Below are positions 1 to 64,000 of a DNA stretch of 64,000 nucleotides, piece by piece (position 1 is the stretch's first letter; each line of letters starts with the position of its first letter). The stretch is from Marinobacter qingdaonensis (GTDB lineage Bacteria; Pseudomonadota; Gammaproteobacteria; Pseudomonadales; Oleiphilaceae): assembly GCF_034555935.1 (NCBI RefSeq), contig NZ_JAYDCJ010000003.1, positions 2,356,001 to 2,420,000 of the forward strand, in the 5' to 3' direction. The notes below the pieces were generated by a model. The model had not been told where the DNA came from. It did no database searches and was given only the letters and a program-made list of their open reading frames with translations. Made by a program: the position numbers and the translations under genes.

Positions 1-18
1 ATGAAGGTGGGGGTGGAG

Positions 19-27
19 TGGTATACT
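19..27 (+). promoter_or_regulatory. Possible extended -10 promoter element for nadA
   Basis: The sequence TGGTATACT reads as an extended -10 element (TG, one base, TATACT at 22-27). It would start transcription near base 34 and leave a leader of about 25 bases before nadA. The matching -35 position falls off the left edge, so the promoter cannot be checked fully. Confidence 0.35.
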
Positions 28-58
28 CCCAGACAACAAGCAACACAGAGATGCAGTA

Positions 59-1120
59 ATGACACGAGCTGAAGACCGTATCCTTGTCCAGGAGCACCTG
101 GCCCACGCGGCGGAACCCAAGCCGCTCAGCGCGGACGAGAAGGCCGAATTGGAAGCGCGCATCAAGGCGACCCTGAAGGCTCAGGATGCCGTGCTGGTGG
201 CTCATTACTACACGGACCCCGACATTCAGCGTCTGGCCGAGGAAACCGGTGGCTGCGTCGCCGATTCCCTGGAGATGGCGCGCTTTGGCAACCAGCACCC
301 GGCCTCGACCGTGGTGGTGGCTGGCGTCCGCTTCATGGGCGAGACCGCGAAGATCCTGAACCCCGAGAAACGGGTGCTCATGCCCACCCTGGAGGCCACC
401 TGTTCCCTCGACGTGGGTTGCCCCGAGGATGAATTTGCGGCGTTCTGCGACGAGCATCCCGATCGCACCGTCGTCGTGTATGCCAACACCTCGGCAGCGG
501 TCAAGGCGAGGGCCGACTGGGTCGTTACCTCCAGTTGCGCGCAGGCCATCGTGGAAGATCTGGACGCGCGGGGCGAAAAGATCCTCTGGGCGCCGGACAA
601 GCACTTGGGCCACTACGTGCAGAAAACCACCGGTGCCGACATGCTGTTGTGGGATGGCTCCTGCATTGTCCATGAGGAGTTCAAGTACCGTGGCCTGGAG
701 GATCTGAAGGCGCTGTATCCGGAAGCCGCTGTGCTGGTGCACCCGGAATCACCGGACGCGGTGGTGGCCATGGCAGATGTGGTGGGTTCCACCTCGCAGC
801 TGATTCACGCGGTCCAGACCCTGCCCAACGAAAAGTTCATCGTTGCCACCGACAACGGCATTTTCTACAAGATGCAGCAGTTGGCACCCAACAAGATCCT
901 GCTTGAGGCCCCGACTGCGGGTAACGGCGCCACCTGTCGCAGCTGTGCCCACTGCCCGTGGATGGCCATGAATGGCCTGGAGAATCTGCTCCAGGTGCTG
1001 GAGCGGGGCGATCAGGTGGTGGAAGTCGACGACGCACTGCGGGAGCGTGCGCTCCGGCCGCTGCGGCGGATGTTGGACTTTACCGCCAACATGAACCTGA
1101 AGGCGGCCGGCAACGCCTGA
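59..1120 (+). CDS. nadA: Quinolinate synthase A
   Basis: NadA condenses iminoaspartate with dihydroxyacetone phosphate to quinolinate in de novo NAD synthesis, using an oxygen-sensitive [4Fe-4S] cluster in the cytoplasm. The 353-residue product has the usual bacterial length. Cys115 in ATCSLD, a central Cys in [10 protein letters not shown] and the C-terminal CRSCAHCPW segment provide the three cluster ligands expected of the family. The N-terminal [10 protein letters not shown] segment and the [10 protein letters not shown] segment are family signatures. The ATG at 59 is used because the conserved N-terminus follows it directly. The gene runs convergently into the bepA-like gene with only nine bases between the stop codons and no visible terminator. 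Confidence 0.97.
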
Positions 1121-1129
1121 GCGGCGGCG

Positions 1130-2608
1130 TCAGCCGTTTCTCCGGGCGTTCAGTCGACCGGTGATTTCCGCCAACCGCTCCGTGACCACCTGGCGCTGGG
1201 GCGAGCCGGCCGGCAATTTTTCCTGGGCCTGGCGCAGTTGCCGCTGGGCCGCTTCCAGATCCCCCATCAAGGCATCGTACTCGGCGCGGGCGCGATGCAC
1301 GCCGACGATGTTCCGCGCCAGGCCTTCCGCCTCGGCCAGGCGTAGCCAGAGGTGTTCCTGACCCGGCATCTGCCGGGTCAGCTGTTTCAGATGCTCCGCG
1401 GCCGCGGCGCCATTGCCGTCGGCGATTTCCGCCTCGGCCAGGGTGTAGGTGATGGGGTAATTGCCGGGGTTGCGCGCCAGGGCCTGTTTGAGAATGTCCT
1501 TGGCTCCCTGGATGCGTTTCTCACCGATCATGGTCTCTGCCAGGGTCACCTGAAAGGTGATGCGGTTGGGATTCCGTTCCAGTAGTTTCTGCAGCAGGGC
1601 GATGGCCTGCGCCGGTTGGTTGTTTTGCTGGTAGGCCACCGCGAGGCCATAGCGAATGGCGTCCGAGGGTCGGGCGTCGTCGCGATTCAGGTAGGCCTCG
1701 AAGGTGTCGACCGCCACGTCCGCGGAGGTGGCATAGCGCACCTGCAGCCGGTTGCGAATCAGGTGATATTCCTGGCCGTCCTCGATCCGCCGATCCGGGT
1801 ACTGTTCCGCCCGGTTTCGGGTGTCGGCCACCCGGCTCTGGGTCAACGGGTGGGTCGACAGGTACTCGGGCACCTGATTTCCCTGCAGCCGGTTCTGTCG
1901 CATCATGATCTCGAACATTTCGGGCATGCCCCGTGGGTCCATTCCGGCGGTGGCGAGAATGTCCAGGCCAACCCGATCCGCTTCCTGTTCATGGGCCCGG
2001 CTGTACGCCAGCATGTTCTGCACCGCCAGGGCCTGGGTTCCGGCAATGGCGGCAATGCCAACATCGGATTGGGTAACCGCGGACAGGATGATGCCGGCGA
2101 GCATGCCGGCCATGGTCAAGGGGGCACTGGTTTCCTGCTGCTCCAGGCGTCGGGCAAAGTGTCTCTGGCTCAGGTGCGCCAATTCGTGGGCCAGGACCGA
2201 GGCAAACTGCTGCTCGGTGGCGGCGTTCAGGAACAGGCCACCGTTGACACCAACAATGCCGCCGGGGACTGCGAACGCGTTGATGGCCGGATCGTCGATC
2301 AGCGCCAGGGTCAGGTCCCGCTGCTGCAGCGGGGCGGACGGCACCAGGCGATAGGTAATGGCGGTCAGGTAATCGAACACCAGGGGATCGGTGATCCGGG
2401 GTGCGGATCGGCGGATCGAAATCATCACTTGCTGGCCGATTTCCGCTTCCTGTTGCCCGGAGATCAGGCCGCCGCCGTGACCGCCGATGCTGGGCAGCTG
2501 CGAGTCCTGAGCCTGGGCCGGCGCCCACGACAGCAGCAGAGCCAGGGCCAGAAAGCTGGCGTGGACGATGGACGATGTTCGACGCAGGCCGGTATGGACA
2601 GGAATCAT
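1130..2608 (-). CDS. bepA: Periplasmic M48 metalloprotease with TPR repeats, BepA family
   Basis: This is a secreted zinc protease of the BepA (YfgC) family, which degrades or helps mature misassembled outer-membrane proteins such as LptD at the BAM complex. A signal peptide occupies about residues 1-33, ending near AQAQ. The M48 catalytic motif is H141-E-L-A-H145, and the downstream EQEADRVG supplies the third zinc ligand (about Glu209). The C-terminal part from about residue 300 is helical with TPR character. Its 492 residues match BepA (about 487 in E. coli). It diverges from tusA. The family assignment is firm; the exact physiological substrate is inferred. Confidence 0.9.
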   Translation of the reverse strand: MIPVHTGLRRTSSIVHASFLALALLLSWAPAQAQDSQLPSIGGHGGGLISGQQEAEIGQQVMISIRRSAPRITDPLVFDYLTAITYRLVPSAPLQQRDLTLALIDDPAINAFAVPGGIVGVNGGLFLNAATEQQFASVLAHELAHLSQRHFARRLEQQETSAPLTMAGMLAGIILSAVTQSDVGIAAIAGTQALAVQNMLAYSRAHEQEADRVGLDILATAGMDPRGMPEMFEIMMRQNRLQGNQVPEYLSTHPLTQSRVADTRNRAEQYPDRRIEDGQEYHLIRNRLQVRYATSADVAVDTFEAYLNRDDARPSDAIRYGLAVAYQQNNQPAQAIALLQKLLERNPNRITFQVTLAETMIGEKRIQGAKDILKQALARNPGNYPITYTLAEAEIADGNGAAAAEHLKQLTRQMPGQEHLWLRLAEAEGLARNIVGVHRARAEYDALMGDLEAAQRQLRQAQEKLPAGSPQRQVVTERLAEITGRLNARRNG

Positions 2609-2713
2609 GGAATGCAGGGAGCCTTTCGTTCTGGGTGCCAGTGTGACAACAGCTTACGATAAATAGTTCTAACCTTTCGATTAAAAACTATTGTGATGCA
2701 ATACATTAACACT

Positions 2714-2730
2714 GTCGGCATAATGCCGAC
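2714..2730. promoter_or_regulatory. Perfect 8-bp inverted repeat in the bepA-tusA divergent region
   Basis: GTCGGCAT and ATGCCGAC flank a single A, forming a perfect palindrome midway between the divergent bepA and tusA genes. CATAAT at 2719-2724 resembles a -10 box for tusA, so the palindrome could be an operator over that promoter. No well-placed -35 box is visible. The role is a guess. Confidence 0.3.
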
Positions 2731-2773
2731 CTGCCACTTCGTCCCATTGTAATCGCAAGGGTGTTTCGTTTTT

Positions 2774-3001
2774 ATGGTTGATCGCACTTTGGACGCTTCC
2801 GGGCTCCGCTGTCCCATGCCGCTGCTGAAAACCAAGCTGGAACTCAACGGCATGTCACCCGGGCAGGAGTTGGAGGTCATTGCCACGGATGCCGGCTCCG
2901 CCCGTGACATCCCGGCCTTCATCGAGCTGTCGGCGCACCAGCTGGTCAGTCGCTCGGAGGCCGATGGGCAGTACCGGTTTGTGATAAAGTGCGGCGGTTA
3001 A
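2774..3001 (+). CDS. tusA: Sulfur carrier protein of the TusA/SirA family
   Basis: This 75-residue cytoplasmic protein has the TusA signature CPMPLLKTK near its N-terminus (Cys13). In the family this cysteine carries persulfide sulfur, for example to TusBCD-TusE for 2-thiouridine in tRNA or to other sulfur acceptors. The LDASGLRCP start and the FVIKCGG end are typical, and the length is normal. It lies 16 bases before perM and probably shares its transcript. Stand-alone TusA homologues have diverse acceptors, so the thiouridylation role is inferred. Confidence 0.88.
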   Translation: MVDRTLDASGLRCPMPLLKTKLELNGMSPGQELEVIATDAGSARDIPAFIELSAHQLVSRSEADGQYRFVIKCGG

Positions 3002-3017
3002 CCACTCGGAGACATTG

Positions 3018-4097
3018 ATGCTCAGGATTTTGCGGGGCCTGGCCCACAAATACTTTTCCGACGAAGAGGCGGTGATCCTGTTCCTGATTCTGGTCACGGG
3101 AACGATTTTCGTGATCTGGTTTGGCGCCATGCTCGCGCCGGCCATTGCCTCTCTGATCATCGCATTCATCCTCCAGGGCCTGGTGACCAAGATGGTCAAA
3201 CTGGGCGTGCCGGAATTGGTCGCCATCATCGGCGTGTTCCTGGTCTTCCTGGGCGTGTTGGTGGGCGTGATTTTCGGCCTGCTGCCGTTGATCTGGACCC
3301 AGGTGAGCAATCTGGCCGGGGAGACGCCCCGCATCATTCGCGAGATGCAGTCCTACCTGGAGTTGCTCCCTGATGAGTACCCCCAGCTGATCTCCGCCGA
3401 CGCCGTGAATACCCTGTATCAGCAAGTGTCCACGGAGATGGGGCACCTGACCCAGTGGCTGGTCTCCTTTTCCCTCTCCAGCATCCCCGATCTGGTGGCG
3501 CTGCTGATCTACGTGGTTCTGGTGCCCATCCTGGTGTTTTTCTTCCTGAAAGACCGGGAGATGATGCTCAACGCCATCGGCAGCCTGCTGCCGCCGCAAC
3601 GGCCGATGATGCTCCGGATCTGGCACGAGGTGAATCTGCAGTGCGCCAATTATGTGCGGGGCAAGGCGGTTGAGATCCTGATCGTCGGCATTGCCACCTA
3701 TGTGGCGTTCAAGCTGCTGGGTATGCCGTACGCGGCCCTGCTGTCGCTGCTGGTTGGTCTCAGTGTGGTGATTCCCTACATCGGCGCCGCGGTGGTCACC
3801 ATCCCCGTCGCCATGATCGGCCTGTTTGCCTTTGGCTGGGGCAGCCACTTCATCTGGGTCATGGTGGTCTATGGCGTGATCCAGGCCCTGGATGGCAATG
3901 TGCTGGTGCCCATCCTGTTTTCCGAGGTCAACAACCTGCATCCGGTCGCCATCATCGTGGCGGTGTTGTTCTTCGGCGGGATCTGGGGGCTGTGGGGGGT
4001 CTTCTTTGCCATTCCGCTGGCGACCATGCTGAAAGCGGTGTTCGCCGCCTGGCCGGTGAAGGAGCATGTCACGCCACCGGCCGCGGAGCAGTCGTAA
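3018..4097 (+). CDS. perM: AI-2E family (PerM-type) membrane transporter
   Basis: This is a polytopic inner-membrane protein of 359 residues in the AI-2E/PerM family, whose members are proposed permeases (autoinducer-2 export, Na+/H+ antiport or unknown). Hydrophobic segments occur at about residues 20-45, 60-95, 150-185, 215-265 and 280-350. The conserved C-terminal region includes LDGNVLVPILF and LHPVAIIVAVLFFGGIWGLWGVFFAIPLA. The ATG at 3018 is preferred over the TTG three bases upstream because GGAGA at 3008-3012 sits five bases before it. The transported substrate cannot be read from sequence. It is convergent with bcp. Confidence 0.85.
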   Translation: MLRILRGLAHKYFSDEEAVILFLILVTGTIFVIWFGAMLAPAIASLIIAFILQGLVTKMVKLGVPELVAIIGVFLVFLGVLVGVIFGLLPLIWTQVSNLAGETPRIIREMQSYLELLPDEYPQLISADAVNTLYQQVSTEMGHLTQWLVSFSLSSIPDLVALLIYVVLVPILVFFFLKDREMMLNAIGSLLPPQRPMMLRIWHEVNLQCANYVRGKAVEILIVGIATYVAFKLLGMPYAALLSLLVGLSVVIPYIGAAVVTIPVAMIGLFAFGWGSHFIWVMVVYGVIQALDGNVLVPILFSEVNNLHPVAIIVAVLFFGGIWGLWGVFFAIPLATMLKAVFAAWPVKEHVTPPAAEQS

Positions 4098-4101
4098 CGC
4101 C

Positions 4102-4569
4102 CTAGAGCGCGCGGGCCGCCTCCAGGACCTCGTCGGCGTGGCCCTTGACCTTGACGCCGCGCCATTCCCTGCGCAGTTTGCCGTCAGCGTCGATCAGGAA
4201 GGTGCTGCGATCGACGCCCAGGTACTCCTTGCCGTACAGTTTCTTGAGTTTGATGACGTCGAACAGCTTGCACACCGCCTCATCTTTGTCTGAAATCAGG
4301 TGAAACGGAAACTCGTGTTTGGCCCGGAAGTTCTCATGAGCCTTCAGGCCATCCCGGGAGACGCCGAGGATCGTCGTGTTGAGCTTGTCGAACTCCGGCA
4401 TGCGATCGCGAAAATCCTGGCCTTCGGTGGTGCACCCCGGGGTGTTGTCTTTCGGGTAAAAGTAGATGACCAGGTTGCGCCCCCGGTAGTCGCTCAGGCG
4501 AAAGGTCTGTTCACCGGTGGCGGCGGCTTCAAAATCGGGCACGGCTTGGCCCAGTACGACGGACGGCAT
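4102..4569 (-). CDS. bcp: Thiol peroxidase Bcp (PrxQ-type peroxiredoxin)
   Basis: Bcp reduces hydrogen peroxide and organic hydroperoxides using thioredoxin as electron donor in the cytoplasm. The 155-residue protein has the PrxQ signature FYPKDNTPGCT with peroxidatic Cys46. The resolving Cys found five residues later in many Bcp proteins is replaced by Gln51. The only other Cys is Cys100 in DEAVCKLF, so the enzyme probably works as an atypical or 1-Cys type. A good ribosome site (GGAGAAG) precedes the ATG. The gene is divergent from dapA and convergent with perM. Confidence 0.94.
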   Translation of the reverse strand: MPSVVLGQAVPDFEAAATGEQTFRLSDYRGRNLVIYFYPKDNTPGCTTEGQDFRDRMPEFDKLNTTILGVSRDGLKAHENFRAKHEFPFHLISDKDEAVCKLFDVIKLKKLYGKEYLGVDRSTFLIDADGKLRREWRGVKVKGHADEVLEAARAL

Positions 4570-4643
4570 GACTTCTCCTTGAATTCCCTTGTGTCAGTTC
4601 GTGCCCAACATTACCATATCGGTTTTATTCGGACGGAGCTTTT

Positions 4644-5522
4644 ATGATTACGGGTAGCCTTGTCGCACTGGTCACGCCCATGGATCCAAACGGTGAGATT
4701 CACTGGGAGGAACTGGACCGGCTGGTGGATTTCCACATCGAGAACGGCACCCATGGCATCGTTGCTGTGGGCACCACGGGTGAATCCGCAACCCTGGACC
4801 CTGACGAGCATTGTCAGGTGATCGGTCACATCATAAAACGCGTCGACGGTCGCATCCCGGTCATTGCCGGTACCGGTGGTAACAGCACCCGCGAGGCGAT
4901 CGAGCTGACCACCGAAGCGCACAAACTGGGCGCCGACGCTTGCCTGTTGGTGGTGCCTTACTACAACAAGCCGACCCAGGAAGGCCTGTACCAGCATTTC
5001 AAGACCATCGCCGAAGCCGTGCCGGGCATGAAACAGATGCTCTACAACGTGCCCGGGCGGACCGCGTGCGACATGCTGAACGAAACCGTCCTGCGTCTCG
5101 CGGACATTCCGAACATCGTGGCGATCAAAGATGCGACCGGCAACATCCCGCGGGGCGCTGAACTGATCGAAGCCCTGGATGGCCGCCTGGCCGTCTATTC
5201 CGGCGACGATGCGACCGCGGCCGAGCTGATGTTGGCGGGCGGCAAGGGCAACGTCTCGGTCACCGCCAACGTGGCCCCCAAGGCCATGTCCCAATTGTGC
5301 GAAGCGGCGATTGCCGGCAACCGTGAGGAAACCGAGCGGCTGAACGAGCTGCTCATGCCCCTGAACCGGAAGCTGTTCCTGGAGGCCAACCCGATTCCGG
5401 TCAAATGGGCCTTGAACCGCATGGGCATGATCAGTGAGGGCATCAGGCTGCCGCTGACGCCATTGAGCGAGAAGTTCCACGGGGAAGTGGAAGACGCTCT
5501 GAAAGCCTCAGGTGTGCTCTGA
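4644..5522 (+). CDS. dapA: 4-Hydroxy-tetrahydrodipicolinate synthase
   Basis: DapA condenses pyruvate with aspartate semialdehyde in the first committed step of lysine and diaminopimelate synthesis. The 292-residue TIM barrel has normal length. Lys162 in VAIKDATGN is the Schiff-base lysine, Tyr134 in LYNVPGRT is the proton relay, and Arg139 lies in the same segment. GTTGESATL is the substrate loop. The gene is followed at 35 bases by bamC and then purC, the gammaproteobacterial dapA-bamC-purC order. Confidence 0.97.
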
Positions 5523-5557
5523 GTTTTTTGACCTTGTTTCTGACCCGGAGTAACCCG

Positions 5558-6655
5558 ATGCCGGTTCTTCATGGAACCCGTAGTACCCCGTTGTTAAAAC
5601 CCCTGACCCTGGCATCCGGATTTATGCTGATGACGGCATTGTCCGGATGCAGTCTGCTGGAAGACCGAACCAAACGTTACGTCTCGGCCGAGGAGGGCAA
5701 ACCGCTGCAGTTGCCTGCCAGTGCCGATGAGACCCGCTTCAGCCAGGCAATGCCGATCCGCGATGTTGAGGTGGCCGACGCCAGCAAGCTTTACCCCTCC
5801 GAATTGCCGCGCCCGCCGGACATGACCTCCGAGATCCTCGACGAGAATTACGTGATCGAGGAGCTGGATGGCCGGGTCTGGCTGCTGGTCAATGACGTAC
5901 CCGGTCGAATCTGGCCGGCCGCCAATGCCTACATGGCCGACCGGGGTCTGGGTGTTGGTTTCGACAGCCCTCAGCTCGGTCTGCTTCAGAGCGAGCTGCT
6001 GAATTTCAGCAAACGCGCGCGCGAACTCGCGGAATTACCGCAGGACCCAGGCGTGGACGAGCCGCGTGTGGTTCTTCAGATGCGGATGGCCCCCGGGGTC
6101 CGTCGCAAGACCACCGAGATCCAGATCCGCAAGTTGACCGTCGACGGCCAGCCGTCCGAACTGGTGCCCTGGTCCGGGATTGTCAGTCCGACCGCGGAAG
6201 CGCTGGAACTGCAGAAGCGGCTGCTGGCCGACCTGGGCCAGTTCCTGCAAGCCAGTGAGGAGGACAAGTCCTTCTCCCGGGCGGCGTCTGGCATGGTGAG
6301 TGATCCCCTGGTCAAACTGGTCACCGAAGGCGATGAAGCGACTGCGGTGCGCATGCGCCTGGACTACGGCCGGTCCTGGGCGGAAGTGAGTCGCGCCCTC
6401 AATGACGCCGAAGTGCCGGTGGTGGATCTGAACCGGAGCGAAGGCTGGTTCTACGTCGACTTCCGCACCGAGGACGAGCGCGAATCCGGCTGGTTTGACT
6501 GGTTCAGTGACGCTGAGGAGCCGCAGCATACCCACACCGTGAGCCTGGTCGAGCAGGGCGACGACGTGGTCGTGACCGCTCAGCGACAGGACAGTTACGA
6601 TGGCGACCAGGCCGCTCCGGACCTGCTGGCGCAACTGTTCGAATATCTTTATTGA
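5558..6655 (+). CDS. bamC: Outer membrane assembly lipoprotein BamC
   Basis: BamC (NlpB) is a lipoprotein accessory of the BAM complex that inserts beta-barrel proteins into the outer membrane. A lipoprotein signal ends in the lipobox LSGC at about residues 29-32, followed by a mostly unstructured stretch and two helix-grip domains. The ATG at 5558 is chosen because GGAG lies seven bases upstream and it opens a standard signal peptide; the longer in-frame extension to 5528 has no such support. The 365 residues are close to E. coli BamC (344). Position between dapA and purC supports the call. Confidence 0.9.
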
Positions 6656-6665
6656 GAGACCTGTA

Positions 6666-7379
6666 ATGGAAAAGCGTGAAGAGCTATACGCCGGCAAGGC
6701 GAAGTCTGTGTACACCACCGATAACCCGGACCGTTTTGTTCTGGTGTTCCGGGACGACACCTCGGCCTTTGACGGTGAGAAAAAAGAGCAGCTGAACCGG
6801 AAGGGCATGGTGAACAACAAGTTCAACGCCTTCATCATGGAAAAGCTTGAGGCTGCGGGCATTCCGACCCATTTCGAAGGGCTGCTGTCGGCGACGGAAT
6901 CGGTGGTCAAGAAGCTCGACATGATTCCGGTCGAGTGCGTGGTCCGCAACATCTCTGCGGGCAGCCTGTGCCGCCGGCTCGGGGTCGAGGAAGGCCAGGA
7001 GCTGACACCGTCGACCTACGAGTTGTTCCTGAAGAACGACGCCCTGCACGATCCCATGGTGAATGAGTCGCTGGCGGTCAGTTTTGGCTGGGCGTCCGCC
7101 GAGGAACTGGCGCGGATGAAGGAGCTGACTTACCAGGTCAACGACGTGCTCAAGGCGCTGTTTGATGATGCCGGCATGTTGTTGGTGGATTACAAGCTGG
7201 AATTCGGCCGGAGTGGCGGCGAGATCGTGTTGGGTGACGAGTTCAGCCCGGACGGCTGTCGTATCTGGGACAAGCAGACCCGGAAAAAAATGGACAAGGA
7301 CCGTTTCCGCCAGGGACTGGGTGATGTGATTGAAACCTATGAGGAAGTCGGACGCCGTTTGGGTATTGAGTTCGGCTGA
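6666..7379 (+). CDS. purC: Phosphoribosylaminoimidazole-succinocarboxamide (SAICAR) synthetase
   Basis: PurC joins aspartate to CAIR with ATP in step 8 of purine synthesis. The 237-residue protein has the canonical length and N-terminus [16 protein letters not shown]. Further family segments are [23 protein letters not shown] and DYKLEFG with the [11 protein letters not shown] region. The ATG at 6666 is preceded by GAGAG; the in-frame extension upstream would run into bamC. It is the last gene of dapA-bamC-purC. Confidence 0.97.
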
Positions 7380-7410
7380 TCCTGACACACAACAAAACTA
7401 AGGGTGTTTT

Positions 7411-8148
7411 ATGCGTAAATTGATGGTGGCGGCGTGCGGTTCCATGTTGTTGGCGGCTCCGCTGGCTCACGCGGACGTGGTTGGTCTCGGCGCTCACGTA
7501 AGCTACTGGGATTCCGAACTCTCGGGCAAGGCCACGGACAATGGCGACGTGGTGGACGTGGAGAATGATCTCAATCTCGACAGCGACTCCAATGCCAACG
7601 CCTCTCTTTACTTCGAACATCCGGTGCCGGTGCTGCCGAATGTCCGCTTGAACTACACTCTGATAGAGCAGAGCGGTCGCGGGGAACTGGGCGCCAATTT
7701 CGGTGGAATTGATGTTAACACCGGTGCTGATGTCCGCTCCGACCTGGATCTCGAACAGCTTGACCTGACCCTGTACTACGAAGTGCTGGATAACTGGGTC
7801 AACCTGGACCTCGGTCTGACCGCCCGAGATCTGGATGGTGAACTGATCGTCCAGCAGGTCGGTGGTACCCAGGCTAGCAAGACGGAAGTCGACGCGATTC
7901 TGCCCATGGGCTATGTCGCCGCCCGTTTCGATCTGCCCCTGACCGGTGTGTCGGTGGGCGCCGAGGGCAACTTCATCAGCTACAGCGGCGATTCGCTGCA
8001 TGACTTCAATGCCTATGGTCAGTTGGACATTGCCGTACTCCAGCTGCGTGCCGGCTATCGTCAGATGTCCATCGATTACGAAGACGACGACGAAAGCCTG
8101 GATCTGGACATTGATGGCCCGTTCATCAGTGCCGGCGTGGTTTTCTAA
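7411..8148 (+). CDS. Outer membrane beta-barrel protein, TIGR04219-like
   Basis: This 245-residue secreted protein has a signal peptide (about residues 1-21, ending AHA before DVVGLG). Beta strands of alternating polarity follow and the chain ends in Phe (SAGVVF), as is typical of outer-membrane barrels. The start DVVGLGAHVSYWDSELSG and the acidic EDDDESLDLDIDGP turn resemble the TIGR04219 family of small barrels of unknown function. It sits 12 bases before the epimerase gene and probably shares its transcript. Nothing indicates a substrate. Confidence 0.75.
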   Translation: MRKLMVAACGSMLLAAPLAHADVVGLGAHVSYWDSELSGKATDNGDVVDVENDLNLDSDSNANASLYFEHPVPVLPNVRLNYTLIEQSGRGELGANFGGIDVNTGADVRSDLDLEQLDLTLYYEVLDNWVNLDLGLTARDLDGELIVQQVGGTQASKTEVDAILPMGYVAARFDLPLTGVSVGAEGNFISYSGDSLHDFNAYGQLDIAVLQLRAGYRQMSIDYEDDDESLDLDIDGPFISAGVVF

Positions 8149-8160
8149 GGAGAGAGACAC

Positions 8161-9168
8161 TTGAGGATTCTTGTAACGGGAACGGCCGGGTTCATTGGCT
8201 CCCATCTGGCTCATCGCCTGCTGGATCGGGGTGATGAGGTAATTGGCGTCGATAACGTCAACGATTACTACGATGTGAGCCTGAAGGAAGCACGGTTGGC
8301 CCGGTTGACCGGGAAAGCTGGCTTCACCGAGGTGCGCAAGGACGTTGCCGACCGGGCGGCCATGGAGTCGCTGTTTGCCGAGTACAAGCCGGAACGGGTG
8401 GTGCATCTGGCGGCCCAGGCGGGTGTCCGCTATTCCCTCGAGAATCCTCACGCCTACGTGGACGCCAATCTGGTGGGCTTCATGAACATCCTGGAAGGGT
8501 GTCGGCACAACGGGGTCAAGCACCTGGTGTACGCCTCCAGCAGCTCGGTGTACGGTGCCAACGAGACCATGCCGTTCTCGGTCCATGACAACGTCGACCA
8601 TCCGTTGAGCCTGTACGCGGCCTCCAAAAAGGCCAACGAGCTCATGGCCCACACCTACAGCCACCTGTACAACCTGCCGACCACCGGCCTGCGGTTTTTC
8701 ACCGTCTACGGTCCCTGGGGTCGGCCGGACATGGCGTTGTTCATCTTCACCAAGAAGATCCTCGCCGGCGAGCCCATCGATGTGTTCAACCATGGTCATC
8801 ACAAGCGCGATTTCACCTACATCGACGACATCGTCGAGGGTGTCATCCGAACCCTGGACCATGTGGCCGAGCCCAACGCCGACTGGTCGGGCGAGCAACC
8901 CGATCCCGGCACCGGTAAGGGCCCCTACCGGATCTACAACATTGGCAGCAACAACCCGGTGGAGTTGTCCCGGTTCATTGAAATCATCGAGGAGCGGGTC
9001 GGCAAAAAAGCCGAGAAAAACCTGTTGCCGCTGCAACCGGGCGACGTACCGGCAACTTACGCGAATGTGGACGATCTCATCGCGGACGTCGGCTACAAGC
9101 CCGACACCTCCGTGGAGCAGGGTATAGCCAGGTTCGTGGACTGGTATCGCGAGTTCTATCAGGTCTGA
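8161..9168 (+). CDS. NAD-dependent nucleotide-sugar epimerase, UDP-glucuronate 4-epimerase type
   Basis: This extended short-chain dehydrogenase has the NAD-binding GTAGFIGSH motif at the N-terminus, the catalytic SSSSVYG serine region and YAASK (Tyr-x-x-x-Lys). The spacing and the [24 protein letters not shown] and [11 protein letters not shown] segments match UDP-glucuronate 4-epimerases, which make UDP-galacturonate for surface polysaccharides. Its 335 residues are typical. The start is TTG at 8161, with AAGGAGAGAG just upstream and no ATG that keeps the Rossmann strand. It is followed by a strong hairpin terminator. Substrate specificity is inferred. Confidence 0.88.
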
Positions 9169-9180
9169 AGGCAGTGCATA

Positions 9181-9206
9181 AAAAGCCGGCAACAGCCGGC
9201 TTTTTT
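9181..9206. terminator. Bidirectional intrinsic terminator
   Basis: GCCGGC, AACA, GCCGGC form a GC-rich hairpin flanked by AAAA on one side and TTTTTT on the other. It can end transcription of the epimerase gene on the forward strand and of the pseudouridine synthase gene on the reverse strand. Confidence 0.9.
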
Positions 9207-10026
9207 ATTGCCCGATGGGCAGTTGGTTGAAGGGCTCGGGCAGTTGCCACTGAACCCGGCGCCGGCTCAGCGGACACTCGAAGGCGAGCTCGTACGCCAG
9301 CAGTTGCAAGGGCAAGGGGGCGGGGCGTCCGTACAGGCGGTCGCCGATGATGGCGTGTCCGATGCTGGCCAGGTGCTGGCGTATCTGGTGTTTGCGGCCG
9401 GTCTCGATGTCCACCGTTAACAGGCTGGTTTGCTCTTGGTCGTCCACCGCCATGGTGGTGATATGGCTCCGGGCGCTCTTGCCGTCCACCTCGGTCTCGA
9501 TGAGCTGGCTCTCGGTGTTGATGATGCCGGTCACCCGTGCCTGATAGCGCTTGGTGATGGCGCGGCCGGCAAACAGGGCGGAGAGCGCAGCGGCGGCCTT
9601 GCCGTCGTGGGCGATGAGCATCAGGCCGGCGGCGTCGGCATCCAGTCGGTGAACGAGGTGGCAGGTGCGGGCAAGTTCGACCTCGGCGACCCGCAGCAGG
9701 CTGCAGTGATCGCCCCATTGTGACCCCTGGGCGAGCATGCCGTGAGGCTTGAACCAGACCGAATAGCGTCCGCGATCGTCGAGCAGGGTCGCGTGGGGTG
9801 GTGTACGGGCCAGGATGGCGTCGTCGTAGAACAGCTGCAGGCGGGTACCAGGCTGGACCTGGCGCTTGGCTTTGCGCAGGCGAACCTGTTTGCGCTTCTG
9901 GGTCCACCAGCATGCGCCTTTGGCCATGGCGTCTTTGATGCGCTGTTTGGGCAGTCCGGTGGCGTCGCTGAGGGCGTCCACAGCGGTCTGGGGGTGTTCC
10001 AGGGTGAGGTCGACGGAGGTGCGCAT
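9205..10026 (-). CDS. RluA-family RNA pseudouridine synthase
   Basis: This RNA-modifying enzyme isomerises uridine to pseudouridine in rRNA or tRNA. The catalytic motif HRLDADAAG carries the essential Asp. The downstream AITKRYQARV, GRKHQIRQHLASIGHAIIGDRLYG segments are diagnostic of the RluA/RsuA superfamily. The basic N-terminal half (QKRKQVRLRKAKRQ) resembles an S4-like RNA-binding region. I prefer the ATG at 10026 because GGAA lies six bases upstream and it begins before the conserved region. An ATG at 10053 abuts the T-run of the tRNA terminator and has no ribosome site. The target uridine cannot be assigned. Confidence 0.88.
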   Translation of the reverse strand: MRTSVDLTLEHPQTAVDALSDATGLPKQRIKDAMAKGACWWTQKRKQVRLRKAKRQVQPGTRLQLFYDDAILARTPPHATLLDDRGRYSVWFKPHGMLAQGSQWGDHCSLLRVAEVELARTCHLVHRLDADAAGLMLIAHDGKAAAALSALFAGRAITKRYQARVTGIINTESQLIETEVDGKSARSHITTMAVDDQEQTSLLTVDIETGRKHQIRQHLASIGHAIIGDRLYGRPAPLPLQLLAYELAFECPLSRRRVQWQLPEPFNQLPIGQ

Positions 10027-10053
10027 AATCGATTCCGGAAAGTAGCCGGACAT

Positions 10054-10095
10054 AAAAAAAGCCAGTTCCTACGGTGCCCGTAAGTAACTGACTTT
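10054..10095 (-). terminator. Intrinsic terminator of the tRNA-Val gene
   Basis: On the reverse strand AAAGTCAGTT pairs with AACTGGCTTT (one G-T pair), with an inner TACGG/CCGTA stem, and a run of seven T follows at 10060-10054. It lies directly downstream of the tRNA gene. Confidence 0.85.
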
Positions 10096-10106
10096 CTTTG
10101 CAGAAG

Positions 10107-10183
<77 letters not shown>

Positions 10184-10203
10184 GTGTCCTGCAACGGGGA
10201 CGC

Positions 10204-10232
10204 AATATACTGATTCCCGGGACCTCGGTCAA
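10204..10232 (-). promoter_or_regulatory. Sigma-70 promoter of tRNA-Val with GC-rich discriminator
   Basis: On the reverse strand TTGACC (10232-10227) and TATATT (10209-10204) are separated by 17 bases. GCGTCCCC follows the -10 box. A GC-rich discriminator is the hallmark of stringently controlled stable-RNA promoters. The -35 box overlaps the stop codon of the EamA gene. Confidence 0.85.
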
Positions 10233-11188
10233 CCACTTTTCTCGGATTTCTGATTCCGCAGCCAACCTTTGATGGCTCTGCTGACCACGCCCCACCGATT
10301 GACCAGCAACGCCGCGAAAATCAGCGTGCAGCCGGCCATCTGCAGGGCCGTCATGGTCTCGCCAAACCAGCCGGCTGCGAACAGGGTGACCCATACCGGT
10401 TCAAGAATCAGGATGACCACGCCATGGCTGTGTGCCGACAGGCTCTGGGCGTAGGTCTGGAGCAGGAAGCGACCGGCGGTACCGATAACGGCACTGGCGA
10501 GGACCCAGCCGAACAGAGCGGCCGGGGGCTGGGTCAGCACCTGCTGCCAGGGCTCGAGCACCAGCGACGCCAGCAGTGTGACCAGGCTGACTGTGGTCAG
10601 TGACAGGGCGGTCAGCGGCAGCGCTGAGACCTTGTGTTTCTCGATGCGTTCGCCCCGACGGTTGATGACGGTGCGCTGATTCGCGGTGCGGGTAGTGAGC
10701 GTAAAAAACAGCGCCAGGATGAAAGCGGCGCCAACGAAAAAGGCCTGGGCCGGTTCCGGGCGAAACCCGTTCTTCAAGGAAAGCAGGGCCAGACCGGCGA
10801 CGGCAATGGGAATTGCCACCCAGGTGCTGGCCGGCTGGGGTTCCTTGAACAGGAATCGGGACAGTATTGGCACAATCACCACGCCGAGACTGGTCAGGAA
10901 CGCGCCTTCACCCATGCTGCTGGCGTGCACCAGACCCATGATCCAGAAGCACATGGCGACACCAAATACCAGCCCAACGCCGAGACACCGGCCCACCTGG
11001 TCGAGGCTCAAGCGGGATAGCGGGCGCCAGGCAGCCAGGACCAGAATCCCCCCGGCGATGAAGAACCGGGCTGCCATGAACAGCAGCGGTGGCATCAGCA
11101 GGATGGCTTCCTTGGAAAAAATCCAGCTGACGGCGGCCATCAGGGTCACCACCACGAGAAGGGCGTCGGATTTGTGGGCGTCGGACAT
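10229..11188 (-). CDS. EamA/DMT-family membrane transporter
   Basis: This 319-residue inner-membrane protein has about ten hydrophobic helices in two repeats of the EamA fold (starting near residues 10 and 170), as in drug/metabolite exporters. Repeat features include the early SKEAILLMPPLLFMAARFFIAG segment and the C-terminal GVVILILEPVWVTLFAAGWFGE block. A basic loop (about residues 170-190) separates the halves. The substrate is not predictable. The gene is transcribed towards the tRNA gene. Confidence 0.85.
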   Translation of the reverse strand: MSDAHKSDALLVVVTLMAAVSWIFSKEAILLMPPLLFMAARFFIAGGILVLAAWRPLSRLSLDQVGRCLGVGLVFGVAMCFWIMGLVHASSMGEGAFLTSLGVVIVPILSRFLFKEPQPASTWVAIPIAVAGLALLSLKNGFRPEPAQAFFVGAAFILALFFTLTTRTANQRTVINRRGERIEKHKVSALPLTALSLTTVSLVTLLASLVLEPWQQVLTQPPAALFGWVLASAVIGTAGRFLLQTYAQSLSAHSHGVVILILEPVWVTLFAAGWFGETMTALQMAGCTLIFAALLVNRWGVVSRAIKGWLRNQKSEKSG

Positions 11189-11234
11189 TGAGCAACCGCT
11201 GGCGTCTGGGTGGGAATCGAAACAGGCGGATCAA

Positions 11235-11252
11235 TGTATAGTTTGCGAACTA
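11235..11252 (-). promoter_or_regulatory. Possible promoter/operator of the EamA gene
   Basis: On the reverse strand TATACA (11240-11235) could be a -10 box about 45 bases before the EamA start. Overlapping it is the inverted repeat TAGTT-TGCG-AACTA (11239-11252). No good -35 box is seen. Such placement would suit a repressor-controlled exporter, but the evidence is weak. Confidence 0.25.
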
Positions 11253-11338
11253 AAAAAGAAAGGCGAGTATCGGGGGCGGCGCTTGTGGGCTCGTCCGTGA
11301 GCCCGGTTTTATCTTCATTAAATCAGTAGGTTGCAAGC

Positions 11339-12427
11339 TTAGTTGTTGAGGGTGGTGTAGACCAAGGTCGACATGTCGGTTTGGTCGGAACCGGGCACCT
11401 CAAGGTAACGGTCGCCGGAACCCCACCACTGCCACCAGGCCCGCTGGGTGTAACTTCGGCTGGCGAAATCCACGCGCAGGCCATTCAGGGTGGTGTTGTT
11501 GACCACCGGCACCGAGGTATTGCCGGTTTCCGATCCCAGGACCCCACTGTGGCTGGCACCCTCGTTCATCAGCACCGGGAAGTGGTTGTACCAGAGGGCG
11601 CCGGGGCCGGTCTGACCGGTCACCTTGCCGGCCATGCTGAGGCTGTTCGAGCAGGAATCGATGCCGTTCGCGGTGGTGGCTCCGCAGGCCGAGTGCACGG
11701 GCACCACGCCGTCGTCCTTGCCGGCAATGAATGGCTTGGTGATGCCACCGTAGGACGAGCCGCCCGCCACAAACCTGAGCCGGGGAACGCTGTTCGGACT
11801 GAGCGCCAGATTGCGGGCGGCATTGGTCTGCAGGTCGTTGACCACACCGAGTTTGCCGGGTTTGGGTTCAATGCCGGTGAAGGCCTGCACGGCGGCCTTC
11901 AGTGGCCAGTTATACCAACTGTCGTTGTAGGCGATGCTTAGGGCAAGGTCGGCCAGCTCGGTACCACCGCCAGCCCCGGAGTAATCAATGGTGGCCAGGA
12001 TCCGCAGTGGCGGCAGGCCCTCGGCCTGAAGCCAGCGCGCCTGGTTTTCCAACAGATAGCGAGTCACCAGATCGCCGGTGGAGTGTGACACCAGGATGCA
12101 ATAGTCGTTGCAGAGTCCCTGCTGACTGATCTGGCGCAGCTGCTGATACGCCTGCTGGGCGATGTTGCCTTCGATCCGACCATCGCTGCCCCAGTCGATC
12201 CGAGCGTCCGAGCGTGCCAGCCAGAAGGTTCGCCAGTAATCTTCGCCCGCGCGCTTGACCGCTTGCAGGTCGGCGGGTGGGTTGGCGAGATCCTCCTGTT
12301 GAAAGCCATGCACCAGTACCACGTTGTGCCCGGCGAGCTGGGCCTGGGCTGGCCCGGCCAGGAGGGCGCCGGTGATGGTCGCCGCGAGCGCGGCCTTGCC
12401 GGTTTTTCCGAGTTTGCTTGCTGTCAT
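11339..12427 (-). CDS. Secreted alpha/beta-hydrolase lipase or esterase
   Basis: A signal peptide (about residues 1-30, ending AQA) precedes an alpha/beta-hydrolase. NVVLVHGF is the oxyanion-hole strand and SHSTGD holds the nucleophile Ser116; the first Gly of the usual GxSxG is Ser here. KDDGVVPVHS carries the probable acid and NEGASHSGVLG the probable His. Cys pairs near the nucleophile (CNDYC) and in ACGATTANGIDSC suggest disulfides. This fits the secreted triacylglycerol lipase/esterase family of about 360 residues. It lies downstream of, and is probably cotranscribed with, the membrane-anchored protein at 12550-13629. GGAG lies five bases before the ATG. Confidence 0.82.
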   Translation of the reverse strand: MTASKLGKTGKAALAATITGALLAGPAQAQLAGHNVVLVHGFQQEDLANPPADLQAVKRAGEDYWRTFWLARSDARIDWGSDGRIEGNIAQQAYQQLRQISQQGLCNDYCILVSHSTGDLVTRYLLENQARWLQAEGLPPLRILATIDYSGAGGGTELADLALSIAYNDSWYNWPLKAAVQAFTGIEPKPGKLGVVNDLQTNAARNLALSPNSVPRLRFVAGGSSYGGITKPFIAGKDDGVVPVHSACGATTANGIDSCSNSLSMAGKVTGQTGPGALWYNHFPVLMNEGASHSGVLGSETGNTSVPVVNNTTLNGLRVDFASRSYTQRAWWQWWGSGDRYLEVPGSDQTDMSTLVYTTLNN

Positions 12428-12549
12428 GTTTGCTCCGTCTTCGTTGAATTATTGTTGTCGTGAGACGTTTATCCGTTCGCCCCTGATCCGGGACGTACTG
12501 CACGGAACCGCGCGGCGCCAGCCGCAGCAGGGGGCTCTGCGCCCTGCGC

Positions 12550-13629
12550 TCAGAACTTGTCGGCCAACCGTTGCAGCAAGGCTGCCCGACGTTCCGATTC
12601 CGGGTCGACCGTCGGGGTGTCCGTCAGGTCATTCAGGTCCGGGGCGGAAAAATCCAGGCCCTCTTCCGGTCCGAAGCCATAGTGAGTTCGCTGCCCGGGC
12701 CTGGCGGGCAGTTGCCGGATTTGCAGGTGCCGGAGACTCAGGGGGCCGTTCACGGGCTGATTGGCCAGCACCGTGCCATGGGCCTTCAGCTCAATGGTGC
12801 CGGCGCCCGAGTCCAGACGCTGTTCAGCCTGGAGCAGGGCAATCGGCCGGGAACCCGCGAAAAGCTGGGCCGAGAGGGCGAAAACACCGGCCTGGTCCGG
12901 CGCGAAGCGAACCGGGATCACCAGGTTGTTCTCGGCCAGGTAGGCATCGTCCAGCCCTTCGAACTCACCCAGGTAAGGCTCGATGGTGAGGGTGGAGGCA
13001 TGGCGCACCGGCCGGCCATCGACCCGGGCTTCGACGATCAGCCGGTATTCTCCGGGGGGCTCGTCGGAGCCAAGTTCGCCCTCAAAAAAGGTGCCGCTGG
13101 TGCGCTCCAATCGAGTGGAGGCGATGGCATCCCGGTTCTCGGACTGTTCCAGGGTGACGGCCAGGGTATCGGCCACCACCTGGGGCCCCTCGAGCGAGGC
13201 AGCAATGAGAATCGGCTCACCCCGGGTAAAGCGGAATTTTTCCAGGGTGACGGTGAAGTGCCCCTGATTGCCGAGTGGCAGGCGCACCGGGGTGTAACGG
13301 TTGGTTTGGTAGCCCTCGGCCTGAGCGGGGGACAGGGGCGTGGACCAGGGTGGGTATTGGGCATTATCGCGGTATTGGTCGGCAACCCGGGCGAACATGA
13401 AGCCCAGCGCGCTGTCGCCCGGCTCCATGGCCCGAGCCGGCCCTGGCGAAGCGGCCGATGGCGAGGTGAGGTTCGCAACCGGGGTTGCCGCAGGGCCGTT
13501 AAACAACGCCGCTGGCAGCGAGTCCCGCAGCCAGTGGAAGCTTGTCTGGTTGTCGGTGGCGAGCCAGTAGCCGGTAGCCAGCGAGCCCGTCAACGCGACC
13601 AACAGAAGCAGAAGGGCTTTGCCGGCCAT
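12550..13629 (-). CDS. Unrecognised membrane-anchored periplasmic protein upstream of the lipase
   Basis: I do not recognise this 359-residue protein. One N-terminal membrane helix (about residues 4-25) is followed by a Pro/Ala/Ser-rich linker. Two beta-rich regions follow that look like immunoglobulin-type sandwiches (about 120-225 and 230-330), then a charged tail ending in ALLQRLADKF. The plan of anchor, flexible linker and extended body recalls lipase-specific foldases (LimK/Lif), and it immediately precedes a secreted lipase in the same orientation. The foldase motif RxxFDY is absent, however, so a lipase helper role is inferred from position only. It could equally be a surface or cell-envelope adhesive protein. 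Confidence 0.6.
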   Translation of the reverse strand: MAGKALLLLLVALTGSLATGYWLATDNQTSFHWLRDSLPAALFNGPAATPVANLTSPSAASPGPARAMEPGDSALGFMFARVADQYRDNAQYPPWSTPLSPAQAEGYQTNRYTPVRLPLGNQGHFTVTLEKFRFTRGEPILIAASLEGPQVVADTLAVTLEQSENRDAIASTRLERTSGTFFEGELGSDEPPGEYRLIVEARVDGRPVRHASTLTIEPYLGEFEGLDDAYLAENNLVIPVRFAPDQAGVFALSAQLFAGSRPIALLQAEQRLDSGAGTIELKAHGTVLANQPVNGPLSLRHLQIRQLPARPGQRTHYGFGPEEGLDFSAPDLNDLTDTPTVDPESERRAALLQRLADKF

Positions 13630-13757
13630 CCGTCAGTTCCTTGTTGTTGTTATGATCAACAAACATACAGAGAGCGAATGGATGACGGCAAAGAAATGGG
13701 CCGGTTATGTAACAGAATGTGTCCGGATTGTGCGGTGGCTCACAAAATACCGGAGGT

Positions 13758-14375
13758 TCAGAACCAGCCGGAATCCTGATTGGCCTCGAAGCCAAAGCGC
13801 AGTCGAACCTCGTCGCCGACCAGTGCCGGCTCCAGCCCATAGGTCATACCCCAGTCGCTGCGCCGCAAGCTGGTCTCGGCACTGATGCCCAGGGTGAAAT
13901 CCTCATGGCCGATCGGATATTCCGCTGACTTGTTGAGGGTCACATCCAGGGTCACCGGGTTGGTTTGACCCAGCATGGTCAGATCACCGGTGACCTTGCC
14001 GGTGTTCTCGCCGCTGGGCTCGAAGTCGGTCAGGTCGAACCGGATTTCCGGGTATTTCTTGCTGTGGAGAAAGTCGTCGCTGCGCAGGTGTTCGTCCCGC
14101 TTCTTGTGGTTGGTGAAGATGCTGTCGCTCTGAAACACCAGCGTGCCGGATTGCAGTTCGCCGGTGGCGTCGTCATAGACGAACTGCCCCTCCACCTCGC
14201 GGAACATGCCAATCACCGGGGCGTAGCCAATGTGCATGATTTCAAACGACATGGAAAAGTGTTCGGAATCCACCTCGAAAGTCGCGGGCTCTGCGAACGC
14301 CGCGCCGGACAGGCAGAGGGCCGAGGCGACCAGGGCGGAACGGGCGGAGTGTTCAATCATTGTGCCGGGGTTCAT
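13758..14375 (-). CDS. YceI-family periplasmic lipid-binding protein
   Basis: This is a secreted lipocalin-like protein of 205 residues. The signal peptide ends FAEP (about residue 28), and the YceI domain starts at FEVDSEHFSMSFEIMHIGYAPVIGMFREVEGQF. The segments HLRSDDFLHSKKYPEIRF and GDLTMLGQTNPVTLDVTLN are diagnostic. Family members bind polyisoprenoids or amphiphilic lipids in the periplasm. The ATG at 14375 has AGGAGG eight bases upstream. It overlaps the 3' end of the CDP-alcohol phosphatidyltransferase gene by 23 bases, so the two are probably coupled. Confidence 0.88.
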   Translation of the reverse strand: MNPGTMIEHSARSALVASALCLSGAAFAEPATFEVDSEHFSMSFEIMHIGYAPVIGMFREVEGQFVYDDATGELQSGTLVFQSDSIFTNHKKRDEHLRSDDFLHSKKYPEIRFDLTDFEPSGENTGKVTGDLTMLGQTNPVTLDVTLNKSAEYPIGHEDFTLGISAETSLRRSDWGMTYGLEPALVGDEVRLRFGFEANQDSGWF

Positions 14376-15111
14376 GGGAAGACCTCCTGTGGTAGAGCCA
14401 GCAAATGTCCAGAGCGAAGGACCACACCAGCAGGACCAGGGCCGTGGCCAGGGTGATGCTGGCAAAAGCAGGGGATACCGGGGGCAGCAGCGCCACCATC
14501 AGGGTGACAAGCTGCCAGACGCAGACCGTCTTGCGCCGGAAACTGTCGGGCAGGGGCGCTGTCAGCCAGGGTAAGAACAGGCCAGCAGTAACAAAAGCAT
14601 AGCGCATCAACCCCAGGGCGAGTACCCAGGCTCCGGCCCGATCCAGGGCCATCACCGCAAGACAAAGGCCCAACATGAGCGCTGCGTCCAGCTCCATGTC
14701 GAAGCGGGCGCCAAAGCTGCTCTGGCAGCCCAGGGCCCGGGCCAGGGCGCCATCGACGCCGTCCAACACCAGAGCCAACAGGGCAATGGCTGCATAAATC
14801 CACAACTGACCGACGGCCGGTTCAGCCCCGGAGCCGGGAAGAAAGGGGGCAGAAGACACCAACAGGATCACCAGCGCAGCCCGGGCCAGTGTCGTCCGGT
14901 TGGCGGGCCCAAAATCCTGGTCGGCGGGCCAGTGGCGCAGCACGCACCAGGCCAGCAGGGCAAAGAGAGTCGCGGCAATCACCAGGAAACCGGCGGGCAA
15001 ACGCCAGGTCAGGGCCGCCGCCAGACATACCGTGGTGGTCAGAACCAGGGCCCAGGCCAGATCCAGGCGAAGCGACAGCGCCGGCGCTGTCACCCGTTCG
15101 GGCGAATCCAT
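14353..15111 (-). CDS. CDP-alcohol phosphatidyltransferase family membrane protein
   Basis: This integral membrane enzyme has the CDP-alcohol phosphotransferase motif: DGVDGALARALG, then FGARFDMELD (D-x2-D-G-x2-A-R-x8-G-x3-D-x3-D), at about residues 120-145. Enzymes of this family move a phospho-alcohol between a CDP-activated lipid or alcohol and an acceptor. Six to seven hydrophobic segments are visible. The ATG at 15111 has GGAG seven bases upstream and is preferred over in-frame starts near 15168, which lack one. It is divergent from the MDR gene and overlaps yceI. The actual substrates are unknown; context suggests lipid linkage of a product of the neighbouring cluster. Confidence 0.82.
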   Translation of the reverse strand: MDSPERVTAPALSLRLDLAWALVLTTTVCLAAALTWRLPAGFLVIAATLFALLAWCVLRHWPADQDFGPANRTTLARAALVILLVSSAPFLPGSGAEPAVGQLWIYAAIALLALVLDGVDGALARALGCQSSFGARFDMELDAALMLGLCLAVMALDRAGAWVLALGLMRYAFVTAGLFLPWLTAPLPDSFRRKTVCVWQLVTLMVALLPPVSPAFASITLATALVLLVWSFALDICWLYHRRSSHEPRHND

Positions 15112-15252
15112 AGCTGCACTCCAGCGTATAGGTGTTGATGGGAGGCCTTGGGTGAAGGCCTCCATCACTGACTATAGTTGTCAGAACTTACCGGTGCCTA
15201 CGACCCAACCGGGCATTCGGACCGACCAGAACACAATGACAGGGAGCGGCTT

Positions 15253-16254
15253 TTGCAGTCTCAAGACACCCAGGACATCACCACCAGTCTGGCCTGGTGG
15301 GTCACCGGTCCAGGCCAGGGCGCGCTGCAGCCGGCGCCCATCGATGCGGCCGAGGGCCTATTGCCAACCTCCGCCGTGACCGTGGAAACCCGGTTCTCCG
15401 GCATCAGCCGAGGCACCGAAAGCCTGGTGTTCCATGGCCGGGTGCCGGCCAGTGAGCATGGACGCATGCGGGCGCCGTTTCAGCAGGGGGAGTTTCCCTA
15501 TCCGGTCAAATACGGTTACGCCAATGTCGGGCAAGTGACGGATGGGCCGGCGGACCTGCTCGGACGAACGGTGTTCTGCCTGTTTCCTCACCAACAACGG
15601 TACCGGGTACCGCAACAGGCGGTGTACCCGATCCCCGACGGGGTACCGGCCGAGCGCGCGGTTTTGGCCGCAAACATGGAAACGGCGGTGAACGGACTCT
15701 GGGACGCCTCCCCGGGCGTGGGGGACCGGGTACTGGTGGTGGGGCTCGGCGTCGTCGGCTTGCTGGTCGGCTGGCTGGCGGCCCAGATTCCCGGCACGCG
15801 TGTCACCGTACTCGACACCAACCCGGCCCGCCGAACCCAGGCCCAGGCACTGGGGCTGGACTTCACCGAGGGACCCGGCCGGGACGACTACGACCTGGTG
15901 TTTCACACCAGCGGCCAGCCCGCCGGCCTGACCACGGCCCTGGCCAGTGCCGGGCCCGAGGCCCGGATTGTCGAGATGAGCTGGTACGGCAATGCCGCGG
16001 TGGCGGCGCCACTGGGCGAGGGCTTCCACGCCCGACGGCTGACCCTCAGGTCCAGTCAGGTGGGGCAGATTCCCACTGACCGTCGGCCGCGCTGGGACTA
16101 TCGTCGGCGCATGGCGCTGGCTCTGGAATTGCTCCAGGATGATCGGCTCGACCAGTTGATCACCGGAGAAAGCCGGTTTGCCGAGTTGGCACAGGTGATG
16201 CCGACACTCCTGGCCGGCACAGCGGATGTTTTGTGTCACCGAATCGTGTACTGA
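15253..16254 (+). CDS. Zinc-less medium-chain dehydrogenase/reductase, BchC-like
   Basis: This MDR-fold oxidoreductase starts with a GroES-like domain (SGISRGTESLVFHGRVP, FPYPVKYGYANVGQV). A Rossmann domain follows with VLVVGLGVVGLLVGWLAA at about residues 158-175 and the acidic strand end VTVLDTN. Catalytic and structural zinc cysteines of classical alcohol dehydrogenases are missing; only two Cys occur. The RGTE segment recalls BchC-type dehydrogenases. The frame has no ATG near the N-terminus; I choose TTG at 15253 because GGGAG lies six bases upstream. It is followed at 31 bases by the pterin-synthase-like gene and probably oxidises or reduces an intermediate of that cluster. Confidence 0.75.
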   Translation: MQSQDTQDITTSLAWWVTGPGQGALQPAPIDAAEGLLPTSAVTVETRFSGISRGTESLVFHGRVPASEHGRMRAPFQQGEFPYPVKYGYANVGQVTDGPADLLGRTVFCLFPHQQRYRVPQQAVYPIPDGVPAERAVLAANMETAVNGLWDASPGVGDRVLVVGLGVVGLLVGWLAAQIPGTRVTVLDTNPARRTQAQALGLDFTEGPGRDDYDLVFHTSGQPAGLTTALASAGPEARIVEMSWYGNAAVAAPLGEGFHARRLTLRSSQVGQIPTDRRPRWDYRRRMALALELLQDDRLDQLITGESRFAELAQVMPTLLAGTADVLCHRIVY

Positions 16255-16285
16255 TTTTTCTCTTTGGCTGTATGGAGACACCCGT

Positions 16286-16684
16286 ATGTTCAGTTTGACC
16301 GTCCGCGACCACATGATGATCGCCCACAGTTTCCGGGGCGAGGTGTTTGGCCCGGCGCAACAGGTCCACGGCGCCACCTACCTGGTGGATGTGACCTTTG
16401 AGCGCCCCGAGTTGGACGCCGATAACCTGGTGGTCGATATCGGCCTGGCGTCGTCGGTGCTCAAGGAAGTACTGGGTGAGTTCAACATGCAGAATCTGGA
16501 CGCGCTCGACTCGGTTCAAGGCCAGAACACCACCACCGAATTCATGGCCAAAGTGGTGTTCGACCGGATGGCGGTGGCCATCGGCGCCGGTCGCCTGGGC
16601 ACCTCGGCAAAAGGGATCGGTAGTCTGAAAGTCACCCTGTCGGAGTCGCACATTGCCTGGGCCAGTTTTCATGGTGAGCTCTGA
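16286..16684 (+). CDS. Degenerate 6-pyruvoyl-tetrahydropterin synthase / QueD (COG0720) family protein
   Basis: This 132-residue T-fold protein aligns with QueD/PTPS enzymes over its whole length. AHSF holds His14 and VHGATY holds His28. VVDIG corresponds to the family V-x-D-F strand, NTTTEFMA to the PTSE helix and SESHIAW to the ETxxxxA pterin-anchoring strand (Glu120). It departs at key places: the catalytic Cys four residues before HGH is Ala24, the second His of HGH is Ala30, and the Asp-His of LDH is not conserved. It probably binds a pterin or pyrimidine but does not do standard QueD or PTPS chemistry. GGAG lies eight bases before the ATG. Its stop is overlapped by the next gene. Confidence 0.8.
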   Translation: MFSLTVRDHMMIAHSFRGEVFGPAQQVHGATYLVDVTFERPELDADNLVVDIGLASSVLKEVLGEFNMQNLDALDSVQGQNTTTEFMAKVVFDRMAVAIGAGRLGTSAKGIGSLKVTLSESHIAWASFHGEL

Positions 16685-18593
16685 CCCGACCCTGCGCGTT
16701 ATTGTTCCGGGCGACCCGGAGCAGAACACCGGAGGTTACCGGTACGTTCGAAAACTGGTCGAGGCGCTCGAACAGCTCGGGACCTGCACCGAGACCCTGG
16801 GCCTCGACGGGCGGTTTCCCCGCCCCGATGCGCTGGCTCGGCGGGAGATGGATGTGGCCCTCAGCCGCTGCCCCGACGGCGCGGTGGCGATACTCGACGG
16901 CCTGGCCATGGGCGCCATGCCCGACATCCTGGAACAGCACGCCCATCGGCTGAGACTGCTGGCTCTGGTCCATCATCCCCTGGCCGATGAAACCGGCCTG
17001 CACGAGTCGGACCGACACTGGTTTTTTCAGCAGGAGCGCCGGGCCCTGGCGGTGGTGTCCCAGGTGGTGACCACCAGCGCTTTTACCGCCAGACGTCTAG
17101 CGGCGTTCGGCGTGCCGGCTGAGCGCATCCACACGGCGTTGCCGGGCGTGGCAGTGCACCTTGCTGGCGCGGCCGTACAGGAACGCCCCAGGGCCGCTCC
17201 TCCCGAACTCCTGTGCGTCGGCCACCCCTCGCCACGCAAAGCCCAGCATCAGCTTATTGAGGCGCTGCAGGCGCTTCAGGCGCTGCCCTGGCACTGCACC
17301 CTGGTGGGGTCCCTGGATCGGGATCGCGGCTACAGTCAGCAGATGGTGGCGCAGATCCAGCAGGCGGGGCTCAACGGGCGGGTGACGCTGACCGGCGAGG
17401 TCGGGGACGGTCAGCTGGCCGATCTCTACCGGCGCTCCGATCTGTTCGTGTTTCCCTCCCTGTATGAGGGCTATGGCATGGTGATCGATGAGGCCCGCAG
17501 CGCCGGTCTGCCGGTGATCAGCTCCGATGGCGGGGCCCTGGCCGATACCGCCGTCGGGGTCGGTGTCCGTCAGTTCCCGGCCGGTGATGTCGGGGCGCTG
17601 ACCGACGCCCTGCGGGCTTGGCTTGCCGACCCCGCCGAGCTTGCCGCCCAGACCGACTTGGTCCGCAGCCATCGCCCGAGGGCCGGGAGTTGGGGGCAGG
17701 CCGCCCGGGTGGTGCTAAAGGCCGCCAGACGCGCGGCAACGGGGGCGGGCACCCTGTTCAACGACGACTGGCTGGCGCTGCGGGAATCCGCCGATCATCG
17801 GGCCAGGTCGGCCACGCTGACCCGTACCCTGAACACCTGGCTGGCCCAGGATTGGACCCAGCCGGAGGCGCCCACGCCGGAGCAGACCGTGGGTGTGGTC
17901 GATCTGGGCACCGGGCGCGGTTCCAATGCACTGTTTCTGGCACCCCGACTCGAGGTGCCGCAGCACTGGTGCCTGATCGATCAGGATGCCCGCTTGCTGT
18001 CGGTCGCCCGGGGCCGCTTGCAACAATCGGGTACGGAGTGCGAGGCAATCGAGGCCAGACTGACCAGTCAGTCCCTGGCGGAGTGCATTCCCCCTCGGAC
18101 CCGGTTGGTGACCGCCTCCGCCCTCATTGATCTGGTGTCCCAAGATTGGTTGGAGGCGCTCGCCACCGCGGTCGCCGACAGGGGCGCGGCGGTTCTGATC
18201 GTGCTCAGCTACACCGGGTATTTCCGCCTGGCCCCGGCTCGGCGGGACGACGACCGACTTCGGGAGCTGGTGAACCAGCACCAGAAGGGCGACAAGGGCA
18301 CCGGGCAGGCGCTGGGGCCGCAGGCGCCGGAGGCTCTGGCGTCGCGCATGGCGTCGGCGGGCTATGCCGTGAGCGTGGCCGAGAGCACATGGCGCCTCGA
18401 TGCTCGGGATGGCGATCTGATGTCTCAGTTGATGGAGGGCTGGGTCAGCGCGGCCGGTGAAATCGCGCCCGACGAGCAGGACTGGCTTTCGGACTGGCTG
18501 AGCGACCGCAAGGCCCAGCTGGCGGCCGGGATTCTGTCGGTGGAGGTCGGGCACCGGGATGTCCTGGCGCTGCCGCCGGACCAGGGGGCATGA
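16671..18593 (+). CDS. Fusion of GT4 glycosyltransferase and class I SAM methyltransferase
   Basis: This 640-residue protein combines two enzymes. Residues 1 to about 365 form a GT-B fold of family GT4. The first sugar-nucleotide helix region is PSLYEGYGMVIDEARSAGLP, with the EX7E motif near residue 265. A methyltransferase follows, with SAM motif I VVDLGTGRGSN near residue 408 and LIDQDA as the acidic loop. The start lies 14 bases inside the pterin-synthase-like gene, and its stop overlaps the next ATG (ATGA), showing tight coupling. It likely glycosylates and methylates the product of this cluster. The acceptor, sugar and methylation site are not known. Confidence 0.82.
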   Translation: MVSSDPTLRVIVPGDPEQNTGGYRYVRKLVEALEQLGTCTETLGLDGRFPRPDALARREMDVALSRCPDGAVAILDGLAMGAMPDILEQHAHRLRLLALVHHPLADETGLHESDRHWFFQQERRALAVVSQVVTTSAFTARRLAAFGVPAERIHTALPGVAVHLAGAAVQERPRAAPPELLCVGHPSPRKAQHQLIEALQALQALPWHCTLVGSLDRDRGYSQQMVAQIQQAGLNGRVTLTGEVGDGQLADLYRRSDLFVFPSLYEGYGMVIDEARSAGLPVISSDGGALADTAVGVGVRQFPAGDVGALTDALRAWLADPAELAAQTDLVRSHRPRAGSWGQAARVVLKAARRAATGAGTLFNDDWLALRESADHRARSATLTRTLNTWLAQDWTQPEAPTPEQTVGVVDLGTGRGSNALFLAPRLEVPQHWCLIDQDARLLSVARGRLQQSGTECEAIEARLTSQSLAECIPPRTRLVTASALIDLVSQDWLEALATAVADRGAAVLIVLSYTGYFRLAPARRDDDRLRELVNQHQKGDKGTGQALGPQAPEALASRMASAGYAVSVAESTWRLDARDGDLMSQLMEGWVSAAGEIAPDEQDWLSDWLSDRKAQLAAGILSVEVGHRDVLALPPDQGA

Positions 18594-19528
18594 TGCCGAC
18601 TCCGGTTGCTTGGCGCTGGCTCTTCACCCTGGGACTGCTGGGCAGTGTGGTCGTGGTCCTGGACCTCGACGAGCTCTGGCAGCAGCTCAGGCGCCTGCCG
18701 CCGTCGCTGCTGCTGCCGGCTTTCCTGCTCACCGGCGTGCAAGTGGCCTTGTCGGCCTGGCGCTGGCGCTTCACCGCGCAGCGCCTTGGCTTGCGCCTGC
18801 CGTATGGCCGGGCGGTGCGCGAATACTACCTGGCCAGCTTCCTCAATCAGGTGCTCCCGGGTGGTGTGGTGGGGGATGTTGGCCGGGCCTGGCGGCACAG
18901 TCAGCATACCGATCACAAACGCGGGGCGGTGCACGCCGTGGTGATTGAGCGGCTGTCGGGTCAGCTGGCTCTGTTGCTGGTTGTGGTTGCCGCGCTGTGG
19001 TGGCTGGCGCCGGCCAGCGACCTGTTTCCAGGCGAGCCAGCGCTATGGCTGCTGCTGATTTTAGTCGGTGTGATGGTGGCTGCCTGGCTGATACGGCGAA
19101 GCCGCCGGGCCGGGCACTATCTCGCAAACCTCCATCGCGATCTGTCTCGCACCCTGTTCGGCTGGCGGGTGTTCGCGATTCAACTCGGCACCTCTTTGCT
19201 GGTGTTGGCCAGCTACCTGGCCCTGTTCCTGGTGCTTGCCCAGCAAGCGGGCTATCTGGCATCCGGCGCCCCATGGCTACTGGTCGCTGCCTTGTGCAGC
19301 CTGTTGCTGCTGAGCATGGTGATACCGGTCACCGTGGCCGGCTGGGGGGTGCGTGAGGGCGCGGCGGCGGTGTTGTGGCCGTTTGCGGGATTGCCGGCGG
19401 AGCAGGGCGTGGCCCTCAGTGTGGGGTACGGCATCCTGGTGCTGGTGTCCTCCACGCCTGGCCTGGTGGTTCTGGTGTGGGGCCAGGCCAAGCCGGGATT
19501 GGCACAGGCTACGGAACGCGGAGGTTAG
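18590..19528 (+). CDS. Lysylphosphatidylglycerol-synthase-type (AglD/YbhN-like) transmembrane protein
   Basis: This 312-residue polytopic membrane protein has about eight hydrophobic segments and the family core NQVLPGGVVGDVGRAWR at about residues 85-100. SMVIPVTVAGWGVREGAA lies near residue 240. Members of this family (PF03706) include the flippase domain of MprF and AglD-like proteins, and are thought to move or bind lipid-linked compounds. There is no cytoplasmic aminoacyl-transferase domain, so this is not a lysyl-PG synthase. The ATG overlaps the previous stop codon in ATGA. It suggests that the cluster product is lipid-linked or translocated. Confidence 0.82.
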   Translation: MMPTPVAWRWLFTLGLLGSVVVVLDLDELWQQLRRLPPSLLLPAFLLTGVQVALSAWRWRFTAQRLGLRLPYGRAVREYYLASFLNQVLPGGVVGDVGRAWRHSQHTDHKRGAVHAVVIERLSGQLALLLVVVAALWWLAPASDLFPGEPALWLLLILVGVMVAAWLIRRSRRAGHYLANLHRDLSRTLFGWRVFAIQLGTSLLVLASYLALFLVLAQQAGYLASGAPWLLVAALCSLLLLSMVIPVTVAGWGVREGAAAVLWPFAGLPAEQGVALSVGYGILVLVSSTPGLVVLVWGQAKPGLAQATERGG

Positions 19529-19535
19529 GCAGACG

Positions 19536-20399
19536 TCAGGAAAATTCCAGATCGAACAGCATGTCCGATCCCAGGTTGATCAGCTGGGACTTGGGACGCA
19601 GGGCCTCGTCCAACCCGTCGATCTCCGGCAGGGAAAACGCCGGCCGACCGCTGCCGATGATCATGGGTGCCACCATCACGTGCAGTCGATCCAGCAGACC
19701 GGCATTCAGAAACGACGACACCGTCAGGCCCCCGCCTTCCACGAACACCTTCCTCAAGCCGAAATCGGCCAGCACCTGCAGGATCAGCCGGGGATCGGTC
19801 GGCTCGGTTTGGTCCGAACCGCCGAGGCAGGCGACTTCGGTGACCTGGCCACGTTCGGTGATCGACGCCTTGCCGCGGTAGGCGCCGGCGACCAGCCGCA
19901 GGGTCGGGGCTTCGTCGTCGGTAAACAGGTGGTGACTGTCCGGTACCCGGCGGTGCCGGTCAATGACCACGCGCACGGGGTTGGAGCCACTGGTGCGCCG
20001 GACCGTGAGCCTCGGGTTGTCGGTGGCGGCGGTCCCGGCACCCACCACAACGGCGTCCGAGACCGCGCGAATCCGATGCAGGTGCAGCAGGCCGTCGTCG
20101 CCATTGATGAACCGTGACCGGCCAGTCACCGTGGCAATCCGGCCGTCCAGGCTCTGGCCCAGTTGGCCGATCACCCTGGCACCGGCCTCCGTCCGAACCG
20201 GACGACACAGGGGCAGGAAGGTGGAGAGCAGGTCCCGGGCCTGGGGCGTTGCCGGGTGCAGCAAATGCCAGGCGCCCGCGCCGTTCAGACGCACCGCGGG
20301 CTGATCGGTGTCCGGCAATGCCAGTGTCACGTTGCTGCGGTCCAATGCAGTCAGCACCAACTGCCAGGCTGCCTCGCAGTCCATCGGTAGAGCGGTCAT
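19536..20399 (-). CDS. Stand-alone RibD-type (pyrimidine reductase family) reductase
   Basis: The C-terminal 210 residues match the RibD C-terminal reductase domain, which reduces the ribosyl group of a GTP-derived diaminopyrimidine with NADPH. Segments are GQSLDGRIAT, LHLHRIRAVSDAVVVGAGTAATDNPRL, RVVIDRHRRVP and VFVEGGGLTVSSFL. There is no deaminase domain; about 75 unassigned residues form the N-terminus. It converges on the AglD-like gene with seven bases between stop codons, so it is part of the same locus. A riboflavin role is possible, but stand-alone copies beside a pterin-synthase homologue point to another GTP- or pyrimidine-derived product. Confidence 0.82.
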   Translation of the reverse strand: MTALPMDCEAAWQLVLTALDRSNVTLALPDTDQPAVRLNGAGAWHLLHPATPQARDLLSTFLPLCRPVRTEAGARVIGQLGQSLDGRIATVTGRSRFINGDDGLLHLHRIRAVSDAVVVGAGTAATDNPRLTVRRTSGSNPVRVVIDRHRRVPDSHHLFTDDEAPTLRLVAGAYRGKASITERGQVTEVACLGGSDQTEPTDPRLILQVLADFGLRKVFVEGGGLTVSSFLNAGLLDRLHVMVAPMIIGSGRPAFSLPEIDGLDEALRPKSQLINLGSDMLFDLEFS

Positions 20400-20557
20400 A
20401 ACAGTCCCGTACGCTTGCCGTTGATTTCAGTATAGGCAGATTGTCCGAAAAGCTATAGGTACGTTACATTTCCAGTTTGATTCACTTTACTGGTAAGTTC
20501 CGGTCAACGCGGATTCCGGATTTCCTGGCGTCCCGACACAGGGTAGAGGCAACCAGC

Positions 20558-20971
20558 ATGCGGTACCTGCAAACGTTCAATCGTCGGCTGCGCCAGATTC
20601 GCGAGCACGGCCGACTGTCACGCTGGGATGTCGCCCAGATATGCGGGGTGGAAGAGGCTCAGGTGAAAAGCTGGGAAGCCACCGACGTCCGTCAACGGGG
20701 GTATCCGGGCATTTCCGAGCTGCTGGATTTCTGCATTCGTACCGAGACGCCGCTGGAAGACCTGATCGATCTCGAGGAGCAGGGCGATGGGCAACTGGAA
20801 CTGCCAGGCCTGGCGTTCAGCAACAGTGACGACCTGACGGTGGCGCTGAAAGAGTTGGAGCAGGAAATCAACCGAGTTCAGTTGTCCGATGAAGAAACCG
20901 AACTGCTGCGCCGGTTCCGCAACGCGTCCGCGGAAAACCGGCGCATGATCCTCCAGATTCTGGGAGGGTGA
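20558..20971 (+). CDS. XRE-type helix-turn-helix regulator
   Basis: This 137-residue protein has an N-terminal helix-turn-helix (RLRQIREHGRLSRWDVAQICGVEEAQVKSWE, about residues 8-40) and an acidic, helical C-terminal tail (LKELEQEINRVQLSDEETELLRRFRN). The ATG at 20558 is chosen because GAGG lies eight bases upstream and the domain begins shortly after; the in-frame extension upstream is not protein-like. It ends 15 bases from the convergent galU stop. The regulated genes are not evident. Confidence 0.75.
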   Translation: MRYLQTFNRRLRQIREHGRLSRWDVAQICGVEEAQVKSWEATDVRQRGYPGISELLDFCIRTETPLEDLIDLEEQGDGQLELPGLAFSNSDDLTVALKELEQEINRVQLSDEETELLRRFRNASAENRRMILQILGG

Positions 20972-20986
20972 GCCACAGGGCCCGGC

Positions 20987-21823
20987 TCAGTTACCTTTCT
21001 TGTAGATGTTCTCGTACACGTAGTTGGTGGCATCGACAAAGCCATCGATGCTGCCGCAATCGAAACGACGCCCCTTGAACTGGTAGGCCAGTACACAGCC
21101 GTTCTTGGCCTGCTCCAGAAGCGCGTCGGTGATCTGGACCTCGCCATTCTTGCCGGCCGGTGTGCGTTCGATGATGTCGAAGATGTCCGGGGTCAGGATG
21201 TAACGGCCAATGATCGCCAGGTTACTGGGCGCGTCTTCGGGGGCCGGCTTCTCCACCATGTCGGTAATGCGATAGAGCCCGTCCTTCATGGACTCGCCGG
21301 CAATCACCCCGTACTTGTGGGTTTCATTCTCCGGCACTTCTTCAATGGCCACGATCGAGCAGCGGAACTGGTTGTACAGTTTCACCATCTGCGCCAATAC
21401 TCCGTCGTCGCCGTCCGGGCCCAGGCAGAAGTCATCCGCCAGCACCACCGCAAACGGGTTGTCGCCGACCAGGTTGCGGCCGGTGAGGATGGCGTGTCCC
21501 AGGCCTTTCATTTCGTTCTGACGGGTAAACGCGAAGGTGTTGTTGTCGATCAGGTCGCGAATGGAGGCGAGCAGGTCTTCCTTGCCGGAGCCGGCAATCT
21601 GGTGCTCCAGTTCGTAGCTGATGTCGAAGTGGTCCTCGATGGCGCGCTTGCCCCGACCGGTGACAAAACCGAACTCGTGAATGCCTGCTTCAGCCGCTTC
21701 CTCGACGCCGTATTGCACCAGCGGCTTGTTGACGATGGGAAGAATCTCTTTCGGCATGGCCTTGGTGGCCGGCAGAAAGCGGGTTCCGTACCCGGCAACG
21801 GGGAACAGGCATTTTTTGATCAT
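20987..21823 (-). CDS. galU: UTP-glucose-1-phosphate uridylyltransferase
   Basis: GalU makes UDP-glucose from UTP and glucose-1-phosphate for polysaccharides and periplasmic glucans. The 278-residue protein begins with the nucleotidyltransferase signature LFPVAGYGTRFLPATKAMPKE. VLADDFCLGPD holds a metal-binding Asp, and the GVIAGES, VEKPAPEDAPSNLAIIGRYIL and QFKGRRFDCGSIDG segments are characteristic. The length is normal. AAGGA precedes the ATG. It lies upstream of the opg genes, whose glucosyltransferase uses UDP-glucose. Confidence 0.96.
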   Translation of the reverse strand: MIKKCLFPVAGYGTRFLPATKAMPKEILPIVNKPLVQYGVEEAAEAGIHEFGFVTGRGKRAIEDHFDISYELEHQIAGSGKEDLLASIRDLIDNNTFAFTRQNEMKGLGHAILTGRNLVGDNPFAVVLADDFCLGPDGDDGVLAQMVKLYNQFRCSIVAIEEVPENETHKYGVIAGESMKDGLYRITDMVEKPAPEDAPSNLAIIGRYILTPDIFDIIERTPAGKNGEVQITDALLEQAKNGCVLAYQFKGRRFDCGSIDGFVDATNYVYENIYKKGN

Positions 21824-22148
21824 GAAAGCGTCCTTTTGGTCGAGCAGTGACGTCCCCGGTTCGGGGCAGTTAACGTCTTGTTAATCACAAACTGTGCCGA
21901 GTTTAACGAACTTGCCTTCCGAAAAGGAGGGGCGGCGCTCATCTGTAAGCCGACGTAACCGAATTGTTGCCGGTTTCCCCGGCCAGATACATCCGGAAAC
22001 ACTTCTGAAACAACCTTCAAATACAATTCTAATGCTTTGTATTGCGGCTTATTAAAAGTTGTAATTTTTGGTCAGGCCCTCTGGAAGCAGGCCCCCCGGG
22101 GTGGATAAAGTCCTGTTCACCTTTTGTTCACTTCCCGAAGGTTGACGA
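21824..22148. other. 325-bp divergent intergenic region between galU and the TpsB-like gene
   Basis: No gene is seen here. Two short hairpins are visible: CCCCG-GTT-CGGGG at 21854-21866 in the galU leader, and GCCGG-TTTCC-CCGGC at 21969-21983. The middle is AT-rich (about 21990-22075) and presumably holds divergent promoters, but I cannot place a -35/-10 pair with confidence. AAGG at 22139-22142 serves the GTG start at 22149. Confidence 0.4.
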
Positions 22149-23300
22149 GTGCGATTTTCACGTTCGCTTGCACTGTTTCTGTGCGTTATTTCCGGTTATG
22201 CCAGCGTGGCGTCGGCTGGCGGCGGTGTGCACGAGCCGACCGTGCTCTATCCGGGCCATCTGTTCAATTCGGTGGCGTCCTACCTGGCCTCCACCGTCAG
22301 TGTGTCGGGCTCGTCCAGCCGCGACGATGATCGTGCTCAGAGCAGCCTGGGCCTGGTGAGCGACGATCTGGGCTGGTCCCGACACCGCCTTGGATTCAGT
22401 TACCGGGATACGGTGTCGCGCCGTGAAAACCTCGAATCCTCCAGTCTCAGCTTTAATTACGGCCTGTCCCTCTCCAAGTTCGACATCGGAATGGAAATGG
22501 AGAATTCCGATTACGCCGGTGTCACCGAAGGGAACGGGAACCGGTTCGATGCCCAGAGCAAGCGCGATGTCTTCCGGGTCAAAGGCAGCCGGCCGGTGGC
22601 CGCCTGGAACGGGTTTGCGGTGCGTAGCCTGTTCAGCCATGCAACCGGCTCCTCGAGCGTGGCCGATGAAACTGGCTGGGAGGAGGACGCCCAGTACCAG
22701 ATCTCCAAGTTTGGCCTGGAGATTCGAGAGGATCACCAGCTGGTTGCCGGCTTGTCCTCCTCAACCAGCGTGAAAGCCATCACCGGAGTGAATCGGCGTC
22801 AGACCGTGAATAACCACGGCGAAAGCGCGACCAGCGATCAGTTCAGCAAAGTGTTGGTGTCGGCCTCAGTCAGCCGGGCCATCGACCGCTGGGTATTGGG
22901 CGTGGGCGGGCGCTACCAGTTCGCACCAACCGAGCTTCCGTCGTCCGAGAAATTCAAGGTCGTGGGCTCCTCTCTGGCCAGCGGCTTCAATGGGCAGGCC
23001 CGCTATGCCACCGAGGGTGGCTGGTTTCGGCTCCAGGCCGACAGCCCGACCTATCGGATGCCGGTACTGTCCGGCGTGAAGTCGTCGCTGCAGTTTTCGG
23101 TGCTACGGGGCTGGACTCCCGGTTCCGAGGCACTGAACGAACCCGAGGGCAGTGCCAGCGTGGGCGAGGTCGCGCTGCAGCTGGATTCCCGCGACTTTCT
23201 GGCGTCGGTGAGCGTCGGCAAGATGCTGTCGGAATCCGACCCGCAGATGCGCTTTGCCCGTCGTCCCGACGTGTCCCTGTCCATTTATTTCGACCTGTAA
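22149..23300 (+). CDS. Outer-membrane barrel resembling the C-terminus of TpsB/ShlB transporters
   Basis: This 383-residue secreted protein has a signal peptide (about 1-23, ending ASA). It is then almost all amphipathic beta strands, ending in a terminal aromatic-hydrophobic strand (SLSIYFDL). The stretch YQFAPTELPSSEKFKVVGSSLASGFNG and the closing LDSRDFLASVSVGKML resemble the barrel part of two-partner-secretion TpsB proteins. No POTRA domains and no TpsA partner are present, so classical two-partner secretion is unlikely. The start is GTG at 22149, with AAGG seven bases upstream. It lies 99 bases before opgG in the same orientation, so an envelope-glucan-related role is possible but unproven. 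Confidence 0.6.
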   Translation: MRFSRSLALFLCVISGYASVASAGGGVHEPTVLYPGHLFNSVASYLASTVSVSGSSSRDDDRAQSSLGLVSDDLGWSRHRLGFSYRDTVSRRENLESSSLSFNYGLSLSKFDIGMEMENSDYAGVTEGNGNRFDAQSKRDVFRVKGSRPVAAWNGFAVRSLFSHATGSSSVADETGWEEDAQYQISKFGLEIREDHQLVAGLSSSTSVKAITGVNRRQTVNNHGESATSDQFSKVLVSASVSRAIDRWVLGVGGRYQFAPTELPSSEKFKVVGSSLASGFNGQARYATEGGWFRLQADSPTYRMPVLSGVKSSLQFSVLRGWTPGSEALNEPEGSASVGEVALQLDSRDFLASVSVGKMLSESDPQMRFARRPDVSLSIYFDL

Positions 23301-23399
23301 CCCTGCTTTTCCGAGCCTCTGGCTTGGCAGTTTCCAGCCTGCTTAACTATGTTGGTAGGTGGCGCGGCGGGCGCTTGTGCAGATGGGGGCGGGATAGTG

Positions 23400-24938
23400 A
23401 TGGATACGGCACGCTATCGACGTTGGGGGTGTTGGTCGCTCCTGATGCTCCTGCCTTGTCTGGCCATGGGCTTCGGCCTCGACGATGTCGCCGAACGAGC
23501 CAGGGTGCTGGCCCAATCCGACTTTGAGGCGCCCGAGCCAGTGCCCGATTTTTTGCGCGAGCTGACCCCGGACCAGCACCGGGCGATCCGCTTCGACCCT
23601 GCCAGGAGCCTCTGGCACGACGACCGTTCCCGCTTTCAGGTCATGATGATCCCGCCCGGCAGCTATTACAGCCATGCGGTCAGGCTCAACGTGGTGGACG
23701 GCGAGCGCCAGGACCCGATCCCCTTCCGCCGGGATGATTTCGCCTACCCGGACGACGAACTCAGGAACCGCATTCCCGCCGACCTCGGCTACGCCGGCTT
23801 CACCCTGACCGATACCAAGCCTGCCAGCGGTGAACGGGCTGCGGTCCTGATGTTTGGTGGTGCCAGCTATTTTCGGGGCGCCGGCCGCGACCAGGAATTC
23901 GGGCTTTCCGGGCGTGGCGTTGCCATTGATACCGGGCTTGCCTCCGGCGAGGAATTCCCGACGTTCACCGAGTTCTGGCTGGAGCGTCCCGGCCCGGATG
24001 CCGAGGCCATCACCATCTACGCCTTGCTGGAAGGAGAGTCGATCACCGGTGCCTACCGGTTTGCGCTGCGGCCGGGCGAGACCAGCGCGGTGACCGTGAC
24101 CGCTCGCCTTTTCCTGCGTGACGCGGTCGAGCAGCTTGGGCTCGCGCCCCTGACGTCCATGTTCTTCTACGCCGAGAATGCCGCCAAGCCGATGGGGCAA
24201 TGGCGGCCGGAAGTCCACGATTCCGACGGCTTGCTGATCCATGACCGGGGATCCGGAGAGTGGCTGTGGCGGCCGCTGGTCAATCCCGGGAAGCTGCAGC
24301 TCAGCTACCACCAGGTAGCGGAACTCGGCGGTTTTGGCCTGATGCAGCGGGACCGGGTGTTCCAGTCCTACGAAGACCCGGAGGCCCGCTACGACCGGCG
24401 GCCCAGCGCCTGGGTCGAGCCGGAGGGGGACTGGCGCGCCGGGCATGTGGTCCTGGTGGCGCTGCCCACGGAGGCGGAGACCAACGACAACATCGTTGCT
24501 TTCTGGGTGTCGGAGCAGCGAGCGGAACCGGATCAGTTGAGGGAGCTGAGTTATCGGGTGAGCTTTGGCCCGCCGTCGATCGCAGGGCAGCGGCTTGGCC
24601 GGGCCGTTCCGACGTTTTTTGGCCACAGCAACGGCGGGGGCGAGGAGGCCAACGCGTTGCGCTTTGTCGTTGATTTCGAAGGTGAGGAGCTGGCGGCCCT
24701 GGCCCCCGACGCGCCGGTGGTAAGCACCGTTGTGGGGGGCGAAGGCACCGAGGTGCTGGAACATTTCGTCCAGTTTATCGAGCCCAAGGCAATGTGGCGG
24801 CTGTCGATCCTGGCCCGGCCGGCGCCCGGGAAGATCCTCGCTCTGCGCGCCTTCCTGAGCCTGGAGGGCAAGCCGGTCAGCGAGACCTGGATCTACGAAT
24901 ACGGCGCGGGCAACGGGAGTAGGCGCCAGTCTGACTGA
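23400..24938 (+). CDS. opgG: Periplasmic glucan biosynthesis protein OpgG
   Basis: OpgG (MdoG) acts in the periplasm on osmoregulated periplasmic glucans (OPGs) made by OpgH, and is needed for their backbone structure. A Sec signal (LLMLLPCLAMG) precedes the MdoG domain, which includes DFLRELTPDQHRAIRFDP, FRGAGRDQEFGLSGRG and RPEVHDSDGLLIHDRGSGEWLWRPLVNP. Its 512 residues match E. coli OpgG (511). The ATG at 23400 gives a standard signal peptide; an ATG at 23349 would add 17 unlikely residues. It heads the opgG-orf-opgH-opgD operon. Confidence 0.9.
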   Translation: MDTARYRRWGCWSLLMLLPCLAMGFGLDDVAERARVLAQSDFEAPEPVPDFLRELTPDQHRAIRFDPARSLWHDDRSRFQVMMIPPGSYYSHAVRLNVVDGERQDPIPFRRDDFAYPDDELRNRIPADLGYAGFTLTDTKPASGERAAVLMFGGASYFRGAGRDQEFGLSGRGVAIDTGLASGEEFPTFTEFWLERPGPDAEAITIYALLEGESITGAYRFALRPGETSAVTVTARLFLRDAVEQLGLAPLTSMFFYAENAAKPMGQWRPEVHDSDGLLIHDRGSGEWLWRPLVNPGKLQLSYHQVAELGGFGLMQRDRVFQSYEDPEARYDRRPSAWVEPEGDWRAGHVVLVALPTEAETNDNIVAFWVSEQRAEPDQLRELSYRVSFGPPSIAGQRLGRAVPTFFGHSNGGGEEANALRFVVDFEGEELAALAPDAPVVSTVVGGEGTEVLEHFVQFIEPKAMWRLSILARPAPGKILALRAFLSLEGKPVSETWIYEYGAGNGSRRQSD

Positions 24939-24962
24939 CCGGTCTGGAGGGGATCGCAGTCC

Positions 24963-25244
24963 ATGAACGAGCTCGACCTTCACGATGTTTTCAACCGGGT
25001 GCATTTGTACCTGCTCGAGTCCGGGGTGGTGATGACCCCGGACCAGTGCGCCCGTGTACTGCAGTTGCTGCAGAGCGTGGTGGCCGATGTCCAGCGCCCG
25101 GGGAACACCGCCACCGCCCTGGAACTGGCGATCGATGCCTTGCCCGGGGTCTTCGAGCTGCCGGCGTTGGCGGTACCCCAGATCAGCCCACCGCTGCAGC
25201 GGGGCAGCATCGGCTATCATGTGCCCGAGGCCCGCCGTGGCTAA
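24963..25244 (+). CDS. Small unknown protein between opgG and opgH
   Basis: This 93-residue acidic protein (start MNELDLHDVFNRVHLYLLESG) has no signal peptide or membrane segment and two probable helices. I do not recognise it. It lies 24 bases after opgG, and its stop overlaps the likely GTG start of opgH by eight bases, so it is translated as part of the operon. A role as an OpgH partner or regulator is inferred from position alone. It might be the split-off cytoplasmic N-terminal region seen in longer OpgH proteins. Confidence 0.6.
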   Translation: MNELDLHDVFNRVHLYLLESGVVMTPDQCARVLQLLQSVVADVQRPGNTATALELAIDALPGVFELPALAVPQISPPLQRGSIGYHVPEARRG

Positions 25245-27348
25245 CCGCACCGGAGCGGAGTGGCACCGGGCCGCCCATTGGCGTCGCTGGCTGTTCGTCA
25301 GTCTGGTGCTGAGCCAGTCCGCGATTGCCAGTTACTGCCTGGTCTGGGTGTTGCCCTACCACGGTGGCACCCTGACCGAGCGGGTGATCCTGGCGTTGTT
25401 CGCCGTGTTGTACACCTGGATCGCCGTCGGGTTCTGGATCGGGACCCTGGGGTTTGTCATCCGTCGGTTCGGCGGCGATCGGCTCTCGCTTTTGCGGCGG
25501 CACCCGGCGGCCGAACTGGCGCACACGTCGCTGGCGCCGACCGCAGTCATTCTGCCGATTTACCATGAGCCGGTGCGCTGGACCCTGAACGGCTTGAAGG
25601 CAGTTTACCAGGATCTGGCCGCCGAGGGTGGCCTGGAGTTTTTCCAGTTCTATGTCCTGTCCGACAGCCGGTCGGCCGACGTCTGGCTGGAGGAACAGCA
25701 GGTCTGGTGCGAATTGGTCCGCGATCTGAAGGCCGAGGGGCGACTGTTTTACCGGCGCCGGCCGGTCAATCTCAATTTCAAGAGTGGCAATGTGGCGGAT
25801 TTCCTGCGCCGCTGGGGCCGGCGCCATCGCTATGTGGTGGTGCTGGATGCCGACAGCCTGCTCAGCGGCCAAACCCTGTGTCAGATGGTCAGGCTGATGG
25901 AGCGTGAACCCCGGGTCGGGATCCTGCAGACCAACCCCAGTATCATCAACGCCCAGTCCCTGTTTGCCCGGGTCCAGCAGTTCGCTAACCGCTTTTACTC
26001 ACCCCTGTTCGCGACCGGTTTGGCCGCGGTGCAGTTGGGGGACGCGGCGTTCTGGGGGCACAACGCCATTCTGCGGGTGCAACCGTTCATGGCTCACTGC
26101 GGTCTGAGGAAACTGCCCGGCCGTGGCCTGTTTGGTGGACCGATACTCAGTCATGACTTTGTCGAGGCGGCGTTTATGGGCCGAGCCGGCTTCGAAGTCT
26201 GGCTGGAGCCGGGTCTGTCCGGCAGTTACGAGGAGTCGCCGCCGACCCTGGCGGACGAACTGGTGCGTGATCACCGCTGGGCCAAGGGGAACCTGCAGCA
26301 CTTGTGGGTGATGCTGCGCGAGCCCGGCCTCAGGTTTGCCCATCGGATGGCCTTCCTGAACGGCATCATGGCGTACGTGGCCTCACCCCTGTGGCTGCTG
26401 TTCCTGATGGCGGTTACCGTGGCGGCGGCGCAGATGACCCTGGCGCCAATCGATTATTTTCCCGAGGGCCATCAGGGCCTGTTTCCCTTATGGCCGGAGT
26501 GGCGCCCGGAATGGGCGCTGACCCTGGCCCTGAGCACGGTGCTGTTGTTGTTTCTGCCCAAGTTCCTGGCACTGGTGGATGCGGTCCTGCAGGACCGGAC
26601 CGCCGAGTTTGGCGGGGGAGTGCGCCTGTTTCAGGGTGTACTGCTCGAAATTCTGGTGTCGATCCTGCTGGCGCCGGTGCGCATGTTAGCCCACAGCCGG
26701 TTCGTATTCGCCGCGTTGTCGAACGTCTCTCTGCGGTGGGCCGGACAGAACCGAACGGAAGAAATGAGCTGGCGCGAAGGCTTGGCCTCGCAATGGCCGG
26801 CGGTGGTGGTCGGGGCGACCTGGTCCTGGTTTGCCTGGCACCTGGATACCGCGTTTTTCCTGTGGTCACTGCCCGTGGCGCTGCCTTTGTTGCTGTCGGC
26901 CCAGACCGCCGTGCTGCTCAGCCGCCGCGCCCTGGGGGTGGGGCTGTTGAACCGCCGGTTGCTGCTGATCCCCGAGGAAGTTTCGCCGCCCCCGGTTCTG
27001 GAAAAGGCCAGGGCGGTACGATCGGTGGAACCCGAGCACTCCGGTCTGACCCCGTTTCAGCAGGCCATTCTTCTCCCACAGGTGAATCGCCTGCACCAGG
27101 CCTTTGCCCGGGTGCATTCGACGCTGGAGCGGGAGCGGCATTGGTCGACGGATGTCGAGCGCTGCCTGAAACATGGCCCGGCGCTCCTGACCGATGCCAA
27201 GCTGGCTCGAATCGCCCGGGACCGTTGGGCGTTGGCGTACCTGCACCGGCAGTCGTGGAAGGCGGACCCGGAGTCCTATTGGGGCCGGTGCATCCGCAAT
27301 TTGCTGGCTCAGCGACTCAATGATTCCAGGCAGCAGGCGGACGCCTGA
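25237..27348 (+). CDS. opgH: Glucans biosynthesis glucosyltransferase OpgH
   Basis: OpgH (MdoH) is an inner-membrane GT2 enzyme that polymerises and exports beta-1,2-glucan from UDP-glucose. Two N-terminal membrane helices precede the catalytic domain (ILPIYHEP, VVLDADSLL, and DHRWAKGN as the (Q/R)xxRW-type motif). Several C-terminal helices follow. I choose GTG at 25237 because GAGG lies six bases upstream and it overlaps the preceding small gene; an ATG at 25219 is the alternative. The product of about 703 residues is shorter than E. coli OpgH (about 847), mainly lacking the long cytoplasmic N-terminus. Confidence 0.9.
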   Translation: MANRTGAEWHRAAHWRRWLFVSLVLSQSAIASYCLVWVLPYHGGTLTERVILALFAVLYTWIAVGFWIGTLGFVIRRFGGDRLSLLRRHPAAELAHTSLAPTAVILPIYHEPVRWTLNGLKAVYQDLAAEGGLEFFQFYVLSDSRSADVWLEEQQVWCELVRDLKAEGRLFYRRRPVNLNFKSGNVADFLRRWGRRHRYVVVLDADSLLSGQTLCQMVRLMEREPRVGILQTNPSIINAQSLFARVQQFANRFYSPLFATGLAAVQLGDAAFWGHNAILRVQPFMAHCGLRKLPGRGLFGGPILSHDFVEAAFMGRAGFEVWLEPGLSGSYEESPPTLADELVRDHRWAKGNLQHLWVMLREPGLRFAHRMAFLNGIMAYVASPLWLLFLMAVTVAAAQMTLAPIDYFPEGHQGLFPLWPEWRPEWALTLALSTVLLLFLPKFLALVDAVLQDRTAEFGGGVRLFQGVLLEILVSILLAPVRMLAHSRFVFAALSNVSLRWAGQNRTEEMSWREGLASQWPAVVVGATWSWFAWHLDTAFFLWSLPVALPLLLSAQTAVLLSRRALGVGLLNRRLLLIPEEVSPPPVLEKARAVRSVEPEHSGLTPFQQAILLPQVNRLHQAFARVHSTLERERHWSTDVERCLKHGPALLTDAKLARIARDRWALAYLHRQSWKADPESYWGRCIRNLLAQRLNDSRQQADA

Positions 27349-27366
27349 TGTGGCAGGAGGACAGGG

Positions 27367-28953
27367 ATGGATAGACGCACACTGATCAAGGCACTGGCGC
27401 TCGGTGCTGGCGGGGTTTGGGCGCTGAAGATGGGTGCCGTTTCGGCGGCCCAAACAGATGGCCCGGCGGCGTCCCAAGGGCAAGCGTTCAGCCTTGATTG
27501 GCTGAAGGGCCAGGCGCGCTACCTGGCCCGGCAACCCTACGTCGCCCCGGGCGACACGCTGCCCGATGCCTTGCACGGACTCTCTTGGGACGAGTATCAG
27601 GGCATTCGCTTTCGGCCGGAGCGGGCGCTCTGGGCAGACCAGGACCTGGCGTTCCAGATCCAGCTGTTTCACCTGGGTTTGTATTTCCAGTCGCCGGTAC
27701 GCATCCACGAAGTGATTAATGGCCTGGCGCACCCGGTGGCCTATGACGCCGACATGTTTCAGCATGAGGGCAATCAGGCCCTGGGTGAGCTTCCGTCGGA
27801 TCTGGGGTTCGCCGGATTTCGCATCCATTACCACACCAACTTTCAGTTGGACCTGGCCGCCTTTCTTGGCGCCAGCTATTTTCGGGCGGTCGGCAAGGCC
27901 ATGCAGTTTGGGCTCTCAGCCCGCGGTCTAGCGGTCAATACAGCCGCGCCCGATGGCGAAGAGTTTCCCCGGTTTACCGCGTTCTGGCTGGAGCGTCCGG
28001 AACCCGGTGCCCACCAGCTTCGGGTCTGGGCCATGCTGGACTCGCCCAGTGTCGCCGGCGCCTATGCCTTCCTGCTTGAGCCCGGGCCGGTCTTTAGCAT
28101 GGACGTCGAGGTCGCCCTGTATCCACGCACCGAGCTGGACCGGATCGGGTTCGCACCACTTACCAGCATGTACCAGGTGGGCGAAAACAGCCGTCGGATA
28201 GCTTACGACTGGCGCCCGGAAATCCACGACTCGGACGGACTGCTGATGCACACGGGGGCGGGGCAATGGCTCTGGCGGCCCTTGGCCAATCCGGCGGCGC
28301 TTCGGTACAACAGTTTCCTGGACCGGGACCCGAAAGGCTTCGGCCTGTTGCAAAGAGACCGGTCGTTTGCGAACTACCAGGACGACGGCGTTTTCTACGA
28401 CCGCCGGCCAAGCCTCTGGATCGAGCCTCGCAGTGGTTGGGGTGCCGGGCGTGTGGAGCTGGTGGAGATTCCCACGGTCGATGAGACCTTTGACAATATC
28501 GTCGCCTACTGGAATCCGGACCAGATCCTGGTGCCGAACAGGGAATACCTGTTCGCCTACAGAATGAGCTGGGGTGAGGTGGAGCCCGAAGTGCAGTCCG
28601 GCCTGGCCAGCGTCCGGGCGACACGCACCGGGTTAGGGGGTGTTGTGGGGCAGCCGCGGGAGTATTTTTCCTGGCGGTTCGTGATCGATTTTCAGGGTGG
28701 CCTGTTAACAATGCTGGCCGAGGATGCCGAGGTGGTCCCCGACATCAAGGCCAGTCGCGGCCGGGTGGAGATTACCTCGGCGCGGCCGCTGGCGTCGATT
28801 CGGGGCTATCGGGCGATGTTCGACCTGGTGCCAGACGAGTCGGAAAGCCCCATAGATCTGTCACTGGTGCTCAGGCGGGGGACCCAGATTCTGACCGAGA
28901 CCTGGGTGTACCAGTACACCCCGCCGCCTCCGGCCGACCGGAAGTTGGTGTGA
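27367..28953 (+). CDS. opgD: Tat-exported periplasmic glucan protein OpgD
   Basis: OpgD is a paralogue of OpgG that adjusts linear OPG backbones in the periplasm. A twin-arginine leader (MDRRTLIKALALGAGG) distinguishes it from the Sec-exported OpgG upstream. The MdoG-type domain includes LSWDEYQGIRFRPERALW, FRAVGKAMQFGLSARGLAV and RPEIHDSDGLLMHTGAGQWLWRPLANP. Its 528 residues are normal. It follows opgH by 18 bases and ends the operon. Confidence 0.92.
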   Translation: MDRRTLIKALALGAGGVWALKMGAVSAAQTDGPAASQGQAFSLDWLKGQARYLARQPYVAPGDTLPDALHGLSWDEYQGIRFRPERALWADQDLAFQIQLFHLGLYFQSPVRIHEVINGLAHPVAYDADMFQHEGNQALGELPSDLGFAGFRIHYHTNFQLDLAAFLGASYFRAVGKAMQFGLSARGLAVNTAAPDGEEFPRFTAFWLERPEPGAHQLRVWAMLDSPSVAGAYAFLLEPGPVFSMDVEVALYPRTELDRIGFAPLTSMYQVGENSRRIAYDWRPEIHDSDGLLMHTGAGQWLWRPLANPAALRYNSFLDRDPKGFGLLQRDRSFANYQDDGVFYDRRPSLWIEPRSGWGAGRVELVEIPTVDETFDNIVAYWNPDQILVPNREYLFAYRMSWGEVEPEVQSGLASVRATRTGLGGVVGQPREYFSWRFVIDFQGGLLTMLAEDAEVVPDIKASRGRVEITSARPLASIRGYRAMFDLVPDESESPIDLSLVLRRGTQILTETWVYQYTPPPPADRKLV

Positions 28954-28965
28954 TCGGTCTGCGAA

Positions 28966-29059
28966 TGTTAACAATAGTCGGCCCGCTGCCACGCCGAATT
29001 GTTGACAATATCATCGCGCAGGCGTAGTTTTGCCTGAAATCGGCACTTATTGTTGACAA
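28966..29059. promoter_or_regulatory. Three TTGT-N2-ACAA-type operators before the GntR gene, with TTGACA promoter
   Basis: Near-identical palindromes occur at 28966-28975 (TGTTAACAAT), 28999-29008 (TTGTTGACAA) and 29050-29059 (TTGTTGACAA). Their centres are about 33 and 51 bases apart, close to three and five helical turns. The middle copy contains a perfect -35 box TTGACA (29002-29007) with a weak -10 (TAGTTT, 29025-29030) after 17 bases. The last copy abuts the start codon region. The layout suits autoregulation by the GntR protein. Confidence 0.6.
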
Positions 29060-29062
29060 AGC

Positions 29063-29743
29063 ATGCCCCTAGATAGTGAGAAAACCTACACCCGAGCAGA
29101 TGAGGCGTTTGATTGTCTGCAGACGGCCATCGTCAAAGGCGAACTGGCCCCAGGTGAGAAGATCGGCGAGCTGGAGCTCTGTTCACGCTTCAACCTGACG
29201 CGCGGGCCCCTGCGGGAGGCCCTGGGCCGACTCGAATCCCGGGGCCTGCTGGTTCGTCGCCCCCACGCCGGGGTGAAGGTGGTGTCAGTCAGCGCCACCG
29301 AACTGATCGAGCTGTACCGGATTCGGGAGGCGATGGAAGGGCTGGCGGCCCGTCAGGCCGCCGAGCGCATGACCGACCAGGAAATTGCCGACCTGAAGGC
29401 GACCCTGGACGTGCACGAGCGCATGATCGAGGAAGCCCAGGGGCAGGCCTATTATCAGGCCGAAGGGGACTACGATTTTCATCACCGGATTGCCACCGGT
29501 AGTCGCAATACCAAGCTCGCCCAGATGCTGCTGGGCGACCTCTACTACATGGTGCGCATGTACCGGTACCGTTTGAGCACCTCCACCGGACGCCCGCATC
29601 TGGCGCTCGGTGAGCATCGAAGAATTGTCGAGGCCATCGCCCAGCGTGACGGCGAACTGGCCGAATTTCTTATGAAGCGGCACATCAACGCCGCCCGCCG
29701 GAATATCGAAGAAAAGATCGAAGAAGGCGTTTTAACCATCTGA
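29063..29743 (+). CDS. GntR-family (FadR/FCD subgroup) regulator of the prp operon
   Basis: This 226-residue regulator has an N-terminal winged helix (FDCLQTAIVKGELAPGEKIGELELCSRFNLTRGPLREALGRLESRGLL) and a C-terminal all-helical FCD ligand domain (LYRIREAMEGLAARQAAERM to the HRRIVEAIAQRD helix). It lies 18 bases before prpB, as in many propionate operons where a GntR protein replaces sigma-54-dependent PrpR. The likely ligand is a methylcitrate-cycle intermediate. There is no strong ribosome site before the ATG, since the last operator occupies that position. Confidence 0.88.
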   Translation: MPLDSEKTYTRADEAFDCLQTAIVKGELAPGEKIGELELCSRFNLTRGPLREALGRLESRGLLVRRPHAGVKVVSVSATELIELYRIREAMEGLAARQAAERMTDQEIADLKATLDVHERMIEEAQGQAYYQAEGDYDFHHRIATGSRNTKLAQMLLGDLYYMVRMYRYRLSTSTGRPHLALGEHRRIVEAIAQRDGELAEFLMKRHINAARRNIEEKIEEGVLTI

Positions 29744-29761
29744 TAAAAGAGGAAAAGCATC

Positions 29762-30649
29762 ATGTCTAACAAGCTTTCCCCGGGCGCTCGTTTTCGCAAG
29801 GCCCTGAAAGACAATCATCCCCTGCAGATTGTGGGAACGGTCAACGCCTACGCCGCCATGATGGCTCAGAAGGTCGGCCACCAGGCCATTTACCTTTCCG
29901 GTGGCGGCGTCGCTAACGCCTCCTACGGTCTGCCGGATCTGGGTATGACGTCCATGAATGACGTGGTCGAGGACGTGCGCCGCATCACCGCGGCCTCGGA
30001 TCTGCCGCTGCTGGTGGACATTGACACCGGCTGGGGTGGTGCCTTCAACATCGCCCGGACCATCCGGGAAATGGAACGCGCTGGGGCGGCGGCTGTCCAT
30101 ATCGAGGATCAGGTGGCCCAGAAGCGTTGCGGGCATCGGCCGAACAAGGAAATCGTGTCCCAGGACGAGATGGTGGACCGGATCAAGGCGGCCGTGGACG
30201 CCCGGGAAGACGATGATTTCTTCATCATGGCCCGTACCGATGCCTTCCAGAAAGAGGGGCTGGAGGCTGCCATAGAGCGTGCCAAGGCCTGTATCGAAGC
30301 CGGTGCCGACGGTATCTTCGCCGAGGCGGTCACTGAGCTTGAGCACTACAAGGCGTTTTCCGAGGCGCTGGATGTGCCCATTCTCGCCAACATCACCGAA
30401 TTTGGTGCCACGCCGCTGTACAACCGTAAGGAACTGGGCGAGGCCGGCGCCGACATGGTGCTGTATCCGCTGAGTGCCTTCCGGGCCATGAACAAGGCGG
30501 CGCTGACTGTGTATCAGAACATCCTGGATAAGGGCGACCAGAAAGACGTGGTCGACCTGATGCAGACCCGGATGGAACTCTACGATTTCCTGAACTACCA
30601 CGATTTTGAGCAGAAGCTGGACCAACTCTTCCAGCAACAGAAAAACTAA
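29762..30649 (+). CDS. prpB: 2-Methylisocitrate lyase
   Basis: PrpB cleaves 2-methylisocitrate to pyruvate and succinate in the methylcitrate cycle for propionyl-CoA. The 295-residue protein belongs to the isocitrate lyase/PEP mutase superfamily. KRCGH carries the catalytic Cys, VDIDTGWGG the metal-binding Asp residues, and [12 protein letters not shown] is also conserved. The length is normal. It follows the GntR gene and precedes prpC by 45 bases. Confidence 0.96.
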
Positions 30650-30694
30650 GCCGACACGTGACTGACGATCATCCTGAGATGAGGGGGAAGAATA

Positions 30695-31825
30695 ATGGCT
30701 GAAGGGAAAAAACTCGAAGGCGCCGGCCTGCGCGGTCAGGTGGCCGGTCAGACGGCATTGTGCACCGTGGGTAAATCCGGTGCGGGCCTGACCTACCGGG
30801 GCTACGAAATTGCCGATCTGGCGGAACACGCCCAGTTTGAAGAAATCGCCTACCTGCTGCTGCGGGGCAAACTGCCCAACCGCCAGGAGCTGGACGCCTA
30901 TAAGAAGAAGCTGCACAGCCTGCGCGGACTGCCCGCTGCCCTGAAAACCGTACTCGAGCAGATTCCCAAGGACGCCCACCCGATGGACGTCATGCGCACC
31001 GGCTGCTCCATGCTCGGCAACCTGGAGACCGAGTTGGATTTCAGCGAACAGGACGACAAGATCGACCGCATGCTGGCGGTGTTCCCGTCCATCATTACCT
31101 ACTGGTACCGCTTCGCCCACGAGGGCGTGCGCATCGAGACCGACAGCGATGTGGATTCCATCGGCGGCCACTTCCTCGAGCTTCTGCACGGCAAGAAGCC
31201 CAGTGAGCTGCACGAAAAGGTGATGAACGTGTCGCTGATCCTGTACGCGGAGCACGAGTTCAATGCCTCTACTTTCAACGCACGTGTCTGTGCCTCCACG
31301 TTGAGTGACATCCACAGTTGTGTCACCGGTGCCATCGGCACCCTGCGTGGCCCGCTGCATGGCGGCGCCAACGAGGCGGCCATGGAACTGATCCAGAAGT
31401 TCCAGACCCCGGACGAGGCTGAGGCTGGCCTGCTGGGTATGCTGGAGCGCAAGGAAAAGATCATGGGCTTTGGCCATGCCATCTATAAGGACAACGACCC
31501 GCGCAACGCCATCATCAAGCAGTGGTCGAAAAAGCTGGCGGACGAAGTCGGGGACACGGTGCTGTACCCGGTCTCCGTGCGCTGTGAGGAAGTTATGTGG
31601 CGGGAGAAGAAGCTGTTCTGTAACGCCGACTTCTTCCACGCCTCGGCCTACCACTTCATGGGCATCCCGACCGAGCTGTTTACCCCAATCTTCGTGATGT
31701 CGCGGGTCTCCGGCTGGACCGCCCACGTGAAGGAACAGCGGGAAAACAACCGCATTATCCGCCCGAGCGCCGACTACACCGGCCCGGCGGACGCGAAGTG
31801 GGTGCCCATCGACGAGCGCCCCTAA
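30695..31825 (+). CDS. prpC: 2-Methylcitrate synthase
   Basis: PrpC condenses propionyl-CoA with oxaloacetate to 2-methylcitrate. The 376-residue citrate-synthase fold includes LTYRGYEIADLAEHAQFEE at the start, GPLHGGANEAAME around the first catalytic His, MGFGHAIYKDNDPR with the second, and a catalytic Asp region near NADFFHASAYHFMGIP. Length and operon place fit PrpC rather than GltA. A strong ribosome site (AGGGGGAAG) precedes the ATG. Confidence 0.95.
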   Translation: MAEGKKLEGAGLRGQVAGQTALCTVGKSGAGLTYRGYEIADLAEHAQFEEIAYLLLRGKLPNRQELDAYKKKLHSLRGLPAALKTVLEQIPKDAHPMDVMRTGCSMLGNLETELDFSEQDDKIDRMLAVFPSIITYWYRFAHEGVRIETDSDVDSIGGHFLELLHGKKPSELHEKVMNVSLILYAEHEFNASTFNARVCASTLSDIHSCVTGAIGTLRGPLHGGANEAAMELIQKFQTPDEAEAGLLGMLERKEKIMGFGHAIYKDNDPRNAIIKQWSKKLADEVGDTVLYPVSVRCEEVMWREKKLFCNADFFHASAYHFMGIPTELFTPIFVMSRVSGWTAHVKEQRENNRIIRPSADYTGPADAKWVPIDERP

Positions 31826-31832
31826 GCCTGAC

Positions 31833-31861
31833 AGCCCCCGGAGCCCAATGGCCCGGGGGCT
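31833..31861 (+). terminator. Strong stem-loop between prpC and acnD
   Basis: AGCCCCCGG (31833-31841) and CCGGGGGCT (31853-31861) form a perfect 9-bp stem with an 11-base loop. No T-run follows, so it may act as an mRNA-processing or partial attenuation site within the operon, not a full terminator. Confidence 0.55.
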
Positions 31862-31904
31862 GGTTTCGTCTACCTCTTCGCTTTCCTGATACGAGTCTTT
31901 CCCC

Positions 31905-34502
31905 ATGAATACTGAATACCGCAAATCGCTCCCGGGTACTGACCTGGACTACTTCGATACCCGCCAGGCTGTCGAAGACATCCAGCCCGGCGCCTACGAC
32001 AAGCTTCCGTATACCTCCCGCATCCTGGCCGAGCAGTTGGTGCGCCGCTGTGATCCGGCCGCGTTGACCGATTCGCTGAAGCAGCTGATCGAACGCAAAC
32101 GCGACCTGGATTTTCCCTGGTACCCGGCCCGGGTGGTGTGCCACGACATTCTCGGCCAGACCGCCCTGGTGGACCTGGCCGGTCTGCGCGATGCCATTGC
32201 CGAGAAGGGCGGTGATCCGGCCAAGGTGAACCCGGTGGTGCCGACCCAGCTGATTGTTGATCACTCGCTGGCGGTGGAGCACGCGGGCTTTGAGAAGGAC
32301 GCCTTCGAGAAAAACCGGGCGGTGGAAGACCGCCGCAACGACGACCGCTTCCACTTCATCAACTGGACCAAGACCGCGTTCAAGAACGTCGACGTGATTC
32401 CGCCGGGCAACGGCATCATGCACCAGATCAACCTGGAGAAGATGTCCCCGGTGGTCCAATCCCGCGACGGCGTGGCCTTCCCGGACACCTGTGTCGGCAC
32501 CGACAGCCACACCCCGATGGTGGATGCCCTGGGGGTTATCTCCGTGGGCGTGGGTGGTCTGGAAGCCGAGAGCGTGATGCTGGGCCGGGCCTCCATGATG
32601 CGCCTGCCGGACATCGTTGGCGTGGAACTCACCGGCAAATTGCGCCCGGGCATCACCGGCACTGACATGGTGCTGGCGCTGACCGAGTTTCTGCGCAAAG
32701 AGCGGGTTGTAGGGGCCTACCTGGAGTTTTACGGAGAGGGCGCCGACAGCCTGACCGTGGGCGACCGGGCCACCATCTCCAACATGACCCCGGAGTACGG
32801 CGCCACTGCCGCCATGTTCTACATCGACGGCCAGACCATCGATTATCTGAAGCTCACCGGCCGTGAAGACGACCAGGTGGCGCTGGTGGAGAATTACGCC
32901 AAGCACACCGGCCTGTGGGCCGACAGCCTGAAGACTGCCGAATACGAGCGGGTACTGAAGTTTGACCTGTCGAAGGTTGAACGGACACTGGCCGGCCCCT
33001 CCAACCCGCACGCGCACCTGCCGACCTCTGAGCTGGCCAAGCGTGGCATTGCCGGTGAGTGGGAACAGGAAGAGGGCAAGATGCCGGATGGCGCGGTGAT
33101 CATCGCCGCCATTACCAGCTGCACCAATACGTCCAACCCGCGCAACATGGTGGCGGCCGGCCTGATTGCCCGCAACGCCAACAAGCTGGGCCTGACCCGC
33201 AAGCCCTGGGTGAAATCCTCGCTGGCGCCGGGTTCCAAGACGGTGAAGATGTATCTGGAAGAGGCCGACCTGTTGCCGGAACTGGAGCAACTGGGCTTCG
33301 GCGTGGTCGCCTTTGCCTGCACCACCTGTAACGGCATGAGCGGTGCGCTGGATCCCAAGATCCAGCAGGAAATCATCGACCGCGACCTGTACTCAACGGC
33401 GGTGCTGTCCGGTAACCGCAACTTCGATGGCCGCATCCACCCGTACGCCAAGCAGGCCTTCCTGGCCTCGCCGCCGCTCGTAGTGGCTTACGCCATTGCC
33501 GGCACCATCCGTTTCGACATCGAGAAGGACGTGCTGGGTCACGATCCGCAGGGCAATCCGGTCACGCTCAAGGACATCTGGCCGAGCGACGAGGAAATCG
33601 ACGCCATCGTGAAATCCAGTGTGAAGCCGGAGCAGTTCCGTAGCACCTACATCCCGATGTTCGACATCACCCGCGATGCCCACGCCAACACCAACCCGAA
33701 CTACGAGTGGCGTCCCCAGAGCACCTACATTCGCCGCCCGCCGTACTGGGAAGGTGCCCTGGCTGGTGAGAAGACGCTAAAGGGCATGCGTCCGCTGGCG
33801 ATCCTGCCGGACAACATCACCACCGATCACCTGTCGCCGTCCAATGCCATCCTGGCCAGCAGTGCCGCCGGTGAATACCTGGCGAAAATGGGCCTGCCGG
33901 AGGAGGACTTCAACTCCTACGCGACCCATCGGGGCGATCACCTGACGGCCCAGCGTGCCACCTTCGCCAACCCCAAGCTGTTCAATGAAATGGTGCGGGA
34001 CGAGAACGGCAACGTGAAGCAGGGTTCGCTGGCGCGGATCGAGCCGGAGGGCAAGGTCACCCGCATGTGGGAAGCGATTGAAACCTACATGGACCGCAAG
34101 CAGCCGCTGATCATCATCGCCGGTGCCGACTACGGTCAGGGTTCATCCCGGGACTGGGCGGCTAAAGGCGTGGCCCTGGCGGGTGTCGAGGCCATCGTGG
34201 CCGAGGGCTTCGAGCGCATTCACCGCACCAACCTGGTGGGCATGGGCGTGATGCCGCTGCAATTCCAAGAGGGCACCACGCGGGAGACCCTGGCCCTGGA
34301 TGGCACCGAGACCTACGATGTGGAAGGTACGCCGGCGCCCCGCGCTGAGCTGACCCTGGTGATCCATCGCAAGAACGGCAGCACCGAGCACGTACCGGTG
34401 ATTTGTCGTCTGGATACCGCTGAGGAGGTGTCGATCTACTCCGCTGGCGGTGTGCTGCAGCGTTTTGCCCAGGATTTCCTGGAGGCGGAGGGCGCCGCAT
34501 GA
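31905..34502 (+). CDS. acnD: Fe/S-dependent 2-methylcitrate dehydratase AcnD
   Basis: AcnD dehydrates 2-methylcitrate to 2-methyl-aconitate and works with the isomerase PrpF in place of PrpD. The 865-residue protein is aconitase A-like. [4Fe-4S] ligands lie in SCTNTSNPRN and CTTCNGMSG. DSHTPMVDALGV and the swivel-domain GADYGQGSSRDWAAKG are also seen. It shares an ATGA stop-start overlap with prpF, which confirms pairing with the AcnD-PrpF branch. Confidence 0.96.
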   Translation: MNTEYRKSLPGTDLDYFDTRQAVEDIQPGAYDKLPYTSRILAEQLVRRCDPAALTDSLKQLIERKRDLDFPWYPARVVCHDILGQTALVDLAGLRDAIAEKGGDPAKVNPVVPTQLIVDHSLAVEHAGFEKDAFEKNRAVEDRRNDDRFHFINWTKTAFKNVDVIPPGNGIMHQINLEKMSPVVQSRDGVAFPDTCVGTDSHTPMVDALGVISVGVGGLEAESVMLGRASMMRLPDIVGVELTGKLRPGITGTDMVLALTEFLRKERVVGAYLEFYGEGADSLTVGDRATISNMTPEYGATAAMFYIDGQTIDYLKLTGREDDQVALVENYAKHTGLWADSLKTAEYERVLKFDLSKVERTLAGPSNPHAHLPTSELAKRGIAGEWEQEEGKMPDGAVIIAAITSCTNTSNPRNMVAAGLIARNANKLGLTRKPWVKSSLAPGSKTVKMYLEEADLLPELEQLGFGVVAFACTTCNGMSGALDPKIQQEIIDRDLYSTAVLSGNRNFDGRIHPYAKQAFLASPPLVVAYAIAGTIRFDIEKDVLGHDPQGNPVTLKDIWPSDEEIDAIVKSSVKPEQFRSTYIPMFDITRDAHANTNPNYEWRPQSTYIRRPPYWEGALAGEKTLKGMRPLAILPDNITTDHLSPSNAILASSAAGEYLAKMGLPEEDFNSYATHRGDHLTAQRATFANPKLFNEMVRDENGNVKQGSLARIEPEGKVTRMWEAIETYMDRKQPLIIIAGADYGQGSSRDWAAKGVALAGVEAIVAEGFERIHRTNLVGMGVMPLQFQEGTTRETLALDGTETYDVEGTPAPRAELTLVIHRKNGSTEHVPVICRLDTAEEVSIYSAGGVLQRFAQDFLEAEGAA

Positions 34503-35677
34503 GCCATCCCGCGCAAGTAAAGATTCCCGCCACGTACATGCGTGGCGGCACCAGCAAGGGGGTGTTTTTCCGGCTGCAGGACCTGCCGGCATCGGCCCAG
34601 GTTCCGGGCGAAGCCCGTGACCGGTTGCTGCTGCGTGTGATCGGCAGCCCGGACCCCTATCAAAAGCAGACCGACGGCATGGGTGGCGCTACCTCCAGCA
34701 CCAGCAAGACCGTCATCCTGGCGGAGCCGACCGTGCCCGATCACGATGTCGACTATCTGTTTGGGCAGGTGTCCATCGACAAGCCCTTTGTGGACTGGAG
34801 CGGCAACTGCGGCAACCTGACGGCCGCCGTGGGTGCCTTTGCCATCAACGGTGGCTTTGTGTCGCCGGAGCGGATTCCGGACAACGGCATCTGTACCGTG
34901 CGGATCTGGCAGGCCAATATCCGCAAGACCATCATCGCCCAGGTACCGATCACCAACGGCGAAGTGCAGGAGACCGGCGACTTCGAGCTCGATGGTGTGA
35001 CCTTCCCGGCCGCCGAGGTTCAGGTGGAATTCATGGATCCGGCGGATGGCGAAGGCGCCATGTTCCCCACCGGCAATGTCCAGGACGACCTGGACGTGCC
35101 GGGCCTGGGTAGCCTTCGGGCGACCATGATCAACGCCGGCATTCCGACCATCTTTGTGGACGCCGAGGCCATCGGCTACACCGGTACCGAACTGCAGGAT
35201 GACATCAACGGCAACCCCGACGCCCTGGCCATGTTTGAAACCATCCGCGCCCACGGCGCCGTCCGCATGGGGCTGATCAATCACGTCGACGAGGCGGCCG
35301 GTCGCCAGCACACGCCCAAGGTGGCCTTTGTCGCGCCACCGGCGGATTACGTGGCGTCCAGTGGCAAGTCGATCGGGGCCGGGGACATTGATCTGCTAGT
35401 GCGGGCGATGTCCATGGGCAAATTGCATCACGCCATGATGGGCACAGCCGCGGTGGCCATTGCCACGGCCGCGGCCATTCCCGGAACCCTGGTGAACCAA
35501 GCCGCCGGCGGTGGCGACCGGTCGGCAGTGACCTTTGGCCACCCATCCGGCACGCTTCGTGTCGGGGCGGAAGCTCGGGAGGTTGACGGCGACTGGACCG
35601 CCACCAAGGCGGTGATGAGTCGCAGCGCCCGGATCTTGATGGAAGGCTGGGTCCGGGTGCCGGGCGGGTCTTTCTAG
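34499..35677 (+). CDS. prpF: 2-Methylaconitate isomerase PrpF
   Basis: PrpF isomerises trans- to cis-2-methylaconitate after AcnD. The 392-residue protein has the diaminopimelate-epimerase-like fold of the family, with start IPATYMRGGTSKGVFF, GGATSSTSKTVI, VDWSGNCGNLT (catalytic Cys) and HPSGTLRVGAE. The ATG overlaps the acnD stop by four bases. It is the last gene of the gntR-prpBC-acnD-prpF transcript and is followed by hairpins. Confidence 0.96.
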   Translation: MSHPAQVKIPATYMRGGTSKGVFFRLQDLPASAQVPGEARDRLLLRVIGSPDPYQKQTDGMGGATSSTSKTVILAEPTVPDHDVDYLFGQVSIDKPFVDWSGNCGNLTAAVGAFAINGGFVSPERIPDNGICTVRIWQANIRKTIIAQVPITNGEVQETGDFELDGVTFPAAEVQVEFMDPADGEGAMFPTGNVQDDLDVPGLGSLRATMINAGIPTIFVDAEAIGYTGTELQDDINGNPDALAMFETIRAHGAVRMGLINHVDEAAGRQHTPKVAFVAPPADYVASSGKSIGAGDIDLLVRAMSMGKLHHAMMGTAAVAIATAAAIPGTLVNQAAGGGDRSAVTFGHPSGTLRVGAEAREVDGDWTATKAVMSRSARILMEGWVRVPGGSF

Positions 35678-35684
35678 GGTCGAC

Positions 35685-35709
35685 GTGGGGCTGTTGTCTG
35701 ACGCCCCAC
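35685..35709 (+). terminator. Stem-loop after prpF
   Basis: GTGGGGC (35685-35691) and GCCCCAC (35703-35709) enclose an 11-base loop just after the prpF stop. A T-run is lacking, so termination probably depends on this together with the larger hairpin that follows. Confidence 0.55.
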
Positions 35710-35710
35710 A

Positions 35711-35749
35711 AAGAAAACGGTGGCATCCGCGGGCGCGGATGTCACCGTT
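35711..35749 (-). terminator. Terminator of the PEP-CTERM gene (and backstop for prpF)
   Basis: A 15-bp stem, 35716-35730 with 35735-35749 (one G-T pair), closes a GGGC loop. Read on the reverse strand it is followed by TTTTCTTT, fitting a rho-independent terminator for the reverse-strand PEP-CTERM gene. Confidence 0.8.
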
Positions 35750-35767
35750 AAATCAGTTGTCTGCAAG

Positions 35768-36508
35768 TCAATGCCAGCGTTTCTTGAGCGCCCTTCTTGA
35801 GAACAGGCCCAGCAAACTCAAGGCCACCAGGGCCAGCGAGGAGGGCTCTGGCACTTCCAGAACTTTGGATCGGATAATACCCGACAACAGTGAGGTGTTG
35901 GTGGCCCGTTCCTTGGTCCAGAGTTCTTCCGTCAATTCACCGTCGTGGAAGAAACCGGTGATGTCCAGGTAGTACTCATGGTTCCCCACAGTGTAGGCCG
36001 TCGAGTTGGTCCTGCTCAGAGAAAACATCACCCGATCAGCACAACCATTGTGATTAATTGAGGTGCTTCTCGACTCTCCGTTGGCACAGTAAGTCCCGGC
36101 TGCCGGGGTATTCACTGTTTCCCAATGGTCAAATTGGAACACCGATTCCAGGAGCTGTGCCACACCATTCACCTTGATCATTGTGCTGACAATGAGCTCC
36201 GCACTGGTAAGCGATGCCCCGCCAATTGGGTGGTTATAGTGTGTAAAGGCTCCCAGAACGAATTGTTCACCCTCATTTACGAAAAAGGAGGGAGATGCGC
36301 TTCCTTGGAAGTTGTAACCGCTCTGCCAATTTGGGTGCGCGTTGCCCCACTTGAGTGTGTTGGTGCCTTCCCCGGTAAGAGATGAGGCAGGCGCTCCGGT
36401 GTTCATCCATGAGCCGGTGACATCCGCAATTTCTAAGGGAGAGGCCACTGCTAGCCCGGTAAACAATGCAGAACTACAAAGAATCAGTTTCAGGCCAGTA
36501 TGTTTCAT
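35768..36508 (-). CDS. THxN-type PEP-CTERM sorted secreted protein
   Basis: This 246-residue exported protein has a Sec signal (about 1-22) and ends in a PEP-CTERM tail: VPEPSSL, a short membrane helix and the basic RRALKKRW. Exosortase XrtA recognises such tails. The motif THYN in LGAFTHYNHPIGG places it in the THxN group of PEP-CTERM proteins. The single Cys pair (CANG, NGCAD) could form a disulfide. The ATG at 36508 has GGAAGC upstream; a longer frame start lacks support. A sigma-54-type promoter precedes it. It lies alone between prpF and prpD on the opposite strand. It is probably a matrix protein of the EPS produced by the adjacent locus. Confidence 0.85.
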   Translation of the reverse strand: MKHTGLKLILCSSALFTGLAVASPLEIADVTGSWMNTGAPASSLTGEGTNTLKWGNAHPNWQSGYNFQGSASPSFFVNEGEQFVLGAFTHYNHPIGGASLTSAELIVSTMIKVNGVAQLLESVFQFDHWETVNTPAAGTYCANGESRSTSINHNGCADRVMFSLSRTNSTAYTVGNHEYYLDITGFFHDGELTEELWTKERATNTSLLSGIIRSKVLEVPEPSSLALVALSLLGLFSRRALKKRWH

Positions 36509-36577
36509 GATTTTGCTTCCATTCCGTGTGTAGGGCACTTGTTAAGTCTGGATTTACCGCTACCTGACGCCAATAAC

Positions 36578-36592
36578 GCAAAGGTGATGCCA
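36578..36592 (-). promoter_or_regulatory. Sigma-54 (-24/-12) promoter of the PEP-CTERM gene
   Basis: On the reverse strand TGGCATCACCTTTGC matches the sigma-54 consensus TGGCAC-N5-TTGC with the correct GG-N10-GC spacing. It lies about 70 bases before the ATG of the PEP-CTERM gene. PEP-CTERM genes are known to be controlled by RpoN with the PrsK/PrsR two-component pair in floc-forming bacteria. Confidence 0.75.
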
Positions 36593-36804
36593 TTCCGAGC
36601 TAACTAATAAGCAAAACAATGAGGTGAGAGACGGACGCTCCCGCGCAATCTGGGGCAATACTTGGGGAAGTGTAAAAAAACGTGACAGCTGAACAGCAAG
36701 GATTCCGCGACCGAAACGTCTACATTCTTGGAGGAAGGACATGAACGGTGGGGCTCGTGAGCTAGGCTTGAATAGGCTGAAACAACGACGAGGGAACTTC
36801 CAAC

Positions 36805-38289
36805 ATGACTGTTACCCGTGAACAAAATTTGCGTCCTGAATACGATCAGGTGCTCCAGAAAATTACCGACTACGTGCTCAGCTACAAAGTAGCAAGCAAG
36901 GAAGCATTGCGAACGGCTCGGCTGTGCCTGATGGACACGCTGGGCTGCGGGCTGCTGGCGCTGCGTTTTCCAGAATGCACCAAACACCTCGGCCCCATGG
37001 TCCCCGGAACGATGGTGCCTCACGGTTCAAGGGTTCCGGGAACCTCGTTTTGCCTTGATCCGGTAAAGGCAGCGTGGGACATCGGCTGCATCATTCGCTG
37101 GCTTGATTACAACGACACCTGGTTGGCGGCGGAGTGGGGACATCCCTCAGACAATCTCGGTGGCATACTCGCGGTGGCCGATCATATATCCCAGAAGCGG
37201 GTGGCCTCGGGGGAGGCGCCATTGAAAGTGCGCGCGGTTCTAGAGGCCATGATTATGGCCCATGAAATTCAGGGTGTGCTGGCCTTGGAGAACTCGTTCA
37301 ATCGCGTTGGCTTGGATCACGTGGTGTTGGTAAAGGTCGCATCAACGGCGGTGGTGACGAAATTGATGGGTGGCAACCGCGAGCAGATCCTGTCGGCCCT
37401 TTCCCATGCCTGGGTCGACGGTCAGGCATTGAGAACCTATCGACACGCCCCCAATGCGGGTTCGCGAAAATCCTGGGCTGCAGGGGATGCGACGTCGAGG
37501 GCGGTGCGATTGGCGGATATTGCCCTACGGGGGGAGATGGGCATACCTGGCGCGCTGACCGCTCCTCAATGGGGGTTCTATGACGTCAGCTACAGCAAGA
37601 CTGTTAAGGACCAGCAGCTGAAAGCGGAATCGGATCGGCAGTTTTCGCTGCCGGAGCCCTTTGGCAGTTACGTGATGGAAAACATTCTGTTCAAGGTCTC
37701 CTACCCGGCAGAATTCCATGCCCAGACCGCCGTTGAGGCCGCCGTCGCTCTCCACCCGGAGGTCAGGGACCGAGTTGCGGAGATCGATGAAGTCGTCATT
37801 ACCACGCACGAATCAGCCATTCGGATCATTTCCAAAGATGGTGATCTGGCCAACCCCGCTGATCGCGATCATTGCCTGCAATATATGGTTGCCGTGCCTC
37901 TGATTTTCGGCGAGCTTAGTGCCGAGAGTTACGAGGACGATTTCCACGCCGCCCATCCGGAAATTGATGAACTTCGTGCCAAGATCAAGGTGGTGGAAGA
38001 CGACCGGTATACCCGTGAGTACCTGGAGTCGGACAAACGCTCGATTGCCAATGCGATCCAGATTCGGTTCTCCGACGGAAGCGAGACCGAAAAAGTGGTG
38101 GTGGAATATCCCATCGGGCACCGAAAACGCCGCAAAGAGAGCTTGCCGCTTCTGGAAAAGAAGTTTCGGGCCAATCTGCATTCGAGATTCCCGGGGCATC
38201 GGTCGGAACAACTTCTGGCGCTGTTTTCAAAACAGGCTCGACTGGAAGAGGCGGCCGTTCATAGCATGATGGATCTTCTCGTCATCTGA
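36805..38289 (+). CDS. prpD: 2-Methylcitrate dehydratase of the MmgE/PrpD family
   Basis: PrpD is the cofactor-free 2-methylcitrate dehydratase. The 494-residue protein has [16 protein letters not shown] near the start, [28 protein letters not shown], and the [15 protein letters not shown] core typical of true PrpD. It duplicates the AcnD-PrpF function encoded just upstream, but lies beyond the inserted PEP-CTERM gene and has its own promoter region. Base composition is slightly less GC-rich than prpBC. GAGGGAA precedes the ATG. Confidence 0.92.
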
Positions 38290-38293
38290 TTTT

Positions 38294-38313
38294 GCGAGGG
38301 CGTCTGCCCTCGC
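38294..38313 (+). terminator. Stem-loop after prpD
   Basis: GCGAGGGC, GTCT, GCCCTCGC form a perfect 8-bp stem right after the prpD stop. The following bases (TCATTCG) are only weakly T-rich, so efficiency is uncertain. Confidence 0.6.
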
Positions 38314-38342
38314 TCATTCGACTAGTTAACAGCTTGGGCCCG

Positions 38343-38377
38343 GTAACGATTGCGGTTACAAAAATTTACATTAAACT
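38343..38377 (+). promoter_or_regulatory. Possible promoter of the EPS core operon
   Basis: TTGCGG (38350-38355) and TAAACT (38372-38377) are 16 bases apart, giving a start near 38384 and a leader of about 55 bases to the GTG at 38438. The inverted repeat GTAAC/GTTAC (38343-38347, 38355-38359) overlaps the -35 region and may be an operator. Both boxes are weak. Confidence 0.35.
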
Positions 38378-38437
38378 GAAAAAATGAGCCGCCGAGGAAT
38401 GGCGACTTCAGCTTGGATGGCAACACAAGGAGTTGAC

Positions 38438-39850
38438 GTGGCCCACGTCAGATTGTTCAGGCATTACATACACTTTCCCTTCGTTGTCCTGGGCCTGATC
38501 GATTATTTTGTGCTGATCTGCAGTTTTTCACTTGCCGCTTTCTTCCACTATTTCGGCGACGCCGCCTTCTTTGTTGACAACCTGGTTTTCGTACTGCCCT
38601 CGGCAATGGTGTTCGCACTGGTCAATCTGCTCACAATGATTGCCATCGGCGTCCATAAATCCCGGCTGGAGGAAGGGATGTCGGGAATGATGCTCAGGAC
38701 CATACTGGCCTTGATAGCGGGAGTTCCCTTGGCTGGTTTGACCTATGTGTTCGGCAGCCATTGGTTATGGTACCTCGGCTCCCTGGGCGTTCTGACGTCA
38801 GCGTCGGTTTTTGGTTTTTTTCTACTGGGCATCGTGCGACTGATATTTTTCGCGGTTGCCGGCAAGGATGCCTTCAAGCGCAAGGTGCTGGTGCTGGGAG
38901 CCGGCTTCAGGGCTTGCCAGCTGCTCAAGGACCTGAGGACGCCGTTCAATCGCCAGGGCTACACCCTGGTAGGCTTCGTTCCATTGCCAGACGAGACTCA
39001 CGAAGTGCCAGACGAGTACCTGGTCTACCCCCCGCTAAGCCTGCAACAGTTCATTCAAAGCCAGCCGGTCAACGAAATCGTCGTGGCCGTTGATGATCGG
39101 CGGAAATGTCTACCCATGGAAGATCTGCTTGAGTGCAAGATGAAGGGTGTAAACATTGTCGACGGTGCCACCTTTTACGAAAGGGAATCGAGGAAAGTTG
39201 CCCTCGAAATGATCTCTCACGGTTGGCTCGTGTTTTCAGAAGGGTTCTCAGTGTCTTCGGTTTATGGCGTCGGTAAGCGATCCTTGGACATTCTTGCGGC
39301 AACCGCAGTGTTTGTTTTGGGTCTGCCGCTCATGGTGATCACCGCGATCGCCATCAAGCTCGAGGATGGCCTGAAGGCACCAATTCTGTACAGCCAGGAG
39401 CGTGTTGGTCTGAACGGCAAGGTTTTCAATGTCTATAAATTTCGCTCGATGGTTACCGATGCCGAGAAAAACGGCGCCGTGTGGGCTAGCGAGAATGATG
39501 CTCGGGTGACGCGCATAGGAAGGTTCATACGAAAAGTCCGGATCGACGAACTACCTCAGGTTTTCAATGTCTTCAACGGGAGCATGGCTTTTGTCGGCCC
39601 GCGGCCCGAGCGACCGGTTTTCGTCCGCCAGTTGAGTGAAAAAATTCCGTTCTACAGTGAACGGCATCGGGTTAAACCGGGGGTGACGGGGTGGGCCCAG
39701 CTTTGTTTTGCCTATGCCGATAACGAGGAAGACACGAGAGAAAAGCTTCGGTATGACCTTTACTACATAAAGAATCAGAGCCTGCTGCTGGATTTGTTGA
39801 TTATAATTCAGACAGTCGAAGTGGTATTGTTCAAAAAAGGATCAAGGTAG
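38438..39850 (+). CDS. Initiating sugar transferase of XrtA/PEP-CTERM EPS system (TIGR03013-like)
   Basis: This membrane enzyme transfers a sugar phosphate to undecaprenyl phosphate to start EPS repeat units. It has four N-terminal helices, then a Rossmann-like CoA_binding/NAD region (FKRKVLVLGAGFRACQLLKDL). The C-terminal bacterial sugar-transferase domain has KRSLDILAATAVFVLGLP, GLNGKVFNVYKFRSMVTDAE and FVGPRPERPVFV. I prefer GTG at 38438 over the ATG at 38384 because AAGGAG lies five bases upstream and the start MAHVRLFRHYIHFPF fits the family. About 470 residues. It heads the EPS core operon. Confidence 0.9.
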   Translation: MAHVRLFRHYIHFPFVVLGLIDYFVLICSFSLAAFFHYFGDAAFFVDNLVFVLPSAMVFALVNLLTMIAIGVHKSRLEEGMSGMMLRTILALIAGVPLAGLTYVFGSHWLWYLGSLGVLTSASVFGFFLLGIVRLIFFAVAGKDAFKRKVLVLGAGFRACQLLKDLRTPFNRQGYTLVGFVPLPDETHEVPDEYLVYPPLSLQQFIQSQPVNEIVVAVDDRRKCLPMEDLLECKMKGVNIVDGATFYERESRKVALEMISHGWLVFSEGFSVSSVYGVGKRSLDILAATAVFVLGLPLMVITAIAIKLEDGLKAPILYSQERVGLNGKVFNVYKFRSMVTDAEKNGAVWASENDARVTRIGRFIRKVRIDELPQVFNVFNGSMAFVGPRPERPVFVRQLSEKIPFYSERHRVKPGVTGWAQLCFAYADNEEDTREKLRYDLYYIKNQSLLLDLLIIIQTVEVVLFKKGSR

Positions 39851-39912
39851 TTTCGAGATGATGCTGGTCTCGAAATAGGGAATCAAGCAAGGACATGTCG
39901 AGAGGATTCACA

Positions 39913-40554
39913 ATGTCACGGATGTACCTTTCCCCAGGCCTAGCCCTGTTGTTGATAGTTAGTCTGATTGCTGGCTGTGCGGGTCCTTCCGCCTCGTCGA
40001 GGGAAAAGATCCAGCGAGCCCTGAGCGTCACGACCCATGCCAGTGTTGAGGAGTATTTGCTGGGGGTGACGGATGTCGTCCGGGTGTCCGTGTGGCGAAA
40101 TGAAGACCTGAGCGTTGAGGTTCCGGTACGTCCGGACGGAAAGATTTCCGTGCCCCTCGTCGGGGATGTTCAGGCCAGCGGCCGTACCCCGCAGGCTTTG
40201 GCTGAAGACATAGAAAACAACTTGGCTCGCTATATTCGTCAACCTCAGGTCAGCATCGTAGTGACGTCCATGGGAAGCCACGAATACACCGATCGGGTTC
40301 GGGTCACTGGTGCCGTTGAGCAACCAGTTTCCGTGCCGCACCGAGCCGGTATGACGGTTTTGGACATTGTGCTCGGAGCCGGGGGCACCACACCCTTTGC
40401 CGCGCTTAATAAATCCATGCTGTACCGGAAAATTGATGGCGAGGTTGTGGCCATTCCGGTTCGACTGGAAGACATTTTGAACAATGGTGATGTGGCCACG
40501 AATTACGCTATTCGACCCGGAGATATTCTCAGCGTTCCAGAACGCAATTTCTGA
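39913..40554 (+). CDS. Outer-membrane polysaccharide export lipoprotein (Wza-like, XrtA-associated)
   Basis: This 213-residue lipoprotein has a signal ending in the lipobox LIAGC, then a Poly_export domain (YLLGVTDVVRVSVWRNEDLSVEVPVRPDGKISVPLVGDV) and a SLBB region (VTGAVEQPVSVPHRAGMTVLDIVLGAGG). It forms the outer-membrane or periplasmic export channel for EPS. The ATG at 39913 is preferred (AGAGG nine bases upstream) over the ATG at 39895. It is much shorter than Wza, as is usual for the TIGR03027 group. Confidence 0.9.
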   Translation: MSRMYLSPGLALLLIVSLIAGCAGPSASSREKIQRALSVTTHASVEEYLLGVTDVVRVSVWRNEDLSVEVPVRPDGKISVPLVGDVQASGRTPQALAEDIENNLARYIRQPQVSIVVTSMGSHEYTDRVRVTGAVEQPVSVPHRAGMTVLDIVLGAGGTTPFAALNKSMLYRKIDGEVVAIPVRLEDILNNGDVATNYAIRPGDILSVPERNF

Positions 40555-40606
40555 GCAATCGGCAGTAAAGAAGGATCTTTATTAACCCAATTGAGAGGCC
40601 GATGTC

Positions 40607-42139
40607 ATGGCATTGCCCCTGTCTCAGTTACCAAAAGAAATAATCAAGGAAGTTAGCGCCAGGAAATGGTTGGCACTGGTCGTATTTATCATCGTGAGCT
40701 TTGGAATCCTGAGCGCTGGGTTTCTCTGGCCCTATAAATATCAGGCCGAAACCATCATCTTCATTGATGACCAGAACATCATTCGCCCCCTGATGGAGGG
40801 CAGTGCGGTCACTACCGAGATCAATGACACCGCATCGGCTGCACGAGAGTTGCTTTGGAGCCGAAACGTCATTGAGAAAATCGCTACAGACGAAGAAATC
40901 TTTGGCGAAGGCGCCGCTGACACTGACCGAACCACGCTGGAAGAGCGAGTTATTGGTCTGCGCTTGAATCTTTCGGTTGTGCCTCGGGGCGATAGTTACT
41001 TTGCCATAGCCTACCAGTCCGACTCCCCCATGAAAGCCTTCCAGGTAGCCCAGCGCATGGGACAGCTCTTCATTGAGGAAACCAACGCACGCAAACGGTC
41101 GGAAAGCCGCAGCGCCTACGAGTTCATCAATAATCAGGTGCGCAGCTACGAGAAACAGCTGGCAGAGGCCGAGCAACGCCTACAGGCCTTTCTTTCTGAA
41201 AATGTGGAAGGTACTGAGGCGGATGCTAACGAGCGAATGGAAACACTGAGAAGTCGGCTCGAACAAGCCGAAATGGAACGGTCCGAGCTTAATGCGCGAG
41301 AGCGGTCTCTGTCGCTGGAATTGAACCGGGTCAGCCCAACGCTTGCCCAGGGGCGAACCCAGGATGCCTATCAAACACGCATCAGCTCCCTGGAGGAACA
41401 GCTTGATAACCTGCGGCTAAGATACCACGACACCTACCCAGACATTGTGATTCTCCGGGAACAGATTCAGGAGTTGCGGCGCCAGCGGAGCCAGGAGTTG
41501 GCCCGCGGCGTAGAGGAGCCGCCTCCGGTTGACGCAGGCGAGGCCATTTCTAACCCGATTTATCAGCAGATCCAGACGGAACTCACCGCCACAAGGGCCA
41601 ATATCCAGACGCTGAACACGCGGATCAGCGGCTTTCAGAGACTGATGACGGATCAGGCCCAGCGCATGGAGCGAATCCAGGAAAACCAGGCGCAATATCT
41701 AGAGCTGACCCGTGATATGGAAGTCAACAAGGAAATTTACGATGACCTCCTGAAACGACGCGAGCGCGCCCGGGTGTCGATGCACCTGGATGTTGAGGGC
41801 CAGGGACTCAATTATCGAATAAACGAAAAGGCGCAATTCCCACTCACAGCGTCTGGACCGAGTTTCCCGCTTTTTGCCGCGGCGGGGCTGTTCCTTGGAC
41901 TGGCGGCTCCTTTCGGCGTCGCTGCGGGATTGCTTCAGATCGACCCAAGAGTGCGGGCCCGAGAGCAGCTTGAGGAAACCCTGGATATGCCTGTTTTGGT
42001 GCAGTTGCCCAAGATTCGTACCCCATTTGAGCTACGACGGGATCGCAGGGTGACATTGCTTGTTGGGGTGATTGCGGTCATTGCAGTTGTCGTCTATTTG
42101 ATTGTGGCCGGTGCAGCATTGATGGGAGTGATCGGATGA
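40607..42139 (+). CDS. XrtA-associated polysaccharide chain-length determinant (Wzz-like, GNVR)
   Basis: This 510-residue inner-membrane protein has membrane helices near residues 20-40 and 475-500. An N-terminal Wzz domain and long coiled coils (about 165-260 and 320-400) lie between them. KRRERARVSMHLDVEGQGLNYRINEKAQFP is the GNVR-type region before the last helices. It controls EPS chain length and docks the kinase-like protein encoded next, whose start overlaps its stop (ATGA). Its own C-terminus lacks a kinase domain. Confidence 0.9.
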   Translation: MALPLSQLPKEIIKEVSARKWLALVVFIIVSFGILSAGFLWPYKYQAETIIFIDDQNIIRPLMEGSAVTTEINDTASAARELLWSRNVIEKIATDEEIFGEGAADTDRTTLEERVIGLRLNLSVVPRGDSYFAIAYQSDSPMKAFQVAQRMGQLFIEETNARKRSESRSAYEFINNQVRSYEKQLAEAEQRLQAFLSENVEGTEADANERMETLRSRLEQAEMERSELNARERSLSLELNRVSPTLAQGRTQDAYQTRISSLEEQLDNLRLRYHDTYPDIVILREQIQELRRQRSQELARGVEEPPPVDAGEAISNPIYQQIQTELTATRANIQTLNTRISGFQRLMTDQAQRMERIQENQAQYLELTRDMEVNKEIYDDLLKRRERARVSMHLDVEGQGLNYRINEKAQFPLTASGPSFPLFAAAGLFLGLAAPFGVAAGLLQIDPRVRAREQLEETLDMPVLVQLPKIRTPFELRRDRRVTLLVGVIAVIAVVVYLIVAGAALMGVIG

Positions 42140-43038
42140 ATGAGCAAAAGGGGAATACCGGCCCGCTTCCCGAAGGAACGGACGAGGATCCGCCGGTAGT
42201 GGGAGATCGGGAAGGTCAGGACCAGGAGGAAGGATACTGGCTGAAAAATCGTAACGAGTTGAATCGGGACGGTGTGCCGTATTCGGAATGGGATGACTCG
42301 CGGATGCTGGTACCCAGTTCCCTGGAATTGGGACCGGGCGCCGTCGACAAGTACGTAATCAGCAAACAGATTGTTCGGATGCAGGAGCCGCGTCGGTTGA
42401 CCACCGATGACATGGATGAGCGTAGAATTGTTTATCCCGAGTCCGCCAATCGTGCCTTGGTTAACCGGTTCCGAGACCTTCGTACCAAACTGCTGGAGCT
42501 CTCGGGCGGTAACAACTTTACCATTGTGGTGAGCGCGACGGAGCGAGGTGCAGGCGCCTCCTTTGTATCTTTGAATCTGGCAGCGGCCTTCGCCTTTGAC
42601 CAATCGAAAACGGCCGTCGTCATTGACTGCAATCTCCGAGAACCTTCACTGCACGCCACCCTGGACATAATGCCGGAAACCGGTCTGACCGATTTTCTCG
42701 ACGACTCAGACTATGACATTGCACGAATCCTGTACCCTACTGGGATTCCTCGCTTACGCCTGATTCCGGCGGGAAGTCGTCGGGAAACACCGAGTGAGTT
42801 TTTCACGTCCTTCCGGATGAAACAGTTTCTCCAGGCTGTCAGGCGCAGATACCCTGATCGTTTCATTGTTCTGGATACGGCACCCGTTACCGAGTCGCCC
42901 GATGCCCGCATTCTGTCGGAATTGTGTGACTACGCCATGTTGGTCCTGCCGCACGGTCGCGTTACTCCAACGACGGTCGAGCAAGCAGCGACAGCCTTTA
43001 ATCCGCAAAAATTCGTCGGGACGGTGATCAATGGCTAG
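42136..43038 (+). CDS. XrtA-associated BY-kinase-like protein with degenerate Walker motifs
   Basis: The 300-residue cytoplasmic protein matches the CpsD/CapB tyrosine autokinase family of EPS loci. After an acidic N-terminal 85 residues comes the P-loop NTPase fold (RFRDLRTKLLELSGGNNFTIVVSA). The Walker A region is ERGAGAS (residues 136-142), where family members have GEGKT or GEGKS; the essential Lys is Ala141. The Walker A' motif reads VIDCNLREPS instead of DADLR. The C-terminus ends FVGTVING without a tyrosine cluster. It is therefore probably a pseudokinase acting as a structural partner of the chain-length protein. Confidence 0.85.
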   Translation: MNEQKGNTGPLPEGTDEDPPVVGDREGQDQEEGYWLKNRNELNRDGVPYSEWDDSRMLVPSSLELGPGAVDKYVISKQIVRMQEPRRLTTDDMDERRIVYPESANRALVNRFRDLRTKLLELSGGNNFTIVVSATERGAGASFVSLNLAAAFAFDQSKTAVVIDCNLREPSLHATLDIMPETGLTDFLDDSDYDIARILYPTGIPRLRLIPAGSRRETPSEFFTSFRMKQFLQAVRRRYPDRFIVLDTAPVTESPDARILSELCDYAMLVLPHGRVTPTTVEQAATAFNPQKFVGTVING

Positions 43039-44320
43039 GAATGCTTCAGCGATGATTGGGCGCAGCATGGGATTATGCCTGTTAGGGAGCCTCCCTATGG
43101 TTCCGTCGGCCGTTCTAGCCGAACCGGCGGTCTTTTCCATCGGCTTGGATTCAAGGCTTTCAGACAATATTCGCCGCGCGCCATCCAATGAACAATCGGA
43201 TATTGAATCCAGGCTTTCTCTCGGTGTGCGCCATACCTCTGATCCCGGTAATTGCAATTCAGATATCGTAGCCAGGGGTGATTATTCGTACTGGCTTGAT
43301 GACAGCTATGATCCTGAAACTACCGCGGAGGCCGATTTCCAGGGCGATTGCCGCTTAGGGAGCAATGTTGTCTGGCAGGCGTCCGATTACTTGCGTGACG
43401 TTGCCCAGAGCAGCCGAGTCAGTAACACACCGGATGATCGGACTCAGAAGAATGTTTTCCGGACTGGCCCCATTGTCACTCTCAGAATGGGGGCCGTGGA
43501 TGACTTGGTACTGACCGCAGGTTATGAGAATACCGAGTTTCGAGAGCCAGAGCAGAAAGACGGCGAACGCTACAGCGCCAGTGTGGGTTGGAACCATTTT
43601 TTTGACCCGTCTTTCACGGCAGGCTTGAGTGTAAGTGCTGACCGATCCGAGCTGGATACTGAGGAAGAAATTGATCGAGTAACCTACAGTTTGCCCTTTA
43701 CCAAAACGTGGGAAGCTACGGCGCTGAGTGGCGCGATCGGCTACGGACAAATTGAAACGCGCTTGCTGAATCAACCGACCCAAAAGTACAACACGGTTGT
43801 CGGTAATCTTCTGCTCGTTCGGCAGGTAAACGTAACCACGCAGGTGGAGCTGGAAGTCAGTCGGGAGTTGACCGACCAGACTTCGGACCTGGATAGCCGA
43901 TTCGATGACTTTACGTTTGACCTCTCTGAAACAAGTTCAGTTGAAGTGGTGGCAATGCGGTTGGGGATCAACAACCAGCTGCGAGGCGGCTCTGAACTTG
44001 ATATAGACTTTTTTGGCAGCAGCTCCGACTACCTTGATATTGAAATCTTGGAAGAAACACTGGGGATCGATACCAACTACCGTAGGCCGATATCGGGTCA
44101 GCTCACCGGAACCGCGGGTGCCCGATATGAATGGTTTAAGTACTCTCTCGACGACACCCAAGATGAAATAGCCCTGGTCACCGCAGGCATAGAATTCCAA
44201 TTGAATCGTCAGGTGGTTTTCTTAAGTAGGGTGGGGTACGAACAACGCACCAGCGATGTGCCAAGTCGGGAATTTGACGAGGCCTGGATCCTGGCGGGTG
44301 TGGTTTATGAGTTTCGCTGA
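43031..44320 (+). CDS. Outer-membrane beta-barrel of the XrtA/PEP-CTERM EPS system
   Basis: This 429-residue secreted protein (signal about 1-31, ending LAEP) is made of many amphipathic beta strands and ends in VVYEFR. Position and character match the TIGR03016-type barrels that accompany XrtA EPS operons and may be the outer-membrane port for the polysaccharide. Cys74 and Cys107, in short surface segments (GNCNS, GDCRL), might form a disulfide. Its ATG overlaps the previous stop by eight bases. Confidence 0.8.
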   Translation: MARNASAMIGRSMGLCLLGSLPMVPSAVLAEPAVFSIGLDSRLSDNIRRAPSNEQSDIESRLSLGVRHTSDPGNCNSDIVARGDYSYWLDDSYDPETTAEADFQGDCRLGSNVVWQASDYLRDVAQSSRVSNTPDDRTQKNVFRTGPIVTLRMGAVDDLVLTAGYENTEFREPEQKDGERYSASVGWNHFFDPSFTAGLSVSADRSELDTEEEIDRVTYSLPFTKTWEATALSGAIGYGQIETRLLNQPTQKYNTVVGNLLLVRQVNVTTQVELEVSRELTDQTSDLDSRFDDFTFDLSETSSVEVVAMRLGINNQLRGGSELDIDFFGSSSDYLDIEILEETLGIDTNYRRPISGQLTGTAGARYEWFKYSLDDTQDEIALVTAGIEFQLNRQVVFLSRVGYEQRTSDVPSREFDEAWILAGVVYEFR

Positions 44321-44357
44321 CCTCTGAGTGGCGGTAGCGCACGGACAGGAAGGTATC

Positions 44358-45227
44358 ATGGAAGGTCCGATTCAGAACGCATTAACCATCGACGTGGAAG
44401 ATTACTTTCAGGTAGCTGCCTTGGCTGAGGCGGTTGCGCCTGAGGACTGGCCAGTGATGGAGTACCGGGTAGAAGCGAACACGCATCGCTTACTCGAGGT
44501 GCTTGATCGTCATCAGACCAAAGCCACGTTTTTCACCTTGGGCTGGGTCGCGGAACGTTCCCCTGAGTTAATCCGACGTATTCATCAGGCCGGCCACGAA
44601 ATTGCCAGTCACGGCTACAGCCATCAGCTGGTTTACACACAGACGCCCGATCTTTTCCGGGAAGAAACCCGACGCTCCAAGTCCGTCCTTGAAAATATCA
44701 TCGGGGAGCCCGTTACCGGATATCGGGCCGCCAGTTACTCGATTACTGCAAAATCCCGGTGGGCCTTGGACATCCTCTGCGAGGAAGGATTCACATGGGA
44801 TTCGTCGATTTTTCCGGTTCATCATGATCGCTACGGCATGCCGGGCACACCGTTCCAGCCTTACCAGCTTCGAACCCCGAACGGTGGTCAATTGACCGAA
44901 TTCCCGCTGTCAACCTGCCCATTGGGCAACTATCGATTGCCCATTGCTGGCGGTGGATATTTCCGGCTTTTCCCCTACTGGTTCAGTCGTTGGGGACTAG
45001 GGCGGATCAATCGGGCAGGGCAGCCTTTCATTTTTTACCTGCACCCGTGGGAAATTGATAGCGATCAACCTCGCCTGAGGGTCAAGCTCCTTTCGCGCTT
45101 CAGACACTACAACAACCTGCATAAATGTATGGGCAGACTGGAGGCGCTGTTGAATGATTTCAGTTTTGCACCGGTTTCCCGTGTGCTCTCGGGTGTGCCG
45201 ATCCCGACCACAGCAGTTTCCGTCTGA
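44358..45227 (+). CDS. XrtA-associated polysaccharide deacetylase
   Basis: This NodB-type (CE4) deacetylase of 289 residues contains TIDVEDYFQ (metal-binding Asp), HEIASHGYSH (two metal His), RAASYS and FYLHPWEID. It removes acetyl groups from EPS amino sugars. The ATG at 44358 has AGGAAGG four bases upstream. It belongs to the TIGR03006-like group that lacks a signal peptide. It follows the barrel gene; the ATPase gene usually found at this spot (TIGR03015 type) is absent. Confidence 0.9.
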   Translation: MEGPIQNALTIDVEDYFQVAALAEAVAPEDWPVMEYRVEANTHRLLEVLDRHQTKATFFTLGWVAERSPELIRRIHQAGHEIASHGYSHQLVYTQTPDLFREETRRSKSVLENIIGEPVTGYRAASYSITAKSRWALDILCEEGFTWDSSIFPVHHDRYGMPGTPFQPYQLRTPNGGQLTEFPLSTCPLGNYRLPIAGGGYFRLFPYWFSRWGLGRINRAGQPFIFYLHPWEIDSDQPRLRVKLLSRFRHYNNLHKCMGRLEALLNDFSFAPVSRVLSGVPIPTTAVSV

Positions 45228-45254
45228 ACCCAGTGCCAGGATGGTCTAATCGAC

Positions 45255-46562
45255 ATGGAACTATCCGCATCCAGACCCGCCGACCATAAGGCGCGACTTG
45301 AACAGCTAAAGTGCACAAAATCTCGCCTGGGGCGTCAGTTGAGTGGAGCTCGCAAGGTCGGGGACGATCTCCAGGACCTTCTTGCGGAATTTCAGGCTGT
45401 GACCAGCGAAATTAAAGCACTGCAAAAACGTCTCAAACAGCAATTAAATCAAACAAGCACCCACGAGAAATGGGTACCCCCAAATCTGACGGTAAGTAGC
45501 GCGGTTCTTGACCAGCTCGTTAAGAGTCCGGTGAATGTGCAGTTGTGCACGGGTGGCGATGTTAAAGCGGCAGAAGCGTACGTTGCTTGCCATCCGGCCT
45601 CGTCACTGTGGCACCGTCCGGTGATTACATCATTTATCGCTGAAACATACCGACATCCCGCCCAAATTTTAATTGCCCTTTCAGCCGACAAAAGGGTTGT
45701 AGGCATTGTGTCGCTTGTACAACTCAAGAGTCGCTTGTTCGGCAATTTCATGGTGTCCGTCCCTTACTTTAACTACGGCGGTCTATTGGCAGACCACCCA
45801 ACGGTCGCGGATGCGCTCATCGAAGCCGCAAACCGCTGGCGCGAGCAGGAATCCGCGGCGCATCTGGAACTCCGCCATGTCCAGAATCTTGGGCTGGGGC
45901 TGCCGCAGCGCGGCAATAAAGTCAGCTTTTGGCTGGGGTTGCCAGACACCACTCAGCAGCTCTGGAACAGCTTCAAACCCAAGCTCCGAGCCCAAATTCG
46001 CCGAGGCGAAAGGGAGCATGCGGAGTTCGTGCTGGGAGGTTCTGAGCATCTTCATGATTTCTACCGCGTTTTTTCGGAAAACATGCGGGACCTTGGAACT
46101 CCTGTTTACGGTAGGGCTTTTTTCCGCAAGCTGTTGCAGCGCTTGCCCGAACAAACCTGGTTGGTGGTAGTCAGGGTAGGGCAAAAAGCAGTTGGTTGCG
46201 CGTTCCTGGCCGGCTATCGAAACCGACTTGAGATTCCCTGGGCATCAACACTGCGGAGCGTGAGCCATACCAGTATCAACATGTTTATGTACTGGAAAAT
46301 ATTGGAGTTTGCGGTATCGCGTGGGTACCGGGTCTTTGATTTTGGGCGTTGTTCGGAGCACGCCGGCACTTACCATTTCAAAAAACAGTGGGGCGCTCAA
46401 CCAATCCCCTTGCACTGGGATTATGTATTGGCGCCGCGAGCGGTCCTGCCCGCCCTAAATCCGGAAAACCCAAAATACCACCTGCTAATCGCAATCTGGA
46501 AAAAGCTGCCGGTTTGGGCGGCGAATACGTTGGGACCACCCATTGTCCGGATGTTGCCATAG
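45255..46562 (+). CDS. FemAB-like XrtA-associated acyltransferase with N-terminal coiled coil
   Basis: The region from about residue 80 is a GNAT-type FemAB protein of the TIGR03019 kind: ASSLWHRPVITSFIAETYRH, VPYFNYGGLLAD, KLRAQIRRGEREHAE and VFDFGRCSEHAGTYHFKKQWGA. Such proteins may transfer amino acids or acyl groups to EPS. The first 75 residues are an additional charged coiled coil (LKCTKSRLGRQLSGARKVGDDL, SEIKALQKRLKQQ), which is not typical. The stop overlaps the following glycosyltransferase start. In most such loci the exosortase gene follows here; it does not in this window. Confidence 0.87.
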   Translation: MELSASRPADHKARLEQLKCTKSRLGRQLSGARKVGDDLQDLLAEFQAVTSEIKALQKRLKQQLNQTSTHEKWVPPNLTVSSAVLDQLVKSPVNVQLCTGGDVKAAEAYVACHPASSLWHRPVITSFIAETYRHPAQILIALSADKRVVGIVSLVQLKSRLFGNFMVSVPYFNYGGLLADHPTVADALIEAANRWREQESAAHLELRHVQNLGLGLPQRGNKVSFWLGLPDTTQQLWNSFKPKLRAQIRRGEREHAEFVLGGSEHLHDFYRVFSENMRDLGTPVYGRAFFRKLLQRLPEQTWLVVVRVGQKAVGCAFLAGYRNRLEIPWASTLRSVSHTSINMFMYWKILEFAVSRGYRVFDFGRCSEHAGTYHFKKQWGAQPIPLHWDYVLAPRAVLPALNPENPKYHLLIAIWKKLPVWAANTLGPPIVRMLP

Positions 46563-47689
46563 TGACTGATCGCAAGTTTAGGAATCAGAAAACCGTCCTC
46601 CACTTGATTGATACGACGGGGCCTGGTGGAGCTGAAACCGTCTTTATCAATCTGTTAAAAGAAATGGGGCAGACCCCATACCGGAATATTGTGCTGCTGC
46701 GTGGTGAAGGCTGGGTTGCCGACAAAGTCCGTTCGATCGGCATTAATCCATTCATCATTGACTCCAAAGGCAGTTTTAATCTCGCCTACATTTGGTCCGT
46801 GAAACGACTCCTGACGGCTGAAAAGGTGGATCTGATTCATGCTCACTTGCTTGGCTCCAATGTTTACGGAGCGATATTGGCGATTTTGTCCAGACGACCG
46901 ATGATCGCCACCTTCCACGGCGCGGTTGACGTTGCGGCCAAGGAGCGATTTTTGCGCACGAAGTTCTTCCTGATTGGCTTGGGCGCTTCAAAAATCGTGT
47001 GCGTTTCAAAGCGACTGGAACAGGAATTGGTCTCGAGAAGTCGGTTGCCACCGGATAAGCTTAAGTTGATCTACAACGGCGTGGACTCGTCCCTTTATCA
47101 AGGAAAAAGACAATCGAATTTGCGCGCGGAGTTGGGCCTGCCCCCGGAGGCAAGGATCGTCGTGTCGGTGGGCAACATTCGTCCGGCCAAGGGCTATGAA
47201 TATCTGGTTGAAGCGGCACTGAGAATGCTGGAACTGGATCCCCAGACCCATTTCGTCGTCGTTGGCCATCAGCGGGAGGCGCTTTTCCAGAAGCTTACGG
47301 CGCAGATCAAGAACGCGGCCCAGCCACCCAGGGTGCACTGGCTGGGTTTTCGCGAGGATGTCGTCGAAATACTGCGGCAGTCAGATATCTTCCTGTTGCC
47401 ATCTACCTCTGAGGGCTTTTCAATTTCCACGGTTGAGGCAATGATGGCCGGTATTCCTGTCATCGCCACCCGAAGCGGGGGCCCCGAGGAAATCATTTCC
47501 AATCACGAGACAGGATTTCTCATCCCGATAAAGGACCCCTCGGCAATCGTCGAAGCAATCCAGGCCTTGAGAGCGCCGGAAACGCGACTGCGAATGGTGC
47601 AAAAAGCGCAGTCGGTGGCCAAGGAAAAATTTGGTCTGAGAACTATGCTTAACGAATATCGAGGGCTCTACCAGCAACTCTTGAGCTAG
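46562..47689 (+). CDS. GT4 glycosyltransferase
   Basis: This GT-B glycosyltransferase for EPS repeat-unit assembly in the cytoplasm begins with VLHLIDTTGPGGAETVF. IHAHLLGSNVYG is in the N-domain, and STSEGFSISTVEAMMAGIPVIATRSGGPEEII carries the EX7E motif. The start is taken as GTG at 46562, overlapping the FemAB stop, because the conserved region starts 11 codons later and upstream residues in this frame lie inside the FemAB gene. 375 residues. The sugar is unknown. Confidence 0.88.
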   Translation: MTDRKFRNQKTVLHLIDTTGPGGAETVFINLLKEMGQTPYRNIVLLRGEGWVADKVRSIGINPFIIDSKGSFNLAYIWSVKRLLTAEKVDLIHAHLLGSNVYGAILAILSRRPMIATFHGAVDVAAKERFLRTKFFLIGLGASKIVCVSKRLEQELVSRSRLPPDKLKLIYNGVDSSLYQGKRQSNLRAELGLPPEARIVVSVGNIRPAKGYEYLVEAALRMLELDPQTHFVVVGHQREALFQKLTAQIKNAAQPPRVHWLGFREDVVEILRQSDIFLLPSTSEGFSISTVEAMMAGIPVIATRSGGPEEIISNHETGFLIPIKDPSAIVEAIQALRAPETRLRMVQKAQSVAKEKFGLRTMLNEYRGLYQQLLS

Positions 47690-47695
47690 GACAGG

Positions 47696-48703
47696 ATGTT
47701 GAAAAGTGCGGTGGTAAGGATTGCGAATCTTGTCGGCGAAACTGGGTGTTTTCGCCTTCTGGCTCCGGAGGTGGTGCCGGTGTTCATGTTGCATCGAGTC
47801 TACTCCGGAGCGCGCTCTGTAGCTGGGGGCCTGCCGGCAGACACGCTTCGTGACCATCTAGCCTACGTGGCCCGTCGCGGGTACAAAGTTCTGACCATGG
47901 ATGAACTCCTTGGCATGTTGGAGGAGGGCGGACGGATACACGCCAAATCGGTGATGTTCACCATTGATGACGGATTTTCGGATCATTTCAGCGTAGCCGC
48001 CCGTGTCTTCGACGAGTTTGGCTTTGTTCTCAATTGTTTTGTGATCACCGGTTTTCTGGATCAGGAGCTCTGGCCTTGGGATGACCAAGTCAGCTACGCG
48101 ATTCAATCGAGTTCCTGTCAGCAAGCGAAATTGACCCTGCCGTCCGGTGACCCCTACCTTCTGGATCTGGTCGGCGATGGCATCAACACTGCGGTCAGAA
48201 CCCTGAGGGACGCTCTGAAGGCTGTGCCTCAGGCGAACCTGTACCAGTGGATCCAATCGGAACTTTTTCCCGCCCTTGCCGCAGAGTATCCAAGTAAAGT
48301 GCCGCCGGAATTCCTGGCTATGTCCTGGAGCGATGCCAGCCTGCTCCAGCAGGCTGGGCACGGTGTATACCCGCACACATGCAGCCATCGGATTCTTTCG
48401 ACTCTGACATCGGATGAAAAACAGTATGAGATTGACCATTCACGAAAGCGGGTGGAACAGGAGTTGGGAAAGCCCCCGTTGGTATTCGCTTATCCTACCG
48501 GGCGTCAGAGGGATTACGATCAGCGGGATATGGAACAGCTGATAAACAGCGGATTCAAAATGGCATTCACTACGGTGCCCAACTACGTCCGGAAGGGGCA
48601 GAACCTACTGGAGCTCCCCAGATTTTCAATGCCTGCGAATTCAGCGGACTTTCGACAGATTGTAAATCGGTTCGAAGCCTTCAAAAATCGGCTTAGGGCT
48701 TAA
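47696..48703 (+). CDS. Second NodB-type polysaccharide deacetylase
   Basis: The 335-residue protein has VPVFMLHRVY, FTIDDGFSDHF (metal-binding Asp pair), PHTCSHRILSTL (metal-binding His) and VFAYPTGRQRDY, marking a CE4 deacetylase. No clear signal peptide is present. It starts six bases after the glycosyltransferase stop and closes this forward block. Its 3' end overlaps the convergent ATP-grasp gene by 11 bases. Confidence 0.87.
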   Translation: MLKSAVVRIANLVGETGCFRLLAPEVVPVFMLHRVYSGARSVAGGLPADTLRDHLAYVARRGYKVLTMDELLGMLEEGGRIHAKSVMFTIDDGFSDHFSVAARVFDEFGFVLNCFVITGFLDQELWPWDDQVSYAIQSSSCQQAKLTLPSGDPYLLDLVGDGINTAVRTLRDALKAVPQANLYQWIQSELFPALAAEYPSKVPPEFLAMSWSDASLLQQAGHGVYPHTCSHRILSTLTSDEKQYEIDHSRKRVEQELGKPPLVFAYPTGRQRDYDQRDMEQLINSGFKMAFTTVPNYVRKGQNLLELPRFSMPANSADFRQIVNRFEAFKNRLRA

Positions 48704-49880
48704 TCCGAATTGATAGAAGTCGCTTGATGACCCGGCGCGTGATATTCCAGATCATGTCCATGGCATACTTCGCGGCCGGGACCGGATCCCTCCAATAGAA
48801 CAGTGCGCCGATGCGGTGGTAAAAGAGCAGCCTTAAGTACCTGACGCTGATCAAGAACAACTTCTCCCGGCTTTCCAGTCGCGCGATCAAGTCACCAAAG
48901 AAATTCCAATACACGCGGTTGTTTTTTTGGGAAACAAAGTTTACTGGATTGCCGTGGGCAACTTGGACGCAAGCGAGGATGTTGTTAACGCCACACCGGG
49001 TGTCAAACCAGTTACACATCCCGAGTCTCGGGTTGGTTTCAAGGTAGTAATAGGTGCCAGTGCGCGGATCCCGTTTAAATTCAATCATGGCAGGGCCGCA
49101 ATACCGCAGCGATTGGCCGATTTTCTGGCACCAGGCGCGAAGCTCTGGATTGTCGCGACTGATGGCCAACGAGGTAACACCGTAATGTGATGGCATGGTG
49201 CCGAGGCGATTGAATACGAAACACGCACTCAACTCGTGGTTCTGATTAAAGGTGGCGTTGCAGACCCAAAGATTGTCGTCGGTACCTGGAATGACCTCTT
49301 GGCCCAGGAACCGATTGAGCTGAGACTTGAAGCGAGACCGAAAACGCTCGAATTCCTCTTGCGAATAGATCACAAGGTTTTTTGCCTTGAGCGTCTGATA
49401 ATCCCTGAAGGTTCGTGGTTTGATGATGATCGGGAATGTATCCGGCTCGTCGCAGTCCAGTTCGTAGTAAGTCCTCGGCAATGAGACGCCGCCATCTTCC
49501 ATTACGCGGCATTCCAGTTGCTTGTCATTCAGGATACGGGTGGCCTCGGACGTCGGTGCAATGATGTGATGTTCGGAATAACCCGTTTCCTTCAGGTCGC
49601 TTAAAAGTTCTGCGGTAGCATCGGAGCAGGCGATCAGCACTCCCGGGCCACCCTCCTGGCTGGCCAATCGAGCGAGTACGGGTCTAAGCGCTTCGAGTCC
49701 AAAGTCAAGGGGCAGGGTAACGATACCGACGCTCATTCGGCTGTACACGCTCAGGTCGCGAGGCTTATCAACGATGGCGTAGGCACGCAGGCCAGCGTGG
49801 TGGGCTGATCGTAGGGCTCCAAGCCCGTTTATTCCCCTCGCAAGGACGACCACATATGCCTTCTGCATGGATGTCTTCAC
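48693..49880 (-). CDS. ATP-grasp ligase (second of a pair)
   Basis: This 395-residue carboxylate-amine/thiol ligase-like protein has an N-terminal preATP domain (VVVLARGINGLGALRSAHHAG). The ATP-grasp core contains FPIIIKPRTFRDYQTLKAKNLV and AMIEFKRDPRTGTYYYLETNPRLG; the ETNPR segment binds metal-ATP. The C-terminus is basic (RRVIKRLLSIRIKP). It starts with GTG at 49880 overlapping the preceding stop in GTGA; an ATG at 49868 is an alternative start. It probably joins an amino acid or similar group to a sugar acid of the EPS. The substrate is unknown. Confidence 0.82.
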   Translation of the reverse strand: MKTSMQKAYVVVLARGINGLGALRSAHHAGLRAYAIVDKPRDLSVYSRMSVGIVTLPLDFGLEALRPVLARLASQEGGPGVLIACSDATAELLSDLKETGYSEHHIIAPTSEATRILNDKQLECRVMEDGGVSLPRTYYELDCDEPDTFPIIIKPRTFRDYQTLKAKNLVIYSQEEFERFRSRFKSQLNRFLGQEVIPGTDDNLWVCNATFNQNHELSACFVFNRLGTMPSHYGVTSLAISRDNPELRAWCQKIGQSLRYCGPAMIEFKRDPRTGTYYYLETNPRLGMCNWFDTRCGVNNILACVQVAHGNPVNFVSQKNNRVYWNFFGDLIARLESREKLFLISVRYLRLLFYHRIGALFYWRDPVPAAKYAMDMIWNITRRVIKRLLSIRIKP

Positions 49881-51052
49881 CCTTTCAGTGCTCGAAGGTA
49901 TTGCTTTAACTCAAACCAGAACGGGTGGAGATCTCTCCAGCGATTCACTTCATGGCGTGTCCGGAGGCCTGGCCGACAAAATCTCAGAATTTCGAGTAGC
50001 TTTCGTCCCAGGGAATAGTTTGAAGTTGGTGATTTCAGAATGATGAAGAGCCTATCTAAATCGCCGAGAATCCATCTTACGCGCCGTTGACGCCATGTGA
50101 TTTCTGGAACTTCCTCGCCAGTACAAACGCGATAGAGCAACCAGGGGAAGTCAATGCCGGAGTCGATTGCCAGCTGGAGTGAGCCCCAGAACCTCGGATT
50201 GACCTCCATTAGGTAACCGGTGCCAGAAGGGGTGACTCTGAATTCGACCATCGCAACGCCGTGCCAGTTGGCGCCGACCAGAAGCTTTTCGGCCGAAGCT
50301 TTCAATTGGTCATCCAGTGGCACTGATTCACTCAAAACGCTCACACCGCCACCGGGTGGTTTTTCCCTCAGTCTGCGGTGGGAAAAGTAGCAGACAGGAC
50401 GTCCATCGTTAAACAACGCAAAAACCCCTTGGCCGCGGCCCTCGATAAAAGATTGAATGGTGAATGGGAAGTCAAAGAAATCATTGGATTTGAGTAGTTG
50501 CATTGCCTCTTCGATGGTTTTTGCGATCAAAACCCTGGTCGAAACAATGCCATCGGCCTGAAGAATTTTCGATTTGAACGGCTTGAGTACGACGGGGAAC
50601 TCAGCCCACTGCTCAAGTTCCGCTAAACCATCTTGTCGGGTCTGGCAATAAACAGTCGGAGGGATAGGAATCCGTTGTTCCGATGCGAATTTGAACAGTT
50701 GGTTTTTGTTTGCCAATTGTTCAACGGACGTCTCCGAGGGGAATGGAAGAGTAACAGAGCTGGGTAGTTCGTCCCGATATCGCAGAACCACATAAGTCGT
50801 TGCTTCCGTTATAGGCAGCAGGAAGGTAATGCCGTACTCATTTATCGTCTGAAGCAATGCGTCGAAGAATCGTCGCGGGCAATCTAGAGGATTGGGGTAG
50901 GCAAAGCTGCGTTTGCTGAATTTGGAGTTCCCCGCCATGGACGGAACGCTAGATTCTCCCACTGCCACCCACAAACCCTTTGCCCCAAGGGACCTGACTG
51001 CGGCAAGGGATGCGCGTTGATTGCCATCTAGCACCAGTGTTCTGGGTTCCAT
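49877..51052 (-). CDS. ATP-grasp ligase (first of a pair)
   Basis: This protein of about 391 residues has the same fold as its neighbour but is clearly diverged. Features are RTLVLDGNQRASLAAVRSLGAKG at the N-terminus, FPVVLKPFKSKILQADG, IQSFIEGRGQGVFALF and AMVEFRVTPSGTGYLMEVNPRFWGSLQL (metal-ATP site EVNPR). The ATG at 51052 is the first good start; the upstream in-frame TTG is not supported. It is divergent from the tyrosine-phosphatase gene and coupled to the second ATP-grasp gene. Confidence 0.82.
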   Translation of the reverse strand: MEPRTLVLDGNQRASLAAVRSLGAKGLWVAVGESSVPSMAGNSKFSKRSFAYPNPLDCPRRFFDALLQTINEYGITFLLPITEATTYVVLRYRDELPSSVTLPFPSETSVEQLANKNQLFKFASEQRIPIPPTVYCQTRQDGLAELEQWAEFPVVLKPFKSKILQADGIVSTRVLIAKTIEEAMQLLKSNDFFDFPFTIQSFIEGRGQGVFALFNDGRPVCYFSHRRLREKPPGGGVSVLSESVPLDDQLKASAEKLLVGANWHGVAMVEFRVTPSGTGYLMEVNPRFWGSLQLAIDSGIDFPWLLYRVCTGEEVPEITWRQRRVRWILGDLDRLFIILKSPTSNYSLGRKLLEILRFCRPGLRTRHEVNRWRDLHPFWFELKQYLRALKG

Positions 51053-51289
51053 CGAAAACCACGTCCTATGTTGGTACTGAGGTCTCAATCCGCGTCTATA
51101 TTATTATCAATAATAGCTGCAAAGACTAACGATGGGGCTACTGAGCGTGTCGCAAATGTTTGGGATTGTGGGCCTGTAATCAGATTAACAGGAACTCAAT
51201 TTCCGCTCTGGAGTTTAGCGAGGCTGTGGCATGATGGTGGATCAGATTATCGCTTTGGGGCAGTCATGCAGATAAAAGGAGATTATCTG

Positions 51290-51826
51290 GTGAACCGGTT
51301 GGTTTATGAGCGGTTTGGCTCGAAGAACGGGCTGGTGCGATACGTCAAATATTGGCTGTTGTCCCAAGTTGGCGCATATCGACGTTTCTCCGCATACCGT
51401 CCGGGGAGCGACCAAAGGGTGGTTTTTGTCTGCAGCGGCAACATCTGTCGCAGTCCATTGGCCGAAGTTTATGCCCGTAGCTTGGGCTGGGAAGCGAAGT
51501 CTTGTGGTCTGGACTGTCGCGATGGTTTTCCGGCTGACCCCAGAGCCAGGGAATTCGCGCGAGGGGTTGGGCTTGACCTGGAAGAGCATTCGACCGTCAA
51601 CGTTACGAGTTTTGAGTTTCAGGCGTCCGATCTGGTGGTTCTGATGGAACCCACCCACATTGCTGCTTTTGAAAGAAAGGTAGGAAAAGGCCACACCCTG
51701 GCACTCGCAGGCAGTTACTGTAGGCCTCCTACGCCGTATATTCACGACCCGTTCAACTGCTGCATCGAGTTCTTCCATAGGTGCGAACACCAGATAATGG
51801 AAGCGGTGAGGAGGATGTGTGATTAA
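51290..51826 (+). CDS. Low-molecular-weight protein tyrosine phosphatase
   Basis: The protein carries the LMW-PTP active-site loop CSGNICRSP and the general-acid region YIHDPF near the C-terminus. Such phosphatases reverse BY-kinase phosphorylation in EPS assembly. The product of about 178 residues has a 40-residue basic N-terminal extension before the core. GTG at 51290 is chosen because AAAGGAG lies eight bases upstream; ATG at 51266 is the alternative. It overlaps the O-antigen-ligase gene by eight bases. Confidence 0.87.
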   Translation: MNRLVYERFGSKNGLVRYVKYWLLSQVGAYRRFSAYRPGSDQRVVFVCSGNICRSPLAEVYARSLGWEAKSCGLDCRDGFPADPRAREFARGVGLDLEEHSTVNVTSFEFQASDLVVLMEPTHIAAFERKVGKGHTLALAGSYCRPPTPYIHDPFNCCIEFFHRCEHQIMEAVRRMCD

Positions 51827-53162
51827 GCGGCGCAAAGTGGTCGATATCCAGTCTTTCTACAGTCTTCATATCGGCGCCATGTGGCGCTACTTCAAAACTG
51901 AAACGTTGGCTTTCTGGGCTATCTCCGCGTATCTGTTTCTCGAATACGTGCGACCCCAGTCAATCTACCCGATGCTTGATTTTCTACCGTGGACTCAATT
52001 AGCGGTCCTGGGGGCACTGGTTGGGTGCCTGCAGGATAAAAGTGTTAAGTGGGTATCGTCGCCGATCAATACGGGGTTGATCCTGTTTCTGCTGACCATC
52101 CTGCTTTCCAGTGTCCTGGCTTATTGGCCAAGCGAAGCCTTCGGTCGACTCGAAAATTTCTACACCTGGTTCATTATTTACTTTCTAATCATCAACATTG
52201 TTAATACCGAAAAGCGCTTTTATATCTTTCTGTGTATCTTTTTCCTGGCAACGTTCAAGCTGTCACTGTCCTTGTCGATCACTTGGGCTAGACGGGGTTT
52301 TGCCTTTACCGGCTGGGGACTCAGCGGTCCTCCTGGCTTTTTCCAGAATTCCGGAGAGCTCGCTATCCAGATGTTGGTGTTCTGGCCGCTGGCCTGGGCA
52401 TTTGCACTTTATCTCAAACCTCACGTGAGTAAGTTCAAGTATTTCATACTGCTCTTGATGCCGATCACTGCCATGATGGTGGTTCTGGGAGCTAGTTCTC
52501 GAGGGGCCCAGTTGGCCCTGCTGGTCCAGTTGCTGATCGTAAATGCACGGTCGATATTCAAGCCAAAGGTCTTTGCGTCTTGCCTGGTGGTCATGGGCTT
52601 GTTGTGGGCGGCGCTGCCTGATCAACAGAAGAACCGTTTTCAGGTCGCGGGCGATGACAGAACCTCAATCCAGCGGCTGCTCTACTGGGAGCATGGCATT
52701 GATATGCTGAATGATCACCCGGTGCTGGGAGTGGGTTTCTTCAATTACATTCCATACTACGAGCGTGCTTATCCCGAAGACATTCTGTACGACGGAGCAG
52801 AACTTCCTCACAACATCTTTATTCAAGTCGGCGCAGATCTGGGTTATCCCGCGTTGGCGGTTTATCTGTTTATGATTATCTACTCGGTCCGAAAAACGCG
52901 CATGCTTAGAGATTCTCTTGGCAAACAGACCGAGAGAAACTTCTTCACGCATATTCTGACTTATTTAAACCTTTCGATTATTGGGTTTGTTGTGGCGGGA
53001 CAATTCGTCTCGGTGGTGTACTACCCGTTCATGTGGATTCACTTGGCCATGTTCGTATGCTGTCACAACATCATCAGCACGACGGTGTTAAGCGAACAGC
53101 GCACCACCGGTCGGATTGGCCGCGTCAACACAGGCTTGAAAAAAGCATTGCGTCGCGTTTAA
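51819..53162 (+). CDS. O-antigen ligase/polymerase (Wzy_C) family membrane protein
   Basis: This 447-residue polytopic membrane protein (about ten helices) has a large periplasmic loop containing ILYDGAELPHNIFIQVGADLGYPAL. The conserved His and Arg-rich stretch (ASSRGAQLALL, DDRTSIQRLLYW) are hallmarks of the Wzy_C/WaaL superfamily. It most likely polymerises or ligates the EPS repeat unit at the periplasmic face. It starts with GTG at 51819 inside the phosphatase gene. It converges on the reverse-strand glycosyltransferase at 53182. Confidence 0.87.
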   Translation: MIKRRKVVDIQSFYSLHIGAMWRYFKTETLAFWAISAYLFLEYVRPQSIYPMLDFLPWTQLAVLGALVGCLQDKSVKWVSSPINTGLILFLLTILLSSVLAYWPSEAFGRLENFYTWFIIYFLIINIVNTEKRFYIFLCIFFLATFKLSLSLSITWARRGFAFTGWGLSGPPGFFQNSGELAIQMLVFWPLAWAFALYLKPHVSKFKYFILLLMPITAMMVVLGASSRGAQLALLVQLLIVNARSIFKPKVFASCLVVMGLLWAALPDQQKNRFQVAGDDRTSIQRLLYWEHGIDMLNDHPVLGVGFFNYIPYYERAYPEDILYDGAELPHNIFIQVGADLGYPALAVYLFMIIYSVRKTRMLRDSLGKQTERNFFTHILTYLNLSIIGFVVAGQFVSVVYYPFMWIHLAMFVCCHNIISTTVLSEQRTTGRIGRVNTGLKKALRRV

Positions 53163-53181
53163 GCGTGCGGCGGAAAGGATG

Positions 53182-54171
53182 TCAGAGCTCAAGGATCCGA
53201 GACACAAGGGTCGCCTTTCCCGCGGCTTCTCGTTTTTGAATTTCGGCTTTGAGTTCGCTCGCCTCTGCCTTCAGTGACGCCAGGTTATCGCGCATGGTTT
53301 CGATGGCGACTGCAATGTCCTTGCGGCCCGATTTGCTGAAAACGGTGCCGCGGGAAAAGTAACCTCGTTGAACCGCTGTATCAGAGAGAATGATTGGCTT
53401 TTCCGCGGCAATGCTCTCATAGGCACCGCAGACCATACAGTCCGTACGCCTGGTCATATCGATACAGAAATCACTTGAAAAAAGGTGCCGGTGAAAGTCC
53501 TGCTCGCCCACGAAGCCCAGTAAAAAAACGTTGGTCGGCATTTCAGGGGGGAGCTGGTCGACGATTTTTTTGTAGTTGCCTGAGAAATAAAAGTCGATCG
53601 TGTCCGAGAATTGGGTGGTCGCCCCGATGATGTCGAGGAACGGTTCATCGTCACTCCACGATGTTATGCATAAGGCTTTGAGTTTGTTCGCTTTATCCAA
53701 CCTTTCTGGCTCAGCCACAGCGGGGAAATGCGGAAGAGGATCGGGCAGGACAATCGGGGTTCCCCTCAGCAAAGTCACGTGGTCGGCTAATTCCTGGTTG
53801 GTAACAATTACTGCGTCTGCCTGGCGGATAACAAAACGATTTAGCTTTGGGAGCAGACGGCCCGACTTTTCATGCCCGTGGATACCCGCGTTGTGGGCAT
53901 CGATAATGACCTTGCAACCAGCCAACCGCCCGACGGCAACAGCCAGAACCGCCAGCACTACCGAAGGGTTTTGAGCGAAGAAGTACCGGGGCTTCTTTTC
54001 GAAAAGAATCCACAGTGTCCTAATGACACTTTTTGCATAGCGAGTGGCCTTGTGCGAACCATCATAAATGATTTCGAACAAGGGCACGTTGAAAAAGGCG
54101 CTCGCAGAGCGGTTCCTCGTCTGTCGCTCCCAGGTAACCCAGACAGCATCATCCGTGATCTTTGCAGCCAT
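53182..54171 (-). CDS. Glycosyltransferase (GT-B fold, GT4-like)
   Basis: The 329-residue protein contains the GT-B pattern FAQNPSVVLAVLAVAVGRLAGCKVIIDAHNAGIHGHE, VTNQELADH and the C-domain LGFVGEQDFHRHLFSSDFCIDM-YESIAAEKPIILSD. It probably adds a sugar to the lipid-linked repeat unit. The C-terminus is a charged coiled coil (LKAEASELKAEIQKREAAGKA). It follows the lyase-like gene by 20 bases, and the region is noticeably AT-rich. Confidence 0.78.
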   Translation of the reverse strand: MAAKITDDAVWVTWERQTRNRSASAFFNVPLFEIIYDGSHKATRYAKSVIRTLWILFEKKPRYFFAQNPSVVLAVLAVAVGRLAGCKVIIDAHNAGIHGHEKSGRLLPKLNRFVIRQADAVIVTNQELADHVTLLRGTPIVLPDPLPHFPAVAEPERLDKANKLKALCITSWSDDEPFLDIIGATTQFSDTIDFYFSGNYKKIVDQLPPEMPTNVFLLGFVGEQDFHRHLFSSDFCIDMTRRTDCMVCGAYESIAAEKPIILSDTAVQRGYFSRGTVFSKSGRKDIAVAIETMRDNLASLKAEASELKAEIQKREAAGKATLVSRILEL

Positions 54172-54191
54172 AATTTTTCTTGTTTCGCGCT

Positions 54192-55067
54192 CTATTGAAC
54201 GTTCAGCTCAGGTGCGGCCGGCCGGCTTTCGGAACCTGATGAGCCACCAGTGCTGGCGCCGCCAACCATGGGATTCCCAAACGAGTCGCGATTCGACGGG
54301 GTGTCCGAGGTGACCACGATATCGTCGACATACATGTGCTGTGTTTTCGGAGCGGCTCCGTTCCAGTAGGTAAAGATGTGAGCGCGATCGGAGGTATCCG
54401 ACGAGTTGTTTAGGGTCTTCGCACCGGTGATTTCTCTCAGCAGTCTCCCGTCCTTCCAGACCCGGACAATGGCGCTTCCGCCTTGAGAGGCCGGCACATT
54501 GTCGAATTTGACATACATTTCATAGGTTTCCCAGCGTCCGCGTTGAACCTCGTCGGACGGATCGCCGAATTCGAACCACTGTTGTTGCCCCTCATAGATG
54601 AATTTGTGAGGGACGGACGCGGCCTCAGGATTCATGTACCAGTCGTTATAGCCTGAGTTTGAACCGCCGCTGGTTTGGGCGTGTATCCGGAGAAACTTGA
54701 GGTGCCCGCCGCCTCCGGTCGAATCGTAATTGAAGCCAGCCGGAAAGTAGGTGTTGACGCTGAACCACACTTCGTCACCTTTGCGGAGCAATTCCGGATA
54801 GTTGATGATGCCGCCCCACTCGCCGAATGCCGTAGAACCGCCGGTAACCGTGAGCTTGGCAGCTTGATTACCGGTCAGGACCTGCTCATTCGTAAAGTAG
54901 GACCCGCCCGCTGCATCGTCGAAATCTGTGGAAGCGCCACTTTGAGCCTTGGCTCCAATGGATCCGTTTTCGAAAGTGAGGGCTCTAGTCCAGGAATGTG
55001 CGGGCAGAGACACTGCTACCAATAGCGATAGCGCAGCAGTTCGAACCAAAACATTGGAGTGTTTCAT
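54192..55067 (-). CDS. Secreted jelly-roll protein, polysaccharide-lyase (heparin lyase I-like) fold
   Basis: A signal peptide (about 1-25, ending PAHS) precedes a beta-jelly-roll domain with WTRALTFENGS, GDEVWFSVNTYFPAGF, GGHLKFLRIHA and WETYEMYVKFD-IVRVWKDGRLLRE. This pattern is like PF14099 polysaccharide lyases and related glucanase folds. A low-complexity Gly/Ser tail (GGASTGGSSGSESRP) ends the protein. It probably cuts, trims or binds the EPS outside the inner membrane. The ATG at 55067 gives a good signal peptide with GGAGAG upstream. No typical catalytic triad can be assigned with confidence. Confidence 0.68.
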   Translation of the reverse strand: MKHSNVLVRTAALSLLVAVSLPAHSWTRALTFENGSIGAKAQSGASTDFDDAAGGSYFTNEQVLTGNQAAKLTVTGGSTAFGEWGGIINYPELLRKGDEVWFSVNTYFPAGFNYDSTGGGGHLKFLRIHAQTSGGSNSGYNDWYMNPEAASVPHKFIYEGQQQWFEFGDPSDEVQRGRWETYEMYVKFDNVPASQGGSAIVRVWKDGRLLREITGAKTLNNSSDTSDRAHIFTYWNGAAPKTQHMYVDDIVVTSDTPSNRDSFGNPMVGGASTGGSSGSESRPAAPELNVQ

Positions 55068-55498
55068 CTCAACTCTCTCCATGTTAACGGGCTTTGAAAA
55101 GGCGGTTCGCTACTGCATGAAGGACCGTCCGAGCATTGGTTGAATTATAGCCGACTGCGCTTTGGGCTGAACAAAAAAAATGCGCTCCTTCTAAACATAA
55201 AATTAATACTTATCGTTTTTTTAATCCGGTGGCAGCTTTGGGAATCGTCTAGCGCATAACGGTGAGTTTTATATAACCTAATGATTTCCCAGTGGCGGTC
55301 AGCACCATAATGTGGCTCGCGTCGGATGGATGAGCTGAAGCCTTATAATCGATCAATTACCACATCTTAAAAAACGAACGCGATCCATGGCAGTCGAAAA
55401 CCATAGAGTTGGGCTCCAAGGGGCCTGGAAGCGGTTGACTGACCTGCAGCAGCCCTAGCGGACATCTGGGCCCAAACGAAGTGCTTGCTCGGACCCAT
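55068..55498. other. 431-bp AT-rich intergenic region inside the reverse EPS block
   Basis: No convincing gene, RNA or repeat is seen between the flippase gene and the lyase-like gene. The part at about 55170-55290 is strongly AT-rich and likely holds the promoter of the lyase-like gene. I looked for a sigma-54 element and found none of good quality. Confidence 0.4.
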
Positions 55499-56956
55499 CT
55501 AGTCTTTTCTGAAGATGGCCAAAAAATGATTTTTAGATCCCGCAATCTCCACACGCTCAAAAAGGGAGAGAACCACCAGTGCTGAGCAGAGGATCGCGAT
55601 CATTAGCTTGGAAGATAGCGTTGAGGCTGACAGTTCCTGAGCTATCATCAGGTAGTCGATCAACGCCGCCGATGACAGGACCACGCTGGCCACAAACAGC
55701 GGTTTCTGGCCAATTTTAAGTGGGTATAGTTTGTTCGCCGCATAAAGGGCGTAGGCATAGTGGCCAATCGAGCCGGCCGCCAAGGCAACCGAGGCACCTA
55801 CGAAGCCGTAGAGCGGGATCAGTACGAGATAGAAGACAGTAATGACGCCGGCAGCGAAGAGACTGTTTTTGGTAAGCTCGAGCGTTCTGTTTTTGTACAT
55901 GAAGCTGAAGTTGTTGAATATGGTGAGGCATTGAAATATTCCGGCCAAAACCAGAAAGGGAACAGCGCCAACGGACGGGTGAAATGGCGGGGCCGACATC
56001 AACTGAATGATGACCGGTGAGAATGCGTTTACCCAGATTCCGGATATAAAAAGCATGGCAGTTATCATTCGAAATGCCAGGGAATAGGCAGGATAAGGGT
56101 TGTCGGTCTTGGCAATGGCAAATCGCTCGGTTTGCCAGTATAGGGAAAATGGCTGCCAGACAAGCACGCCGACGATTGCTCCAAATTTCGCAGCCAACTC
56201 GAATAACCCCACATCATCCAGCGATGAAAACACTCGGACGAAATAGCGATTAGATGATCCAATGTAAAGTCCGATCAGTCCTGAAATCCATAACGGCCAA
56301 CTAAATTTCAGGATATTTACTGCAATTGCCTTGCGGACTGAAAACCCTGTATGGCAGAAAGTGTATATAGTGAGTGCAAGTGCAATGATCACTGAAGATG
56401 CGAGGCTGCTTAATGCGAGCCCCATGAGCCCCCATTCCAAGATAACGATGGTTATTATATTAAGGGTTAGCTGAAGAGCCAACTTGGCCATGCTGAAATT
56501 AAAAAATGTCCAAGGTCTTTTTATTATGCGCAAATATGTGAGGCTGTATTGCTCTAACGCGTGCGTTAATATCAGAAATGAAAAGATAACAATGTAGATG
56601 CTGTATTGGGTGTCTCCAAAAACACCGGCGGATATCGGGGTCGAAAAACTCGCCATCACGAGACAGGCAAAACCACTGAACAGTGAGGTGACGAGAAACG
56701 CTGTGGTAACAACCGCATTTTTGCGGTGAACCGAATCTTCCTCGTGGTAAAACTTGGGCACCGCTTGAAACATGTGACCGCCGAGAATGATTTCGAACAG
56801 GCTGACCAAAAAAACCAGTAGGCCGATAACGCCGTAATCGGCGGGAGTCAGGTAGCTGGTGTAGATAGGCAGCATCAAGAAGCCAACCAGCTGTCGAGAA
56901 ATATTGCCGACCGCATAGATGGTCGAGTGCTTCACCATTTGAGCTGTCTGGCTCAA
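55499..56956 (-). CDS. Wzx-type oligosaccharide flippase
   Basis: This 485-residue MATE/Wzx-like membrane protein has twelve to fourteen hydrophobic helices. The N-terminal STIYAVGNISRQLVGFLMLPIYTSYLTPADYGVIGLL is characteristic of polysaccharide-transport flippases. It moves undecaprenyl-linked repeat units to the periplasm. Its ATG overlaps the upstream glycosyltransferase stop by four bases. Confidence 0.9.
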   Translation of the reverse strand: MSQTAQMVKHSTIYAVGNISRQLVGFLMLPIYTSYLTPADYGVIGLLVFLVSLFEIILGGHMFQAVPKFYHEEDSVHRKNAVVTTAFLVTSLFSGFACLVMASFSTPISAGVFGDTQYSIYIVIFSFLILTHALEQYSLTYLRIIKRPWTFFNFSMAKLALQLTLNIITIVILEWGLMGLALSSLASSVIIALALTIYTFCHTGFSVRKAIAVNILKFSWPLWISGLIGLYIGSSNRYFVRVFSSLDDVGLFELAAKFGAIVGVLVWQPFSLYWQTERFAIAKTDNPYPAYSLAFRMITAMLFISGIWVNAFSPVIIQLMSAPPFHPSVGAVPFLVLAGIFQCLTIFNNFSFMYKNRTLELTKNSLFAAGVITVFYLVLIPLYGFVGASVALAAGSIGHYAYALYAANKLYPLKIGQKPLFVASVVLSSAALIDYLMIAQELSASTLSSKLMIAILCSALVVLSLFERVEIAGSKNHFLAIFRKD

Positions 56957-58113
56957 AGTGCAAACTCCGTGGCAAGTTCCAAGGAGTTAAAAATGCTTAC
57001 GATTCCCTCCGATTGAGACTTTCGGGAGTAGTTTTCAATCACCCGTGCCCGACCCTGTTTTCCCATGTTCGAGAGTAGATTCGAATCGGTCAGCAACAAC
57101 CGAAGCTTTTGGGCGGCATCGACATGATCTTCAACCGGGAATTTCATTCCGGTGTCTGGGGTAACCGCCTCATTGAGACCAGGTAAATCAGACACGAGCA
57201 AAGGAAGTTGCGTGGCCGCCATCTCCAGTGACGACATAGGGAATGAGTCCCAAACCACGGACGCAATCATACCGATCGAACAGCTTTTCAGGAGATCGGG
57301 AACGTCCGTCCTGTAACCCCCAAAGGTTATGTGGTTGTTGACCTCAGGCTCCTGCAGGTATTGCTCAAAGAGTTTTTGCTCTCCTGGGCGGTTGCCGAGG
57401 ATCAGAAAGTGCGCATCCCTGTGCCCAAGCTCCTGGGTAAGCACCTTCGCTGCTTGGAGGATGACGTGGACACCTTTCCGGCGCTCCATATGCCCCGAGA
57501 ACACGATTATTTTTCGGTTCCTGGGAATATCAAAGCAATCATGAGCATAGAAGCGTTTGGCCTCATCCGGCGCGTAGCGCTCTGTGTCGATACCGGTTTT
57601 TACGATCGATGTTTTGGCGTAGGGGATGCCGCGGCCGTTGACGGCCGTGTCGCGCATACCGGCGGATTGAAAGATGTAGTGGTCCGGGCCGTACCGTCGG
57701 GCCGAAACCTCAAGCTTTTTCAGCAACAGTTTGAACCCGTTGTTCAGTGAGCTCATGGGGGCGCCCCAATATGACACGAAGGTGCGAATACCACCCCGTC
57801 TGAGAGCCTGGTACATGGGGCGTGAAACCGGCTGATCAAAACCCAGAAGGCGCGTAATTCTTTGCGTCCGAACGTACTCCTCCGTCTGCCGCAAGGATGC
57901 GGGGTCTGACCAACGGGTATCCAGGTGGAGAACGTTGGTCAGTTCACTCGGCAAGGATGGGGTCATTCCCCGGTCCAGATTTGCGTAGGCGTAATGGATG
58001 TTTCTGAAATCGCCGGTGAGGGTTTTGGCCACTTCGAGGAAGGTATGTTCATGGCTTGAGGCTGCATAGCCTGGATTGGACTCACAATGAAACAAAACCA
58101 GCATGCCGCTCAC
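56953..58113 (-). CDS. GT4 glycosyltransferase
   Basis: The 386-residue GT-B enzyme includes KIIVFSGHMERRKGVHVILQAAKVL and AHFLILGNRPGEQ for nucleotide-sugar binding. WDSFPMSSLEMAATQLPLLVSDLPGLNEAV is the EX7E-type region. The start is GTG at 58113 overlapping the previous stop; ATG at 58104 is possible. It sits between the pyruvyl transferase and the flippase genes in a tightly coupled reverse operon. Confidence 0.87.
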   Translation of the reverse strand: MSGMLVLFHCESNPGYAASSHEHTFLEVAKTLTGDFRNIHYAYANLDRGMTPSLPSELTNVLHLDTRWSDPASLRQTEEYVRTQRITRLLGFDQPVSRPMYQALRRGGIRTFVSYWGAPMSSLNNGFKLLLKKLEVSARRYGPDHYIFQSAGMRDTAVNGRGIPYAKTSIVKTGIDTERYAPDEAKRFYAHDCFDIPRNRKIIVFSGHMERRKGVHVILQAAKVLTQELGHRDAHFLILGNRPGEQKLFEQYLQEPEVNNHITFGGYRTDVPDLLKSCSIGMIASVVWDSFPMSSLEMAATQLPLLVSDLPGLNEAVTPDTGMKFPVEDHVDAAQKLRLLLTDSNLLSNMGKQGRARVIENYSRKSQSEGIVSIFNSLELATEFAL

Positions 58114-59312
58114 GAGCTTTTCACCTCAGTGGTTGAGTTGATCGGCAGTTTGGATTCCGCCCGGGGAAGTCCTGCGATAAGACGGTAGGGACGTTCGCTG
58201 TCCTCCTTTGCATCCGTCTGAATACGCCGTGCGGCAGTCACGAATTCCTCGCGAGAGGCGCAGGCCTCCGAAACCAGGGCGTCGAGGTATTTGTCCGCGT
58301 CGTCTATGGAAACCACCCTCGGTTTGAGCCCCAGCGCTTCAAAAGCGCCCGTCAGTTTTGCCTGGGTATACTCGTCCACGTAGACGCCCACGGCTGGAAT
58401 CCCGAGGGACAGCGCAAAGACCAACTGGTGATAGCGCATGGAAACCACAAAGTCACAGTCCCCGGTCAGGGCTTTTAATTCCGATGCAAGCGGGATCGGG
58501 TCGACCATATGAAAGCCGTTTTCAGGCCACAGCTGCCGGATTCCATTGGCCAACTTAATATCGCCCTCTGTGCCCCTCGGCGCGTGGTGTGGGATGAAAA
58601 CGGTCTTTAACTGGCGCTCGCGAATCGTCCTTGCTATGACGGAAGCAACCCGCAGTACGTCCTCGTTATCCATACCGCCGAACCTTCGCATGGCGATGCA
58701 GGCGAATGAGCCGCCTTGCTGGCTGATGGATCGCGAGTAATCGCTGTGCCGCCGTTCCAGGAAGCAGGCGTCGTCCAAGGCAAAGTGAACAGGTGCAGAG
58801 ATTTGGGTATGGGAGAAATTGATATCCCGGACACCGATCCATGTGGCTTTGCCAAGAACTTGATCAACGGCCTTTCGGTGTTCGTGGTCGTACGGTCCGA
58901 TGGTTTGGCTGACCAAAAAGACTTCCTTTCGGAAAAAGTTGGCGACCCGAAGGAGTCTAAGCCGGGACTCCAGAACGTGAGGCCACACGCTGGTCATGTT
59001 GCCACCACCACAAATCAGGACCTTGTCACACTTGAGGACTTGGTAAACGTTGGTAAGAAGGGCCTTGAGATAAGAAAGGGGGTTGCGCCAGAGCAGACTT
59101 CGGAAATTCCGATCGGTGACATGGTAAAAGGCGAATGCTCGAATCCCATAGGTGTTGGGAACCTCTGCGGGGTTGGCGCAGCCGAGGATCAGGTTTTCTT
59201 TCCCAACCAGTTTCCCCAGTCGCTCAATGGCAACTTCCGCCATCGCTTCGTCGCCCACGTGATAGTCCGGGCCGAGCCCAGTAATGTCCGACAGCATGAG
59301 TATTTTTGGCAT
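58110..59312 (-). CDS. Polysaccharide pyruvyl transferase
   Basis: This 400-residue CsaB/WcaK-type enzyme transfers pyruvate from PEP to form pyruvate ketals on sugars. Family marks are the N-terminal GLGPDYHVGDEAMAE, VLICGGGNMTSVWP and the C-terminal SMRYHQLVFALSLGIPAVGVYVDEYTQAKL. It adds negative charge to the EPS. It is coupled by four-base overlap to the next glycosyltransferase gene. Confidence 0.9.
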   Translation of the reverse strand: MPKILMLSDITGLGPDYHVGDEAMAEVAIERLGKLVGKENLILGCANPAEVPNTYGIRAFAFYHVTDRNFRSLLWRNPLSYLKALLTNVYQVLKCDKVLICGGGNMTSVWPHVLESRLRLLRVANFFRKEVFLVSQTIGPYDHEHRKAVDQVLGKATWIGVRDINFSHTQISAPVHFALDDACFLERRHSDYSRSISQQGGSFACIAMRRFGGMDNEDVLRVASVIARTIRERQLKTVFIPHHAPRGTEGDIKLANGIRQLWPENGFHMVDPIPLASELKALTGDCDFVVSMRYHQLVFALSLGIPAVGVYVDEYTQAKLTGAFEALGLKPRVVSIDDADKYLDALVSEACASREEFVTAARRIQTDAKEDSERPYRLIAGLPRAESKLPINSTTEVKSS

Positions 59313-59414
59313 TTTTGCGCACTCTGAATGTCATAAGTCCGTTTATGATCCGTGTCACTCATAAAACGCTCGACAAGATCAGCAGCGGTGTCGTGGACAT
59401 CTCATTTCCCAAAG

Positions 59415-60518
59415 CTACCGCGTATACAGCTCTTCGTATTGTCTGGTGTTGATTTTCAGACTGAACGTCTCGAGGGCGTGCAGTAGTCCTTTTCTGGATT
59501 TTTCGCCGAGTTCTGATTCAGCGCCCAGCGCCTTGATTGTCACCTCCGCGTAAGACTCAGGGGTTTGTTCATCGACCAGCCAGCCGCAATCGCCGTCGGC
59601 CAGAACTTCCGGTATGCCTCCGACCCGGTGTGCAATCACCGGAGTTTCAATGGCCAGCGCCTCAAGCAAGGTCATCGGCAAACCTTCATGGTCCGATGTC
59701 ATGAGTAGCGCATCCAACTTTCGAAGTTCATCATAGGCCGGGTCAATAAAACCCTTGAACTCAATTTCCTCCATCATTCCAAGGCTGGCGGATAGCGCAC
59801 GCATTTCTTGTTCCAAGGGACCCGAGCCTATGATTACACCAGTGCAGGGGAGTCCACGTTGGTTGAGAATTGCGATGGTTCGAATGAACAAATCGATTCT
59901 CTTGACGGGCACCAACCTCCCAACGATGCCAATCCGGTATCGCCTGGTACTCAGTGCCTTAGCCCTTGGCCATTGCTGGCGAAGGCCATCCACGTCAACA
60001 AAGTTGAATATCTTTTCCACCTTACCCGGGAATTGTGCCCCAAGGGTCGCCTCCAATTGCGAAGACACCGCAACAACTGTCTGTTGGCGAAGCCGTCCCA
60101 ATAACAAGTCTAGTTGGCGAATGAGCCATTTGTGAGGTCCCTTGAAAGAGATTTCCGTTTCAGGGTTGCCATGGACAGTTCGCAAGGAGCAGGGGACTCC
60201 AGCCAGATCCTTGCCGATGATGCCGAGTATGTTTTCCTTGAATCCATGGGTATGGAGCACTTTGGTTCCCTCGCGTCGGCAATGGTTGCGAATGATTGTC
60301 ACCAGGGTCAGAGGGCCATACCTGGACTCATCCGCTATCTCCACTTTCAGACCAAGGGATCGTAACTTTTGGCTCAGCACTCCTTCGTTGAAGACGACAG
60401 CGGTCAACCTAAGCCGGGGGGAGGCCACCAGCGCCATGCATAGATTGAATACCTGGACTTCGGCACCCGCCCAGAGGTCTCCGGAAATGACATGAGTTAC
60501 CACCGTTGGGGTGCTCAC
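59415..60518 (-). CDS. GT4 glycosyltransferase
   Basis: This 367-residue GT-B protein shows VISGDLWAGAEVQVFNL at the donor or acceptor loop, HTHGFKENILG, RIGIVGRLVPVKRIDLFI and SDHEGLPMTLLEALAIETPVIAHRVGGIPEV (EX7E). It overlaps the deacetylase gene by four bases, and 102 bases separate it from the pyruvyl transferase gene. Confidence 0.9.
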   Translation of the reverse strand: MSTPTVVTHVISGDLWAGAEVQVFNLCMALVASPRLRLTAVVFNEGVLSQKLRSLGLKVEIADESRYGPLTLVTIIRNHCRREGTKVLHTHGFKENILGIIGKDLAGVPCSLRTVHGNPETEISFKGPHKWLIRQLDLLLGRLRQQTVVAVSSQLEATLGAQFPGKVEKIFNFVDVDGLRQQWPRAKALSTRRYRIGIVGRLVPVKRIDLFIRTIAILNQRGLPCTGVIIGSGPLEQEMRALSASLGMMEEIEFKGFIDPAYDELRKLDALLMTSDHEGLPMTLLEALAIETPVIAHRVGGIPEVLADGDCGWLVDEQTPESYAEVTIKALGAESELGEKSRKGLLHALETFSLKINTRQYEELYTR

Positions 60519-61528
60519 AAGATTCCCCGGCCAATTGTGGCGAAGAGTTTACGGGGCGAGCCGCTGTTGCCATCGTGCAAATTGAAACGTCTTAGATCAA
60601 AGGCATCACGGCCTGGAGGATTCCAGCCGGTCTTGGTTGTGCAGGCGGCCTCGTAATGTTCTTTCACCAGTTGTTCTCCGGCCGCCGTGATGTCGCCATT
60701 CGGGTAGCAAAAAATGGGAACCGCGCTCCGCTCCAGTCGCCCGAGATCCCTCAGACATCCGACAATTTCATTTCGAAGAGTGAGAGCAGAACCGATCCGA
60801 TTCAGCCGAAAGTGGTTCTGGGTGTGAGCACCAAATCGCACCAGATCGTTGTGGGCCATCGCTTCGAGTTCAGCGCTGTTCAGGATGTAGCGGACTGGCT
60901 CGTCAGTCTCCATTTGGGGGGTGTCTGACAAATAGCCCAGAATGGTTTCATCCTCCAGTGCCTTGAGCCGGTTGATCACCTCATCGGCCTGCGTCAATGT
61001 CAGAGGCGCGCGAGGTGAGTATTCAGCAGGAAGGAAGGGGAGAAGCCATCGAAGCTCGGGGGCGGATTCGTCAATGACCCTGGCGGTTACAAACCGCAGA
61101 ACCTGCTCGGGCCAGAATACCCGATGGGTGTCGAGCAATCCTGTGACCAGAAATACCGTGGCGGGGACATTCTCAGACGCCAGGATTGGGAAAGCGTATT
61201 GGTAATTGTCTCGCCAGCCGTCGTCAAAAGTCAGCGCAACCGACAGCTTGGGCAAAGGCTCACCGCGGGTCCGTTTTGATAACCACTCGTTTAAGTGTAT
61301 CGGGGTCGCACCCACCGACCGCATCAATCGGATGTGGTCCCGCAAGGCTTCCGGGGCGGTAATCATGCCTGGTTGTTCAAAGTGACGGTCGGGGTGTTGA
61401 TCGGGAAGGATGCGGTGGTAGGTAAGAATGATCAGCGTCGGTCTTGAGGTTAACCTCATCCTGATCCAGCCGTAAACGGCGAGCGCTGCAAGGACGCAGT
61501 ATTTCAATCCAGATCGTAGGTAAGCCAA
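60515..61528 (-). CDS. Third NodB-type polysaccharide deacetylase, membrane-anchored
   Basis: One N-terminal membrane helix (about residues 8-24) is followed by a CE4 domain: LIILTYHRIL, SVALTFDDGWRDNYQYAFPIL (metal Asp pair), RFGAHTQNHFRLN (His pair) and PIFCYPNGDI. 337 residues. It heads the long reverse EPS operon and is divergent from the GT2 gene. Confidence 0.87.
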   Translation of the reverse strand: MAYLRSGLKYCVLAALAVYGWIRMRLTSRPTLIILTYHRILPDQHPDRHFEQPGMITAPEALRDHIRLMRSVGATPIHLNEWLSKRTRGEPLPKLSVALTFDDGWRDNYQYAFPILASENVPATVFLVTGLLDTHRVFWPEQVLRFVTARVIDESAPELRWLLPFLPAEYSPRAPLTLTQADEVINRLKALEDETILGYLSDTPQMETDEPVRYILNSAELEAMAHNDLVRFGAHTQNHFRLNRIGSALTLRNEIVGCLRDLGRLERSAVPIFCYPNGDITAAGEQLVKEHYEAACTTKTGWNPPGRDAFDLRRFNLHDGNSGSPRKLFATIGRGIL

Positions 61529-61651
61529 GACTATCCCTCCTTGAGAGCAGCCAGTAGTTTTGGCTTTATCGTCCCTGTATAGTCTTAAGTAATGATTCTG
61601 CCAGTAGACGGCGGGCTTGTCATTACTGCCGGTTCACAAGGATTGAGAACT

Positions 61652-62791
61652 ATGTTGCTTTTCCTGTTCTGGTTGTCGTTGATTGGCGTTGGATTCAGCT
61701 ATTTCCTCTATCCCCTCCTGCTTCTGGTCATTCCGAGGCGTCGCAAACACACGATCGACGACACCATTTCACCGCCACCCTGGCCTAAGGTTTCCCTCAT
61801 CGTAACGGCGTACAACGAAGAATCTCGAATTGGGGAGAAAATTACCAATTGTCTCGCCATAGACTATCCGGATCTGGAAATACTCGTCGCCTCAGATTGC
61901 TCTACCGACGCGACTGACACCATCGTGGAACGTTTTCGGAAGCACGGGGTCGTTCTGGCGCGCGCGCAGGAGCGCAAAGGGAAGGAACATGCGCAGTATC
62001 AGGCCATCAAGAAAGCGACCGGTGACATTCTCGTGTTTTCGGATGTCGCTACGTCCATCCCCGAAGATGCCTTACGAAAGCTTGTCCGGTATTTTCAGGA
62101 CCCTGCCGTGGGCGCCGTGTCCAGTGAAGACCGTTTTGTCAGCCGCGACGGCAATCTTGTGGGTGAGGGCGCCTATGTTCGGTATGAAATGTGGCTGCGA
62201 GGACTGGAATCGGAGCGTGGGGGAATTGTTGGGCTAAGCGGCTCTTTTTTTGCTGCCCGTAAAGCGGTTTGTGAGGAGCACTGGGATATTTATTCTCCCA
62301 GTGATTTTAACACTGCTCTGAATTGCGCAAGGAACGATTTGGTCGCGGTCACTGCCCCCGACGTGCTTGGTTACTACCAGGACGTGAGTGACCCCTCCAA
62401 GGAATACCAGAGGAAAATACGAACCGTTATTCGGGGCTTGACCGCCCTGGGGCGCCACGTCGAAGTGCTTAATCCCCTCCGTTTCGGCCTGTTCTCCTTC
62501 CAGGTTTTTAGTCATAAGCTGATGCGCTGGGCGGTACCCTGGTTTCAGGTGCTATTGTTGATGACATCGTTGCTGTTGGCTGGACGTGGACCGGTGTATC
62601 AGCTGGTGCTGCTGGGTCAGATTGCGGTGTACGGACTGGTTATGCTGGGGTGGGTGTTGCCCGAGGTCAGGAATCGCGCCTGGGTGAAGATTCCGTATTT
62701 TTTTGTGCAGGTCAACGTTGCCATTGCACACGCGACGATGAATTACCTTGCCGGTAAGCGGATGACGGTATGGACGCCGTCGAAACGCTGA
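61652..62791 (+). CDS. Membrane GT2 glycosyltransferase
   Basis: An N-terminal helix (LLFLFWLSLIGVGFSYFLYPLLLLVI) precedes a GT2 domain with VSLIVTAYNEESRIGEKI, LEILVASDCSTDATD, VFSDVATSIP (DxD-like) and EDRFVSRDGNLVGEG. Three C-terminal helices follow. About 379 residues. ATG at 61652 is chosen because AAGGA precedes it and the membrane helix starts there; the longer frame from 61592 is unlikely. Its 3' end overlaps the aminotransferase start by 22 bases. Confidence 0.88.
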   Translation: MLLFLFWLSLIGVGFSYFLYPLLLLVIPRRRKHTIDDTISPPPWPKVSLIVTAYNEESRIGEKITNCLAIDYPDLEILVASDCSTDATDTIVERFRKHGVVLARAQERKGKEHAQYQAIKKATGDILVFSDVATSIPEDALRKLVRYFQDPAVGAVSSEDRFVSRDGNLVGEGAYVRYEMWLRGLESERGGIVGLSGSFFAARKAVCEEHWDIYSPSDFNTALNCARNDLVAVTAPDVLGYYQDVSDPSKEYQRKIRTVIRGLTALGRHVEVLNPLRFGLFSFQVFSHKLMRWAVPWFQVLLLMTSLLLAGRGPVYQLVLLGQIAVYGLVMLGWVLPEVRNRAWVKIPYFFVQVNVAIAHATMNYLAGKRMTVWTPSKR

Positions 62792-63966
62792 TCAGCGAGC
62801 GCAGAATGGCGGTGGGTAAGCTTCGGCCCGTCGGCAGCCGGGTGCCGAAATGTGTCAAACGAATGCACGGGCGCCCGGAATTGGACTGGGACACGCGATA
62901 CCACACCGAGTGTTCGGCGTCCGGAACTGACGCCCTGTCTATGGCAGTGGCGGTCTCAATGGCTGGGCGTCCGGCCGACTCCACGCCTGAGGTGCTATTA
63001 CCTGCATACGGTTGCCCCGATCTCGTTGCCGCCATCATTGCCCAAGGCGCCAAGCCGATTCTGGTGGATCTGGTGCCTGACTCACCGTACATGGACCTGG
63101 AACACGCGGAACGGGCTATCACCCCAGCCACCGTTGCGCTGATAGGGGTTGGTCTGCTCGGGGTTCCAGAGCGTTTGGACCGACTCTCCGAGCTTTGCCG
63201 TCGCAAGGGGCTGTTCCTGATCGAGGACTCGGCGCAATGCTTTCCACCGGCTTCAACTGAGGGGGGGTGGGCTGATTTCATCGTCTTGAGCTTCGGCCGG
63301 GGTAAGCCCATCAATCTGATGGGAGGTGGGGCATTGTTGGTACGCCGGGATCTGCTAGATCGGGCGCAGCCCGTGCTTGAAAACTTCCCGATTATTGGCT
63401 TTGGATCCGGCCTAAAGTGGGCATTCAGGCGCTGGTTGTTCAATTTTTTGCTGCACCGAATACCTTATCGTGTCCTGGAAAAGTTGCCAGGCCTGAAGCT
63501 CGGTGAGACCAGATTTAGGTCGCTTCAACAGACTCAGAGACTGGCGTTGCCACAAGAAGTGCTGTCCTCGGGCGTTGCACATTTCAGTTGTCGCCCGCCG
63601 ACTCATTCTGGCTATGTTTCGGAGCTGGTGGAATTATCAAAATTTGGCTGGAGAAGCCTCGACGGAACAACTAGCCCAAGCGGTGCCAATCGATTGCCCA
63701 GGAATCGTTTTGGGCTGCTGGCACCGTCGGGCCATTTGAGAGATTTGGTTGAATACGCTCTCAATGATGCCGGGATTGGCGCCAGTGGGTTTTATCGACA
63801 GATTCTTCCGGAGATAGACGGGCTCGAAGCGCTTTTCAGTAACACGGACTACCCGAATGCACGCAACTTCGCTGACAGGTTGCTAACTCTGCCAAGTCAT
63901 GAAGACGTCACTGAAGCTGATGTGACCCGTATCAACAAGATCCTACGGGCCCTCAGCCAGGAATAA
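62770..63966 (+). CDS. DegT/DnrJ/EryC1-type PLP aminotransferase
   Basis: This 398-residue sugar-aminotransferase-like protein includes SASGTDALSMAVAVS, VLLPAYGCPDLVAAIIAQGAKPILVDL, LIEDSAQCFPP and SFGRGKPINLMGGG, where the Lys is the likely PLP ligand. The SFGRGKPIN context differs from the standard SF-x3-K-x4 spacing. It probably makes an amino sugar for the EPS or an amino group for an ATP-grasp substrate. It overlaps the GT2 gene. Confidence 0.82.
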   Translation: MDAVETLISERRMAVGKLRPVGSRVPKCVKRMHGRPELDWDTRYHTECSASGTDALSMAVAVSMAGRPADSTPEVLLPAYGCPDLVAAIIAQGAKPILVDLVPDSPYMDLEHAERAITPATVALIGVGLLGVPERLDRLSELCRRKGLFLIEDSAQCFPPASTEGGWADFIVLSFGRGKPINLMGGGALLVRRDLLDRAQPVLENFPIIGFGSGLKWAFRRWLFNFLLHRIPYRVLEKLPGLKLGETRFRSLQQTQRLALPQEVLSSGVAHFSCRPPTHSGYVSELVELSKFGWRSLDGTTSPSGANRLPRNRFGLLAPSGHLRDLVEYALNDAGIGASGFYRQILPEIDGLEALFSNTDYPNARNFADRLLTLPSHEDVTEADVTRINKILRALSQE

Positions 63967-63991
63967 AATTGCATACACGCAGGTACCCGAT

Positions 63992-64000
63992 ATGCCTCTT
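63992..64000 (+). other. Possible start of the next gene, cut by the window edge
   Basis: ATG at 63992 follows AGG at 63981-63983 and reads Met-Pro-Leu before the window ends. It could be the first codons of the next EPS gene. Nine bases do not allow identification. Confidence 0.2.

Follow-up and report, generated by a model that had tools for sequence, protein, structure and literature searches.

An SCO6650-like gene cluster in Marinobacter qingdaonensis and its relatives: a candidate pathway to a glycosylated, methylated, GTP-derived metabolite

Gene content of the locus

What does a bacterium make with a gene of the pterin synthase family, a riboflavin-type reductase, a glycosyltransferase-methyltransferase fusion and a set of membrane proteins, all side by side? 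The window analysed here, a stretch of 64,000 nucleotides of Marinobacter qingdaonensis DNA, holds such a locus. The original prediction had assigned seven genes to it, and both their positions and their families were borne out by profile matches:

13758..14375, minus strand: YceI-family protein with an N-terminal signal-like segment (by eye), accessory member; PF04264, 141.6 bits
14353..15111, minus strand: CDP-alcohol phosphatidyltransferase, alternative start 15165; PF01066, 59.3 bits, catalytic motif intact
15253..16254, plus strand: zinc-less MDR oxidoreductase (mechanical ORF from 15178); sub-threshold PF00107, MDR fold in model
16286..16684, plus strand: PTPS-like protein of the SCO6650 kind; PF01242, 75.3 bits
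16671..18593, plus strand: GT4 glycosyltransferase-SAM methyltransferase fusion; PF00534 and PF13649 in one frame
18590..19528, plus strand: PF03706 (LPG synthase TM / AglD-like) membrane protein; 140.1 bits
19536..20399, minus strand: stand-alone RibD_C reductase, convergent; PF01872, 129.3 bits, without deaminase domain
23349..28953, plus strand: OpgG, OpgH and a second OpgG-like gene (context, outside the claimed unit); HMM matches at 23349, 25054 and 27367

The probable starts are tighter than those of the mechanical ORFs, with ATG at 16671 for the GT4 gene and at 15111 or 15165 for the phosphatidyltransferase. The MDR protein probably starts at TTG 15253, since in the longer frame most of residues 1 to 32 have a pLDDT below 50. 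With the tighter starts the PTPS-like and GT4 genes overlap by 14 nt, and the GT4-methyltransferase and PF03706 genes by 4 nt. There was no Rfam match at the gathering threshold between positions 12000 and 28000, and promoter and terminator scans gave numbers close to chance; a single promoter-like site lay in the gap between the divergent genes.

Conservation of the cluster

Neighbourhoods were compared in 134 loci, fetched for holding the PTPS-like gene, with 15 QueD/PTPS loci as controls. The MDR and GT4 genes were each found near the PTPS-like gene in 130/134 loci, a methyltransferase in 125, RibD_C in 116, the phosphatidyltransferase in 104, PF03706 in 95 and YceI in 53; the HMMs behind these counts were built partly from the same loci, and 80 loci are the best 80 of at least 576 that encode the marker protein among the genomes of 84,980 species, so the counts lean to near relatives. 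The phosphatidyltransferase, PF03706 and YceI were each absent from the control loci (0/15). An independent BLAST count over 111 of the 134 loci gave 108 for MDR, 108 for GT4, 97 for RibD_C, 96 for the phosphatidyltransferase and 89 for PF03706. The window and the 134 loci together yield 135 PTPS-like ORFs, three pairs of which share identical last 120 residues; two of these pairs (L068/L132 and L148/L190), whose contigs are equally long, are apparently one contig met twice. Several loci are truncated at contig ends (e.g. L027, L074, L075 and L150).

The loci come from Pseudomonadota, Actinomycetota and metagenome-assembled genomes (MAGs) labelled Gemmatimonadetes or Acidobacteria, some of the MAG labels being doubtful. 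A Microbacterium plasmid (L246) carries all members except YceI in a single run, and a Streptomyces locus (L248) all members except YceI, with RibD_C not detected; Arthrobacter L247 has MDR, PTPS and GT4 only. On two Streptomyces plasmids the PTPS-like gene stands alone within 10 kb (8 plasmid records were inspected of 21 matched). Gene order is preserved at 20–43% identity in three genomes of 1.0–1.1 Mb (L076, L077 and L079); the idea that these are RuBisCO-bearing symbionts was dropped, as none of the three gave a RuBisCO_large_N match. Glycosyltransferase and methyltransferase are separate genes in most of the loci L064–L079.

Within the genus, the PTPS-like gene was present in 16 of 25 genomes, source genome included. 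A RibD_C paralogue (120–142 bits) accompanied it in 15 of these 16 and occurred in none of the other nine; the exception (G008) retains no more than a remnant of the PTPS gene, in which conserved residues have changed. No cluster genes were seen at the locus in any of the five cluster-negative congeners inspected (of nine), one of which (L275) has an empty site of 245 bp. The cluster thus appears and vanishes as a set among congeners. Co-occurrence in other genomes, proposed as a check on the prediction, was found across distantly related bacteria. Chance juxtaposition is ruled out by the conserved neighbourhoods, the BLAST count and the kept gene order; phage carriage was likewise rejected, no match being obtained in a phage collection. 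The seven genes very probably form one functional unit.

The PTPS-like protein

The closest solved chain to the PTPS-like protein in an alignment search was 3d7j (SCO6650; 200.7 bits, E 8e-59, over 129 residues), the next chain scoring 34.0 bits. Identity to QueD and 6-pyruvoyl-tetrahydropterin synthase (PTPS) proteins was 20–30%. The third zinc ligand is replaced by alanine: where the reference chains 2g64, 3i2b and 1b66 show HGH in the alignment, 133 of the 135 members read HGAT, L076 reads HGTT and a remnant in L033 reads HEAT. In the alignment with 2g64, FGKC has become FGPA (the catalytic Cys changed to Ala) and VDHRNLD has become LNLKNLD. The Asp-His pair is mostly replaced by Asn followed by Met, Phe, Tyr or Leu in the cluster members, and a search by pattern found no Cys directly before the HGA/HEA motif in the 135 ORFs. 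Near the C-terminus E120, which we take to be the substrate-anchoring Glu of PTPS/QueD enzymes, does not vary in alignments of 19 and of 21 members. PTPS or QueD function is ruled out by the replacement of zinc ligand, catalytic Cys and Asp-His pair in the alignment. By its sequence the COG0720 protein is not a working pterin synthase; it groups with SCO6650.

Linked GTP cyclohydrolase II and creatininase

The original prediction had suggested a search for a linked GTP cyclohydrolase, and one of type II (GCHII) was linked in 64/134 loci; a creatininase-family amidohydrolase was linked in 58/134 (PF02633, 203.6 bits for L156), its formamidase role being putative. The accompanying statement that no riboflavin genes are present holds in the source genus, where GCHII was linked in 0/15 congener loci, and fails overall. 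Among 25 same-genus genomes none had a creatininase over the cut-off, and 24 had two GCHII copies, with or without the cluster, so that the link to GTP is indirect in the source genus.

The RibB catalytic motif was absent by pattern from all 65 cluster GCHII ORFs, and the zinc Cys motif was present by pattern in 27 of the 28 listed linked GCHII proteins. At the Tyr/Met position, presumably the product switch, 62 of the 65 ORFs have Tyr, one has Met (Streptomyces fungicidicus, L248), one has Ile and one was unmatched. That the linked enzymes are all Met variants of the formylamino type is thereby ruled out. In two distant cousin clusters (L252 and L258) GCHII and RibD_C form a single protein beside an MDR gene and a PTPS-family gene, together with a GT4 gene in L252 and a methyltransferase gene in L258. 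Besides these cousins, GCHII lay near 4/15 control loci (60 bits; one further GCHII) and RibD_C near three of the 15 (60 bits); where inspected, the two were separate genes, and the control RibD proteins carry deaminase motifs.

The MDR and GT4-methyltransferase proteins

The MDR protein matched PF00107 and PF01262 below threshold, its best NCBIfam match was BchC (56.1 bits, cut-off 291), and no ADH_N match was found at E 0.001. Its AlphaFold2 model (mean pLDDT 87.8) has the MDR fold. Ser77 and Tyr114, located by eye and invariant in 13 aligned MDR proteins, occupy positions at which Cys and His would be expected; from family patterns we assume these to be the catalytic zinc ligand positions of zinc MDR dehydrogenases. 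The GT4 protein matches both PF00534 (93 bits) and Methyltransf_25 (27.5 bits against a cut-off of 27) within a single frame. An alignment of 13 GT4 proteins shows two invariant Glu residues eight apart (E266 and E274). The AlphaFold models of the two proteins confirmed the folds and indicated no substrate, the GT4 model resembling the general retaining glycosyltransferases MshA, sucrose-phosphate synthase and PimA.

That resemblance would also suit a surface glycan or glycolipid locus, in which GT4, methyltransferases, phosphatidyltransferase, PF03706 protein and OpgGH serve to synthesise or modify a periplasmic glucan or lipid, and the PTPS-like and RibD_C proteins have been recruited for other chemistry (e.g. 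sugar reduction) with no GTP-derived ring. OpgH was near in 8/15 loci of the phylum sample (L190–L204) and, among the best 80 of at least 576 loci, in 31/80, together with an FkbM methyltransferase in 32/80 and a membrane sulfatase-fold protein in 15/80; L137 has OpgC. Such a locus would not be expected to show the GCHII and creatininase linkage or the GCHII-RibD_C fusion. The first OpgG of the window matched PF04349, and OpgG is still present in the cluster-negative congeners L275 and L278, which rules out OpgGH as an obligate part; neither OpgG nor OpgH was near Microbacterium L246 or Streptomyces L248. We consider this explanation unlikely.

The RibD_C reductase

The cluster RibD_C protein scored below the cut-offs of TIGR01508 (115.5 bits against 186.45) and TIGR00227 (131.7 against 150.15). 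Its closest solved chains were 6p8c and 2azn, the best being 6p8c, a 2,5-diamino-6-ribosylamino-4(3H)-pyrimidinone 5'-phosphate (DARoPP) reductase. This match, and the fact that RibD_C and GCHII are riboflavin-pathway families, could point to an auxiliary supply module for riboflavin or folate, with RibD_C serving as an extra riboflavin reductase and the PTPS-like protein in pterin salvage. However, contig C5 of the source genome holds another RibD frame, full-length at 398 aa, with a GCHII gene nearby, and the deaminase Cys motif was found in 0/32 cluster RibD_C proteins versus 6/7 canonical RibD proteins. In a tree the 32 chosen cluster proteins lie on one side of a branch (98/92 support) and the seven canonical ones apart, the branches being long and the tool giving a warning that the join between fusion and canonical proteins could be spurious. 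Together these observations rule out a housekeeping riboflavin paralogue. Neither lumazine synthase, riboflavin synthase nor a deaminase was among the recurrent neighbour families identified, and the PTPS catalytic residues are gone, which makes a supply module quite improbable.

The membrane proteins

The motif DGVDGALAR..G...D...D is intact in the phosphatidyltransferase of the window, and a pattern search found DGxxARx8-9Gx3Dx3D in 101 of the 103 cluster phosphatidyltransferase ORFs. In the phylum sample (n=15) the phosphatidyltransferase and PF03706 were each near in 1/15 loci and YceI in 0/15, so not every locus has the membrane half; cytochrome b561 was linked in 7/15. The predicted set of lipid-handling proteins thus survives for the phosphatidyltransferase and PF03706 over the 134 loci and gives way for YceI, the least conserved member, and in the phylum sample, which makes lipid handling only partly a core trait. 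That there are two unrelated modules, a genuine MDR-PTPS-GT4-methyltransferase-RibD_C unit and separate lipid genes (the phosphatidyltransferase/YceI pair and PF03706) kept nearby through chance or regulation, would fit these low counts and is highly improbable given the frequency of the phosphatidyltransferase and PF03706 over all loci, Actinomycetota L246 and L248 included, their absence from controls and the lack of all seven genes at the locus in the five inspected cluster-negative congeners.

Proposed pathway

Co-occurrence and linked GCHII make a GTP-derived, glycosylated and methylated product, as originally predicted, the best reading. Derivation from GTP via DARoPP is likely; the whole route, in which GTP is turned via a ribityl-diaminopyrimidine into a glycosylated, methylated and possibly lipid-linked product, is somewhat favoured, and the lipid link itself is tentative. 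Reactions, order of steps, substrates, product and lipid link are given below as we infer them.

GCHII would open GTP towards DARoPP, the enzyme being supplied by the housekeeping copies in the source organism and by the cluster-linked paralogue in many relatives. The creatininase-family amidohydrolase, where present, may deformylate a formylamino intermediate. The stand-alone RibD_C would then reduce the ribose moiety to ribitol with no deamination step beforehand, like an archaeal-type reductase. The resulting diaminopyrimidine or pteridine could be bound by the PTPS-like protein, which with the zinc-less MDR protein might perform ring or side-chain chemistry other than the PTPS reaction. 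GT4 would attach a sugar, and methylation would fall to the methyltransferase. Lipid linkage and then transfer across the membrane may be the work of the CDP-alcohol phosphatidyltransferase and PF03706 protein, with YceI as a possible periplasmic carrier in some lineages.

A more specific, and rather unlikely, version is a membrane-held redox cofactor or pigment: a glycosylated, methylated ribityl-diaminopyrimidine or 8-ribitylpterin, joined to phospholipid via its ribityl phosphate. The phosphatidyltransferase would do the joining, the PF03706 protein would flip the product, and the periplasmic partner would be YceI or, in other lineages, cytochrome b561. It would represent a new class, a third line of GTP-ring cofactors beside flavins and folate-type pterins.

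Full-text searches of an open library turned up no paper recognised as describing the cluster as a whole or its product. If correct, the pathway would give the SCO6650 family a role and account for the retention of a deaminase-less RibD_C in bacteria that also have a normal RibD. A glycosylated and perhaps lipid-linked metabolite, built from the starting material of vitamin B2, would become directly testable in culturable bacteria.

Comparison with known systems

The cluster protein shares the Pfam family PF01242 with QueD and 6-pyruvoyl-tetrahydropterin synthase but lacks their three-histidine zinc site, catalytic Cys and Asp-His pair. It matches the S. coelicolor protein SCO6650 far above other PTPS proteins. 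Spoonamore and Bandarian (2006 and 2008) are said to have described the SCO6650 structure as having neither zinc nor catalytic triad while keeping the pterin-binding residues, and the GTP cyclohydrolase II SCO6655 as reportedly giving a formylamino product through a Tyr-to-Met switch. To our knowledge the SCO6650 family has a solved structure and no assigned function. Additional to that system are the Gram-negative cluster, the Tyr-type GCHII and the GT4-methyltransferase and GCHII-RibD_C fusions.

Cyanopterin and biopterin glucoside pathways begin with GTP cyclohydrolase I and an active PTPS. The cyanobacterial pterin glycosides resemble the cluster in combining a PTPS-family protein, a glycosyltransferase and a methyl group, but in the cluster protein other residues stand in place of the PTPS ones, and the cyclohydrolase linked to it is of type II. 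Pterin glycosides are mentioned in PMC13259868.

The archaeal-order riboflavin pathway and bacterial BrbF offer three reaction types in series, for which cluster loci hold fitting families: a GTP cyclohydrolase, a creatininase-family amidohydrolase and a deaminase-less RibD_C. According to one report, Archaea use GTP cyclohydrolase III, not II, and BrbF (SMc02977), of the creatininase family, deformylates the formylamino intermediate to DARoPP in an assay (PMC9478397). Unlike that pathway, the cluster continues with PTPS-like, MDR, GT4, methyltransferase and membrane genes.

Organization of the cluster

Seven genes were read at window positions 13758–20399, and the gene list of the original prediction for this locus was correct. 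The surrounding genome (G000) is ~4 Mb in size and assembled in 5 contigs. The features are:

within 13758–20399, minus strand: yceI and a CDP-alcohol phosphatidyltransferase gene
within 13758–20399, plus strand: zinc-less oxidoreductase (MDR), PTPS-like, GT4-methyltransferase fusion and PF03706 genes
within 13758–20399, convergent: RibD_C gene
23349–28953, downstream of the cluster: OpgG, OpgH and a second OpgG-like gene

The GT4-methyltransferase gene overlaps the PTPS-like gene by 14 nt and the PF03706 gene by 4 nt. Elsewhere in the window, the G+C content falls from ~0.63 to 0.50–0.56 at 36000–64000 and stays low through to the window end; this region, with glycosyltransferase-like matches at 46349, 56953 and 59415, is possibly an island.

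Conservation of the cluster

The gene cluster is a real, widespread and conserved unit. Relatives of the PTPS-like protein show 40–79% identity, with a clean gap to ordinary QueD/PTPS proteins at 20–30%. DNA was fetched around these relatives (3–20 kb per locus, most 18–20 kb), yielding 134 loci: 15 from congeners, 16 from a class sample, 80 from named genome contigs (the best 80 of at least 576 confirmed places), 15 from a phylum sample and 8 from plasmids. Neighbour genes were counted with HMMs trained on part of the same 134 loci; seed-based BLAST counting, done on 111 of these loci, gave concordant results. As control, 15 loci of ordinary QueD/PTPS matches from the same class sample were used.

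Neighbour genes (HMM matches of at least 60 bits) near the PTPS-like gene (134 loci, summed over five locus sets) and in control QueD/PTPS loci (15 loci).
MDR: 130; 2
GT4: 130; 1
Methyltransferase: 125; 1
RibD_C: 116; 5
CDP-alcohol phosphatidyltransferase: 104; 0
PF03706: 95; 0
GTP cyclohydrolase II (GCHII): 64; 7
Creatininase family: 58; 0
YceI: 53; 0

The MDR, GT4 and methyltransferase matches among the controls were confined to loci L252 and L258, which are described below. In three other controls (L253, L256 and L262) RibD_C and GCHII are encoded separately, several kb away from the PTPS gene, and deaminase motifs are present in the RibD frame; two more (L261 and L263) have a GCHII match and no RibD_C at 60 bits.

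Within the genus, the PTPS-like gene is present in 16 of 25 genomes, the window's own included, and a RibD_C paralogue (120–142 bits) accompanies it in 15 of them; none of the 9 others has this paralogue. The exception among the 16 is G008, which retains only a PTPS remnant (L033:9049–9447) while the rest of the cluster is gone. The remnant carries the substitutions FGPA to FRQA, HGAT to HEAT and ESH to ESP; with the partners gone, residues that are fully or almost fully conserved in the other members have drifted. The locus was inspected in 5 of the 9 cluster-negative congeners: no cluster gene was found there in any of the five, the XRE and GalU neighbours were present in all, and one (L275) is an empty site with 245 bp between the left and right neighbours.

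Taxonomic distribution

The PTPS-like subfamily was found in 17 of 369 class-sample genomes (matches of at least 40% identity) and in 27 of 398 phylum-sample genomes (at least 160 bits), own genome included in both, and is encoded at no fewer than 576 confirmed places in a scan of the genomes of 84,980 species, the best 80 places being retained. Carriers among the matches listed include Halomonas, Vreelandella, Salinicola, Chromohalobacter, Marinobacter, Wenzhouxiangella, Nisaea and Variovorax, together with MAGs labelled Thauera, Gemmatimonadetes and Acidobacteria. Three genomes of 1.0–1.1 Mb hold eight genes in order. L108, a contig of 5 kb under the label Natrialbaceae archaeon MAG, encodes a copy with 70% identity to the query; it is probably a misbinned bacterial contig. 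The 21 plasmid records matched include Streptomyces, Microbacterium, Arthrobacter, Rhizobium, Methylosinus and Thiodictyon. Of the 8 examined, that from Microbacterium carries a single run of phosphatidyltransferase, MDR, PTPS-like, GT4, methyltransferase, PF03706 and RibD genes, without YceI; Arthrobacter L247 has MDR, PTPS-like and GT4 only, and two Streptomyces plasmids (L241 and L242) have a lone PTPS-like gene with no other cluster gene within 10 kb.

Membrane-associated genes

A pattern search recognized the phosphatidyltransferase motif in 101 of the 103 cluster ORFs. The PF03706 protein scored 42.7 bits, below the cut-off, against the MprF flippase/synthetase model. These protein families suggest that the cluster product may be lipid-linked. 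Lineage-specific extras are YceI, cytochrome b561, an FkbM methyltransferase, a membrane sulfatase-fold protein and OpgGH; in the phylum sample (L190–L204), cytochrome b561 was linked in 7 of 15 loci and a phosphatidyltransferase was nearby in 1 of 15. OpgH is a neighbour in 31 of the best 80 genome-contig loci (of at least 576) and in 8 of the 15 phylum-sample loci. OpgG was left out of the cluster because it persists in two congeners that lack the cluster. The sulfatase-fold membrane protein, whose Sulfatase match is weak to moderate and which is perhaps a periplasmic phospho-transferase, was found near the cluster in 15 of the same best 80 genome-contig loci. Across the locus sets, copies of it lie at:

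L201:4407–6056
L158:3474–5096
L156:14730–16346
L244:3516–5141

Evidence for a proposed GTP-derived product

The window cluster itself has no linked GCHII or creatininase gene; both were found in relatives' loci. None of the 65 cluster-linked GCHII ORFs matches the pattern of the RibB catalytic motif, and 62 of the 65 have Tyr at the switch position, the residue that sets the GCHII product. The Streptomyces fungicidicus copy has Met at this position and a creatininase gene adjoins it. A creatininase-family enzyme of Sinorhizobium was shown experimentally to deformylate the formylamino intermediate (PMC9478397). In two control loci with a distant cousin cluster, a GCHII-RibD_C fusion protein is encoded next to an MDR gene and a divergent PTPS-family gene, the product of the latter having RHSHHY in place of HGAT:

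L252:7504–11305, GCHII-RibD_C fusion, MDR and PTPS-family genes, plus GT4
L258:8764–12413, GCHII-RibD_C fusion, MDR and PTPS-family genes, plus methyltransferase

We place GTP at the start of the pathway mainly because cyclohydrolase, formamidase and deaminase-less reductase represent three consecutive steps on one substrate. Two GCHII copies per genome are present in 24 of 25 same-genus genomes, with or without the cluster, and these housekeeping copies would supply the cyclohydrolase step in the window's genus. No creatininase over the cut-off was found in these 25 genomes, which suggests that the creatininase step is dispensable there. Overall, the circumstantial evidence is strong that the product derives from GTP and is glycosylated and methylated, the chemistry being predicted.

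The PTPS-like protein and comparison with Streptomyces

The PTPS-like alignment scored 200.7 bits against PDB entry 3d7j ('uncharacterized protein SCO6650'); no true PTPS chain scored above 34 bits. Aligned with PTPS chain 2g64, the catalytic Cys is replaced by Ala, HGH by HGA and VDHRNLD by LNLKNLD. The HGAT motif occurs in 133 of the 135 members, and a Glu near the C-terminus, which we take to be the pterin anchor, is invariant among the aligned members. Given these replacements, the HGAT motif and the invariant Glu, the protein probably binds a pterin-like ring and should not be expected to perform PTPS chemistry. Among the papers listed in searches of open full-text literature, in which subscription papers are few and preprints absent, no description of the cluster was recognized. 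To our knowledge, only fragments of the cluster have been described before, from Streptomyces: Spoonamore, Bandarian and co-workers reportedly found SCO6650 to be likewise a binder of a pterin-like ring without PTPS chemistry, and SCO6655 is said by them to yield the formylamino product through a Met replacing Tyr.
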